A stretch of DNA of 64,000 nucleotides from the NCBI GenBank assembly GCA_003194525.1, contig NBIV01000002.1:868001-932000 (forward strand), given 5' to 3'. The translations under genes were made by a program, and so were the position numbers. The notes under the pieces were generated by a model. The model did no database searches, had not been told where the DNA came from, and saw only the letters and a program-made list of their open reading frames with translations. How positions within the stretch are numbered: position 1 is the first letter of the stretch; every line of letters begins with the position of its first letter. Shown one piece after another: positions 1 to 64,000 of this stretch. The DNA comes from Gracilariopsis chorda (taxonomy: Eukaryota > Rhodophyta > Florideophyceae > Gracilariales > Gracilariaceae).

Positions 1-681
1 CAACCTTAGTCTCCGATGCCTACTTGAGCTCGCACCTCTAAAATTTATCCGCGGCGATCCCGTTCACACTCTCAACGAGAAGCAACCGTAAATATATGCA
101 AATCACAGACATCAGAACATGTGCCACGTCAAAGTGAACACGCAATGACCACCCCAATTTGTTTTGCACACATTGACCTTACGATGTTTCTTCGTCCAGA
201 GTAAGCATCCCGCAGACGTTTTCAAGTTACAGCTTGTTGAAGTTACATGCATGAGTTTCTAACCCAGGACACCATACCTTTCTCCTCCGGGCGTGGGCTT
301 TTCCCGCGTGGTTGCTGCTGTGGGTTCCGACATGTGAGTACCTTTTTCAGACCAAACTACGGACTAATCGAACGAGGCGTACGGAAGAGAGAAATAATTT
401 ACAACATTTTCGCGTTTTTTTCCTACGCCGTCCTGCTGTTACTGTAGCCTTGTTTCTCAATGAACAAGGACAACCCTTTACCCTCGCCCAGTCTGTCTCA
501 ACACTTTGGACTGGAGAATGTAAGTTTGGACTCGCACTCAGACTTTACCGGAGGTGAATGGAAATCCTGATATTTCTTCCGACAAAATTTACAACTTAAC
601 TTAAACAGGCAAACAACTGCTCGAAGTGGACAGTGTGTATCGCAAGATCTGCGCAATTCTAACAACGGCACGGTGTCTTAA
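1..681. other. upstream region of the helicase gene, no gene seen
   Basis: No reading frame here looks like a protein; the short open frames (for example 247-447 +) have no recognisable domain. It presumably holds the 5' flank and leader of the helicase gene that starts at 682. Confidence 0.5.
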
Positions 682-1998
682 ATGACAAACTTTAGAGCGT
701 TGGGCGTCAAGCCCTGGCTAATTGAGTCTTGCAAGACTCTCGGGATAAAAAAACCAACACCCGTCCAGTTAGCGTGCATTTCGCCAATTCTTCAAGGTCG
801 TAATGTTATCGGAGCAGCAGAAACCGGAACGGGCAAGACAGCTGCTTTCGTTCTTCCAATTTTGCAGAAACTCGCCGAAGATCCGTACGGCGTCTTCGCA
901 GTAATTCTCACCCCGACTCGAGAACTCGCCTTTCAGATTGCGCAGCAGATTAATGCATTCGGTGCGCGTATTGCCGTTAAGCATCATGTGCTTGTCGGCG
1001 GTATTCATGAACTGTCACAGGCTGCGGCATTAGCAAAGAAGCCTCACATTCTCGTGGCAACGCCGGGTCGAATGGCGCTTATGGTATCCAAAGGCTACGT
1101 CAAATTGGACAAGACTCGATTTTTGGTGCTGGACGAAGCTGATCGCTTGCTTGACCCGACGTATCTTACAGATCTTATGCTCATTTTGAATGCGTGTTCC
1201 TCCCCGAAGCGGCAAACCTTAATGTTCTCTGCAACTATGACTTCCTCGTTAGAGCAATTGCAACAAGTCGCCATGAATGACGATCAAACATTTCGATTCG
1301 ATGCACGAAAGAACCGATTCGCTACTGTTGATGCCCTGCGTCAAGAGTATCTGTTTCTACCGCAAAATCTCAAAGAATGTCACCTTGTGAATCTTTTGAA
1401 AGAAGAATACCCAACATCTAGTGTCATCATATTTGTTGCACGATGCGATACGGCAGAACTACTGCTGAACATGCTCAACCTTCTAGGTATGAACAAGGTC
1501 GCCGCTTTACATTCTGACATGAAGCAAGTTCATCGCATTGAGTCTTTGCAGCGCTTCAAGGGAAAGCTAGTTCGGGCACTGATTGCAACTGATGTTGCGA
1601 GTAGAGGCCTTGATATTCCCACATGCGAGCTTGTTATAAATTATGACTTACCTGCAAAGGTGGCTACTTATGTACATCGAGTTGGACGCACGGCCCGTGC
1701 AGGGAGATCTGGCCTCGCTCTTAGCTTCGTGGCGCAACAGGATGTCGAAATAGTTAAAGCGATAGAAGAGAAGATTGAAAAAGCGCTGGACAAGCATGAA
1801 GGAAATCCGGAGAGGAAAGCAATGGAGAACTTGGCTTTGACTTTAAAAGCTCGCCAAATGGCAAAGTTACGACTTCAAGACAGTGGATATTTCGATAAAT
1901 CTGAGGCTCGTCGAAAGAGTACTATAGCTGCGGCGAAAAGAAGGAAACAGGAACAACGGAATTTGGATGGCAGGAAGAAACAGCGTATATCTACATGA
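682..1998 (+). CDS. DBP8: DEAD-box ATP-dependent RNA helicase, Dbp8/DDX49 type
   Basis: An intronless 438-residue ORF with the complete DEAD-box core. Visible motifs are the Q motif (F4 and TPVQ 26-29), motif I AETGTGKT (46-53), PTREL (78-82), TPGR (127-130), DEAD (151-154), SAT (183-185), and in the second RecA lobe ATDVASRGLD and HRVGRTARAGR. The stretch DPYGVFAVILTPTREL is characteristic of the Dbp8/DDX49 subfamily, whose members act in the nucleolus in 18S rRNA maturation and 40S assembly. Length fits the family (about 430-480). The C-terminus is Lys/Arg-rich, as usual for nucleolar helicases. The start at 682 places the conserved F-x-x-L-G-V-K-P-W block immediately after the initiator. 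The family call rests on sequence motifs; the ribosome role is from known family members. Confidence 0.95.
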   Translation: MTNFRALGVKPWLIESCKTLGIKKPTPVQLACISPILQGRNVIGAAETGTGKTAAFVLPILQKLAEDPYGVFAVILTPTRELAFQIAQQINAFGARIAVKHHVLVGGIHELSQAAALAKKPHILVATPGRMALMVSKGYVKLDKTRFLVLDEADRLLDPTYLTDLMLILNACSSPKRQTLMFSATMTSSLEQLQQVAMNDDQTFRFDARKNRFATVDALRQEYLFLPQNLKECHLVNLLKEEYPTSSVIIFVARCDTAELLLNMLNLLGMNKVAALHSDMKQVHRIESLQRFKGKLVRALIATDVASRGLDIPTCELVINYDLPAKVATYVHRVGRTARAGRSGLALSFVAQQDVEIVKAIEEKIEKALDKHEGNPERKAMENLALTLKARQMAKLRLQDSGYFDKSEARRKSTIAAAKRRKQEQRNLDGRKKQRIST

Positions 1999-2764
1999 TC
2001 TATATGGAAGCTGAGCACAAACGCAAACTTGAGAGATGTTTGAAAAGACCGTCTTGCTCCTGCGGACACGTCCAATCTCCCGCACATCGATCGCTTCATG
2101 ATTTGTGTCTTTTTTTCTGGCACATCTACGTAACATTGATGTCGCCCGCTTGTCCGTATCCTCTGAGCGGTTGGGTAGTAATTCCTTTCAGGTTTAAATT
2201 CCTTTTTAGGTTTATTGAGCTCGGATGCTTTAGTTGGGGATCTTGCAAACGGTTGTCACGGAGCTTTTGATTCTTCGCTTCCTTTCTGGGTAACATAATA
2301 GGGCCGTTTAGGGGCGACAAGAAATACTCCTTAACCAAGACAACCACACAAAGTTCTTTGTGCATCTATTCCTGGAGTTCTGAACACGTATCTTGGGCTC
2401 ACTATGCTGAGAAATTTCCTTTGGCTGTCTACCCCGTGCGGCGCATGGAGGCCGCCGTAAAGACCATCGTGACGACCCCTGCTCCTTTTAGAAGGCCTCA
2501 CGGACCGTTACGCAACACTCTTGGATCGCTTTGCCTGCCAAACATACATCTTCACTGGTTCCAAGGACCAGATCTTACAGTGCTTCACTTTGCAAGCTTG
2601 TTTGTTGTCAAACAATCGTCACGTTAAGCGCCTGAGGCCGGGTTCTCTGAAGTCTCTTGCCGTAGTTGCGTTTATATTGGTTTGTCTATCTTAGCGTCCT
2701 AGAAGATTTTTGTTGAAGCACTTTGCACTCCACTGAACCTTTTCTTTCTGTTTGACTGTTGCTC
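1999..2764. other. intergenic spacer, helicase to NT-C2 gene
   Basis: About 0.77 kb without a convincing gene. The longest open frame (2358-2627 +) has no recognisable domain. Because the next gene has the same orientation, the spacer should contain the helicase 3' end and the promoter of the downstream gene; no clear TATA box was picked out. Confidence 0.5.
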
Positions 2765-3760
2765 ATGAGGCGTTCATCGTCGAAGCTGATAACTCGCGCG
2801 CGAAGCTTGCGCAATGTCAGCAAAGTGCCTTTCAAGTTCAAGTTCGACTTTCTTATAGAGATTGTGGATAAGTTAGCCGCACAAGGGGATATCGTCGTAG
2901 TATGGGAACGCTCCAATAACAAAATCCACTCTACCAAGCCTGTGCGGATTGACAAGAAAACTCGTAAGGCAAATTTCAACAACGAACAGATAGCCGCTGA
3001 TTTAACCCTATTCAAGAGTCAGCCATCTGAACGTCGGTTTCAGGAGAAAGTTGTCAAGTTGGCTGTTAAGCAGAACAACGCAGATGGAAAGACACTTGGA
3101 AAGATTCATCTTAACCTCGCTGACTATGCAGAGATTCCCTCGGGTTCGAAAAGAATCAGTGCAGAGCTTACGAACGGAGCTATCCTGATCGCTACGGTTC
3201 AATGTCAGTTTACGTCAATGGGGAAAGCTATTCAAAACAAGACCAACAAATCAGAAACGTCCGATGGCTCACAGGAAGATGAGCTCGAAGACGATGTCGA
3301 TAGCGAAGCAAATTCGGTTTCTGCGGACGAAGCACCTGCGACGTTTTTGAAGAACAAACTTAAAATAGCTCGTGCGGGTTCCAAGAAGCTCATCGGTCGC
3401 TCCGCAACTAAGAACAAAGGAGATGAGGAGAACTCCATGGACGCTGCGAATGGCGTCGATAACCCGAGCATGGAAAAGCTGCGGAAGGAGAATCAGCGTC
3501 TAAGGAAGCAGCTGGAAGATGCCGAACGCAATGGGCATACAAGCTTGGATCCAAAGCAAGCAGATGTAACTAAGTTGCTTAGAAATGAAGTCCGAGAGCT
3601 TCGCAGCGCACTTGCAAGGGAACCGATATACTCCGATGTTGTGAAAGAACTGAAAGAAGCAAAGATGGCTTTAGCTATGCTACACCTCGAAAAGGAGGAA
3701 GTTGTTCTTGAATTGATGAAGTACCAGAGAGGAGAACACACGCCGAGGAAGTGCACGTGA
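2765..3760 (+). CDS. NT-C2 (EEIG1/EHBP1-type) domain protein with C-terminal coiled coil
   Basis: A 331-residue intronless protein. Residues about 21-150 read as an N-terminal C2 (NT-C2) domain: a basic KVPFKFKFDF start, then VVVWERSNNK, later KIHLNLADYAEIPSGSK and a final strand ILIATVQCQF. NT-C2 domains bind membranes and occur in EEIG1, EHBP1 and the plant PMI1 proteins. An acidic Ser-rich linker follows (EDELEDDVDSEANS), then a basic segment and two coiled-coil stretches (KLRKENQRLRKQLEDAERN and the final 40 residues with ELKEAKMALAMLHLEKEEV). I take the ATG at 2765 as the start; an open TTG two codons upstream is not a normal eukaryotic start. A membrane-tethered scaffold role is inference. 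Confidence 0.8.
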   Translation: MRRSSSKLITRARSLRNVSKVPFKFKFDFLIEIVDKLAAQGDIVVVWERSNNKIHSTKPVRIDKKTRKANFNNEQIAADLTLFKSQPSERRFQEKVVKLAVKQNNADGKTLGKIHLNLADYAEIPSGSKRISAELTNGAILIATVQCQFTSMGKAIQNKTNKSETSDGSQEDELEDDVDSEANSVSADEAPATFLKNKLKIARAGSKKLIGRSATKNKGDEENSMDAANGVDNPSMEKLRKENQRLRKQLEDAERNGHTSLDPKQADVTKLLRNEVRELRSALAREPIYSDVVKELKEAKMALAMLHLEKEEVVLELMKYQRGEHTPRKCT

Positions 3761-4347
3761 ACGAATAGGATGGTTTGAAGTCACTTCTATGTGTCGGTCT
3801 ATAATTTTCAAAACGCAAGAGCATATATTGTGTGAGATGGAACAACTGACCATTGGCTCGTAATGCGCTATGGGTTGAGCACGAAAGGTTTGGTACGCGT
3901 GCCGAGCTGAAAGCTTCGTAAACAGCAGAGTTGCTCGATGAGATCTTTTACACGTTAGACCTCCTGCCGAGGCTGCCAAGTTCTGAGAGTTGTACATATC
4001 GAAGCTGTATCAGCGCAAAGTCCCAGTCACTTACCGATTATAAAGCTTACATAACTGGTCAAGTAATTCATTGCTCAGAAGCTTATCATTTCAACATCGC
4101 TTTAGCAAGTAGTACGCAGTGACAAGCAGAGCGAAAAAACCCTCGTAGATACCTCTCCACTGTGGCCCACGCTGAGCTTCTCATGCTGATAGTTTACTGG
4201 GGACACACGACACAACATCTGCAGAAGAATCTTTGAATGGACTGACAAGAAACATAGTTATGAATACCATGAAGGACGAACAGCACGGACAACAAGGAGA
4301 AGTGCGCAGCAAGAATTAGCGAGACGGAGAACGACAGGAAACATGGT
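3761..4347. other. convergent intergenic region
   Basis: About 0.59 kb between the stop of the NT-C2 gene (+) and the last exon of gatC (-). It should hold both 3' untranslated regions and polyadenylation sites. No ORF with a recognisable product was seen. Confidence 0.5.
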
Positions 4348-4832
4348 CTAATCTGTAGGGTTTGAAGAAAGCTTGGGCACGCGAATGTACTCCCTTTCTG
4401 AACACGGAACTTCTTGCATCATACCGTCACTGAAACAAACAGAAGAAGTTAGACACGCTGACGTTATCGTAAAGCAAGCCACAGTAATTCAACTTACACA
4501 TTGTGGAATCGACTTGGTTCGTCTTCCCTCATGACGTTGTGCACATCTTGTGCACTTGTCATCGGCTCTATTCCCTCCACATCAACCTCACTGAATGTGT
4601 CAAAAAAGTTGATGATCTTCTTTATTTCCGGCACTACCTTATTCACTTCTTCCTCGGAAAGTCGCAGTTGAGCAAGCTTGGCGATGTTTTGCACTTCCTG
4701 TTTTGATATTTCAGAGCAACATCGGACGGGCATGACATGACGACGAGGGCTGAGATTGGCAGAACGAAGTGCGAAAGCTGGTCTCATTCGTATCCATGGC
4801 AAACTGGAATGCACAAAGGCTGCGGTCTGCAT
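4348..4832 (-). CDS. gatC: glutamyl-tRNA(Gln) amidotransferase subunit C, organellar, two exons
   Basis: GatC is the small subunit of the GatCAB amidotransferase that converts mischarged Glu-tRNA(Gln) to Gln-tRNA(Gln) in plastids or mitochondria. Exon 1 (4832-4498) gives a basic, Ser/Arg-rich leader of about 40 residues, typical of an organelle transit peptide. The GatC domain follows: ISKQEVQNIAKLAQLRLSEE, then IKKIINFFDTFSEVDVEGI, EPMTSA and MREDEPSRF. The unspliced frame stops just after HNV, but the stop overlaps a GTAAGT donor. Splicing to 4429 restores a 138-residue protein ending in the conserved GatC tail with YIRVPKL (stop 4350-4348). The gene converges with the NT-C2 gene. Confidence 0.9.
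4430..4497 (-). other. 68-bp intron in gatC
   Basis: On the minus strand the intron opens with GTAAGT (4497-4492) and closes with a pyrimidine-rich TTTGTTTCAG ending at 4430. It splits a Val codon (GT|T). Joining the exons removes an in-frame TAA created by the donor and adds the conserved GatC C-terminus, which is the main support for it. Confidence 0.85.
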
Positions 4833-5449
4833 TCTCTTCGATTCAACGCTTCGCAGATACCCAAATTGAGTATCGAGAATGAGGCTCCAGAACTCTCTGG
4901 AATTGCTGAAATCAATAGAAACAAGTGACCCTATCTAGTAGTTCGTGTCAATGAGTACCGTTGTAAAGGGTTAGATTGTTACCTTATATACGAGATTCCA
5001 TGGCCAACCTATGCTTTTTGAGATGCGATGATGAATGACAAGTTACCAAGGAAAAGGACACCTCATCGAGGTAATCATACAGGCTCTATTTGAGAAATGG
5101 GTTTTTTAGAGACGAGGAGGTTGCCAAAAAGATGGCTAATGTAGGGCAAAACCTGTTTTTCGTTTTTGTAATTAGCCAATTTTTGGTTTTGTAAAATTGA
5201 GACTTCTAGCGCAGATCCAAATCACAGGCGTTTGTCGATCAAAGTGTCAATGTCAGGTGCGTTGTGGTTTTTGGAAGTGCCAGAATCGTCAAAACTGTAG
5301 TTCTTTTGGAAGGCATGGAAACTTGAATAGAAGTACTTAAAAGCTCATGCGTCCTCTTTGCAGAAGAAGGAAAAGCGGTTTGAGTGTACAAACAAGCATA
5401 TTCGCTGTGGCAAACGTTTCTTGTGTTGCGGTTGACCTTTATTCCAAAA
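4833..5449. other. gatC upstream region and unresolved Helitron A 3' boundary
   Basis: AT-rich DNA without a recognisable gene. It should carry the gatC promoter (reading left) and, further right, the 3' end of Helitron A. I could not place a CTRR terminus with its hairpin by eye, so the boundary is left open between about 4930 and 5450. Confidence 0.4.
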
Positions 5450-5456
5450 CAAGGAA

Positions 5457-5493
5457 AAGCGGTCTTCGGCCGCAGGCGGCGCTTCGCGCTGCG
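5457..5493 (-). repeat. GC-rich palindromic block in the Helitron A 3' region
   Basis: The block contains nested inverted repeats such as CGGTCTTCGGCCG and GGCGCTTCGCGC. A clearly related block occurs at 22088-22121 downstream of the Helitron B helicase. The shared position suggests a functional 3' feature of these Helitrons. Confidence 0.6.
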
Positions 5494-5563
5494 TCCAAAA
5501 GTTGCATAAGATATCTGCACAAATTTTGGTTTACGCATATACTAAACTATGTAAAACTAATGA

Positions 5564-5974
5564 CTACCCTCTACAAAGTTTACAGCTTCTTGTAGAACAG
5601 GTTTTTTTGATGCTCACTGGCATTGGATAGGAATCCTGCGCATTTCGAGGCGTCTCTTCTTCACTATGCAGCGATAACACATCATCAGATGTTCTGACAC
5701 GCGAAAGTCTAACATAGACCTGACCCGGCCGAGAAAAGTTTGTTTGAAAGTCAATAATCATTTTCTTCAGCGCTTGTCCTTGCGCTATATGCACAGTTTT
5801 TGCAAATGCCAATCTGATGGGAAACTGTCGACGTTTGATTTTCACATCTGCAAACTCGAAAACAAAGTCAATGCAGTGCAGTAAAAAGCTTTGCTGAATT
5901 TACCCATGTTCATCAATGCCCGAAAGTCAAATCACTCCGCGAGAAATGCTGGTAACGATAAACATCTTTCCATT
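5564..5974 (-). pseudogene. Helitron A helicase, C-terminal part
   Basis: Minus-strand coding remnant of a Pif1-like helicase. Visible motifs are RRQFPIRLAFAKTVHIAQGQ, matching the SF1B motif that normally reads RxQFPLxxAxAxTIHKxQGQT, and QVYVRLSRVRTSDD, the final conserved helicase motif. The segment nearest the retrotransposon (GKMFIVTSIS...IDFVFEFADV) carries two in-frame stops. It is the continuation of the Rep-helicase at 15888-20281; the gypsy element separates the two parts. Inactive. Confidence 0.85.
5970..5974. repeat. target site duplication CCATT (left)
   Basis: The five bases CCATT directly precede the left LTR (5975) and recur directly after the right LTR at 15888-15892. This marks a single insertion event into the Helitron A helicase gene. 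Confidence 0.9.
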
Positions 5975-6799
5975 TGTGGTGCAATGCCCCAAAGGGGAAA
6001 AACACCAAAAGACGTTCGGGATCTTCCTCTCACGAGGTGAACTCAGTTGGCTAGAGCCCTCCCAGGGATGTCACGGCGAAGCCGGTTTGTAAGACCAGGG
6101 ACACCTGTCGTGACTCGCGCAGGGAGGTGAAGGCGAAGAATCGGTATCCGCGTGAGCGGGATGTGGTCCTCACTAGAGGTATGTTTCCACGTAAGTGGGG
6201 GTGTGTGAGCGGATGCGCACACGAAGGCCGCGGATAGCGGGAGGTGCTACCCTAAAAAGGGGAAAAAGGAAGGGCGAAGAGGAGAAAGAGAGGACGATGT
6301 GAGTCGCGAGAGCGACGGGGGCGAACGGCGATGCCGGTAACAATATCCCTATACAGGGCGAAACACCAATGCAATTGGAATAATATGACTCCCAGTGATC
6401 GGTCCCTTTAGATGTGCAAGGGGGTTAGATGTCCCGTGGTTCACGGCGTTTCCCTCCAAGGAGGAGTAGAGTACGCGCGCAAGCGGCAACAACTAGAGCC
6501 AATTCCCCAGGTTGGGGTCCCTTGTTGGGGAAGGTTTACTGGTGCGACGGCAGTGCGCCGTCGCACTAAGTACTAGCTTCCCAGAAATGGGTGTGATAAT
6601 AATAAATAATATTAACTAAAATACTCCACATTTCGTGGCAACATCTACTACTGTGGCCAACCGCCAATTGACCCAAAACCGTGTCCCACGTGTCCATACC
6701 CACCATTGTGGGGCGTATTTCATATACACACTACACAACCGATAATATCGGGAAAGCGTTCAAGTACGAAGAATCCCTCCCTGAGGGCGTTGCACTACA
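5975..6799 (-). repeat. 3' LTR of gypsy copy 1
   Basis: An 825-bp terminal repeat beginning TGTGGTGCAATGCCCC and ending GTTGCACTACA on the plus strand (TG...CA). It matches 15061-15887. It contains many short hairpins, among them CCCC-AAA-GGGG (5987-5997) and a 10-bp stem at 6542-6566. Confidence 0.95.
6542..6566. other. strong LTR hairpin
   Basis: GTGCGACGGC and GCCGTCGCAC form a perfect 10-bp stem around the loop AGTGC. The same hairpin is retained in all four LTRs of the two gypsy copies (for example near 15630 and 45785). It could be a promoter-proximal, terminator or packaging structure; the role is unknown. Confidence 0.8.
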
Positions 6800-6815
6800 T
6801 ATCCCCCCCTAAGAC
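6800..6815 (-). other. polypurine tract of gypsy copy 1
   Basis: Directly inside the 3' LTR the minus strand reads TTAGGGGGGGATA, a run of purines in the position expected for the plus-strand primer. Copy 2 has the matching AAGGGGGGGGAT at 46042-46054. Confidence 0.8.
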
Positions 6816-7054
6816 GGGAAAACGACCGCGGACGCGGAGGGTTCCCAGACGAAAATGGGTGATAAAACCGCGTACGCCGTCTCCGGTTCTTCTTTCCTGG
6901 CATAGCCGGCTATTGTAGTATAGTGTTGTGGGGAGCTAGCTGCTCCCTTGAATAAACTTTCCCGTTTTGAACGGTGATTCTCATTTGGGTTCCCCGTCTT
7001 CGACAGACCTTGCCTTGTTATCCTTTCCTATCGCCCTCCGTTCGCGCGGCAACG

Positions 7055-10000
7055 TTACCCAACTTGGGCATTTACCAGCGTGGCTGGAGCTGCAGTTCGC
7101 GTTTGACGGTGGTATCGCACGACCTGCGACCGTGGGAGGTGTTCGATTGGCTCCCACGTATCCCCACTGGGGTCATACTCGTACCAGCGGACGCGGTATT
7201 GTAGAATACCATCCTGGTCCCAGGTATGTCCGACAAGTCGGTCTACTACGAACCCTCGTTCGTAGACCTGCCGGCCGTGCCGGGTGGTGGTTGTACTTCC
7301 TTGCGGGGGCTGCCCGCTGTGCGGTATAATGTCCCTTAGCAGGGTGTTCGGCGATAACTCTGGCGTTGCCGTGCGCTGTGATAGCGGCCGCTGCTCATGC
7401 GGGAAGATATCCCTCAAGAGGGTGTGTGGTGCCACGGTTTTCACCGGCAAGTCATTCCCCATTGGGGCAGGTTCATTTCCGCTTTCGCGGTATTGCGGGC
7501 GAACCGCCAGTCGGCGGGGGACTTGGGCTCCGCCTTCGCGGTTCAGCTCACGAACCGCGAGTTTGCGGGAAGATGACCGCTCCTGCGGGATCGGCATTTC
7601 CACAATCCCCTGGGGGGTCCCGTGCGACACGGTGATTGGGTGGCAAACCGCCTCCCTGCCAGGCGCACGAGCGCTCTGCACCATACGTTCCGGCGATGCC
7701 GTTGTGTCCCCGGCTACTGACGGGTTACCTGGGGCTAACTCCGGTACACCGGTATTTTGGTCAAAATTCCCCTTTGGGGGGTGCCGGGCAGGTGCCGATG
7801 ACACCCTTTTCAGGGGCTTGGCCGCTAAGTGCGGTGCACCGTCTCCACGCGGAGGAGCAGCGTCCGGTACGACCGGTTTCGAGCGTGCGATGGCGCGCGT
7901 TATTCCCGAGTTCCTCGGTTCTTCGCCGCAGCGTTGCGGGGGTTGGCGCAAATTATTCCCCGTAGCGGGGGCTTCGATTCCGTCAACGACGGGAGGCGTT
8001 TCCGGTGCTTGCGAGCCAGGGCTTAAAGCTTCGACTGCGGCTTGGCTGCCTTTTTCCTCAAGAGGGGTGTGGGTATTTCCGTGTGAGGCCGGCGTATCTG
8101 GGCGCCCCTTCTCCACAAGCCGCGGGTCTGATCGACCTGATTGAACCGCTTCCGCGGGGGCATCCGCCAGTGGCGGCTTCGAGGCATCGCCCTGCTCAGG
8201 GGATTGGGGGCAATCGTCACCATACTCCCTTATCGGGGATCCTTCCCTGACAGGGGTGTGCGGTAGTTGCGCTTCAACTTCCCGTGTAGCACGGTATATT
8301 TTCCGTGTTTGTGGCGATGCCTCCGGGGGTGGATCGGGCGATTGCATTTCCGCTGCTGCGGTATTGGAGGGAGGCTTCTCGTTTTCCCGTGACAAGCGGT
8401 GCATTTGCCGCTTTTGCGGGGCCTGCGCGTCTGGTTCCTGTTGCACAGCACTGCCCGGGAACGGGGGATTAGTGTCGCGTGACATACTCCGTGCTCCGCG
8501 GTCAGTGTTCTGTATGTTACGGTGTGTTTCCCGTTGCGACGGCGATATCGTTCCTCGAAAACGAGTGTTCTCCTCCCCCTCCTTAGACGGAGCGGCGGGA
8601 TAAGGGATAACATTCCCCGCCTGGCGGGTATAAATGCGCGCCAGTGGGGCAGACGTGGTAGGGGCGGGCGCTGAGAGGCCCGAATTACCCGGCTGAGCCG
8701 GTGAGTCCGACAGAATCGGTAGGTCTGAGAGTCCCCGGCTGGGGTGTGGTAGTACCGTAGGCCTAGTACTCCCGGATGGTTCCGGTGTTGCAGAGTCCGT
8801 AGAAACGGGGTTGCCTGGATCCAGGACTACCTCTGACGAGGGAGGAGGGGCAAGGACAACACGATCACGGGAAATCCGTTCGTGCGTGTCGCCCATCTCT
8901 ACCACGACAGTGTCGGTGTTTACATAGATGACCTGGAATGGTCCATCCGCCACAGGCCAGAGTTTATGGCGCTTCTCCCGTTCCGGGTTGTAGTACTCCT
9001 TCCTGAAGAAGACGTAGTTATTCGCCCGAATCGGGGACGGTTTCCCTCGCAAGCGAGCATCAAAATCCCGCTTGTAAGCGGCTTGGGCCCGTGCCATAGA
9101 CCTCCGCGCAGCGGGGACCAGCTTGGAAAGCCATTGATTCCATTGCTGCCGGTAGATACCCACAGATGGGAAATTGTCCAAGGTAGCTTGGGGTTCCAGC
9201 GCCACAGGCGGGGGTGTGTTAGATAGAACCAACTCTAATGGCGAAACTCCGGTAGTCCGGTGTACCTGCGTATTGTACGCGTAGGTTACCGCATCAGCGT
9301 AGAGATCCCAATTCGTTGGGTGGTCAGCGACGTAGGAACGTAACGCCGCGAGTAACGTCCGGTTAAACCGTTCAACTTTCCCATTACATTGGGGGTGGTA
9401 GGTAGTCGTGAACAAGTTCTTGACATCCAGGATGCGACAAACATCCTGGAAGAACTTGCTCACGAACTGCTTCCCGTTATCGGAGAGCACCTCCACAGAG
9501 GGACCGTAGACAAAAATCCAGTGCGTCACCAGAGCCTGGGCCACCGTGAGAGCGGTTATCCTCCGAAGAGGGACAGTCCGTACCAGCTTAGAGAAGCGGT
9601 CGGTAATGACAAGTAGAAACTTGTTTCCACGTTTCGTGGTGAGTAATGGTCCGAGAAGATCAATTGCGATAAACTCAAGTGGCGCCCTTGCGGGGAATAG
9701 TTTCATCTTCTTCGCATTTTTGCGGAGCTTGACGCGATTCTTCGCGCATTCGCTACAGAACCGCACAGTTGCGTAGCAATCCACCGCCATGGCGGGCCAA
9801 TAGAAATCCCTTCGCAGGGTTAGGTAGAGTTTCCTCCCACCTGGGTGACCTCCAATGGGGGCGTAGTGTGATAGATGTAACACCCGCGATTGCAGGGAAT
9901 GTGGTACCAAAATCTGTGGGCGGGCTTCGACCTTCCTTACGAGGTAGCCTTTGTCGTTTACCCCGAAAGGGAGATCTTCACCACCGTTGATACGGCCACG

Positions 10001-12763
10001 AATTCTCGTACAGAATGGGTCGCCGAATTGTTCTCGGATCATTTCTTCCGGTGATACCGGTACAAAGTTTCCCGGTAACGGGTTCTCAGATTCATCTCGC
10101 GATGCGAGTAGTTCGTCAAAATCAGCATCCTCGTCCCAGTTTTCTGGCCCAGCCTCGACGGCACATTCCGGATCATCCGGGTCTATGGCCATGAAACATG
10201 GGACTTCATCATCCTCCGTTGGGAGTGCTTCCCCACTTGTGGGTAACCGCGACAGAGCGTCGGCTTGGGTGTTCTGCGCGCCCTTTTTATAAATGACTTG
10301 AAAATCATATTCCGCGAGGCGGAGTCTCCAGCGCATGAGGTGTCCCGACGGGTCGGAGATATTCATCAACCACCTCAATTAGGAATGATCCGTGTACACG
10401 GTGAAGTGAACTCCCATAAGGTAGGGGCGCAGAGTGGTCATCGCCCATACGACGGCGAGGCACTCTTTCTATGATACGGAGTAGTTCTGCTCATGAACAT
10501 TGAGCGAGCGCGACCAATAACCAATTGGATGTCGTTCCTCCTCGGGGGTGGTTTGAAAAAGAGCACACCCGACTTGGTAGTCGCTCGAGTCCGTATCTAC
10601 AGAGTATGGCAACCCCAGTTTTGGGAGATGTAGGATTGGTGCTGATGTGACAGCCTCCTTTAAGGAGTTAAAAGCTTCCGATTGCTCGGGCGTAAATGTT
10701 CCCAGTTTTGGGGGGTTCCCCTTTCGCAACAACGCGTTTAGGGGGGCCGCAGTATCCGAAAAGTTCGCGATAAACCGTCGATAGACGTTGACCAGCCCCA
10801 AAAGGGAGCGCAGTTCCGTTTGAGTACGGGGTTCTTTCGCCTCGACGAGGGATTTGACTCGAGCTTTCTCGATCGCTAACCGTCCAGGACGGATAATGTG
10901 ACCCAGATACTTCACAGTATCTGTGAAAAACTCGCATTTCCTCAACTTGAGGGTAATTCCCGCATCGCGGAGTACGGTCAGCACGTCTCGGACGTGAGTG
11001 AGATGGTCGTCCAACGAGTTGGAGAAGATGATAATATCATCAAGGTAGACCATACAGCTCCGCCACTTAAAGCGGTTGAGTAGAATATCTACTGCACGCT
11101 GAAAGGTGGCGGGGGCGTTGGTTAACCTAAATTCCATCCGCTTGAAGCGGTACGTTCCTGCGTGGCAGGTGAATGCGGTTTTGTCGCGATCCTCCTGTCT
11201 GACAGGTACTTGCCAATATCCCCAATTGGCATCAAGGGCCGTGAACACGGTGGCGTCTGCAAGGGAGTCAATGCACTCGTCCATACGAGGGATAGGGTAC
11301 GTGTCCCTAACAGTCACGGCATTGAGCCGGCGGTAGTCGACACAGAACCTCCAGGTTCCGTCGGCCTTTAAAGCCAGTACAACTGGGGATGCCCAGGGTG
11401 ATTGAGCGGGTTCAATCACACCTGCGCGGAGCATCTTGTCCACTTGGGACTGCTCCTCTTCCCGAGCTTTCGGACCTGCCCTGTAAGGGGGTTGTGCAAC
11501 CGGTCGCGCACCGGGGATTAAATCGATCCGGTGTTCCGTTGCATTAATCTCGCCAGGCGAGGCATCCCAAATTGTGGTAAATTCCCGTAACATTGTACGG
11601 AGTTTGTCGCGGTGCCACTCTGGCACGTGGTTGAAGTCCAGCGCTTCAAGTGCCTTTTCCGGATCAATCCGGTCGTTGTTCGATGGAGCATTGTTCTGTG
11701 GAACAGGTGTGGTTCGCAATTCCGAGTTACTCGGTGTGTTCGACGCTGAAGTAGCGGTTTCCTCCCCCTCCTTAGACTTGACGTCTTCGGACGGCGGGGC
11801 GAACTCCTCAGAAGAGGTGGTAACTCCGAGTACATCGGCGGCTGTCATCTTCGTTGGCAGCATTCCCATAGGATGGGGGGTTACACTCCCAATTACTTGG
11901 TGTTTTCCCAGATACTGGGGGTGTTTGCCAAGGTTGGCAACCAATATCCTGAAAGGAACATCCGGGGAAATGGAGACAATTCCATTAGCCAGCGCCAGCT
12001 GGGATTTCTCGTACAACGAGGCAAGGGGTTGTATAACCCGAAGACCGTGTTGACTGGAATTTACCTGCACCCAGACTTGGGACTCAGCCGGTATAGAAAC
12101 TGAGGTAGCGACGCGGAGCTTTGTGGACTCGCGGGACGCGGGTGGTGGTTCCTGCGCAGCAGGGAGCGGAACTTGTTTCCGAGAGGACCGCTTTAGCGGG
12201 CGGCGAACAATCGGAACCGACGATCCGTCGTCAAGTTCTACACGCCTGAGGCGGGGCCTGATTGCGTCGACAAATCTGTCGCAGTAATCACATCCCAGTA
12301 TCACTGGTGCTGCCAATGAATGGCAAACGATGAAGTCCAACTTCACCCCAGAGGTACTAAGTCTCACGACGAGGTCCATTGTGCCCACCGTTTGTAACGG
12401 ATTGTTGTTCGCATCCGAAATGTCGGGGACCGCGTCAGAGCAGATACGCGACCGCACAAGCGGGGGTAACAATGATTCCACAACAAAGTTGGGGCGTGCA
12501 CCTGTATCCAGGACGGTGAGAAACCTCACCATAAACTGGGGATCAAGGCCAAGGTCGGCATAGACCTTATAATTGCGCTTGGCCAAGACCAAGACTCTAC
12601 CGGGAATCCGGGGATTTTTACTCCGTATCCACGGGCGACGCAACACACCGAGCTGCGCAGAGTCTGCGTCAGCGGTGTCTTTCCTCGAGAGGACTTTCAC
12701 CGGGGAGCGAGGCGAGGACGCCTCGGGCGCCAACAGCCTCGTTTTTGAGGACGCCTCTCCCAA
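7055..12763 (-). pseudogene. gypsy copy 1 Pol: protease, RT, RNase H, integrase, chromodomain
   Basis: From the ATG at 12763 the minus strand encodes an aspartic protease (DTG at residues 86-88), reverse transcriptase with FCVDYRRLN and a YLDD active site, and RNase H. After two stops (TAG near 10469, TAA at 10379-10381) comes the rest of RNase H (YTDHS), an integrase with an HHCC zinc finger and DDE triad (residues 240, 300 and 336 of the second open segment), a very long Pro/Ser/Arg-rich linker and a C-terminal chromodomain (FVVDRLVGHTWDQDG...WEPIEHL). The normal MPFGLTNAP of RT reads MEFRLTNAP here, a further defect. The ATG follows the gag stop by 17 bases in the -1 frame, so frameshifting or reinitiation may have expressed Pol. 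Confidence 0.95.
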
Positions 12764-12780
12764 AGGGGAGACTCCCTCAG

Positions 12781-14955
12781 TTAGTTTTCCGCCTTCGGCG
12801 GTGGGTTGGTTTCCTCGACAACGAGTGCTTCATCCCGTTGACAGGGGTTTCTATGCGCATAAGCGGGGGTTGCAACGGATGGTTGCGTGATCTCCCGAAT
12901 CGGGGTGTATGAAGCTTGCTGCGCACGCGGGGTCTGTGGTAGGGCATGGGAAAAGTCCGTTTTAGCACGGAGGTAAGAAGCCGTCGGGACGGAACGTTTC
13001 TCATCTGGAGTGAGGGCCTCATAATTTGCCACCACCTTGGCCATATCCTTCAGTGAACAAATACACTGAGGGGAGGTATGGCCATGGGCAAAACACAGGT
13101 GGCAAATCAGAGCCAATACCGCGACACGCGGATTGTTATTCCGAGTATCGGAGAAGCGAAGCGCAGGGCGGGTGTCAGTCTATCCAGGCCGTTGATAACG
13201 GGATTGACCGTTTGAAAACGGGAGTCGTTGGGGTTGAACCCGACTGTTACCACCGTACAAAACGGGGTCTTCCGTTCCCGTATCACGGGTCCTCTCCGTC
13301 GTTGACGGTAAATCACTGGTGGGTATCGACACACCATCCTCCTGCACTAAATGCACGGTATCAAATCCCTGTCCAGGGTTCCCATCCGCAGTGAGCGGGA
13401 GTGAGGAAGCTTCGCTTTCTAGCAACAACGCCTTGGCGGATTTAGAACGATCGTTCGGAGTTCTTGCACGAAGTGCATCCCCTTCCGCACGGGCGTGTTG
13501 GACCAGCTCGAGGTAGGTGATCCTCCACTTGTCCTCCCGATAACGGGTAACTAAACTCCGGACTGCCGGGTCAAGACCATCGATGAACATGGTACTGCGC
13601 TCCCCAGCGGGGTATACGTTACCACATCTGTGGAAAGCCTTGTTAAGGCGCACCGAGTAATCGGTCTCGGTCTCTCCAGCACGCTGGCGTGTATCTCGCA
13701 AAGCGAGGATAGCCTGCTGAATAGCGGTGTTTGTGGCGTAGGAGCGCAGTAGATACTGCACAGCCTCCGGCCAGCAAGTAAATCCTCCCTCGGAGGCACG
13801 AGAAGATCCTCTGACAGAGGTGTATTGGTCCTCCGCCACTCCCCGTATGAAATACGGTAAAGCCAAATAGGCTTGTCCCTCATTCATACCGAGGATATCG
13901 GCCTCCGCTACAAAGCGGGATAGGAAATCCAGTACTAGGACTGGGTCCTCTCCAGTAAAATACTAGTTGCGGAGCGAGAGCTGCATTCGCTTAATGCATT
14001 CTCGCACCTTTCCCGTACCACGGGGCGTACGTCCAAGTGACGAGTCTTCGAGCCGGTAGTACCGGTATGATAAAAGCTTCCGGTAATCCGGGTTTGTCGG
14101 TTTCAATTCCCGGAGACCGGGGTGTCTTCTCCCCTTCTGGTGGGTTCGGACCACACCTTCAGTGGCCGATGACCGCTTCGAGCGGGAGGAGTAGCCTCGC
14201 TTCTCGTCCTCCCAGTCGGAGTCCGAGGAGCTCGAGCTAACCGAATGGTTTCGGAATGAGTCCGACGATGTTGAAGAATCGGAGTCCGAATATTTTCGGT
14301 GGTGTTTCCGTCGATGACGGCGTTTCTTCTTCCCAGCAAGCTGGTCGTTGTGCGATACCTCGTTTACCGGATCATCCGGGGATGGTTTTTCCATGAGGAC
14401 GAACTGCTCCAGCGTCTCCAGGCGGGCACCAATCCGATCAAATCGGGCTTCAACTCCTTCGATGAAGGTGGCGGGTTGTCCCAAACTCTCCAACACGGAG
14501 TTGACGTCAGACCGTAAAATACGGAGTTCCTCGGCGACCTCCTTTACGGGGGTTGCCAAGACCACCTCTTGGAGGGATTTTAGTTCCCCTACAAGGGTGT
14601 CATGGGCGGTCCACAGATCGCGGACCTGGGATTCCAGGGAAGTCCCCTGGGGGGTGTTATCGCCCGTTCCACGGGGGTTTGAAGCCACGACAGCGGGAGC
14701 GGGCCGGGGTGCCTGGGGCACTGCGGCAACAGCCGGAGTCGATGCTGCCTTCCCCTGCGGGGGTGATAACGAGGGGAAAAGGAGGTTCCGGGGTTCCCGG
14801 TCGGGGGTATCATTCCGCGATGAAGCGGCGCCAGTACGGCTGGAACTTGTCCGTATAGGGATACGGGGTACGAACCGAACTTCGGAGGTGTCCGCGTTGT
14901 CACGGGAGCGACTACGCGTAACCACTGGCTCCGCATCGGAGGGATTTCTCGACAT
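12781..14955 (-). pseudogene. gypsy copy 1 Gag
   Basis: Starts MSRNPSDAEPVVTRSRSRD and includes a coiled-coil-like segment, a basic Ser/Asp-rich tract (KKKRRHRRKHHRKYSDSD), the capsid-like region (ALPYFIRGVAEDQY) and a zinc knuckle CHLCFAHGHTSPQC (CX2CX4HX4C). Two stops break it: a TAG at about 13963 where copy 2 has Gln, and a TAG at about 13180 where copy 2 has Trp. Comparison with copy 2 shows these are point mutations and not part of the normal coding plan. Confidence 0.9.
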
Positions 14956-15035
14956 GAGAAAATACCGTTACGACGGGAAACGATCACGGAACTTCCGGTA
15001 AATAAAAACAAACCTCGTATGAGGGAAAACAAAAA

Positions 15036-15057
15036 CCGATTCTAGGTCGGGAGACCA
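15036..15057 (-). other. primer binding site of gypsy copy 1
   Basis: Three bases inside the 5' LTR the minus strand reads TGGTCTCCCGACCTAGAATC, which starts with the TGG complementary to a tRNA CCA end. The complement would be a tRNA 3' end with acceptor strand TCGGGAG, discriminator A and CCA. I cannot name the tRNA. The identical site is present in copy 2 (54535-54556). Confidence 0.7.
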
Positions 15058-15060
15058 CTT

Positions 15061-15887
15061 TGTGGTGCAATGCCCCAAAGGGGAAAAACACCGAAAGACG
15101 TTCGGGATCTTCCTCTCACGAGGTAAACCCAGTTGGGTAGAGCGCTCCCAGAGGTGTCACGGCGAAGCCGGTTTGTAAGACCAGGGACACCTGTCGCGAC
15201 TCGCGCAGGGAGGTGAAGGCGAAGAATCGGTATCCGCGTGAGCGGGGTGTGATCCTCAGTAGAGGTATGTTTCCACGTAAGTGGGGGTGTGTGAGCGGAT
15301 GCGCACACGAGGGCCGCGGATAGCGGGAGGTGCTAGCCTAAAAAGTGGAAAAAGGAAGGGCGAAGAGGAGGAAGAGAGGACGATGTGAGTCGCGAGAGCG
15401 ACGAACAGATACGGCAATGCCGGTGGACAGGACTCCCTATACAGGGCGAAACACCAATATGATTGGAACAAGTATACTTCCAAGGATGGGCTTCTTTAGA
15501 TGTGCAAGGGTGTTAGATGTCCCGTGGTTTACGGCGTTTCCCTCCAAGGAGGAGTAGAGTACGCGCGCAAGCGGCAACAACTAGAGCCAATTCCCTAGGT
15601 TGGGGTCCCTTGTTGGGGAAGGTTTACTGGTGCGACGGCAGTGCGCCGTCGCACTAAGTACTAGCTTCCCAGAAATGGGTGTGATAATAATAAATAATAT
15701 TAACTAAAATACTCCACATTTCGTGGCAACATCCACTACTGTGGCCAACCGCCAATTGACCCAAAACCGTGTCCCACGTGTCCATACCCACCATTGTGGG
15801 GCGTAGTTCATATACACACTACACAACCGATAATATCGGGAAAGCGTTCAAGTACCAAGAATCCCTCCCTGAGGGCGTTGCACTACA
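15061..15887 (-). repeat. 5' LTR of gypsy copy 1
   Basis: An 827-bp terminal repeat, the partner of 5975-6799, with the same TG...CA ends. It drives the minus-strand element. The AT-rich segment around 15681-15715, read on the minus strand, is a possible promoter region (inference). TSD CCATT follows at 15888-15892. Confidence 0.95.
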
Positions 15888-15892
15888 CCATT

Positions 15893-18800
15893 GAGCAAGT
15901 GCAGATGAAGTACATTTCGAATCACCATAACAGAAACACCCAATTTTAGTTTCAAATGGTGGTGCGGGACTCCAGTTGGAGCGTAATTATACGTCAGTTC
16001 AGGTCCACTGATACTATTTGTGTGAAAGTTTTCAACGGTTGGCCCTCGGTTGGGAACGATCGTGGTTGCAGACTTCAAGTCAAACATCCTTCCTGTAAAT
16101 TACTCCAATGCGTCTTGGTTATGTTCCTCCACTAATTGATTTGTTGGCGCAACAATCAATCGGTTGAGCTTGACATCTTCTTTCTTCCGTGTTGAAAACC
16201 ATTTCCAAAGCAACTTGTATGCTTCGTGTACATCTAACGTAGACATAAGCGGAAGCCTTGCTGATGCTGGAAACGTCCCGCGACCAAGACTGAGCAAACC
16301 TTTCGCAAAACCTGGATCATCTTGTTGATGAACCTGTTCTGTAAGGCGAAGAACCTTGACTCTTCTGTCCCAAAGCTCGCAAGAGTACCATGGAAGCTCC
16401 CGTAGGAGACTCACTGGGGTAACACGAATTGTTCCATCCCTTTCGGACACTGTTCTTGTTCTTGGAACGACTGGAAGCAGTTGCATATATTATCGCCTGC
16501 CATAACTACGACCATGCCTCCAAAGTCTTTCGTAGAGTTTCTTAAGTCCTTCAGTACGGTGTTCACAAGAGCATTTTCGGGCACATTGAAGCTTCATCAA
16601 TTACCAGCAAAATAGTCTTCCGTACTAGTTCTGCACTCTGTGATCGTGGTCCGTACTTGGAAAGTGTCCGACGCTCTCTACTCTGCGAATATTTGTGTTC
16701 ATCAACTCCCAATCCAAGCAAACTATGCAAAGTTCTTCCGCCTTCATATAGGGCAGCAGCAATACCTGTTGTGGCTGTCATCTGCACCAATAAGTCTTCG
16801 TGCTCAACAATATCTCTCAGCAAAGATAGGAGATAGGTCTTCCCTTTCCCCCCTCGTCCTTGTAAGAAGAAAACGCTTCCGTGTGTGTTGCGTCTTTCAG
16901 ACTCTCCCATTCTATCTCGGTATTGTATTTCTCTCATTATTTTGTTAAAACTTTGCTTCTGGCCTTCTTTCAGATCCTCATATCTCTCTTTTAACCTTCG
17001 CCTGGACCTCGAAGAAGAGCTGCGACGTACTTCAGCTTGTTGCTCTTCTAATTGCAGTTCGCTCTCTCTGAGATGAAGTTGTGATACAGTATGATGAAAG
17101 AACGGATCTTTTCTGATAAGCCGACCACCATGTCTGTCCGAAATCTCAATGATTCTTCGAAGTAGTTCTTCTCTTCTTTGTGCTCTGTTTCCCTTGGTTA
17201 TATCTGCAGTTAGAGCTCGGTCGTGCTTTTCAATCACAGTTTTAGGATTTATCGCTTTTTGAAAGGAAGTGACGACCAAGTAACGCAGCTCAGCAGGAGT
17301 AGCATGGTATCTTACTGCCTCATCAAAAGCCGTTTCGTACTCGTCACCATGGATAAATAGTCCACGGGCTACTGCCGCTTCTCTATAAGTTGAGTAGGAT
17401 TCGCTCCCAACACGTTTCGGATCATCAAAGGAGCTGAATGCAGAGTTCATGAGCAATATTCGAAGAGCGAATAGTTCGGGATTTGCGGGAGAAGCAAATC
17501 TAATTCGAGTCACAGTTCGATCATTTTCGGATCGCGGCACTACGTACATTCGTGGACTTCCTCCATCCCGAGTGGAGTCAGACTCTGAAACAGAGCGGGG
17601 TCGCTTATCGTATACACGTACAGTCTCGTAGTATGTCATGTAGTCCAAGTCCATGTACCGGGAGGGTCTTCTGAAATATCTTTCCAGCAGGGAAGACTTC
17701 AGACGTCTAGGCAGTCTTACGTTTCGAATCAAAACCTGTCGCTATCCACGGAGATGTATGTCAAGTGCCTGTACAGTTGGATTGATGCGAACATGCCTGA
17801 ACTCAAAGACGTTCCATGCAGCTTCAACGGCGCCCACCACTCTCGCTCTCATGTATGCTCTGATCTCATTTAGAAGCATGTCGCTCTGTGCACTTGATTG
17901 GCTTTCCGCTCGACTTGATACAACCAAATCCTGTTCTTTGGCACTCTTGAAGGCATACTTCATCAAATATGCTACGGCGCTGCCACCTTGGGTTCTTTCA
18001 ACATTTATGTGAGCCTTGTACTTCATTGTGAGATCTGGATTGTACGGAACAACTTTCAAATCTTCTGTCCTACTTCTTCGGTAGGCCACTCGATTTGTGT
18101 ACTCATTGATCGTTGTTTCAGCAACAATTTCTTGTCGATCATACCCAAATCTGCACCTCCTGTCAGAGGTACGACCACAGCAATATGGAGAGTGTCTGTG
18201 CATATTGAATTTCTTCACCAACTTTCGGAGTTCCTGGTCCTCATTCGAGTCACCCCGAGGCAGTTCGGCTTTGATCAAAGGGTCAATGATCTCAGGATCT
18301 TCAATTACGCCCCCTTCCAACCAAAGAAGAATGTGATGATGTGTAGTATTTCTCTCCTGGAACTCAAGTTTGGCGGCAATCCCAATGCATTTCAAGCCAA
18401 AGAGCTCTTCTGAATTATTCTGTAGATCCTTCATGACTGAATTTGCATACTGATTGTACACTCTATCAATAAGATCTGGTCTATCAAAAGGACGGCATCT
18501 GTCTCCCTGTGGAGAAAATGCTCCGGTGTTTTCGTTGTCCATACTAAGCCTCTTCATCTCTTCCCGCCTTACGTTCATTGTGACTGTGACGAGAAGTGTC
18601 GGGGAGCCCAGTCTAGCTACCATTGCTTGCACATCCAGTCGTTTTTGTCTCCAGTACGCCGGAGCGTTTTTGTGATTACTGGGAAGGAAGAGTTTACCGG
18701 GAGGGCCAAGTTCACCTGTTCCGGTATGGGTTCCAGCCTGCAGCTCCCGTTCTTCAACCATTCTCATCTGTTCTGTTTCCAAGTAACGAAGTCTCAAGTC

Positions 18801-20281
18801 TTAAATGTTTGTGCTAGTACGAAGCATCCTTTGTTGAAGAAGAGTACCAGAGTTCAGCAGCACATTATCGGCGTACAGTCTTCGCTTAGAGTGTTCTGCC
18901 CATGTTAGGCTCCTTTCGTCTCGGTTGTTCGCATCCCTCGATGAAATATATGTTGCTGTATCATAAGGGGCATGAATCTCACCGTAAGGGTAGAGCAGTG
19001 GAAAAACTCCCTTCTCAGCTTCCATTGAATCAGGCTTCAAACGCTTGTACTTGACAACTCGACGTCCAAGATTTCCGGTTGACATGTGATGGGATTCTCT
19101 TCCGCCTACGAGCTGGGCAACTGGGGCTTCCGACCTGAACAGTCCACTTGGCTCTACGACGAAAGCTCTCATTGCAAGAGGTCGGCCTCGGCTGTCTTCT
19201 GGTAACGGTCCTGCACCAGAGCTCACCTCTATTCGGGCTTCATGGGCACCTTGATAATTCCGGACAACTATTCCTTCCTGAGTAGCGTCTGCAGAGATGT
19301 CCAGAGTAGACTCATCCGCGTTTGATCTCCTGCGAACACTTTCGTCTGGTCTGAACAAATTCCTATATCTTTGTCGCACAATATCTGGTCTTGGTTGCAT
19401 GAGATCGTACAACTTTGGAACCAAGTATCGAATATTCGGGTTAGACACCATTCTTCTCGTGAAAGAAGAAGAATAATTCCGTGAATTAAGACTGGGAGGA
19501 CCTTCCGACCACAAATATGTGTAGTGCACGTCCTGGCCTGGAACGGAAAGAGACACATTGCCTTGAAGTCGAAGAAATGACGGACCTCCACCACGAACGT
19601 ACTTCATATCCATGAATGTGACAACGGTTGCAAATAACACATTTAAGTGTGTTGATAGCGTTTGAAAAGAACGCAAGCGATATATGTCTTCAAGTTGCGA
19701 ATTGATATGCACTCGTCTGAAAGAAACTCCAAGCGATCTGGAGCTTTTATATCCACAGCATGTTCCTTCGGTCTCTGCACCAAGCAGAACTGCGCCACAA
19801 TATTTGCACATATGAATACGAAGCACCCACCCCGAATCTTTGAGAGGACACCGAGGTGTCGATGGCCGTTTGCACCGCACGTCCCACAACACGCTGGAAG
19901 TGTGCCAGTGAGTGGTTGGTACTCCGGATATGAAGATCTTGGGCGTGCGAGTCCTTGACGAATATTTTCTGCACTTGCATCCCAGACATATTTTGCTCCA
20001 TAGTGAATGCCTTGGCGAGGTCTCCCAGCGAGCTGCATAACCGTCCTATCTCGTTCCTGTTGAATACCGGAAGAATGAGAGGAGTTCAAGTATATCTCTT
20101 AAGGGTTATGAGGTTCCATAACATTTTGAGGAAGCTCCGTTCTAGTTCCTAAGTCCACCTGCGCAAGCTCATCGGTTATGTCTCGTTGATGCACGTGGTG
20201 TATATTCTCTCTTGGACGAAGGCCTGCTCCTGACCGGCGAACAACACGTCGTGATGGGGGTCGATGCGAAGAAGAACTCAT
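15893..20281 (-). pseudogene. Helitron A Rep-helicase, N-terminal and central part
   Basis: Minus-strand RepHel protein. An N-terminal Arg-rich region and a Cys-rich zinc-finger-like part (CKYCGAVLLGAE...CC) precede the Helitron-like domain. The Rep domain shows the HUH motif THHHILLW (18333-18341) and the paired tyrosines in AYLMKY (about 17955-17969). The Pif1-type helicase has Walker A GRGGKGKT (16836-16859) and Walker B LLVIDEAS (about 16593). The frame is broken by stops near 20099, 18801, 17742 and 16100 and by frameshifts near 19890 and 16485. The protein continues at 5974-5564 across the gypsy element. Catalytic residues are intact despite the breaks, so decay is fairly recent. Confidence 0.9.
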
Positions 20282-20301
20282 TTCGGACTGAGAGAACTGG
20301 A

Positions 20302-20640
20302 GAGAGGTTGAGAGATTTGGTAATCACCTTTCGATGGAACATGCACCGTCTCTGCCCCTTAAGTAGAGAACTGGTGTTGCACAATAGTTTCCCGCCTGAC
20401 ATATACGTATACATGTTGTCTTCATTGTCTCAAGATGTTCCCGACAACATCAGTACCTGGATAGTTTACATACGTAGTACTTTACTATGTACATATGAAA
20501 TGCATTCTTATTCGGTCTTGGTTTCAGACGTCAAAAAATATCGAGTACGATTTACCTACGTATGCAACGTATAGATTGTTCCTATTCTTGTTACAGCGTT
20601 CTACGTTTCTAGAACAGTATGGCCTACTTATGCACTACAT
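20302..20640. other. Helitron A 5' flank
   Basis: No gene seen. The 5' terminus of Helitron A (TC on the minus strand) should lie here or slightly further right, but I cannot fix it. Confidence 0.35.
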
Positions 20641-20820
20641 AGATTAAAACTCTTTTTGTTAGAAGGGTATACGTTACCAATACTGCGCAGCTTACGTATG
20701 CGCTAAGTAAACTATAACTATTTTTGTTAGAAGGGTATACGTTTGCAGTACTGTGCAGCCTACGTATGCGCTACGTAAACTATAACTATTTTTGTTAGAA
20801 GGGTATACGTAGGTTGTACT
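20641..20820. repeat. 68-bp tandem repeat, about 2.6 copies
   Basis: The landmark TTTTTGTTAGAAGGGTATAC starts at 20653, 20721 and 20789, giving a constant 68-bp period. Each unit also carries palindromic elements such as TACGTA and GTATAC. It lies just upstream of a small ORF at 20999 and next to the presumed Helitron A end. Confidence 0.9.
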
Positions 20821-20998
20821 TTACGTAATTTATTTTGTTGTTTGAATACGTTACGTTTCTATTTTACCTATTGTCTAATGTGCTGAAGATTGTGTACTTA
20901 AGCTAGAGCATACCGTAAAGTTGCAGAAAACGTTTTTCCAAGCAGCCAGCTACAACTTATTTTACTCTACTTCTTCTTTTCAACTATTCTCTAACACC

Positions 20999-21244
20999 AT
21001 GGCCGATATGTCCCAAACAGAGGTTCGCTACCTACAACTATGCCGTTTGCGCGACCGCAAGGATGCTATTCTACCGCGCTTGGGAACATTATTGGAAAAA
21101 ATGTGCATCATACAGGCTGCATTGAAGCACACTGATATGCACCGTGGCAATGTCAATTGGTTTTTTTTGGAAGAGATTTTGTGCTCCATTGGCCCAAAAC
21201 TCGACACAGTGTACACGGAATTGGAAGACTACCGCGTGATTTGA
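20999..21244 (+). CDS. small hypothetical protein, 81 residues
   Basis: The ATG sits in a good eukaryotic context (ACACCATGG). The 81-residue product is helical-looking, with charged and hydrophobic spacing (SQTEVRYLQLCRLRDRKD, LLEKMCIIQAALKHTD, LDTVYTELEDYRVI), unlike random translation. I recognise no family. An open frame extends upstream without an ATG. It is flanked by tandem repeats on both sides and by two Helitrons, so it could be a captured host gene fragment or a small host gene. Function unknown. Confidence 0.4.
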   Translation: MADMSQTEVRYLQLCRLRDRKDAILPRLGTLLEKMCIIQAALKHTDMHRGNVNWFFLEEILCSIGPKLDTVYTELEDYRVI

Positions 21245-21290
21245 CGCAGCAAGGATTTGCCTGTTGGACGCAGCAAGGATTTGCCTGTTC
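21243..21290. repeat. 24-bp tandem duplication
   Basis: GACGCAGCAAGGATTTGCCT plus four more bases occurs twice in a row, starting at the stop codon of the small ORF; the two copies differ only in the last base. Confidence 0.9.
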
Positions 21291-22087
21291 GCTGGCCGTC
21301 AGAGATATTCACGTGTGAGACGGGTTCAACGGGGCTGATAGACGTTGAGGCTGTGGAGAGTGACAGATCATACACGTGCTTGACCGATTCGCGCCAGTAG
21401 GGCAAATCCTTTGATTACCATTGGCTGGTTGTTTGGAGGGAAATAAATGTGCTTTTATTGATGTATTCTAAGGGGTCAACTTGCTCGTTGTCAGAGCAAT
21501 CCTTAGGTAGGTTAGATACGCGTACGAAACGTCTATAATCTCGCATTGTGTTAAAAAAGAGCAATAATTTCCGTCATTTTAACATTGCTGCAACTGATAA
21601 AACTAATTTTGCAATAGTTATATTGCACTTCACACTAACAACATCCAGTTCCTTTATGACAAAATATAATACAGCTTTAAAATATTTGACACTTCTGAGG
21701 TTCTTGTGTCTGTTTCCGCATTTCTTCGATCTTGGCGCAGCAAAGTTTGGAAAATTTTTACATACTTGATAAGGGTAACAAGGGTTTCCGGTCCTGACTT
21801 TCTTTCCTGCAGTTGTGACGTCTTCATCTTTCTTGCAGAAAATAGCGGTAGAGTGAAAGCTTGAGCCCTCAAAAACCTGGACATCAAACGTTTTGGTTCT
21901 CTAACACGTTTTATTATGATTGACAAAAAACCTTGACCCAACAAAAATGTTAAAAAAAGTAAACGAAAAGCAATGTTCTAGATGCTGCCACAGATTGCGC
22001 CAAAAAAACAAATCTATGCATTTTACTAAGTTTTAAGTGGTGTAAAGGTCGCTGTCGCACAAATCCTTATTTAAATTAGACAAGACG
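21291..22087. other. AT-rich region between the two Helitrons
   Basis: No recognisable gene. The right part probably contains the 3' end of Helitron B, whose terminus could not be placed. Confidence 0.4.
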
Positions 22088-22121
22088 AAGCGGCCTTCGG
22101 CTGCTGGCGGCGCTGCACGCC
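22088..22121 (-). repeat. GC-rich palindromic block in the Helitron B 3' region
   Basis: Related to 5457-5493 (AAGCGGCCTTCGGCTGCTGG here). It lies downstream of the helicase stop in both Helitrons. Confidence 0.6.
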
Positions 22122-23204
22122 AAGGTTGAAGATTGATGAAAAGTAGTGGGACAAAAAAAGGGTGGAGAACCCAAAAGCAGAAAAGCAAGTAGTTTAATGC
22201 AAGGAATGAAGAACAGAAAACATATGATTACAGTTGTGGAGGGATGCAGAACTTATTGGCATCAAACAGCACTGAGTTTGCAATGGCCACAGGCATGGGA
22301 TGAATTGTGTTCATATTTCCGGGTATAAGCTGCAGTTCATGCAGGAGCATCACATGGACGTACCGTTGAACGCGCGACAATGTGTATTATAACCACCCAG
22401 CGCAGAAGAAATTGGATCGCACATCCAAAATCAAGCCACCCAATTTTTCCATGTCCTTTGTGAACGGTAGCTTCAAACGAGAGACGATTGGGTAACATTC
22501 TTCGAATTATGCAAATTTCTGCGAAAGAAAACTCGAAGTCGATACGATGCGGGAGCTGTCGTTCCAACACCTGTCCGTTCTCATCGATTCGAGCTACCTG
22601 CATGGTAAACTGATCAACTCGCATGACTGCAAACAGCTTTGACCACAGCAGGATGCAGCACGTTCCGAATGATCATAGCTGGTACACCAATTTTCACCTC
22701 CAATCTATGAGGAGGTACTCCAGTAGGTGCATACTGATATGCAAACTCGGTCACAAAATTATTGGTGACGCCGGACTCTGAGGTCTGTCTACCTTCAGTT
22801 TGTACCGTCGTAGCTGACGAAATAGCGAATTGTTCACCAAGAAACAGATCCAGCGCTTCCATATTATGTTCTTCGACCAACTGGTATGTGGATGCATGGC
22901 ACATTTTCCTGAGATCCACATCCTCTTTTCATCTTGTTCTGAGCCACTTCTACAGGAATTCGTAAGCGGTTTGCATCCCTTTGGTTGATCTGATTGGTAG
23001 TGGAGTGTTGTTGGACATGGTGCTGCGTGCAATGGAACTTAGCAGTGACGCGAATATCAGATCACTGGCTTGGCGTACTTTTTCGGTGAGATGCAGCACT
23101 TGAAACGGGCACAATGTCCACAGCTACCTCTTCCACCGGAACTCGTTGAGAATTTTTGTGTACACTCGTCTCACATTTCCACTCGGCTAGGCTTCCAGAT
23201 TCAC

Positions 23205-23866
23205 CTGCGTGTTAGAATTAGTTTTTATTTACCTTTCTTTGAGTATAGTTGGCTCTAGTATCAGTTATAACGTGCACAAACCAGCTAGTTTTATTGTACT
23301 CGATGTGCGGAAGAAACTGGTTACCCATTTGGCATGCCAAACTGGCCTCAAAGCCGAGTTGACACCTTCGTGACACCCTGTCAATATAATAAGACAACAT
23401 GTTCATGTCAAAGAAGTCTTGGTGGACCACGTGGACATATTGGCTCTAAAGTACACGTTTCCTACTACTCACAACGTTGACCGACACCTCACACGGTACA
23501 GCAGGGATCGAATGGTCATGGAAGATTCCCGAGGGAGTCGTGCCAAGTCATCACTGGCACCCTGGATTCTTGGCAGATCATCAAGACCTCGTCTGGTGAC
23601 AAGTCATCAGCATTGATGGAATTTGCCAAGTCATCAAACGACTAGATCTGGCACTGAACCTGGTAAACCAGTCGCGTACGGAGGCAAGCACGGACACCAA
23701 ACGTCATACCGTTTAACTCAGACGAATTCTCATCGACTAGTGGCACTGATAGAACTAGACTAGAAACTCTATATAAACCCCGATGGATGTTCCGAACTTC
23801 TAACTCGGATCATCACCATCGACTTCCAACCAATTGAACCACTGAACCTCTGTTCCTAACACTGCG
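23205..23866 (+). mobile_element. solo LTR with TSD CTGCG, inserted in the Helitron B helicase
   Basis: A 652-bp LTR (23210-23861) with ends TGTTAGAA...TTCCTAACA, typical of copia-like LTRs, flanked on both sides by CTGCG. A TATA box TATATAAA lies at 23770-23777 on the plus strand, so the LTR is probably plus-oriented. Three copies of AAGTCATCA (23545, 23601, 23628) lie upstream of it. Removing the LTR and one TSD rejoins the helicase reading (QLLPIVPQ followed by the region ending LHLTEKVR), which matches Helitron A. Confidence 0.85.
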
Positions 23867-26800
23867 GCACAATGGGAAGCAGCTGTGAGTAGTCGCCAGA
23901 TTGCACGATCGTGAAGCCCCAGGGGCGAGTTTTCCATTCCACTGCAGCGAAGATCTTTGGTTACCGCATCCATGAGTTCAAAAAGCTTTCCTGAAAGCAT
24001 GGAAGCCTCCTCCACGACGAGCAGTTGCATTTCGCAAAGCAGGTGCGCACGTTGAGATTGAGGACCATATATGAACCAAGTAGCTATGGTGGTGCTTGTG
24101 CTGTCCTTATCTGCTACCCCTCGTCTAAGCAAGCTTTGTAAAATTGGACCACCTTCGTACAAAGATGCTGCAATGCCCATTGTACCGTTCGTTTCGGCGA
24201 GCATTTCTTCTAAATTGGTGATATCGCGAAGGCAGTTGAGCATGTATGTCTTTCCAGTAGCTGCGGATCCCTGCACAAAGAACATTTTTCTTCGAATGCC
24301 TGTTGGCCTTTGAACCGCTAGCATTTGTTGAAATGCTGCAATGACGGTGCCATCGACTTGTACTTGAAGATTTCTTTACGTGGCGTACATTGGCTGCAAA
24401 GTTGACGCATTTCGCACCACACGCGCGTCTCGAGTGGTTGAAGCTCGATTTGTCTCACTTAATGCTGCACCGTCGTGCTATAGCTTCCTCAAGAAGAAGC
24501 CTTGATCGCAAAGCCGTCGTCCACCGTGCCAGTCTGAGATCTCCATTACGCGTCGATACATTTCTTCCTTTCTTTGCTGCTTGTAGCCTGTATATATGTC
24601 ACTGGATAGCGCCTCCCAGTTCTCAACGGCCACTTTGTCTGCATCTGCACTTTGCTCAAAAAGCGTGACAACCATGCGTAGCGTGCTGTATATCTGCACT
24701 GGTTCTTGGGAAGTAATATCAAACTCGGTTCCGTCTGCGAGCAGTCCGCTTGCAGTCGCCATTTCACGATATGTGTCACACTCCTTTCCATTGAAAGTCC
24801 TTGCGCCTTCATAAGAGCTCGAGAGGTGATTAATGAGCAGTAAGCGAAGATCAAACAGCTCAATGTCGGACGGTGACAGACCTCTGATCATTGCAACGCA
24901 CTGCACGTCTTCCATGCGGTGAACCACGTACATGAGCAGATGTCAGTCGTATGTGGGCACCTGAGTGCTATCTCCGTCTTGTTGATTAAGCAGAAGTGTA
25001 GGAAGCCTGCGATATAAACGCACGTTTTCAAAGTACGAAAGGTAGTCGAGGTTCGCGTATGCTTCGGGCCTTGCTAAGTATCTCTCCAACGTAAGCGGCT
25101 GCGATGCGGAATGGATCTGATTTGAACTTCCCACCAAAAACGTTCGCTCTCCTTCCAAGCGAATTGCTAGTCGCTGTACTTTAGGTATGATGCGCACAAG
25201 ACGAAACTCAAAAAGTCTCCAAGCTGGGTGGAAAGCGCCCACTACACGCTCACACATGTATGCACGAATGTCTTTCTGCACCTGCACCTCTTGTTGCTGC
25301 TCGTTCTTCGTGCATGTATCATTAGCGCCACTCACATTGAGCACCATTACCTGAGCTTTGGACTTCTTGAACTCGTACTTCATCAAATAGGTCATTGCTC
25401 CCCGTCCTGGCGTGCGTTATAAGTTTATATCGAAGCGGTATAACTTGATTGCAGCTAGATTGTAAGCCAAACTCTTGAGGTATTCTGCCCTTCTTCTGCG
25501 GTAGATCACGCGATATGTGGCTTTTCAAATTTATGTCTCCCGCACAATCACGTTACTGTTTTATCCAAACTTGCACCGGCCAGCGTGACTCCGGCATTAG
25601 AAGGAGTGGCGACGCCTGTGCATGGAACGAATAAGGCCACAAAATGCGTCGTTTTCACTGGGAGGGGGCACGTCTGCACGAATCTGGTGGTCGATGACAT
25701 CAACGTATTCAATCACGCCTTCTACGAGCCACACGAGGATTTGGTGATGAGGAACATTGCATTCTTGAAACTAAATAATTGATGGACGCCCTGAGCACTT
25801 CATTTAAATGATGTGCTCCGAGTTCTTCTCAAAGTTTTTCATGAACTCATTGGCGTACTGGTTATGCACCCTTGCAATCAGATCAAATCGGTCAAATGGT
25901 AGAGAGCTGTTACTCTGCGGTATAAACGCGGAACGATTGCTGGTGTCCATACCAAGGCACTGTATGTCCTCTCGTCAGATGTTCATGGTGATTGTCATGA
26001 ATAGAGAGGGAAATTCTCTCCGCGCCACGAATGCCTGTACATCCATTCACTTGTTCTTCCAGTACGCTGCTGAGTGGAATAAGTCATCGGGTAAAAAAAA
26101 TACGTCCCATTTGTGCGAGTTGCGATGATCACACTTTGTCATTTTTCTGCTGTGGTTGCTGGATATCCTTCTTTTGTACAATGCGCACCTGTTGTTCTCT
26201 CTCTAGAAACCGCAGTCTCATTTCCTCAGAGTTTGTGGTGGTGCAAAGCATCCTCAAGTGCATAAATGGTCTACTGTTCAGAGAGATTTTGTCTGAGTAC
26301 AGACATCGCGTCTCGTTCTCGGCCCAAGTGAGCTTTTGGAGCTTTTATTAACTAACGCTGAGACCCGAATTTTGCTGTGTGGCTTCTTTGAATCCATATA
26401 GAGGCCTCTGTAAAACAGTTCGTGCTGATCGCCATAAGTGTAGAGGAGAGGGAAAGTTCCTTTCTCGGCAAGTTTGAATATCGGTTTTAAAAGTCGGTAC
26501 AGCACTTCCACATTGTTTGCAGCATTTGCAGTAGCCCCATGTCCTGCAGCAGCAGCAGCAGCAGCAGCTGTCACTACGGGGTGCTCTTCTGTTACGTTTC
26601 CTTCTACCAAGCGCGGTACTTGAGACTCCACTCAATATAGACCAGTCGGATCCACGATGAGCGTTTTCGTCATGGTCGGGCCCCCACCCGGGACATCTTC
26701 AGGGAGAGGAAATGCACTGGCATGAGGAGCAGTGACTGTGGTATGTCTGGTTCCTTCGTATCCAGGTACTACTACTCCTTGTTCTGCTGCTTGCACGCTG

Positions 26801-27539
26801 ATGTCCACGGCAGTTTCCAAATTCTGTTGTTGTTGTTGCGTGCTTAGCATGGATCGGTACCACTCACGCACAAAGTTTTGGCTTGGGCTGGATAACATCG
26901 TACGACTTACGCACGATGTCTTTTACGTTGATTTCTGGTATGAACGAACGCAGATTAGCATGTGCATAGTGCGATGGGTCCAACGAAGGGGGACCAGTAC
27001 CCGACAGAAAGCTGTAGCGCGTGTTGCTCTGGTTCTGCGTGGGCAGAGCCAGAAATTGGTTGCTCTCAAGTCTGAGAAAGGAGGGACCACCTCTCGTCAG
27101 ATACGAAATGTCCATGAATGCTTGCGTTAACGCGAAGAGCATATTCAATTTTAGTAAATGGATTTGAAAGACTCCCAGACTATAAACACTGCGAACCAAC
27201 TCACTGCCATGACTTCTGCGGAATGTGACGCTCCATTATGACGTTATTTTCATTCCGCCGCACACTCCAGTGGACAGTAAAACACAACGGCAATACTTGC
27301 AGCTATGAATTTTCAATGTCAGGTCTGGGTACTTGCAGAAAGAGAGCGTTTGTGAGTGTTTGCCGCATCTTCTGCATCACCTTTGAATTGCAGTGGGAAG
27401 CGTCTCAAACTCTGGCACATTTGCACGGATGGCTGGATCATTCCTCGACTTAGCTGCCATGGGATCCCATGCATAGTACAAGCGATAAAGTTTTAGATCA
27501 GAACGCCCAGCACAGAGCATGACCGTCGTATCAAGCTGT

Positions 27540-27850
27540 TCCTGTGGCTGATGCTGCGACTGTTGTGAAGGAGCCAGTTTGATCTCATTCCCTTCCACCT
27601 CTATCGGAATGGCCATCTGTTGTTCTTCCTGTTCAGCTTGTGGCAGCGCAGGCTGCGGCAGCGGGTGTTAGGGAGCAGGGGTGATCTCATCCTCTTCCAA
27701 TTTCATCGGGACGGGCATATGTTTTTCCTCTTGTTCAGCTTGTGGCAGAGCGGGCTGCTACGGCGGAGGTGGCTGTGAGGGAGCAGAGCTGATCTCATCC
27801 TCTTCCACTTCCATTCCAACGGGTATCTGTTCTGCAGTCATGAGTGGGAG
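27540..27850 (-). repeat. imperfect coding tandem repeats in the Helitron B N-terminus
   Basis: About three copies of a roughly 100-bp unit encode variants of PALPQAEQEE...MPVPMKLEEDEI. The units differ by substitutions and one creates an in-frame stop near 27670. Confidence 0.65.
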
Positions 27851-28300
27851 GGGGCGAAGCATCGGAGGAGAAGGAATGTGACTTGGAAGGCCTCTCACAA
27901 ACTCCAGAAATCTAGGTATTAGGCACGATGTTGGTAGATCTGTGACAACGGACCCAGTGGCTCCAGTGGTGCTTGTGATATCTGCAGCTGCAACCGAAGT
28001 AGGTACAGGAATAATTTCATCTTCTTCGAGCACTGGAAAAATAGGTCCTTGAACGTGCGCTCCGCTCTCTTTTACCCCAACCTCCTCTGGAGCTGTAGAC
28101 GCTGCTACTTGTCGGGGTTTCCCAGCTCCTGCCCGTGCTCCACCACTGTCGACGAGAAAAACACCAGCGTTCTCCCTTGCACCGCCTGCGTTCAACCTGG
28201 CCCCTCCATAATTGTCTCTGGAACCTCCCGAGTTTGCTCTGGCATCATTAGAGTTTGAGCGAGCTCCACTAGAGCTCGTACGTGGACCTCCTTGCCTCAT

Positions 28301-28664
28301 GTTAATTTACAAAAAAAGAAATAATCAATTCTCTTTTTTAAACCGCTAGAACATTTTGCAGGGTTCCAAAATAATTTCCAATTTAACAAAAAGTTGAAAT
28401 TGAAGAAATGGTTGCCGTTTGTTGCTTTGCACCCACTGGGCCTAGTTCCATGAGCAATTTAAAAACTTACTGCAAGACTTATATTTACCCAATGCAGTCG
28501 TGCGCAGCACAGGGACTTTCGACACACTCTTATTGGATTATGAAGGGCGGAGTGTGCCCAGCTGGTTTTCAAGCCGTTTGATATTTAGCTCGAGTCCGGT
28601 TGTAAGGATTGCTCTGCCTTTACTCACACACCGAAATGTGCTTTCCGTCCCCAAGTAGTACGAG
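28301..28664. other. gap between Helitron B and the small two-exon gene
   Basis: No gene seen. It should contain the Helitron B 5' end and the promoter of the gene starting at 28665. Confidence 0.4.
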
Positions 28665-29269
28665 ATGGCGGCCGCCCCGGCCCCTGCACAGCAAGCTGGT
28701 ATTAGATTCGGAAAACCCTCAGACTTCCTGATCGCCACCAAACGGTCAGTATACCACAGACGAGCACCTGACCTTTCCTAGATCCGTAGTATTCAGTGAG
28801 TTTCTAGTGTGGTGACCTGCCCACGAGCTTGGCATTTGCCTAGGTCCCAGCCCAGAAACAGTGCGCAAAGTGGGAAAATGTTCGGACACTGCGCTATTCT
28901 TCATGCCTGAATCGGATTCAAAATAGTGGTTAGGATCAGCAAGGGAGATAATGTTTGCACTGCGCCAGTGCATAATATATGCTCTGTGCATTTTGCTGCA
29001 CTTGCGCAGTCCAAAAAGCCAGCCACGTGTCGCACAAAAGCCGTTGTGAGCGAGTGCTGCTCACAACTCTCTTCTCCGTGAAATACAGGGCACTGCAGAA
29101 GCGACAATCTACATTCATGAGAACGAGGTCTATATACGAGGTTTGTCGACAATACCTCAGTCAAACAATCGGCAGGCAACGCTTTGGCTCCGGCGCTGGG
29201 CTTCAGAACGCCGCCTTCTATCTGTTTCTGCCTCTATGTCTCGTGACTCTTGCACAACTCTCTGATTAG
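28665..29269 (+). CDS. small membrane protein, two exons, 86 residues (predicted)
   Basis: Exon 1 (28665-28744) starts MAAAPAPAQQAGIRFGKPSD and ends at a GTCAGT donor within an Arg codon. Exon 2 (29089-29269) follows a pyrimidine-rich acceptor ending AAATACAG and keeps the frame (ALQKRQSTFMRTRS...). The C-terminus has one hydrophobic segment, NAAFYLFLPLCLVTLAQL, fitting a single membrane span. The protein is basic before it, as in small mitochondrial inner-membrane subunits, but I recognise no family. The splice model is mine; the 344-bp intron is longer than the one in gatC. The start at 28665 follows a purine-rich context (ACGAGATGG). Confidence 0.5.
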
Positions 29270-29437
29270 AGCCCCGCCGATCGCCTTGAGCCAAAGAGGG
29301 TTTCTATTGCCTTACAGGATGACCGAGACCACGACCGTTTGCCTGACGGTTTTTGCAATTAACTAGGGTCTTTGGCGCTTGTGCTGAAGCAGTTGCTGCG
29401 CGGTTAGTCTCACGATTGGCAGCATTCTGCCTCGTAG

Positions 29438-29674
29438 ATGCCCTGTCTCTTCATCTTCTTGCCCGCTACGTATCGGCTACTCACCTTGCCTCAAGCTGCT
29501 CTCCAGTTTCATTATCTCTTCACGCGGACTCTCGGTTTCTATCAAGGGCTTTTCTCTCAGCGCTTTGCTCGTATGATTCCATCGGACGTCTTGCAGCAGT
29601 ACTTTAACAGTTCTGCTCACTACTACACGGCGGAAATACTGGGCCGACCACAAGGCATTAAAAAAGAAAAATGA
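29438..29674 (+). CDS. possible small gene or exon, unrecognised
   Basis: The frame ending at 29674 has a protein-like C-terminal half (FHYLFTRTLGFYQGLFSQRF, then IPSDVLQQYFNSSAHYYTAE). The N-terminal part in this frame is weaker. A CAG acceptor before TTTCATTATC (about 29508) suggests the good part could be an exon whose 5' partner lies upstream, perhaps in the overlapping frame around 29360-29470. No family recognised. Low confidence in both start and structure. Confidence 0.3.
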   Translation: MPCLFIFLPATYRLLTLPQAALQFHYLFTRTLGFYQGLFSQRFARMIPSDVLQQYFNSSAHYYTAEILGRPQGIKKEK

Positions 29675-30861
29675 GTACACTGCAAAGACAAATGAAACTC
29701 CAAGAACACCCATAGCAGTTTAAAAAAGAGAAGAATATTTGGTACCCGCAAACCTCACTTAAGGCTACCAAATCTTTTTAAGAACCTATTACCAACGTTC
29801 GTTTTTGATGTTTGAAAGGAAAATGAAACAAATTGACCACCAAAATAGCCTCTTTTGAGAACCAAACTGTATAGAATAAAACAAAAACCGTGGCTAGAAC
29901 GTTGAACAGGACTGCAACATTTATAATTCTAGTTTTGTTCGGCACTTTAGTGCTACACGTATTTTAGTTCGTAAACCGTGTATCTTGACCAATTTTTTCA
30001 GATCCAGAGAAAGCTGCTGTTGCTCGACTCGCACCTGTGGTCGCCTTTCTAGACTCTTCAAAGACTAATCCTTCAGCGCAATAGAAATTGTGTAGAGAAA
30101 TATTGTACCTTACGTGAAAGTCGCTCATAAATAGCTGCTGAACAAATTAAATCTGGATGGAAAACGCGTTATTCGGAGAGCAAGATACACCTAACAGATC
30201 CCTCCAGTACGGCCAGCGTACCTTTCTCAGACGTCCTGACTCGCCCAGAGCGCTAGAACCCACACCCGTAATTTAACCACAGCGAAAGAGAACGCGAGCG
30301 CTCAGTGGGCGAGGGCATTGCAGGCTTTTGTATAGCGTGCAATGCCATTGGTGCACATGAACGTTGAAAAATACTAATTAGAACCGTCATGTGCACTCCA
30401 CTGCAACGGTCGGTTACTGTAGTGAAACGGGTGGGCTACTGTGGCGTGCAAAGGGCGCCTGGTGGAAACGTGTCGCATTATGCGGCACAAGATGCCTCTT
30501 GGAGCGCATAAAGTTACACGTTTCCACTTGGCGGCCTCCTTGCCGAGTTCCCAGCCAATGACTGGCCGTAGAGCATCACACAGACAGACAGACAGACAAT
30601 CATTGTCTTTAGTATAGTGCGCCGGTGAGGAGAGAGGAAGAGAGGATAGTGGTGGTTTCTCGGCTTACCTGTTTCCCTTTGAACTTCGAAGTCTCCGTTA
30701 CCTGCAACCTCAACCCATGGCATTCCTGCTTTCGTGAACCAGATGTGCCGCCCCGGACAAACCGGAACCAAATGTCTTTCGCAGATCAGTCTGGGATCCA
30801 TACACATTCTCGCCACAGTGCATGCCACATTCTCTTGTTTCTTGGAAACCCATGAGCAACA
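29675..30861. other. kinase upstream region
   Basis: About 1.2 kb without a supported gene. It includes a short CAGA microsatellite (30579-30598). It should contain the kinase promoter and leader; an out-of-frame ATG lies at 30852, ten bases before the chosen start. Confidence 0.5.
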
Positions 30862-33800
30862 ATGAACGGCGCAAGAAAGAGATTCACTCGCGTCCACGAC
30901 TTCTACATCTTAGAAACCTTGGGTGTGGGTGCTTTCGCTAAAGTGCGGCTTGCTATTCACTGCGTAACACAGGAGCCTTATGCCTGCAAGATTCTTGACA
31001 AGAGCTTCATTCGGCAACGCGAGCAGAACCGACAAGTCAGGAATGAGATAGACGCGTTAGAGCGTCTGAACCATCCCAACATCGTTCGTCTCGTTGACGT
31101 CATAAACACTTCAAAGCGCGTATATATAATCATGGAACTCGTGTCCGGCGGGGAGCTATTCGACGTCATCACGAAACAAAGGAGACTCACGGAGCCGCAA
31201 GCTCGTTTTTATTTCCATCAGCTCGTCGAGGGCCTGCACTACTGTCATAAACGCGGCGTATTTCATCGAGATCTGAAGCTGGAAAACATTCTGCTCAGCA
31301 CTACTGGTGTCCTCAAAATAACAGACTTCGGCCTCTCGCAGCTCTTGGTTGGGCCTTTTGACGGCACTGAGTCATTCAACTCCACTGTGTTGTTCAGCAC
31401 TCAATGCGGAAGCCCATATTACATTGCGCCGGAAGTTGTTGTTGTGAAGGGCAAGGGTTACTCTGGTGCCAAGGCCGATGCGTGGGCGTGCGGCATCATT
31501 CTGTATGTGCTTGCTGCAGGATGCCTACCATTCCAAGCGTTTTTGAATTCAGGGAACAACGCCTTCATGTTCCACCTGGTCGTAAAGGGTGGAATGAACT
31601 ACCCAGAATCCTTCTCAGAAGAACTTAAAGATCTCATCGGTCACTTGTTGGAACTGGACCCAGACCACAGATATGCCATGCCAGCGATAATGAAGCATCC
31701 CTGGTTCAATGGTCCCTGCCAAGACCCAGGTCGACACCGCTCGGACATAATTAAATCGCAGGTACCGCAAATAGTAGCGGCGAGGTTAGGTTCAGTCCCA
31801 ATCAATGCATCCCAAGCCACAAGACCACCTGAGGCCAACGACACAGTCCCCGATGCTGTTATGGAGACCGATGACAGTCTTAACTTGGGAAAGCGCGTTG
31901 ATTCCTTCGAAGGAACTGCCCCAGCAGCACTGCTTCCCATGGCTTCAGGATACAGTGATGCATATGAAACCGACGCAACTTTGAATGAGTTCAGGCAGGA
32001 AGAAAACTACTTACTGCGTGCGACAGAGGTCCAGGCAGCGACCATCGCGGAGAATCAACTCGCTGAAGCATACATCGCGCAGCATGGATTGCCTGTGACG
32101 TACAGTTCCCAAGACCCTTCACTGCCGCCGTACGCTGTAGAAGTTCCGCAGTGCCCGGTCCCTCCCCAAACGTATGCCGTGGAACAAAGGCAGTTTGACA
32201 CGGGAAATACTCAAGTGGCATATTACTATGATCCAGGATTGCCGTACACGGCACCTGTTCACCAGAATGTCGAAACAGCGAAGGCTGCTCCCAAGCCCAA
32301 TATTGATCTACCCTCTTACGACGCAGATGATTCCATTGTACATAATTGGAATGTTCTTCCTAGTGATTATGAAGTAGGAGAACACACCCATCTCCTTTCA
32401 CTCGATACCAGTGCAGTGCAGAACGATGATGACCAATTACGTCGGGTGCGTTCAGTAGGAGATATGAAGTCTCAAAAAGGAAAACGAGGAGCTCAAATTA
32501 GGAGAACTAGGTCCGCCCCTGCCATGAAACCATACTCAAAGTTTCCAACCAATGCCCGGCCGTTCCGATTGCTAAGCCTTGAGTCTAAGAGGGGCACAGT
32601 TCGCTTGCAGCTGTGGGAGCTTTCGATAAATCAATGGCGGTCGGAATGTGTTCCCATATCTGACGAACAACGTACACAAAAAGTCCGAGAAATCTCAGCC
32701 AGTGTGAAAGCCAAGGGCGATAAAGTCGATGAGCCTAGAAGTGCGTGCAAGCCTAGACGGTCCTCATCGGGGCAAGTCGTGCGTTTTGATTTGGAACCAA
32801 CAGATCATGGAGTTCATGGGTATGATTCTCAAATACCTCGTGACGGTAAACCAGATGAAACTAGAGATCTCCGTCAACGAGAGAAAAAGAAGTCTCATGT
32901 TCGCTGGTCAAATGAGGAAAACACTTGCGCCGTATCAAATCCTGAGGATCCCGATACAGTCGACCGAAAGAGAGACAAAGAAATGAACGGTAGGAAAAGC
33001 TGGGTGTCCCATTGCCGAAGCAATGACTATCAATTGGTTGACAATTACGTCGAATTTGGTCTTCCGGCGGATGAGCTAGCACGAGCATGGGATAGAATTG
33101 ACCTTTTTGATGACACTGAGAAAGACTCACTAGGTCCTATTCGAGCTCTAATATCATCTACTCGTTATTCTTCTCAGAATACTGCCCCATCAAATGGTGC
33201 GACCCATGTGAGACCATCTGGCGCTTCCGCAAGCACGTTCAGTCCCGGGGAAGGTGACGTTACAGCTCACATTAGTGATCAATGCCATTCCGATGATATA
33301 ATTAGAGCAGGCGGTTCAAAACAGTCTGTTGGATCACCACATAACGGGTCATCTTCAACTCCTCAACGTTCGGTGATGGACAGCACTCGGTCTGAAGAAA
33401 TAGAGCCTGGTAGAGCCCCAGTTGTGGTTGGAAGAACACCTTCCGGCAGATATATTCTCAAGTCATCATCCCGATGTTCTGCACGCCGTGCAAGAGGAGC
33501 AACGAGATTTCTGAGCGGCAATTCGGTTGATACTGCTTTCCATGACCTTTCCGCGGACCTCGCGCCTGACCCAAGGTGGGTAGCTGGATCTGCTCCGGTC
33601 TACCCCAACAACTCAGAGCGAATCCCTATTCAAATCAATGAGGATGTCGAGAACAGCCACCTGCTCGCTGATCCGTCCCAGTACGAACTACCCGGACCTC
33701 AAACTGAGTTTCCTAGTTTTAATCCATTCATATCACTGTTACCAAGGGGAATGACTTACAAAAACCTCTTGGCTATGTTCAAGTCCAGACTAAGGCCCCG

Positions 33801-34143
33801 GGAAGACACGCAATTCCGCACCCTTATCGAGCCAAACGAATGCAAAAGCATTCTAGAAGATGTCTTGAGGGAGTGCAGGTGTACTAACATAAAGTGTACC
33901 AAGAAATCCAAGGACCGTTTCCGAGTCAAATGTAATTTCAAAACGAAGGAAGAAAACAGTGCTATGATTATGACCGTAGCTAGACTGGATGATGGGCTTT
34001 CCAGTGTGCAGTTCACAAGTACAGGTGGTGGCAATCGATCTGATCTGCAGGCGTTCTATAGGTTGGTAACGAAGAATTTCCATGAGAGAAAGAGTTGGAA
34101 CGCTGTGACGTCAAACAGAGAAGACCATGATGAACAGAACTGA
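30862..34143 (+). CDS. Ser/Thr protein kinase, CIPK/SnRK3-like, with KA1 domain
   Basis: An intronless 1093-residue kinase. The catalytic domain (about 15-285) has the Gly loop LGVGAFAKV (20-28), Lys43, Glu62, HRD (135-137), DFG (155-157) and APE (189-191), all intact, and ends HPWF. The pattern GELFDVITKQRRLTEPQARF and HRDLKLENILL places it in the CaMKL group, closest by eye to plant CIPK/SnRK3 and SNF1 kinases. The middle (about 290-950) is long, polar and low in complexity. Near the C-terminus FNPFISLLPRGMTYKNLLAM (953-972) resembles the CBL-binding NAF/FISL motif, and a KA1-like domain follows (about 985-1075). Calcium-sensor regulation is inference. CIPKs are usually 430-480 residues, so the middle insertion is notable. 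Confidence 0.88.
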   Translation: MNGARKRFTRVHDFYILETLGVGAFAKVRLAIHCVTQEPYACKILDKSFIRQREQNRQVRNEIDALERLNHPNIVRLVDVINTSKRVYIIMELVSGGELFDVITKQRRLTEPQARFYFHQLVEGLHYCHKRGVFHRDLKLENILLSTTGVLKITDFGLSQLLVGPFDGTESFNSTVLFSTQCGSPYYIAPEVVVVKGKGYSGAKADAWACGIILYVLAAGCLPFQAFLNSGNNAFMFHLVVKGGMNYPESFSEELKDLIGHLLELDPDHRYAMPAIMKHPWFNGPCQDPGRHRSDIIKSQVPQIVAARLGSVPINASQATRPPEANDTVPDAVMETDDSLNLGKRVDSFEGTAPAALLPMASGYSDAYETDATLNEFRQEENYLLRATEVQAATIAENQLAEAYIAQHGLPVTYSSQDPSLPPYAVEVPQCPVPPQTYAVEQRQFDTGNTQVAYYYDPGLPYTAPVHQNVETAKAAPKPNIDLPSYDADDSIVHNWNVLPSDYEVGEHTHLLSLDTSAVQNDDDQLRRVRSVGDMKSQKGKRGAQIRRTRSAPAMKPYSKFPTNARPFRLLSLESKRGTVRLQLWELSINQWRSECVPISDEQRTQKVREISASVKAKGDKVDEPRSACKPRRSSSGQVVRFDLEPTDHGVHGYDSQIPRDGKPDETRDLRQREKKKSHVRWSNEENTCAVSNPEDPDTVDRKRDKEMNGRKSWVSHCRSNDYQLVDNYVEFGLPADELARAWDRIDLFDDTEKDSLGPIRALISSTRYSSQNTAPSNGATHVRPSGASASTFSPGEGDVTAHISDQCHSDDIIRAGGSKQSVGSPHNGSSSTPQRSVMDSTRSEEIEPGRAPVVVGRTPSGRYILKSSSRCSARRARGATRFLSGNSVDTAFHDLSADLAPDPRWVAGSAPVYPNNSERIPIQINEDVENSHLLADPSQYELPGPQTEFPSFNPFISLLPRGMTYKNLLAMFKSRLRPREDTQFRTLIEPNECKSILEDVLRECRCTNIKCTKKSKDRFRVKCNFKTKEENSAMIMTVARLDDGLSSVQFTSTGGGNRSDLQAFYRLVTKNFHERKSWNAVTSNREDHDEQN

Positions 34144-34868
34144 AAGCTCGTGGGTGGTCCACTAAACAAGTTGGAGGGTATCTAACCTTTTCGAGAACTT
34201 TCAGCGCGTGGGCCACATCTATTTCTTTCTCTGCGTGTTGTCCCTATTGTTGTTTGCGTGGTGGTGAACGAGGTGGCAATCGATTGCAAGGTTGCGGCAC
34301 CCTCTCAAACGACTTCGATGGGATCTAGTTAATCCCCTTACGTCGCGTATGTCAGGAAGGCAACCAATCAGCAGCCAGCAGCCAGTTTCCTCAGCTTGCA
34401 CTATTGGGTGCATGCGATAATTACCAGATAACCAGACGTACAAATATGAGCCAATAATAAAATGCCAAGCACCATAAAATCTGGTGTGCGAAATACCAGA
34501 TTTCGTAATCAGTAAGGACCCTCCGAGCGTCCTTCCACCCTTCCAAACCGTCCACCAGATGTTCACGTACTCAGATGCATTCAAACCGAACGAAAGCCGC
34601 AGTCGCGGCCTGCGTTCCCATCTACTTGACGACGCTGAGGGCTTTGCTGGCCGTTCGCAAGCCTCAACGAAAGACACGCAGAGCCAACAACAGCGCGCAG
34701 CACAAATGGGGTGCTCTACTACACCCAACTTCTTCCACGGAACACACTCCGTAGCAACAATTTCTCTTGCACGCCATAGATGATGATTTCATTATAGCCA
34801 CCAATTTTACAAAAACAATCGTAGTCAGGATCATGCTTCCTCTCTTTGAAACAGTTTGAGAAGAACAC
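34144..34868. other. spacer between the kinase and the piggyBac element
   Basis: No supported gene. Overlapping open frames occur on both strands (34219-34728 minus; 34484-34783 plus) without a recognisable domain. Confidence 0.45.
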
Positions 34869-34872
34869 TTAA

Positions 34873-35054
34873 CCCCGTTTCCGTAGGGTGACAAATTTGC
34901 ATCTCCCTTTCTTTGTGGTGCAATCGGGTGCACAGGTTGCAGTGCATCCTGTCCGGGAGATTTTGCCTCATCCAGAAGTGAATTTCACTTAGACACCGGG
35001 GAGAGGTCACCTCAAGTGCGAACCAGTGATCCCCACCAGTACCATCTTGCCGCG
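34873..35054 (+). repeat. left terminal inverted repeat of the piggyBac element
   Basis: 182 bp, inverted match of 40341-40522 with scattered differences; both inner ends reach GCCGCG. Long TIRs are unusual in piggyBac, whose repeats are typically 10-35 bp. Confidence 0.9.
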
Positions 35055-35534
35055 ATTCTTTTGATGCTCTCTTCTTAACTTAAGCCTTCCTCATTCTCAG
35101 CGGCTTTCTTTTCAACGTTTTAATCTCCTGTATATACTTCCTTGCGCGCTCAACATCTTTCTACATCAATCAAAACAAAAGATAACTGATGGTATACAGC
35201 TTTAGTGTCTCTCCACACTCCCTTCTCATTTGAAAGAGCTTATAAAAAATCACACTATTGCTACAAAAGCGTCGAGCATATCACGGCTTGTCAGCATTCT
35301 TGTTCACAACCTCGTGTAAGTCATAAAAATAAGTGATGGAAATGCACGCAAAACAGCTTTTCACATACTACAAACTATTTTCCTGACCTTTAACTGCGAT
35401 GCACTCAATTGCGGAAATGATTTCCAACACACGAACAGTAAGCTTCGTACAACGCATTATACTTCCTGACTTTGCGGCTTTTGCAGCTCATCTGCAGGAA
35501 TTTACGCGCGTTCTAAAACTTCCTCCGTATGCTA

Positions 35535-38500
35535 TTTGTCCCAGCATTTCTTGCAAAGAGCTTGTCTGCGAAGACTACACCACTGTTTTTGCCGTGCTCC
35601 TCCTCTCTTTTGCAATTTCTTTCCATTCTTTGTGATTGTGCAATTGTAAGAACACAGTGAGCAATATCTCTTCTTCCCATTGACCTTCAAGTGCAGTTAT
35701 TTGTTTCCCAATGTTCGTTTTTTGTCATGCAGTCTGTTGTATAGCACAGGAATATTACGACTGTAGAGCGGTTCGACGATGAACGGGATAAATCGAACGC
35801 CAGATTGGGAAGCAACTCTGCCATTGTTACTTGAACAGCTTAAGAATCTTCTTTCAGCTTCTCAAACTTCGACATACTCTTTTGCCAACTGTCGTACGTA
35901 GTCTGGAAATGACGCACATTTTGAAACGATCTTTCTGATTTCTCTGTACCCTTTCGAACTGTTTGCATCATATTGGGGAGGAAACACACCTTTATGTCTT
36001 GCCAAAGGCAACCGATGCACAATAGCTCCATTTTGAACTTGTGCACATAACAAACGGCCTATAATGCTGACCATTGGACTTTTACCAACGTTAGTGTAGA
36101 ACATGGTTGTCATAGCTTGGCTAAACTCATCCACACCTCCTTTCAAATAGTTCCAGTAGACAAACGCTGTTGGTCGAATCATCTGCGTGGGAGGCAGCGT
36201 GCTGTTTCGGCGAGCAAGAGAACGATAGGCCTGATTCAAGTATAGTACGAAGCATAAGAATTTGTAGTGCAATACCCCGATTGGAGCAGACACACAAGGG
36301 TGTTCGACGTCCTCCTCTGTGAGGGTAGCGCAGCGGCAAAACCACCTGTGGTGAGCACACGAAGCCGGGTGTAAGACCGGGGCTCACCGTCACGACTAGC
36401 GTACAGGTGTAGAAACCAAGACAGACCACGAAGTGGGAAAGCGGAAAATGCAGCGACACACGAGTGGTGGGCGACGCACAAGAGCGGTGCGGTGTCCACA
36501 CGAGTGGGGCGGTGGTAGCAGAGCAACGGTAATCACCGGTAGTAGCAGAAACAACGACACCTGTATACGGGACAAAAGTACAATAACCGCTGTAAAAGCG
36601 TGCACAAAAACAAACACAGTAGTGGTAAGAATGTGCTGAAGCTCCACGAGGTGGGTAACTAGGCCTTCACAGGATGACGTCTCTCCAGATGGAGGTGGAC
36701 ACTCACCAGGGAACCTGAGTTAGAGCCAGACACTCGCTTGCTGCGTTTACTTTGACCCGGGCAGCCGGAGCTCACACACATAAGTAGTGGTGGCCCGCGC
36801 CCTGACAGTACAGTAGTAATTAACTAGTAATATCCCTGAGGGGGTGCGAAACTCTACACACGTGTGGCACAAGCCAGCAATGCTGTGCACTACACTTGTC
36901 AACGAAATTGGGGCCCTTCAAACGGAAACAACATACCGGTGTAACACTCATACTCCATGGTAGAGAGGTTAGCATCGCCAACGCGGAATATGACGGCACC
37001 ACGTGCTGATACCGCTATTAGCGTTGCACTTCAGAATTCAGATCAGAGGCATGAGAGGTCTGTAGAAGATCATCATACATGCTCGAAATTTTTGATGCGT
37101 CCTTTCCAATCCAAGGAAACACCCCATCTCGGAGAGCAGCTAGGAGATAACTGTATATTGTTGTCAATGTTTGATGGAAATGCACAATCGTGGCATAGAT
37201 TACGCCTCCTACCCCCAAGTTGCTTCCTTTGGCCTGCAAAAACATAACCTGCTTAACGCTCAACGATACTGCATGATGCAAGCACTAAATTCGGTACTCC
37301 GCAGACGGAACAAGCTCGTGAAAGAGTTTTGTACTCGCCTCGTTTTGGCCAACGTTGATGAGATGAGAAACTGCAGAGTGGGTCGTGCATTCGTTGTTTT
37401 GAAGCGTCAACGGTGTTCAACGAGGTCATTGTCTTGATCTCAACTGCACAAACATGCTGTTCTCCGTCATTGTCAGTAAAGCACAGGACGTCGTCTGGAC
37501 TGTCTGAAACCATTGGATCTCTGCGAGAAGAAATAAGTCCTGTCGTTCGAATATACTCTACTTTATATTTTAACTTTTTGTGCGAACCCTTCGACATCTC
37601 GAGTTCATTTCCATTGATCACAGCATTAGATGCAAAGAAAGACGGTAGTGCTTTTAGCACCTGAGACTCATTGAAACTCCCTTCTCTCATTCCTGGGGTA
37701 CTCACGAGAGGCTTCACTATCCATGACGTCAGTGAAACGCGGTACAGAGCCTCCAGCAACTTTTTCATCTTCGCTTCCTTCCGTTGTAATGGGCTGAGTG
37801 TGTGCAATACGATGCTGTTAAGCTGCTTTGTACCAGCCTGTACCTCCAATTTGAGCAACATTACCTTTTCTATCAGTTTAGATTTTGCGAAGTGCTTGCG
37901 ATTGTCTGTGTCCCACCGAGCTGAGACGTGATAAAATGTCATTCTTTGTCCGGTTTTGAAGTGTCTCAACGGAGGCCGACATAACTGTACTGATTGCCTG
38001 TTCTTGCTTTTCCCAATTGGGCGCTGTCTTCGTTTCTATATTCAGAGAGTGGCATAGTAAGATTAATTTCGATACCAAGCAACCCCTAGTCTCTGTCTCG
38101 CTGATCGGAAACGATACATGGCTATAGTCGATCTCTTTTCCACACATCAAGAATGATAAAGCTTCTACGTTGATCTCGTAGTCCTCACATAGAGCTCGAA
38201 TGAAGTCTTGGGATGTTCTGGACGTTAAATGGAATGCTCTCCCAGGAAACCAACCAGGGTCTTCAGACTCTAACAAAGTTACTTCATCAACATTGGAGAG
38301 AACCTGTCGTACTTTCAACCTTGCAGAGCTGTCCGTGACATCATACTCACAATTTCTAGATTTTGTTGCTTTAGAAACAGAGTTGTCAAAGGCGAAATGA
38401 AAGATTTCTCTTTTGACTGCCCCCTTGGTTGTTTCATAACCTGGCTTCGGAATCAATTTGAACCTGGTGGCTGAAAACAATCGGTCATTGTTATGATACA

Positions 38501-40290
38501 AAGCTGCAATACGACCACCCAGACTCTAGCGATATACGATCGCTTCAACAGTTCTTCCAGCTATGGTACCGGGCTTTCGACGTGCGCTATATATTCCCCG
38601 ACAGCCTCGTTGGCTGACAAACCTACCTTTATGCTTCTTGCGTATGGGTCCATCCCCAAACACAAAGGGGTAGTCCAAGCTCCGTTTGTGTGTCCCAATT
38701 CCTCTGGCCCCCACTCTCTCGTTGATGTAGTCTACCGTGGCTTTGGAGTTGTACCCTCTGTCAGACGCAAAAATAGCGTCCACCATAGGTCGCACAAGCC
38801 CAGCAGTGGGAACGCCTTCTATAAGTCGAATCCATCGTTCCCATACGTCGGTCACTTTTCCTCCCTGCCTTGAGTAGTGACTGGCAAGAAACACATGCGT
38901 AAGAGCGGAACACATCGAGTTATTCACAGGCCCAAGATCCTTTTGTGGATTATTGACGTGAGACAAAGTGGTCATTTGCGCAACAGCCCTTGATCGTAGC
39001 CTCTGATGATCATCGTCCAAACTGAAAATAGTAACACCAGGAACATACAAAATTAAACGATAAACTGAAGCCAATTCGTCTTCCAGCTCAGTTATCAAAG
39101 CATTTTCACGCTGCTGATAATTAAACCAACCTCCATCTACGTTCTCAACCCTCTGCCGTCGGTCCGGTGTACATGATAGTGCTGCCCAAATTTGAGAATA
39201 GCGAGTACTTGGGATGTTCATCTCGAAAAAGAACTGGTGATTCCTCTTCTCTGTGATCGTGTCCACTGTAGAGTTGTACGATGCAGCCAATATTTGCAAG
39301 ACTAACAGGCCCTTGAACTCGAAAATGACAGTTTCTTTTTGGCTTCTGAGTCGCAGTAATCTGTTCACATTAGAAACAATTTTAAGAAGTACATGCTCGG
39401 GAAGAAAAAGATCAAATTCATCTAATCGTAATATCGTTGCGGCTTTGAACGTCTTTGAACCTTTCTGCTTTGCTTCATTTCCTACTTTCTCCAGAATTGA
39501 ATTATTTTCCGACACAAATCTTCTTCCAAGTATATTGTTGATTCCATCGATATCCATCGAAATTTGTTGGAATGGTGAACTATAATCCCAGCCAGTAAGC
39601 CCATTTTGTTCTCCTACGTTCCTCACGTCCTTCATTATCACCATCTTTGGATTGTTCTGCAGAGCTGTGTGTATCAATGCTAGCATCCATCATAGTGTCA
39701 ACATAGTCGCAGAATACAGAGGACCAGATATCCTCAACAGCAATTTTTCGTGCATCAGCTGCATTGGATGGAGCTCCACTGACACCAGTTCTGTAGCTCA
39801 TCGCATTTTCTGCATGTAATTCGCGCAGTTCTTGCTCCGAAATATAGGAGTCTATATCTGTATTCAATGATTGTTCGTCTTCTTTTTCCTGTGTTGCAGA
39901 ATTTTCGTCTTGTAAAACGAAAAGTTAATCACTCTCCTCTCTGTCAGAAGAAGGTTCTGAAAGTCACTGCTGACTTAATGAATTTTGTCCTTCAGGAAAA
40001 TTCTTCAATATAGGTTGAGCCGCAATATCTGTGCTGAGAAGAGTACTTGCAGGCGGAGATTCAATTGGCGTCATGTGGCATATTGAAGACAATACTGTTT
40101 GATGGGGTGTCAAATTTGTCTTAGATAGACCAGGTGAGGAGCAATGGCTCTCATTGCCATGATCTTGTGGAGACGGCGAGTAGGAGCGTTCATTGTCCTC
40201 ATCATACAAGTGGAAGGTGTCAATTCGCCGATCGTGTGTATTACATGCTGATGCAGAACGTTCAGGGTTTCTATTCATGCTTAACAGGCT
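35535..40290 (-). pseudogene. piggyBac transposase with inserted PD-(D/E)XK nuclease domain
   Basis: Read right to left. A Ser-rich N-terminus (about 40279-39964, then 39867-39580), then the catalytic core: first Asp in FSLDDDHQRLRSR (39011-39017), second in ASDRGYNS (38762-38760), third in KGGVDEFSQ (36131-36129). These match piggyBac D268, D346 and D447. Between the second and third Asp lie about 615 residues (solo LTR excluded), where piggyBac has about 100. This insert contains MVSDSPDDVLCF...VEIK (37433-37510), the D-ExK signature of lambda-exonuclease/YqaJ-type nucleases, with an upstream NESQVLKALPSF helix. A Cys-rich tail (YCSLCSYNC...WCS...LCKKCW, about 35680-35540) matches the piggyBac C-terminal zinc domain. 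Breaks: TAG near 38524, frameshifts near 37930 and 37255, the solo LTR, and further breaks near the N- and C-termini. Confidence 0.82.
36258..37038. mobile_element. solo gypsy-type LTR, TSD GAATT, inside the piggyBac transposase
   Basis: A 771-bp LTR (36263-37033) starting TGTAGTGCAATACCCC and ending GTTGCACTTCA, so related in its ends to the gypsy LTRs of this window. GAATT flanks both sides. Removing it rejoins the transposase between HASDLN and KFLCFVLYLNQAYRSL. Internally it shares the segment GAAGCCGGGTGTAAGACC with the other LTRs (GAAGCCGGTTTGTAAGACC there). Confidence 0.9.
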
Positions 40291-40340
40291 CAATGAAACT
40301 CGCCAGTTAATAGTCGTGAATCTTCAAATAAATAGACGCA

Positions 40341-40522
40341 CGCGGCGAGATAGTGCTGGTGGGGATCACTGGGTGGCACTTGAGGTGACCTCTCCCCGGT
40401 GTCTGGGTGACTTTCACCTCTGGATGAGGCGTAATCTCCCAGACAGGGTGCAGTGCGACCTGTGCACCCGATTGCACCCTTAAAAAATGGAGACGGAAAT
40501 TTGTCACCCTACAGGAACGGGG
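40341..40522 (-). repeat. right terminal inverted repeat of the piggyBac element
   Basis: Partner of 34873-35054; followed by TTAA at 40523-40526. Confidence 0.9.
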
Positions 40523-40663
40523 TTAAAAAGCAGCCCATTCAGACTCACAAATTCGAAAAAAAAGACGCAAACCCTTAGTAAAGTCGATTGAATTTCTTGA
40601 GTAGTGTTGTGCGTTCTGAGCACACTGTCTTAAGCGTATCGATTCTGCCCCTTCTTCGGTGTC

Positions 40664-40914
40664 ATGCGGTTCACATTACGTGCGCAGAACGACTATGCTC
40701 TACTCACATTTTTAAAGGCACCGAGAACTAAAGACGCCTTTCTTTTTAAGATCGGATTGTCGTCTATGGAAAAACAAAACGTCTCTGCTGCATTATTCCG
40801 GAGCAAAAGAAAGTTTGATATCGTCAGCAGGGTGTGTTTGAAACAGCTGATTTTGGAATGCTTAAGGTCCAAAACTACGGAGACTATAATATCAAAAATG
40901 CGTACTGTGGAATA
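40664..40914 (+). pseudogene. 5' part of an ORF cut by the copia element
   Basis: The frame from the ATG at 40664 (MRFTLRAQNDYALLTFLKAP..., SKRKFDIVSRVCLKQLILEC) reads into the copia LTR at 40915. If the element and one target copy (GAATA/GAAGA) are removed, the frame continues at 57394 for about 20 codons. No family recognised. It may be a host gene or older mobile DNA that received the insertion. Confidence 0.35.
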
Positions 40915-41063
40915 TGAAAAACGCGGGGTAGTATCTGGCGGCTTGACCCACACACGAGGTCAGCCAGAGCCGCCGGCGGTGCTTTATTGATACTCTGACC
41001 GTCAGGTTCAGTCAAACTTGTACGTCTACACGTTTCACTGAACGGCTGGTACAGCCATTCACA
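40915..41063 (-). repeat. 3' LTR of the copia element
   Basis: 149 bp, TG...CA ends, matching 57241-57388. It holds a nested hairpin: GGCGGCT pairs with AGCCGCC and TGACC with GGTCA. The adjoining internal sequence reads GAGGGACGG on the minus strand, a likely polypurine tract. Confidence 0.8.
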
Positions 41064-41331
41064 CCGTCCCTCGCAGTTATGAACAAAGTATCATGATTGC
41101 GGACTACTAGTATCTATCTCGATTAATTGACTAAAGGTGCCACCGTTAAAAACCTTTTGCGCAGCAAAACCTTATAGGAAAAATCTGCCCCAAAAGGAAA
41201 AGGTATAGCAAGTTCCATTCTACCCAGATCCGTATAATGGTACGACGGGTTCTTATTTCTGTTACAAAAATCAAAGAAAAACAAAATCACAAATAATAAA
41301 ACACAAGCGTTAGAAACCTTTTCAAAAGAAA

Positions 41332-44300
41332 TCAGAAGTGACGATGTACGCCACACAGCAAACCCAATGTTTGCAGACGGTCTTGCCTCAACGACTTAGT
41401 AAACACGTCGGCAGGCTGCATTTCAGTTCGCACGTATTCCATGCGAACAATGCCATTCGTGACCAATTCTTTAACATGGTGGAACTTCAGAGCAATATGC
41501 TTGTTACGCTCAGACGCTCGGGCATTTTGGACGATTGAAAAAAGGGTGGAGCTATCAGTGAATACCGGGATGGGATACATGTCTTGCAGTTCATCTTCAA
41601 CGATGGTTTCATTCAGCATTTCCCAAAACAATCTCCTTAGCCATGTCACGGCTTTTCCGCAATAGGAGAGTGCGATGTATTCAGCCTCTCCAGACGATAG
41701 CGCAATTATTGTCGGCTTCTTTGTAGTCCAAAGAATGGGTCTTTCGTTTACCTTTACCAGTAAAACAGTTGTAGACTTTCTGGTGTCCTTGCAACCAGCC
41801 CAGTCTGCATCGCAATACGCTTCCATCGGCCCGTTGGCGCTTGATGAGAAGTGGAGGCAATAGTTCTTCGTAACTTTCAGGTACCTTAACAACCTTTTGG
41901 CAAGTCCAGCATGTCTCTTTCCAGGAGCATGCACTTGCCTCGCTAGCATTGAAGCTGCGAACATGATGTCAGGCCTTGACGTTACAGCCAAGTACATCAA
42001 ATGCCCTACCAGTTTTCGGTATCGGGCGTGGAGCACAGTGGACAGACCTTCTTCGTCGTCCTTTACATCCGTCAGATCACAAGGAGTAGGCAACGGAGTT
42101 TGCGCAGGATTTGATTTCACTAATCCGTACTCCTCTAACGTCTTCACGACGTATCTTTCTTGTGATAAACAAATGCCTTTGCTGTCCCTGTCGGTGTCCA
42201 TCCCGATTAAAGACTTTGCTTCACCAAGAAACTTCACTTGAAAGAGTTTCTTCATCTCTTCCTTAGAGTAATCCAGGAGAGATCTTGAGTCCGACAGCAT
42301 TAGTACGTTGTCTACTACAACCACGAGTACAATAAACCCAATACTCGACTTGTAGATGTACAGTCGGCTTTCCGTTCTCGACTGCCAAAATTTTAGCTTT
42401 AGAAGCTTTGAATGGAATAGCGATCCCCAGATGTTTCCGGCTTGTTTCGCACCATACATCGACTTCAGTAGTGGGCAGACCTTTTCATGTTGATATGACG
42501 AGCCCGACGCATTGGTAGTCTGTTCCATTATTAGTGGTTCGTCCAAGTCTCCGTATAAGTAAGCGTTACTTATATCCAAGGCTTCCAGTATTAAACCTTT
42601 TGCAGCCGTTTTTGCCAGCCCGAGTCGGATTGTCTCTAGCCGTGCTACGGGAGCGTACAACTTTTCTGGATCGTAATCCAAATACGCCTCCTGTTTGTCT
42701 CCTCCGACCACACATCGAGCCTTCGGCAGTACCTTCAGTGGCTTGCTGGTTATATGCTTCGCGATGAACGTCCACAGGAATGGCAGTGCTTTCATTTCAG
42801 GTTTCCGGTCCACCAGCTTCCACGTCTTTCTGCTAGTTAGAGCCTCGTACTTTCTATTGATTGCATCGACCCACTTTGGAATGTTGCGTGCATCTCTAAA
42901 GGTGTTTGGAACCGTGAGTTCCTGTTCCTCGTTGTCATACCTTGCCCTTGATACCAAATACTGAGCTAGAGATGCGTCCATATATTCCTCGTCGGCATCT
43001 CGCATATTGCTCTCGGCTTCTTTTCGTTTCAAAGAGGAGAAATCAATCAGTTGATTTATTGAAAGGAGTCTTTTCTTTGTGACCGTGAAGTCCTGTTGTC
43101 TACATTTCACTACCTTGCGTAGCGAAGGAATGTAGATCCGGTACAGAGTTCGTAGGCTTTGCATTCCAACAAAATGACCGGGACGTGCGCGAGGCAAGAG
43201 CTTTTTGTTGGGAACAGTCTCTGACCTGTAGATAAATGCATGTCCCTTTTGTCCAAACTTCAGAAGTCTCGAGAAGTCTGGCTTTCTCTTGAACCATAGT
43301 GTGTAGGGAATCTGCATACCTACACGGGAGTTTGGTAGGCAGTTACGTATCCAGTTTGCGTGGGATATCGCCTCTTCCCATAGTTCTAGAGGGAGTTGTG
43401 AAGCGTGCAGAATTGTCCTTGCAGTTTTCCAAAGGTCTTGAATGATCTTTTCTGCTGCTCCATTCGACTGGTGGGCGTATGGCAGAGTGTACTCGAAGAC
43501 GATTCCGTTTTCTGACGCGTATGCGATGAAGTCGTCAGATCAGTTTTCACCCGCCCCTTCAAGGCGAACGCCGTAGAGTCCATGTTCTCGTAACTCGTTC
43601 TCTGCGCGCGCCTTGTACCATCTTATGGAAGGGAAAAACTGCCGTTTACTATCCAGAAAGCATATAGATGACGACCTTGTGTTTTTATCAAGGAGAACCT
43701 GCATATACCTCGAGCCTTGTAATGAAGGTGGAGTAATCGGACCAGTAAGGTCTGTATGCACCAGCTCTAGGGGCTTCGTGGCCGTTGAAGATGAGGGTTC
43801 CACGGCAGCCCTTTTGTCTCTGCTTCAACGCATTCTGAACATTGGATGTTGTATACCTCGCAGCGTAAGAGGTTTCGGATCCCTATCGATTGTTTTGAAC
43901 AGGACAAGAGCCTATCCTTTCCTGTGTGACCAAGTCTGTCGTGCCAATCTTTGGCGGTGTCACCTGGGAACGGGGTTGCCGTTTGTGCTCTTGGCGGGGG
44001 AATAGGGTTCGGAAACAGATATAGTCCGTCCCTCTCTTGTGACCGGTAGAGTACATCACCAGAGTTCGGATGTTTGATGATGAAGCACGTGGAATCTAAG
44101 TTGTTCAAGAATTCTACCCGAGTATGTTGTGCAAGGATTGAGAGGGAAATGGGGTTAGAGTCGAAAGATGGAGTTTGTTTTGCGGGAAGACTCAATCCAT
44201 CTCCCAGTGGGAGTCTTATTGTTCCATATCCTTCGATCCTAGACTGGCGGTCGCATGTGCGCACTGTTTGGTCTCCAGTACGGTGATAGCCCCAGAACAA

Positions 44301-45234
44301 TGATTTGACGGTGATAAAGACATGTATCGCACCACATTCGAGCCATGTGTGGACTTTACTATCAAAGCAGGAAGACATAGCCTTAGCAATTGCAACGAAA
44401 CCTCGTGGCTCTTGTTCAGTGTTATATCGTTGGCTATTGTTTCGGTGTGGATTTTGTCCATGCCTGTTTGAGTCCCATGTTCCTTGCTTTCTGTTCTTGT
44501 TTCTCCTGGGGAAGCGATTTCTTACGCGTTTAGGATGTCTGTTATTTGCGTGGTTAATCGTTCTTTTTACTCTGCATTCGGCGCGAATGTGTCCTAGTTT
44601 ACCAAAGCTCCAGCACCTGGCATTCTTGGATTTGAATGTGGATTGTTTTGGTCCGGCGTGAGATATCTGGGCTGCTGGGTACGGATGTTGTCGCGCTTTA
44701 TTTGTTTCGTGCGTCTCAGAGGTAGTTGCGGACTTTCGATGCTTTCTTCTGTCCATTTCAGAACGTACGAGGGAAACGATTTGATCTTATTCCATGTTAT
44801 TGGCGCCAGATAGGAGAGAGATCGCTATTAGATATTCGTGGAGTGTTCTAAGTAGGCAAGCGGTGCGTTCGGGATCAGGTAGTCGATCTCCTAAGCGTGC
44901 AAGCTCTAAGAAGATGGTTTCCATGTCGTGTGGGTGCTTCTGTATGTCGTCACTATCATGGAATATCATAACGCTTAGACGTTGACGGAGGTTCATCTTT
45001 GACTGGATGTTGTCCATCTTATAGGTTGATTCCAACTTCGCCCATACTTCTAATGAGGTGCAATGATCTCTTTCAAGTAGGTCTGAGACGGCGACGATGG
45101 GTTGTGTACCTAATCTTTGCACGATAATAGAACGTGCTTTCCTATCGGCATCTTCCCATCGCTTTCGCGCTTGGGCGGTAGTTTGTCCCTCTATGGGTCG
45201 CTCTTGACTGATCACGAAGAGTGCTTGTGATGCG
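41332..45234 (-). pseudogene. copia Gag (C-terminal part) and Pol
   Basis: Gag continues from the gypsy insertion (45234) with a UBN2-type segment (WEDADRKARSIIVQRLG, LEVWAKLESTYK). The zinc knuckle reads CWSFGKLGHIRAEC (44574-44615), lacking its second Cys. The protease site reads WLECGA (44328-44345) in place of DSG/DTG. The GAG pre-integrase domain has DWHDRLGHTGKDRL. Integrase core is broken by a frameshift (about 43780) and a TGA (about 43538). RT keeps AYLYGDLDEPL but the YVDD box reads VVDN (42307-42318). RNase H retains YCDADWAGCKDTRKSTT and SSGEAEYIAL. Several lost catalytic residues make it clearly dead. Confidence 0.9.
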
Positions 45235-46041
45235 TGTGGTGCAATGCCCCAAAGGGGAAAAATACCGAAAGACGTCCGGGATCTTCCTCTCACGAGGTGA
45301 ACCCAGTTGGGTAGAGCCCTCCCAGAGGTGTCACGGCGAAGCCGGTTTGTAAGACCAGGGACACCTGTCGCGACTCGCGCAGGGAGGTGAAGGCGAAGAA
45401 TCGGTATCCGCGTGAGCGGGGTGTGATCCTCAGTAGAGGTATGTTTCCACGTAAGTGGGGGTGTGTGAGCGGATGCGCACACGAGGGCCGCGGATAGCGG
45501 GAGGTGCTACCCTAAAAAGGGGAAAGAGGAAGGACGAGTGGGTCGCGAGAGCGAAGAGTAGATACGGCAATGCCGATGGACAGGACTCCCTATACAGGGC
45601 GAAACACCAATATGATTGGAACAATTAGTACTCCCAATGATGGGTCTCCTTTAGATGTGCAAGGGGGGTGAACTTCCGTACACTACGGTGCTTCCCTCCA
45701 AGGAGGAGTTGAGAACACGCGGAGGCGGTAAAGCTCAGAGCCAATTCCCCAGGTTGGGGTCCCTTGTTGGGGAAGGTTTACTGGTGCGACGGCAGTGCGC
45801 CGTCGCACTAAGTACTAGCTTCCCAGAAATGGGTGTGAAAATAATAAATAAAATTGACTAAAATACTCCACATTCCGTGGCAACATCCACTACTGTGGCC
45901 AACCGCCAATTGACCCAAAACCGTTTCCCACGTGTCCATACCCTCCATTGTGGGGCGTAGTTCATATACACACTACACAACCGATAATATCGGGAAAGCG
46001 TTCAAGTACCCAGAATCCCTCCCTGAGGGCGTTGCACTTCA
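45235..46041 (-). repeat. 3' LTR of gypsy copy 2
   Basis: 807 bp, TGTGGTGCAATGCCCC to GTTGCACTTCA on the plus strand; partner 54560-55366. The adjoining polypurine tract is at 46042-46054. Confidence 0.95.
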
Positions 46042-46098
46042 TATCCCCCCCCTTAAGACGGGAAAACGACCGCGGGCGCGGAGGATTCCCAGACGAAA

Positions 46099-46509
46099 AT
46101 GGGTGATAAAAGCGCGTGCTTTGTCTCCGGTTCTCCGGTAAATCCCTCTGCACCAGAGTCATCAAGCACACAAACGACAACAACAGCCACCCTCCAAAAG
46201 GGACAAATGAACGACGACAACCATATCAACAGCCACAGCCAACCGCCGAGACTTCTCGGGCGGTACACCACCGGTTTCCGGTCAGTTCCTCTGCCTCAGG
46301 GCGATCGAAATCCGGTACAACCGGGGAATATGGCTGCTGCAGCCGACTATCCCTTCGAACTACCACCTTCGGTGGTGTCCTCCGGAACCACTCCGGTGTC
46401 CAACTGGCCAACTTACAACACCCTTGTGGGGCTCAACCCGATGAATCGGAATCACGCGTCGCGCCTGCGCCTTGCTGGGGGTTACGCCCCGGACGATGGG
46501 GGTGAGTGA
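46099..46509 (+). CDS. antisense ORF near the 3' LTR of gypsy copy 2, 136 residues
   Basis: An ATG-initiated frame on the strand opposite gag-pol (MGDKSACFVSGSPVNPSAPE...). It is Ser/Thr/Pro/Asn-rich without a recognised domain. Copy 1 lacks most of this segment: its sequence jumps between two GGTTCT hexamers, consistent with a roughly 400-bp deletion in copy 1. Accessory antisense ORFs are known in some LTR elements, but this could equally be noncoding. Low confidence. Confidence 0.3.
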   Translation: MGDKSACFVSGSPVNPSAPESSSTQTTTTATLQKGQMNDDNHINSHSQPPRLLGRYTTGFRSVPLPQGDRNPVQPGNMAAAADYPFELPPSVVSSGTTPVSNWPTYNTLVGLNPMNRNHASRLRLAGGYAPDDGGE

Positions 46510-46700
46510 AACCTCTGGTCCAGTTTCCTGGTTCTTCTTTCCCTGGCTATGCCAGTTAGTGTAGTGTAGTATTGTGGGGAGCTAGCTGCTTCCCTGAATA
46601 AACTTTCCCGTTTAGAACGGTGCTTCTCGGTTGAGTTCCCCGTCTTCGACGGACTTTGCCTTGTTATCCTTTCCTTTCGCTCTCCGCTCGCGCGGCAACG

Positions 46701-49700
46701 TTACCCAACTTGGGCATTAACCAGCGTGGCTGGGGCTGCGGTTCCCGTTTGACGGTGGTATCGCAGGACCTGCGACCGCGGGAGGTGTTCAATTGGCTCC
46801 CACGTATCCCCACTGGGGTCGTACCCGTACCAGCGGACGCGGTATTGTAGAATACCATCCTGGTCCCAGGTGTGTCCGACAAGTCGGTCTACTACGAACT
46901 CTCGTTCGTAGACCTGCCGGCCGTGCCAGGTGGTGGTTGTACTTCCCTGCGGGGGCTGCCCGCTGTGCGGTATAATGTCCCTTAGCAGGGTGTTCGGCGA
47001 TAACCCCGACGTTGCCGTGCGCTGTCCTAGTGGCCGCTGCTCATGCGGGAAAATATCCCTCAAGAGGGTGTGTGGTGTCACGGTTTTCCCCGGCAAGTCA
47101 TTCCCCATTGGGGTGTCGTTGTTCCCGTCTTCACGGTAGGCCGGGCGAACCGCCAGTCGGCGGGGGACTTGGGCTCCGCCTTCGCGGTTGAGCTCACGAA
47201 CCGCGAGTTTGCGGGAAGATGACCGCTCCTGCGGGATCGGCATTTCCACAATCCCCTGGGGGGTGCCGTGCGACACGGTGATTGGGTGGCAAACCGCCTC
47301 CCTGCCAGGCGCACGAGCGCTCTGCACCATACGTTCCGGCGACGCCGTGGTGTCCCCGGCTACTGACGGGTTGCCTGGGGCTAACTCCGGTACACCGGTA
47401 TTTTGGTCAAAATTCCCCTTTGGGGGGTTCTGGGCAGGTGCCGATGACACCCTTTTCAGGGGAATTGCCGCTGAGCGCAGTGCACCATCTCCGTGAGGAG
47501 GAGCAGCGTCCGGTACGACCGGTTTCGAGCGTGCGATGGCGCGCGTTATTCCCGAGTTCCTCGGTTCTTCGCCGCAGCGATGCGGGGGTTGGCGCAAATT
47601 ATTCCCCGTAGCGGGGGCTTCGATTCCGTCAACGACGGGAGGCGTTTCCGGTGCTTGCGAGCCAGGGCTTAAAGCTTCGACTGCAGCTTGGCCGCCTTTT
47701 TCCCCAAGAGGGGTGTGGGTATTCCCCTGTGAGGCCGGCGTATCTGGGCGCCCCTTCTCCGCAGGGCGCGGGTCTGATTGACCTGATTGAACCGCTTCCG
47801 CGGGGACTTCCGCCAACGGCGGCTTCGAAGCATCGGGCGATTGCCTTTCCGCTGCTGCGGTATTGGAGTGAGGCTTCTCGTTTTCCCGTGACAAACGGTG
47901 TATTTGCCGCTTTTGCGGGGCCTGCGCGTCTGGTTCCTGTTGCACAGCACTGCCCGGGAACGGGGGATTAGTTTCGCGTGACATACTCCGTGCTCCACGG
48001 TCAGTGTTCCGTATGTTACGGTGTGTTTCCCGTTGCGACGGTGATATCGTTCCTCGAAAACGAGTGTTCTCTTCCCCCTCCTTAGACGGAGCGGCGGGAT
48101 AAGGGATAACATTCCCCGCCTGGCGGGTATATATGCGCGCCAGTGGGGCGGACGTGGTAGGGGCGGGCGCTGAGGGGCCCGAATTACCCGGCTGAGCCGG
48201 TGAGTCCGAAAGAGTCGGTAGGTCTGAGAGTCCCCGGCTGGGGTGTGGTAGTACCGTAGGTCTAGTACTCCCGGACTGTTCCGGTGTAGCGGAGTCCGTA
48301 GAAACGGGGTTGCCTGGATCCAAGACTACCTCTGACGAGGGAGGAGGGGCGAGGACAACACGATCACGGGAAATCCGTTCGTGCGTGTCCCCCATCTCTA
48401 CCACGACAGTGTCGGTGTTAACAGAGATCACCTTGAAGGGTCCATCCGCCACAGGCGAGAGTTTGTGACGCTTCTCCCGTTCCGGGTTGTAGTATTCCTT
48501 CCTGATGAAGACGTAGTTATTTGCCCGAATCGGGGATGGTTTTCCTCGCACGTGAGCGTCAAAATCCCGCTTGTAAGCGGCTTGGGCCCGTGCCATAGAC
48601 CTCCGCGCAGCGGGGAACAGCTTGGAAAGCCATTGCTTCCATTGCTGCCGGTAGATACCCACAGATGGGAAATTGTCAAAGGTAGCTTGGGGTTCCAGCG
48701 CCACAGGCGGGGGTGTTCTAGATAGAACTAACTCGAATGGCGAAACTCCGGTAGTCCGGTGTACCTGCGTATTGTATGCGTAGGTTACCGCATCAGCGTA
48801 GAGATCCCAATTCGTTGGGTGGTCAGCGACGTAGGAACGTAACGCCGCGAGTAACGTCCGGTTAAACCGTTCAACTTGCCCATTACACTGGGGGTGGTAG
48901 GTAGTCGTGAACAAGTTCTTGACATCCAGGATGCGACAAACATCCTGGAAAAACTTGCTCACGAACTGCTTCCCGTTGTCAGAGAGCACCTCTACAGGGG
49001 GACCGTAGACAAAAATCCAGTGCGTCACCAGAGCCTGGGCCACCGTGAGAGCGGTTATCCTCCGAAGAGGGACAGTCCGTACCAGCTTAGAAAAGCGGTC
49101 GGTAATGACAAGTAGAAACTTGTTTCCACGTTTCGTGGTGAGTAATGGTCCGAGAATATCGATCGCAATAAACTAGAGCGGCGCCCTTGCTGGGAATAGT
49201 TTCATCTTCTTCGCATTTTTGCGGAGTTTGACGCGATTCTTCGCGCATTCGCTACAAAACCGCACAGTTGCGTAGCAATCCACCGCCATTGCGGGCCAGT
49301 AGAAATCCCTTCGCAGGGTTAGGTAGAGTTTCCTCCCACCTGGGTGACCTCCAATGGGGGCGTAGTGTGATAGATGTAACACCCGCGATTGCAGGGAATG
49401 TGGTACCACAATCTGTGGGCGGGCTTCGACCTTTCTTACGAGGTAGCCTTTGTCGTTTACCCCGAAAGGGAGATCTTCACCACCGTTGATACGGGCACGA
49501 ATTCTCGTACAGAATGGGTCGCCGAATTGTTCTCGGATCATTTCTTCCGGTGATACCGGTACAAAGTTTCCCGGTAACGGGTTCTCAGATTTACCTCGCG
49601 ATGCGAGTAGTTCGTCAAAATCAGCATCCTCGTCCCGGGTTTCTGGCCTAGCCTCGACGGCATATTCCGGATCATCCGGGTCTATAGCCATGAAGCATGG

Positions 49701-52262
49701 GACTTCATCATCCTCTGTTGGGAGTGCTTCCCCACTTGTGGGTAACCGCGATAAAGCGTCGGCCTGGGTGTTCTGCGCACCCTTTTTATAAATGACTTGA
49801 AAGTCATATTCCGCGAGGCGGAGTCTCCAGCGCATGAGGCGTCCCGACGGGTCGGAGATATTCATCAACCACCTCAATGAGGAATGATCCGTGTACACGG
49901 TGAAGTGAATTCCCATAAGTTAGGGGCGCAGAGTGGTCATCGCCCATACGACGGCGAGGCACTCTTTCTCCGATACGGAGTAGTTCCGCTCATGAACATT
50001 GAGCGAACGTGACCAATAACCAATTGGATGTCGTTCCCCCTCGGGGGTGGTTTGAAAAAGAGCACACCCGACTTGGTAGTCGCTCGAGTCCGTATCTACG
50101 GAGTATGGCAACCCAAGTTTTGGGAGATGTAGGATTGGTGCTGATGTGACAGCCTCCTTTAAGGAGTTGAAGGCTTCCGATTGCTCGGGCGTAAATATTC
50201 CCAGTTTTGGGGGGTTCCCCTTTCGCAACAACGCCTTTAGGGGCGCCGCGGTATCCGAAAAGTTCGGGATAAACCGTCGATAGACGTTGACCAGCCCCAG
50301 AAAGGAGCGCAGTTCCGTTTGAGTACGGGGTTCCTTCGCCTCAACGAGGGATTTGACTCGAGCTTTCTCGATCGCTAACCGTCCAGGACGGATAATGTGA
50401 CCCAGATACTTCACAGTATCTGTGAAAAACTCGCATTTCCTCAACTTGAGGGTAATTCCCGCATCGCGGAGTACGGTGAGCACGTCTCGGACGTGAGTGA
50501 GATGGTCGTCCAACGAGTTGGAGAAGATGATGATATCATCAAGGTAGACCAGACAACTCCGCCACTTAAAGCGGTTGAGTAGAATATCTACTGCACGCTG
50601 AAAGGTGGCGGGGGCGTTGGTTAACCCAAATGGCATCCGCTTGAAGCGGTACGTTCCTGCATGGCAGGTGAATGCGGTTTTGTCGCGATCCTCCTGTCTG
50701 ACAGGTACTTGCCAATATCCCCAATTGGCATCAAGGGCCGTGAACACGGTGGCGTCTCCAAGGGAGTCAATGCACTCGTCCATACGAGGGATGGGGTACG
50801 TGTCCCTAACAGTCACGGCATTGAGCCGGCGGTAGTCGACACAGAACCTCCAGGTTCCGTCGGCCTTTAAAGCCAGTACAACTGGGGATGCCCAGGGCGA
50901 TTGAGCGGGCTCAATCACACCTGCACGGAGCATCTTGTCCACCTGGGACTGCTCCTCTTCCCGAGCTTTTGGACCTGCCCTGTAAGGGGGTTGTGCAACC
51001 GGTCGCGCACCGGGGATTAAATCGATCCGGTGTTCCGTTGCATCAATCTCGCCAAGCGAGCCATCCCACATTGTGGGGAATTCCCGTAACATAGTACGGA
51101 GTTTGTCGCGGTGCGACTCTGGCACGTGGCTGAAGTCCAGCGCTTCAAGTGCTTTTTCTGGATCAATCCGGTCATTGCTCGATGGAGCATTGTCCTGTGG
51201 AACAGGTGTGGTTCGCAATTCCGAGTTACTCGGTATGTTCGACGCTGAAGTAGCGGTTTCCTCCCCCTCCTTAGACTTGACGTCTTCGGACGGCGGGGCG
51301 AACTCCTCAGAAGAGGTGGTAACTCCGAGTACATCGGCGGCTGTCATCTTCGTTGGCAGCATTCCCATAGGATGGGGGGTTACACTCCCAATTACTTGGT
51401 GTTTGACCAGATACTGGGGGTGTTTGCCAAGGTTGGCAACCAATATCCTGAAAGGAACATCCGGGGAAATGGAGACAATTCCATTAGCCAGCGCCAGCTG
51501 GGATTTCTCGTACAACGAGGCGAGGGGTTGTATAACCCGAAGACCGTGTTGACGGGAATTTACCTGTACCCAGACTTGGGACTCAGCTGGTATAGAAACC
51601 GAGGCAGCGACGCGGAGCTTGGTGGACTCGCGGGGCGCGGGCGGTGGTTCCAGCGCAGCAGGGAGCGGAACTTGTTTCCGAGAGGACCGCTTTAGCGGGC
51701 GGCGAACAATCGGAACCGACGATCCGTCGTCAAGTTCTACACGCCTGAGGCGGGGCCTGATTGCGTCGACAAATCTGTCGCAGTAATCACATCCCAGTAT
51801 GACTGGTGCTGCCAATGAACGGCAAACGATGAAGTCCAACTTCACCACAGAGGTACCAAGTCTCACGACGAGGTCCACTGTGCCCACCGTTTGTAACGGA
51901 TTGTTGTTCGCATCCGAAATGTCGGGGACCGCGTCAGAGCGGATACGCGACCGCACAAGCGGGGGTAACAATGATTCCACGACAAAGTTGGGGCCTGCAC
52001 CTGTATCCAGGACGGTGAGAAACCTCACCATAAACTGGGGGTCAAGGCCAAGGTCGGCATAGACCTTATAATTGCGCTTGGCCAAGACCAAGACTCTACC
52101 GGGAATCCGGCGATTTTTACTCCGTATCCACGGGCGACGCAACACACCGAGGTGCGCAGAGTCCGCGTCAGCGGTGTCTTTCCTCGAGAGGACTTTCACC
52201 GGGGAGCGAGGCGAGGACGCCTCGGGCGCCAACAGCCTCGTTCTTGAGGACGCCTCTCCCAA
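46701..52262 (-). pseudogene. gypsy copy 2 Pol: protease, RT, RNase H, integrase, chromodomain
   Basis: Same order as copy 1. Protease DTG, RT with MPFGLTNAP and YLDD intact, RNase H, HHCC zinc finger, integrase with DDE residues, long linker and chromodomain (VVDRLVGHTWDQDG). Two stops break it: TAA at 49920-49922 in RNase H (Tyr in copy 1) and TAG at 49173-49175 at the start of the integrase core (Glu in copy 1). The linker lacks about 56 codons present in copy 1 between GAAGCATCG and GGGCGATTG (about 47840), an in-frame size difference. The Pol ATG follows the gag stop by 17 bases, as in copy 1. Confidence 0.95.
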
Positions 52263-52279
52263 AGGGGAGACTCCCTCAG

Positions 52280-54454
52280 TTAGTTTTCCGCCTTCGGCGG
52301 TGGGTTGGTTTCCTCGACAACGAGTGCTTCATCCCGTTGAAGGGGGTTTCTATCCGCATAAGCGGGGGTTGCAACGGATGGTTGCGTGATCTCCCGAATC
52401 GGGGTGTATGAAGCTTGCCGCGCACGCAGGGTCTGTGGTAGGGCGTGGGAAAAGTCCGTTTTAGCACGGAGGTAGGAAGCCGTCGGGACGGAACGTTTCT
52501 CCTCTGGAGCGAGGGCCTCATAATTTGCCACCACCTTGGCCATATCTTTCAGTGAACAAATACACTGAGGAGAGGTATGGCCATGGGCATAGCACAGGTG
52601 GCAAATGAGAGCCAGCACCGCGACACGCGGATTATTATTCCGAGTATCGGAGAAGCGAACCGCAGGGCGGGTGTCAGTCCATCCAGGCCGTTGATAACGG
52701 GATTGACCGTTTGAAAACGGGAGTCGTTGGGGTTGAACCCGACTGTTACCACCGTATAGAACGGGATCTTCTGTTCCCGTATCATGGGTCATCTCCGTCG
52801 TTGACGGTAACTCACTGGTGGGTATCGACACACCATCCCCCTGCGCTAAATGCACGGTATCAAATCCCTGTCCAGGGTTCCCATCCGCGGTGAGCGGGAG
52901 AGAGGAAGCTTCGCTTTCCAGCAACAACGCCTTGGCGGATTTAGACCGATTGTTCGGAGTTCTTGCACGAAGTGCATCCCCTTCCGCTCGAGCGTGTTGG
53001 ACCAGCTCGAGGTAGGTGATCCTTCGCTTGTCCTCCCGATAACGGGTAACTAAACTCCGGATTGCCGGGTCAAGACCATCAATGAACATGGTACTGCGCT
53101 CCCCAGCGGGGTATAAGTTACCACATCTGTGGAAAGCCTTGTTAAGGCGCACCGAGTAATCGGTCTCGGTCTCTCCAGCACGCTGGCGTGTATCTCGCAA
53201 AGCGAGGATAGCCTGCTGAATAGCGGTGTTTGTGGCATAGGAGCGCAGAAGATACTGCACAGCCTCCGGCCAGCAAGTAACCCCTCCCTCGGAGGCATGA
53301 GAAGATCCTCTGACAGAGTTTTATTGGTCCTCCGCCACTCCCCGTAAGAAATACGGTAAAGCCAAATAGGCTTGTCCCTCATTCATACCGAGGATATCGG
53401 CCTCCGCTACAAAGCAGGATAGGAAATCCAGTACTAGGACTGGGTCCTCTCCAGTAAAATACTGGTTGCGGAGCGAGAGCTGCATTCGCTTAATGCATTC
53501 TCGCACCTTTCCCGTACCACGGGGCGTACGTCCAAGTGACGAATCTTCAAGCCGGTAGTACCGGTATGATAAAAGCTTCCGGTAATCTGGGTTTGTCGGT
53601 TTCAATTCCCGGAGACCGGGGTGTCTTCTCCCCTTCTGGCGGGTTCGGACCACACCTTCAGTGGCCGATGACCGCTTCGAGCGGGAAGAGTAGCCTCGCT
53701 TCTCGTCTTCCGAGTCGGAGTCCGAGGAGCTCGAGCTAACCGAATGGTTTCGGGATGAGTCCGACGATGTCGAAGAATCGGAGTCCGAATATTTTCGGTG
53801 GTGTTTCCGTCGGTGACGGCGTTTCTTCTTCCCAGCAAGCCGGTCGTTGTGCGATGCCTCGTTTACCGGTTCACCCGGGGATGGTTTGTCCATGAGGACG
53901 AACTGCTCCAGCGTCTCCAGGCGGGCACCAATCCGATCAAATCGGGCTTCAACTCCTTCGATGAAGGTGGCGGGTTGTCCCAAACTCTCCAACACGGAGT
54001 TGACGTCAGACCGTAAAATACGGAGTTCCTCGGCGACCTCCTTTACGGGGGTTGCCGAGACCACCTCTTGGAGGGATTTTAGTTCCCCTACAAGGGTGTC
54101 CTGGGCGGTCCACAGAGCGCGGACCTGGGATTCCAGGGAAGTCCCCTGGGGGGTGTTATCGCTCGTTCCACGGGGGCTTGAAGCCGCGACAGCGGGAGCA
54201 GGCCGGGGTGCCTGGGGCACTGCGGCAACAGCCGGAGTCGATGCTGCATTCCCCTGCGGGGGTGATAACGAGGGCAAAAGGAGGTTCCGGGGTTCCCGGT
54301 CGGGGGTATCATTCCGCAATAAAGCGGCGCCAGCACGGCTGGAACTTGTCCGTATAGGGATACGGGGTACGAACTGAACTTCGGAAGTGTCCACGTTGTC
54401 GCGGGAGCGACTACGCGTAACCACTGGCTCCGCGTCGGAGGGATTTCTCGACAT
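52280..54454 (-). pseudogene. gypsy copy 2 Gag
   Basis: Same architecture as copy 1, with the N-terminal TRSRSRD block, coiled coil, basic Ser/Asp tract and zinc knuckle CHLCYAHGHTSPQC. One stop (TAA at 53321-53323) replaces a Tyr codon of copy 1 after GVAEDQ. The two stops of copy 1 are absent here. Confidence 0.92.
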
Positions 54455-54534
54455 GAGAAAATACCGTTACGACGGGAAACGATCACGGAACTTCCGGTAA
54501 ATAAAAACAAACCTCGTAAGAGGGAAAACAAAAA

Positions 54535-54556
54535 CCGATTCTAGGTCGGGAGACCA
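54535..54556 (-). other. primer binding site of gypsy copy 2
   Basis: Identical in sequence and spacing to that of copy 1: TGGTCTCCCGACCTAGAATC on the minus strand, three bases inside the 5' LTR. Confidence 0.7.
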
Positions 54557-54559
54557 CTT

Positions 54560-55366
54560 TGTGGTGCAATGCCCCAAAGGGGAAAAACACCGAAAGACGT
54601 CCGGGATCTTCCTCTCACGAGGTGAACCCAGTTGGGTAGAGCCCTCCCAGAGGTGTCACGGCGAAGCCGGTTTGTAAGACCAGGGACACCTGTCGCGACT
54701 CGCGCAGGGAGGTGAAGGCGAAGAATCGGTATCCGCGTGAGCGGGGTGTGATCCTCAGTAGAGGTATGTTTCCACGTAAGTGGGGGTGTGTGAGCGGATG
54801 CGCACACGAGGGCCGCGGATAGCGGGAGGTGCTACCCTAAAAAGGGGAAAGAGGAAGGAGGAGTGGGGCGCGAGAGCGAAGAGTAGATACGGCAATGCCG
54901 GTGGACAGGACTCCCTATACAGGGCGAAACACCAATATGATTGGAACAATTAGTACTCCCAATGATGGGTCTCCTTTAGATGTGCAAGGGGGGTGAACTT
55001 CCGTTCACTACGGTGCTTCCCTCCAAGGAGGAGTTGAGAACACGCGGAGGCGGTAAAGCTCAGAGCCAATTCCCCAGGTTGGGGTCCCTTGTTGGGGAAG
55101 GTTTACTGGTGCGACGGCAGTGCGCCGTCGCACTAAGTACTAGCTTCCCAGAAATGGGTGTGAAAATAATAAATAAAATTGACTAAAATACTCCACATTC
55201 CGTGGCAACATCCACTACTGTGGCCAACCGCCAATTGACCCAAAACCGTGTCCCACGTGTCCATACCCACCATTGTGGGGCGTAGTTCATATACACACTA
55301 CACAACCGATAATATCGGGAAAGCGTTCAAGTACCCAGAATCCCTCCCTGAGGGCGTTGCACTTCA
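54560..55366 (-). repeat. 5' LTR of gypsy copy 2
   Basis: 807 bp, partner of 45235-46041, same TG...CA ends, followed by the target duplicate ATGCG (55367-55371). Confidence 0.95.
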
Positions 55367-55472
55367 ATGCGTGCATCAAGTCGCGATCGTATATACGCCA
55401 ATTATGGTAGTCTGCGTTCCCTTGTAAGCGGGGGACGCGCTTTGTATCTGTAACTCGATCCCCATCCATCAC
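55367..55472 (-). pseudogene. copia Gag, N-terminal part
   Basis: Minus-strand frame with VPRLQGNADYHNWRIYDRDL, matching the conserved start of copia Gag (LxGxNYxxWKxxMxxxL). It runs into the gypsy LTR and continues at 45234. The ATG at 55472 is the nearest Met; the true start may be further right. Confidence 0.75.
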
Positions 55473-57218
55473 TGAGAGACTGGCAGTGAGAGAGGAGAGT
55501 AGTAATTTTTTATCATCACCGGTCCCCTACCGGGCGAGGGATTCTTCTTGGTGGGGACACTGGCAGGAGATGCTATCTCCGAAGGCCCTAAAGGTCAGAC
55601 TTCTGACTCTGGGTTAGACTCTCCCGGTGAGTTGTGATTTTATGCGGCCTGACAAGTTCTGCACAAACCTGAACTTCGTGCGCGCTTTTGTACGGAACGT
55701 ACAGGAGAGGTTACTAACAGGGGATATGTTTTCGCCAGTAAACCTTCTCTGGTTCCTTGCGGATGCTTGCTCGGCAAAGGTTTCTCTGCTATCACTAACC
55801 ACGATGTAGTCCGGGCTGAACGATGAGAAACCCTGTCTCCGAGGATTCGCAGCGCACACCCCAGCAGAACCGGTTATACGGTGTGATTACTAGCCCTCAG
55901 ATTAGTTCAAGTCTCCACTCGATTCCCTGCCGGTGCTCAGCTTTCGAACTATATCCGCGGTCAGAGTGCCAATGTCCACGTAGGGTTAATGGCAACAGAG
56001 GCCCTTAATCACAGACGCAAGCTTCCCGTCTGGTGAATGCTCACTTCCACGCGGCTTCCAGTGGAGTGGCGGGACTTTCTTCTGAACCCAAGGTTTTATG
56101 TTAGGGAGGTAACGCCGAATCGCAATGCATACGCAAATGGCGGGGGCGTATAGTTGTTAGCTCAGCGCAGGGGTGCGGAGCATGTAGTAGTAGCAAAGAG
56201 TTGCAGCGTAGAGGCTTCAGGTGGTCGGTCCAGACGCCAAGCCGATGGCAAGGGTTGTTCAACGACACGGGGATGTTCAAGAAGCCTCTAGCCTACACGC
56301 GTCTACGCAGCGCGAGAACGAGGGAAAGGGAGCAGGGGTTTCTTTCCGGGTGATAACAATTTCGCGAGGTTCCGTCGGTGGTTGAGGAGCAAGAGTAGAA
56401 CCACGACGTCTAGTTTGCTGAGAAGTCGCGTCGCTCTCGGCAACGTACGCAGTATGGGTGAGCGAGACCCAAGGGGAAAGGCGATCAGATAAATTTCAAC
56501 GGGTAACTGCGACGATTAAACGTGAGCGCGAGGGAGAAACTCTTTCACATCTGCACCAGCGCGTTGAAAGTCCAGCAGCAACGGTAATGCGCAATACCCG
56601 AGGTATTGGCGAGATTCCAGACGTTTTCGCGCCGAATGTTGCAATGCGCGAGGTCGGTAGATGTTCTCAAAATAAGACGAAGTTCGTAGGTTGCAGAAAT
56701 GGTGGAATGTTTCCCCCAATTCTGCAAGTCAAAAAATAACTGCCAGTAAGGCGAGTTGTGGTCCGGTGCAGTATTGCCAAAAGGGGCTACTAGGTTACCA
56801 GATAAATGCTACTCACGGTTACTTCGGAGGCTACTTGGAGCCTGCAGAAATGGGGGAATGTTTCCCCCAATCCTGCAAGTGAGGTTGTGAATTGGAAGCC
56901 AACTCCAGAAAATAGCAAGTCCGAGAGCGCGTCGATGTGTTGAACGCAAATCGAAAGCTGACGATTGCGGGGTTTCAAGGAGAGATTGCGCACAAGTTCA
57001 GACATGATTCTGCTTTGTCACGCAAACGGGAGCGCAATAAATGAAGTAGTGCTGTCGCAAAGGGGTGCACTAATGCTGGTGTAGTTTTGAAAGACTCGCG
57101 AACGAAATTTCTCTAAGCGGGTGAACGTGGAGGCGCGTCGGGTGGGGCGCGTGCGAACTCTCCGAGGGGAGTAGAAAGGGAAAGGGGAAAGAACGCGCGG
57201 TGAGAACCCAGGGTGGGA
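55473..57218 (-). other. copia leader region
   Basis: About 1.75 kb between the 5' LTR/PBS and the visible gag start, long for a copia leader. No convincing coding sequence. It contains two related hairpins at 56691-56727 and 56842-56879. Confidence 0.5.
56691..56879. repeat. two copies of a hairpin element in the copia leader
   Basis: Copy 1 (56691-56727) starts TTGCAGAAATGGTGGAATG and ends TTCTGCAA; copy 2 (56842-56879) starts CTGCAGAAATGGGGGAATG and ends TCCTGCAAG. Each folds on itself (GGGGGAA with TTTCCCCC in copy 2). The first stem has a mismatch. Confidence 0.8.
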
Positions 57219-57240
57219 GTTTTCCACCGCGATGCTACCA
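57219..57240 (-). other. primer binding site of the copia element
   Basis: Directly adjoining the 5' LTR the minus strand reads TGGTAGCATCGCGG. The matching tRNA end, CGATGCTACCA, implies an A1:U72 acceptor pair, the hallmark of eukaryotic initiator tRNA-Met, the usual copia primer. Confidence 0.65.
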
Positions 57241-57388
57241 TGGAAAACGCGGGGTAGTGTCTGGCGGCTTGACCCACGCACGAGGTCAGCCAGAGCCGCC
57301 GGCGGTGCTTCATTGATAACTGACCATCAGGTTCAGTGAAACGTGTACGTCTACACGTGTCAATGAACGGCTGGTACAGCCATTCACA
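57241..57388 (-). repeat. 5' LTR of the copia element
   Basis: 148 bp, partner of 40915-41063, same nested hairpin. Confidence 0.8.
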
Positions 57389-57773
57389 GAAGATATACGC
57401 AGCAAGAGAAAGCTCGCAAAACTTACTTGTCTTAAACTTATTTTGTGAAGTGATTCGTGCAGCAATTAACTTTCCAAGAATCTGTCGTTACAAAAAAATC
57501 TCCGCACTGTCTGTTCTGTATATTCTCAAGCTTGGAGATGAAATGACTCCACTCGACCATGCGATTCTTGGACATTCAGCGTTCGTCAACAATACTAGTT
57601 GTAGAAACTGGAAGATTTTACATGAACGCAAGACTAATGAAACTTTGGATATATCCCAATCGAAGGAACTTGCTGCCATTGATCTCATTCGTCAAATTAT
57701 CATGCCCAGCGAAAGAAAAAGTGCTGAGGAGGGTAAAAGAGCTGTGAAAGGCCCTTTCAGTCCACTTAATTAA
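57389..57773 (+). pseudogene. ORF remnant on the right side of the copia insertion
   Basis: An open frame (KIYAARESSQNLLVLNLFCE..., KLGDEMTPLDHAILGHSAF, ELAAIDLIRQIIMPSERKS) ending in TAA at 57771-57773. It looks protein-like but no family is recognised. It is one frame off from the left fragment (40664-40914), so if they were one gene there is an extra frameshift or an intron. Confidence 0.35.
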
Positions 57774-58602
57774 CACTAACACCCGACAGAGAGAGATCTT
57801 AGATTATAATAAAGCTTGCAGTTCGTTTACTGAAGTATTACACGAGAAACATGGGATGTAATCAAATCACCACTATGTACGCTAGTCGAGAATCACAATA
57901 AAGCGCAGCTCGAGGAGCCAAGTGGGCGAATGCGAGCGCCAGCTAGCGGAATCCCAGCGGTTTTGTCAGCTCTGTAGCCAGTTTTGTTACTGCGCATTCT
58001 TCTCTTTCTCTGTAGTACACAGCTTTACAACAAGTACATGCCGAGCCAAGTTCATGGCGGCTATCATTTGCGTTGTGTCATTCATCCTCTGCGTCACGTC
58101 CTTCTTTAAAGATTCCACTTGTTTCTTGACCACGTTCGTGATCATCACCTCTTGGTCGTTAGAACCACCGTAACGGCCAGACCTCGGGCCTCTATATAAG
58201 GGCAAAGCCCAGTGAGCTACATGACCCCCCTCTCAGAGTGTAGCGATCTCGCCCACCATCTCAAGTGATCCCCGGATCACAAGCTGCCACGAAGTCACGC
58301 GTTTCTTCGCCTTAGGAAATCTTCGCGCCTCGTCTAAGGCAACGCCTCCCCAACTTCGGGAACCGAAGAGCCCTGTGCATCGAAAAGTCAAGCTGAATCG
58401 TCGGAACAGGAAACGCACGCAGAAATCCCGCGAAGCATTTAACGACAGAGCTCTGCAAAGCGTGCATTGCCGTCCGATTTGACAATTTCGTTCCCCGTAG
58501 GCCCTGATGGACTGAACGAGAGAGCCACCTGGCTGAAGGAAGTCATCGGACCACTAGATACTCTTGACTCTTAAAGCTTGAAAGAGGTCCCGAAATACCC
58601 TT
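57774..58602. other. no supported gene; TATA-like box at 58193
   Basis: TATATAAG occurs at 58193-58200 on the plus strand, about 400 bp upstream of the recombinase-like fragment. A minus-strand open frame (57987-58205) is helical-looking but unrecognised. Confidence 0.35.
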
Positions 58603-59067
58603 ATGGTTGAAGATGTATGGTCGCCCTCATCTGCCACGTTTTCTAATCGAGAGGTGGCACCGATTCGCATACATCGATCAAGAAGTTCCGTAGGCGCTCG
58701 TCTACAAACTCGACATGGACTTCTCTCGCTGCCCTGCGGACAAGGCCTATCTAGCGTACACGCTAGGCAAAAGCTTCATGTCATTCTTGACATCTTGGAA
58801 AGAAGTACCCACCAGGGTAGACGAGAGATGTGTCTTCTTCATGCACTTGTGCGAATTCGAACAGGGAATTTCCTGGACGACGGCCGTCAAAGAGGTTCAT
58901 GCTGGCATGATGTGGAGCACAACCGGTGCGTAAGACACGCTCCCTCCACGTTGCACGTGATTCCACGGACCGTAGTTCACAGCGAGAACAAGCCCTGGGC
59001 CCTCAAACCATGCAGGCGCAATGCACAAGGAAACTTCGTCGCGAGGGAACTCCCTCCTCAACACTAA
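58603..59067 (+). pseudogene. possible tyrosine-recombinase fragment (DIRS/Crypton-like)
   Basis: In the frame 58715-58933 the segment KAYLAYTLGKSFMSFLTSWK...VPTRVDER...HLCEFEQGISWTTAVKEVHAGMMW resembles the SAM-like core-binding domain of tyrosine recombinases from DIRS or Crypton elements. No catalytic R-H-R-Y part could be found downstream. An overlapping frame covers 58603-59067. Degenerate and tentative. Confidence 0.3.
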
Positions 59068-59468
59068 TGGCGTGAGCAGATCACGGTGTACACACCGCTC
59101 TCTGTTCTCCAATTCAAGCGCATGCACTGACAAAAATACCAGCGTCTGTTATGTTACCACGAAGGCAAGATCGAATGCCTCTTCTGCAAGGTCGTCCCTG
59201 ACATATACACAAGCCTCTCATCATTCTGGCACGAAATAGATGTACCATATGAGTTTTCCAACGAAATGTCACCAGTGATGGCCTACCGGGGGTCTTATTT
59301 CCGCAAGTACCCTGCGCACAAGGAGGGATGAATGCCTCTGCATCTAGGTTGCGACTAGGAAGTCTTCAACGCTGTCCGATGGAAATTGGAAATACCTGAA
59401 AGGTATATGGTTGGCACTGCCAGAGAGAACTCTTCATCGAAAATCCGAGCCCGGATTACATCAGGCCA

Positions 59469-59903
59469 GTGTCCACTAGACTTACGGCCAATAAACCGTC
59501 GACCACAACAAATACTTTGCACTTGGCTACCTGGAGGCGCCAACAGTTAGCAAAGCCAACAAAGGGGGTGGAATATGTCCCTATGGAGGATGTTCCTCCG
59601 GCCAAAAGGCTCAAGTGCCACTCGGTGTCCACACCGATACCAACGGAAGAAGAAAGTGGCTCCATTGCACTTCTGGATGCGTTTAAAGCACTTGAAATGA
59701 CGAATGTTGCTGAACTTCAAGCTCGGATAGGCTGTTCATCTTCGGCATTGCCAACTACTATGCCCAACCAAGGTGCTTCTGCTGGGGAACCCCCTGCTTC
59801 TTCAAGTGGCGATCCTGCCCCGATGGGCGGAGCTTTTGCGATGATCTCATGGATAGTGATTAGAACATCAGTCCGTAAGAGTGATGCTCTTTTACTAGAG
59901 TAG
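59469..59903 (+). CDS. unrecognised ORF, 144 residues, low complexity
   Basis: Ser/Pro/Thr-rich product with EYVPMEDVPPAKRLKCHSVS and a Gly/Ala/Ser-rich end. It may be the tail of the nearby degenerate element. The first codon of the frame region is not a strong start. No function proposed. Confidence 0.25.
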   Translation: MSTRLTANKPSTTTNTLHLATWRRQQLAKPTKGVEYVPMEDVPPAKRLKCHSVSTPIPTEEESGSIALLDAFKALEMTNVAELQARIGCSSSALPTTMPNQGASAGEPPASSSGDPAPMGGAFAMISWIVIRTSVRKSDALLLE

Positions 59904-61129
59904 TTTCGCATTCAAAGCTTTTCTTGCGATTCGAGTAGCAGGTAGTATTCGCGATGCCACTTTAGATCCATAGAGAGACAAGCGCCCTTACACATTTGTC
60001 AAAATTTGACAAAGTCCCCCCAGGACCCAAGCGTGCCAAAACGATTTTGCCGGACGCACAGGGTTAAAGACGGTGTACACAACCTCATGGGTGCTAAAGT
60101 CCCATTCAGCAAAGCTTAGCTTCAGTTACGAGTCACTGCGCCATTTTTATTGAAGACTGGGGAGCCTTGGAGGGATGTCAAGGAGACCAGCTGGTCTTTT
60201 TTTCGAGATCAGGCGTCAAGGACCCCTTACAGAGCTACCAGGCCCCAAGAAATGATCCCAGCGAGCGTTCGCTGATACAAGCGCTGCATGTGCTGGGGAT
60301 GAATCCCACCTCTATCGTCTTGCAGAGGGCAGTAGCTATATTGACTTCTCTAGACCCAATGGGTTTTCTAGTCAACAGATAGTCGAATTGGCGTGGCGAG
60401 TGACCTTTTATTTAATGGACGAACATGAGAGTCCTCATCAAGCGCTCGCGCTTCTGAGTGTGGGTCACCACCTACCGGAATAGAAGAGATCCCTTGGGTC
60501 CATGGCTAACAGCCATCCTTCTTGCTCATAGCGCATCAATATTAGCCAATGACTCTTATGTTTTAGCGCAGGCGCTAAACGTCCACGAGACTTGAAGGTC
60601 CGAAAGGCGAGCTCGCCTCAAATACGAGTGACACATCACATAGAAGTGGGAGTGGCGTCCCAAAATAGTGAAACTAGTGGTCTCTCCGCTGCGGAGCGGT
60701 GATGCGATGCAGTCTTCAAGTAGGAAATGGTCAATGACTCCAATTCCAGGCAAGAGCATTGATCTTTTGGGATGTAGGGATGTTCCCGAAGTGGGCGGAG
60801 TCCGGTCCTCAGTGGCAGTGAGTAAAGATCGACTCTCTTTTTGTAGAGCAACGGCATTCGCTGTATTGACAGATATTCCAACACATACATACCTCGCGAG
60901 GACTGGCAGTCTCACCCAAGTATACGAGACGCAATTCCCCAATAGGGTTCGTTTGGCAGAATTGGAATGGGTTTAATTGGGCACTGTGGACAGGAGTATG
61001 GATAACACACGTGTATGCGCGCAGGCGACCATCTCGAGGTATACTGTTGCCTTTATTTATTTAGGTAGATATTTATCTATTTATCTCTATATAAATTTAG
61101 ACTTCACAGTGTACGGTTGACGGCCGGCA
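59904..61129. other. no gene recognised
   Basis: Mixed-composition DNA with a short TATTTATCTATTTATC-type simple stretch near 61060-61085. Short open frames only. Confidence 0.4.
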
Positions 61130-61613
61130 CCCTACTTAGGTTGGTGAGCTCAGGCCGTCCCGGTCAATAAACCTCGCACAGCCGAGTGTCCAGCACTGAT
61201 TCAGGAACCCCTGGGGCACAATATTCTCCTTCGGAGAGTCGACGCCTTGTGTAGGACTAGAGTTCCCACTCGTGGAGCTTTCAACCCCATTTAAAGACTT
61301 GTGTTTGTCTTTCGTCGTGCTTTTTGTTTTATTCTTTTGCTCCATTATACAAATGGCACTCTTCGTCCTTACTGGTGACCAATCGCCCACTCCTTGCTTT
61401 AGCAAACCCGATTCTCGTACCACCGATGCCTCGCGTGTTTGTGATCCTCCCTACGCCACTTTCACATCGGTACGCCAATTTTGAATTGAGTCCCGGTCTA
61501 AACTCTGCTGGTGTACTCACCACAGGTGTTTCTGTCTCCGCGCTACGCTCCACAGACAAGAAGACCTCGAACATCCTCACATGTCTTCACCCATTGAGGG
61601 GTATTGCACCACA
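61130..61613 (-). repeat. truncated or solo LTR, related to the 36263 solo LTR
   Basis: On the minus strand the end reads TGTGGTGCAATACCCC (from 61613), followed by a GTTCGAGGTCTTCTTGTCTG region and CACCTGTGGTGAGTACACC, paralleling the start of the solo LTR at 36263. The other end was not found, so the left coordinate is approximate. Confidence 0.5.
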
Positions 61614-62568
61614 TTTTTGAATGATGCCGTAGAAACAGATGGCATGTCATGAGACCGTTTTCCACGTGTACAAATTTTCTTTGGCCACTGCCCACTCTTT
61701 CGGGGCGATCCACCTCCAATCTGACCTGATTACCCAATCAGATGTAGCCGAGGAGATTTCGTTCGGTCTTCCCCAGCGGGTGCCGAGGCTCTTGGATGAT
61801 CCGGCACGTTTTTTGTTCCCACTGCGAATTTTTCGGTATAATGGGGTTTTATACCTCATTCTTAAGCTGATGCACTCCTGTGCGTCGGACCGGGCGGTGA
61901 TACTGCAACTTCAGAAACGGGTTCTGTGTGTTTGTACTGAGCATAACCAAGTCCTGGACGTTCAAGAGGGAAATCTGCGAACAATCGAAGACACACACAT
62001 GTGCGCTTGACATCCATATGCTGTTAGCGACATTTACGTAGTATAATATGAATAAAATGCGTGGATGAGGGCGTACCCCTCCCATGTTGTGTCGTAACTG
62101 TGATCCAAAATGAATATATCTAAAGTACAGACAGAAACGGCCGCAAGACTTCAGATGGAGTCATTCAAGCTGTGGCCTCAGGAGTATTCGGCGTTCCGAG
62201 GCGCCCTTTTTGCGTAAGGCGCTGACGACGATTCATACCAGGACGGTAATTCCGGGCAACTGAGGGTACCCATATGGGCTAATGGTGGGTGCACTGGGTG
62301 ATTCCGCTCATATGTGGATTGTACCGCTAATTTGGTTCTCGCAGAGTAGGTTCTTGCCCCGGCGCACAACCCTATATTATTTAGATAGTATATGATTATC
62401 AGTAGCTAGGAGCGGACGTCCGTACAGTAGTTAGTGGCCGACGCTTGGACCTTCTCAGAGAACGGATGGACAAGAAAGGCATGAACCCAAGCCCCTATTC
62501 TTGGATCCTTACTGGAATTTTTTAGACTAGTGCATGACCTGCCGCTTCTCGCGCCCCTCTGAGCGCAT
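61614..62568. other. no gene recognised
   Basis: Overlapping open frames on both strands (61639-62010 plus, 61647-61859 minus) without recognisable domains. Confidence 0.4.
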
Positions 62569-62709
62569 CACTCGCCAGCCGCTTACCCGTGATTACACCT
62601 TCCGTCACGCATCGCTGTTCCGGATATCTATAGGACACTCGCCAACCGCTTACCCGTGATTCCCGCTTCCGTCACTCACCTCTGTTCAGGATATCTATAG
62701 GACACTCGC
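62569..62709. repeat. 67-bp tandem repeat, two copies
   Basis: CACTCGCC starts at 62569, 62636 and 62703, giving two full 67-bp units and the start of a third. Each unit includes CCGCTTACCCGTGATT and GGATATCTATAGGACA, with about 10 percent divergence. Confidence 0.85.
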
Positions 62710-63018
62710 CGCAGCAAGCGGCAACCCTTCGTATAGGGTTAGTTATGTGGATCATCGCGAACTACCGAATCCTTCTGGAGAAGTATTGGTGATACCACAC
62801 GAATTGGTCTCCCATTCTAGGAGATACCTTTGGAGTTGATTGTGGGACACAACGTGTCAATCCGATTACGGAAGTGAAACGAGCCATCTCGAGTTTGCCG
62901 TCTGGGATAAGACCCATCTCGAGTTCTACACTACTCGCTCCAGCCAACCGGATTTTAACCGCGTGAGCACGAGGAGACTGACATTGGGCTGCAAAGTGTT
63001 GCACAGAAGATACTTGGC

Positions 63019-63893
63019 ATGGTCCAGACTCGTAGTCGTTCGAGTTCCGGACAGCCCGGTCCTTCTGCACAACACCCGCCGACGTAACCACTATTCACTT
63101 CGCTCGAAGCTTGGAACGGCCTTTACAGGCATGCTGTTAGGTCAAGAGCCCGATCGACAGGCGCAGTCCTAGCTGAGGCTGATGTACTGGCCCTGGGGGA
63201 CAATGCAACCATAGTTTTGGGAATAGCGGCTAACCCCGCTAGACTCCTACAGGAAAACAGGCTACGCACTGAATTGGAACGTCTTCAAACTGATTCGGAG
63301 TCTCACAGAACCCGTATCACGGACTTGGAAATGCCGCTCGCTGCACTGACTGGGTCAGTGGACCGCTTACGTGTGAAACACCACGCACTGGCAAGCCAAC
63401 TTCAGAGCGCGCAGATTAATGCAACATTTTCGACCATCCGAGAAGACTTTAAGCAGCTGATGGAGCGTCATAGAAATGCATCCGGACTACTACCGGAAAT
63501 GCCCGTCAATTTGAAGGAGGTCGCCACTCGTGTTAACCCTTACCTCGAAAGGCTAGAGGCGTTAATGCGCTAACCGGTGCTACTGGTCCGATTGAGATCG
63601 ATGCACAACAATCCACTGCTGTGGAATCCTGCTCGAAGAAGTCGAACATTAAGCATCCAAAGTAGCAGAAGTCCGTACCAGATTAAGATTCGGATGATTC
63701 CGAAGCCTCAGAGGACGATAGCTCCAGTTCAGCAGAGTATCAGGAGGATAAGTCACAGGACGAATCCAGTAATAATGATATTCGCAAGTCAAGAAAGAAG
63801 AGACGCAGTACTTTTGCTTGGATACGCCGGAAGAAAGGCCCGTCAAAGAAGGGTCTTAAGATTCTCCCGTGCACAAATCCGCTATAGAGGATG
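63019..63893 (+). pseudogene. decayed gypsy Gag, plus strand
   Basis: Starts MVQTRSRSSSSGQPG, like the TRSRSRD start of the chromovirus Gags. A coiled-coil segment follows (LLQENRLRTELERLQTDSES) and LPEMPVNLKEVATRVNPYLE, which aligns with the Gag part LGQPATFIEGVEARFDRIGA of copies 1 and 2. Then an acidic Ser-rich tract (DSDDSEASEDDSSSS), basic KSRKKRRS, and GLKILPCTNPL, matching GLRELKPTNPDY. Stops and frame changes break it. It is opposite in orientation to the other gypsy copies and may run past the window end. Confidence 0.6.
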
Positions 63894-64000
63894 ATCATTG
63901 ACTACTGACTCTACTGTTTGAAGAGAAGGAAACTGAATCAAACAAGTCGCGAAACGGGTAGCATAGAGGGTCAGCTCAAGAGACTGAGAACTGCCATGAG

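What the first reader, a model, noticed from the sequence alone, without database searches (positions are those of the whole stretch)
35535..39686. piggyBac transposase with a PD-(D/E)XK nuclease inserted in its DDD core
Seen: TTAA on both sides, TIRs starting CCCC, three Asp motifs in piggyBac order and a Cys-rich tail. Between the second Asp (38762) and third Asp (36131) lie about 615 residues after removing the solo LTR, versus about 100 in classical piggyBac. That insert has a D-ExK signature (SPDD...VEIK, 37433-37500) of lambda-exonuclease/YqaJ nucleases. A transposase that carries its own exonuclease could process donor or host ends. Whether this architecture has been described is unknown to me.
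Basis: partly seen in the sequence, partly recalled or inferred. Interest (0 to 1): 0.88.

Follow-up and report, generated by a model that had tools for sequence, protein, structure and literature searches.

The report
Jumping gene with built-in exonuclease
A red-seaweed family of jumping genes carries, in the middle of the enzyme that cuts and pastes it, a second DNA-degrading enzyme of the kind phages use to chew DNA ends, and it is less choosy about where it lands than its best-studied relatives.

The parts
34869..34872 (.). target-site duplication TTAA, left
34873..35054 (+). left terminal inverted repeat, starts CCCCGTT; 17 TIR matches in the genome, the window's two included
35460..36262 (-). 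third-Asp segment, C-terminal half of the DNA-binding region and Cys-rich tail (D3 codon 36131-36129)
36263..37033 (.). solo LTR inserted in the element (TG...CA), flanked by GAATT at 36258-36262 and 37034-37038
37034..37747 (-). lambda-exonuclease/YqaJ-like PD-(D/E)XK core (approximate limits): E 37669-37667, D 37495-37493, E 37441-37439, K 37435-37433; Gln codon decayed to a stop at 37287-37285; frame broken
37823..37964 (-). SAP-like segment (approximate limits, counted); above Pfam cut-off only in relative P0008
38211..38270 (-). conserved QxEDPxWFLxRAFxFTSRT motif, read as the N-terminal part of the exonuclease domain
   Evidence: motif assignment by eye, Pfam on this piece alone gave no YqaJ match
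38526..39689 (-). transposase frame with DNA-binding N-half, D1 (39017-39015) and D2 (38762-38760); stop at 38526-38528
39658..39906 (-). remnant of the poorly conserved N-terminal region, different frame
40341..40522 (-). right terminal inverted repeat
40523..40526 (.). target-site duplication TTAA, right

Best explanation
This is a dead copy of a piggyBac-like cut-and-paste transposon. Its intact relatives encode one protein of about 1,350 residues in which a lambda-exonuclease-type PD-(D/E)XK nuclease, with a SAP-like segment, sits between the second and third catalytic Asp of the DDD (RNase H-like) core, in the insertion-domain slot. Shown by computation: the architecture, its conservation, purifying selection on the nuclease in one comparison, 4-bp target duplications of the form NTAN, and an empty target site. 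Inferred: the DDD core nicks the ends, makes and opens hairpins and joins ends as in piggyBac. Opening a piggyBac hairpin leaves a 4-nt 5' overhang copied from the old site, which becomes a 5' flap on the new target. The nuclease, sitting where piggyBac's insertion domain lines the target channel, degrades 5' ends there. Most likely it removes this flap so that the gap is filled from the new target, which would let the element use sites that differ from its last one. My own odds: architecture 0.95, nuclease catalytically active 0.85, acts on DNA ends during transposition 0.6, flap trimming in particular 0.35.
Confidence: 0.55

Rival explanations
1. The nuclease resects the 5' ends of the donor break after excision, so that the gap is repaired by homologous recombination from a sister copy, which restores the element and raises copy number, instead of the seamless closure typical of piggyBac.
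For: Lambda exonuclease is a 5'-3' resecting enzyme of a recombination pair (recalled); fold match. The insertion domain in piggyBac lines the channel that later holds target DNA (PMC7351741). A SAP-like segment is fused to it (above cut-off in P0008).
Against: No excision footprints or donor repair products could be examined. Does not by itself explain the relaxed target duplications.
Confidence: 0.3
2. The insert is mainly a DNA-binding and architectural module whose nuclease activity is dispensable for transposition or serves another end, such as degrading competing DNA.
For: The insertion domain of piggyBac contacts target DNA, and the passages I read give it no catalytic role (PMC7351741). 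SAP-like segment.
Against: All five nuclease residues kept in 7 of 8 full-length proteins and 4 of 5 in the eighth, P0007, which has also lost D2; dN/dS as low as in the transposase core in the one usable pair.
Confidence: 0.15
3. Relaxed NTAN targeting comes only from changed contacts in the transposase, and has nothing to do with the nuclease.
For: Structural account of TTAA choice by contacts with the unpaired tetranucleotide (PMC7351741). Ordinary DDE_Tnp_1_7 elements of the same genome are bordered by CTAG, so the tetranucleotide may vary without a nuclease.
Against: That ordinary group is uniform (CTAG at both ends in 10 of 10 read at both ends), the nuclease-bearing one is not; perfect duplications of many different tetramers imply that the donor-derived overhang is replaced, by this nuclease or by host enzymes.
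Confidence: 0.4
4. The element belongs to Kolobok (KolobokE), which also uses TTAA and carries a lambda-exonuclease-like nuclease.
For: TTAA and nuclease type as in PMC9587614. A conserved CxxH occurs at 995-998 in 7 of 8.
Against: Ends start CCCC, not RR. Third residue is Asp in GGVD, not Glu. The CxxH lies in the nuclease motif about 500 residues after D2. KolobokE's nuclease is described as downstream of the transposase domain. Best fold is piggyBac; no Kolobok row was seen there, which does not exclude it.
Confidence: 0.04
5. A chance join: two unrelated decayed elements lying side by side.
For: The window copy alone is broken into several frames.
Against: Single frame in L049 and in 7 further proteins.
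Confidence: 0.01

Closest known systems
piggyBac (Trichoplusia ni) and piggyBat, piggyBac superfamily
   Same: DDD core with D1-D2 of about 80 residues, helical DNA-binding region, GG-x-D third Asp, Cys-rich tail, ends starting CCC, 4-bp duplication including TTAA; best fold match
   Different: about 620 instead of about 100 residues between D2 and D3; exonuclease and SAP-like segment in the insertion-domain slot; duplications NTAN rather than strictly TTAA
KolobokE (Kolobok superfamily)
   Different: Kolobok DDE core and RR ends; nuclease described as downstream of the transposase domain, not inside the catalytic core
ISL2EU (PHIS superfamily)
   Same: encodes a YqaJ exonuclease-domain protein of unknown role (PMC4482050, passages read)
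   Different: nuclease in a second, separate ORF; PHIS-type transposase
Lambda exonuclease, LHK-Exo, YqaJ nucleases of phages and giant viruses
   Same: fold and the E, D, ExK, Q motifs
   Different: free-standing enzymes; here a domain embedded in a transposase and apparently interrupted by a SAP-like segment

Membership tests
piggyBac superfamily | DDD catalytic triad with piggyBac-like D1-D2 spacing and GG-x-D third Asp | tested here: met
   D1 and D3 in 8 of 8, D2 in 7 of 8, D1-D2 85 residues (78 in T. ni), GG-x-D in 8 of 8
piggyBac superfamily | piggyBac fold | tested here: met
piggyBac superfamily | Pfam DDE_Tnp_1_7 above its cut-off | tested here: not met
   best 19.5 bits in P0008, cut-off 22.4; L049 none
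piggyBac superfamily | ends starting CCC with inverted repeats | tested here: met
   CCCCGTT, CCCCATG, CCCCGTG in three sub-families
piggyBac superfamily | strict TTAA duplication | tested here: not met
   met for the window copy and C177, but only 4 of 14 perfect duplications of the family are TTAA; hence filed as a piggyBac-like lineage
piggyBac superfamily | C-terminal Cys-rich domain | tested here: met
   conserved C/H tail; B-box above cut-off in P0008; cross-brace fold not tested
piggyBac superfamily | hairpin intermediate and seamless excision | not testable with these tools
   needs biochemistry
Lambda-exonuclease/YqaJ nucleases | E...D...ExK...Q motifs | tested here: met
   E, E, K, Q in 8 of 8, D in 7 of 8
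Lambda-exonuclease/YqaJ nucleases | fold | tested here: met
Lambda-exonuclease/YqaJ nucleases | Pfam YqaJ above its cut-off | tested here: inconclusive
   met in P0002 only of 8; 2 of 8 nuclease slices match at E 1 or better, best 6.3e-7
Lambda-exonuclease/YqaJ nucleases | 5'-3' exonuclease activity, toroidal trimer | not testable with these tools
   needs protein
Kolobok/KolobokE | ends 5'-RR | tested here: not met
   ends are CCCC
Kolobok/KolobokE | C/DxxH between D2 and the last acidic residue | tested here: inconclusive
   one conserved CxxH (7 of 8), but inside the nuclease motif at 995-998
[quoted passage not shown]
   nuclease lies between D2 and D3 in 8 of 8
ISL2EU | YqaJ protein in a separate ORF | tested here: not met
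   one frame in L049 and 7 relatives

The most novel reading that the evidence does not exclude
A piggyBac-type transposase has taken a 5'-3' exonuclease into its own insertion domain, and this frees it from the rule that the new target must match the old flank: the nuclease removes the donor-derived 5' flap, so that any NTAN site can be duplicated perfectly. One polypeptide would then do hairpin chemistry, joining and end trimming.
Probability: 0.3. Interest if true: 0.88.

Novelty: new variant of a known kind. Interest (0 to 1): 0.75.

Why it matters
In piggyBac the insertion domain is a small beta-stranded part that contacts target DNA (PMC7351741); here the slot holds a second, apparently active nuclease, itself apparently split by a SAP-like segment. 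[quoted passage not shown] The fused enzyme and an intact copy make the question testable with two point mutants. piggyBac is also a widely used gene-delivery tool, so a natural relative with relaxed target choice would be of practical interest.

Tried and rejected
Single-protein and profile searches of PDB sequences: no useful match. PHROGs and NCBIfam: nothing useful. Pfam on the N-terminal exonuclease motif alone, five of the ten slices: no YqaJ match, so that assignment rests on the structural range and the eye. Viral contigs: 7 stretches matched a pattern, none encodes a relative. Searches for nuclease-less relatives (26 proteins) and for free-standing nucleases (18 proteins): I read six of these 44 sequences; they look like fragments of the same family, or, in P0053, a distant relative. 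The other 38 were not classified. Both searches scored only the roughly 8,000 candidates sharing most words, so distant nuclease-less relatives are not excluded. dN/dS inside the window's sub-family is mostly near or above 1 and uninformative, because those copies are dead; in that script one motif was absent from the reference copy, so its 'nuclease' and 'Dthird+C' rows are wrong and not used. Of the 12 pairs, those between distant sub-families are mostly saturated at silent sites and those between recent copies carry few changes; only C177 against C43 was usable for every region. Element ends looked for and not read: right ends of C12, C181 and C917; the first fetch for the right end of C37 missed it and a second found it. 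Two weaker TIR matches, on C305 and C314, were not followed. Literature: ten searches, of which I saw the listed top 1 to 15 rows. No listing showed a piggyBac element with an inserted nuclease; subscription journals and Repbase entries were not searched, so prior description there is possible. I read passages only of PMC4482050, PMC7351741 and PMC9587614.

Full report
What is in the window. The gene is on the minus strand. Its pieces are 38526-39689 (transposase N-half with the first two Asp), 37878-38525, 37253-38035 (nuclease) and 35460-36262 (third Asp and tail), in different frames. Against Pfam the nuclease piece gives YqaJ at E 0.024 and the transposase piece DDE_Tnp_1_7 at E 0.091, both below cut-off, so the window alone would not have settled it.

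True ends. Alignment with related copies ends at 34869 and 40526, where an inverted repeat of 186 bp (87% identical, TTAA included) lies. Both ends read TTAA then CCCCGTT. The left TIR finds 17 matches in the genome, the window's two included. The element is therefore 34873-40522. A solo LTR (36263-37033, duplication GAATT) sits inside; it is missing from the seven related copies aligned and has at least 40 matches at 94-100% identity in the genome, itself included.

Host. The genome has 91.3 Mb in 1,081 contigs. A protein named as Gracilariopsis chorda BWQ96_04749 lies on a contig of 341,264 bases, the length of contig C60 here. I infer that the window comes from this red alga.

Intact relatives. 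On C177 a frame of 1,351 codons without a stop (L049:1037-5092; 1,349 from the first Met) holds everything. A protein search returned nine relatives. Seven are near full length, 1,260-1,391 aa: P0002 (57% identity, named as a transcript with a complete frame), P0005 (Chondrus crispus, named as piggyBac-derived by UniRef) and five others; P0009 and P0010 are shorter and end before the third Asp. In all eight full-length proteins, L049's included, the aligned order is D1, D2, QxEDPxWF motif, the stretch that scores as SAP in P0008, nuclease core, D3, Cys-rich tail. P0007 has lost D2 and the PD Asp and looks decayed. P0002 passes Pfam's YqaJ cut-off; P0008 passes those of SAP and B-box. In the genome, 20 of 20 nuclease loci examined (L009-L028, the window's own included) have the third-Asp region downstream (Asp in 19, Ser in 1), and the 17 that reach far enough upstream have the D1/D2 region there. 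Many of these are decayed: the ExK Glu, for instance, survives in 14 of 20.

Selection. Between C177 and C43, dN/dS is 0.24 for the part of the DNA-binding plus RNase H region that C43 covers (149 codons), 0.27 for the nuclease (246), 0.32 for the D3 region (139), 0.40 for the SAP-like stretch (47), 0.41 for the tail (66), 0.42 for the N-terminal region (188) and 0.73 for the spacer (165). The nuclease has been kept about as strictly as the transposase. This is one pair. Recent pairs, which are dead copies, give 0.81-1.07 for the nuclease in four cases and 0.09 and 0.28 in two with under 80 codons; distant pairs are mostly saturated.

Target sites. The C177 copy has an empty counterpart nearby: the joined flanks match it at 115 of 120 bases with one TTAA at the junction. 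I read the bases next to the ends of the copies whose ends the TIR searches found. Eighteen independent insertions could be read at both ends, counting C561 and C336, which share flanks, as one. Fourteen have perfect 4-bp duplications: TTAA (window, C37, C177, C42), TTAG or its complement CTAA (C561/C336, C86, the C255 copy of the window's sub-family, C91), TTAT or ATAA (C66, C43), ATAT (the C36 copy of the window's sub-family, C403), GTAA (C147), CTAG (C5). The C255 one is perfect only if the first base of its left end has changed and one C of its right end is lost. The two ends of C37, C42 and C66 lie 13-20 kb apart and are taken as one interrupted element each. Four have one mismatch: C45 ACAT/ATAT, C1 TTAA/CTAA, the second C255 copy TTCT/TTAT, the second C36 copy TTAT/GTAT. 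Five more were read on the left only: C87 TTAA, C12 TTAC, C55 CATA, C307 TTAT, C181 TTAG. All 14 perfect ones are NTAN; TTAA is still favoured (4 of 14, against 5% of NTAN tetramers in the window). As a comparison, ordinary DDE_Tnp_1_7 elements of the genome gave CTAG at both ends in the 10 read at both ends (L001-L004, L006, L008, C203, C93, C90, C96); L005 and L007, with rearranged or nested ends, were left out (one end of L007 reads CTAT). Fisher's test of 10 of 14 against 0 of 10 departures from the main tetramer gives p 0.0006. It compares two groups only and shows no cause, and without an empty site CTAG might be part of the terminal repeat.

How it most likely works. In piggyBac, hairpin opening leaves a 4-nt 5' overhang that becomes a flap in the strand transfer complex, and the insertion domain lines the target channel (PMC7351741). 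For an element that moves between different NTAN sites, this flap would often mismatch. A 5' nuclease in the insertion-domain slot could remove it. This fits the perfect duplications of many tetramers, but host enzymes could do the same (piggyBac with altered flanks integrates well without it), and resection of the donor break is the main alternative. No step of this was shown.

What is known. [quoted passage not shown] No listing in ten searches showed a nuclease inside a piggyBac core. I file this as a piggyBac-like lineage, because strict TTAA and the Pfam cut-off are not met, and as a new variant of a known kind.

Noticed in passing
L001-L004, L006, L008; C203, C93, C90, C96 of G000: Ordinary piggyBac-type (DDE_Tnp_1_7) elements of this genome have ends TGTCTAT... 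bordered by CTAG, not TTAA, on both sides in 10 of 10 copies read at both ends; whether CTAG is a target duplication or part of the repeat was not settled.
   Followed up: partly
L049 821-824 and 5269-5272; C1:77196 and C1:81799: Two insertions of different sub-families (C177, C1) lie in opposite orientation at the same TTAA of one repeated sequence.
   Followed up: no
P0053: A distant relative (27% identity) carries a SAP-like stretch, the nuclease and a GGVN motif at the third-acid place, which suggests that the fusion is older than the close family.
   Followed up: no
C561:16546-22225 and C336:11865-17542: Two copies with the same flanking bases at both ends: a duplicated segment or two haplotypes in the assembly.
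   Followed up: no
window 7058-10378: LTR retrotransposon remnant with integrase and chromodomain.
   Followed up: no
window 16566-20045: Helitron remnant: Helitron_like_N and PIF1 helicase pieces in adjacent frames.
   Followed up: no
window 41335-43539: Copia-type reverse transcriptase (RVT_2) frame just beside the element.
   Followed up: no
window 30856-34140 and 682-1995: Likely host genes: a protein kinase of 1,095 codons and a DEAD-box helicase.
   Followed up: no
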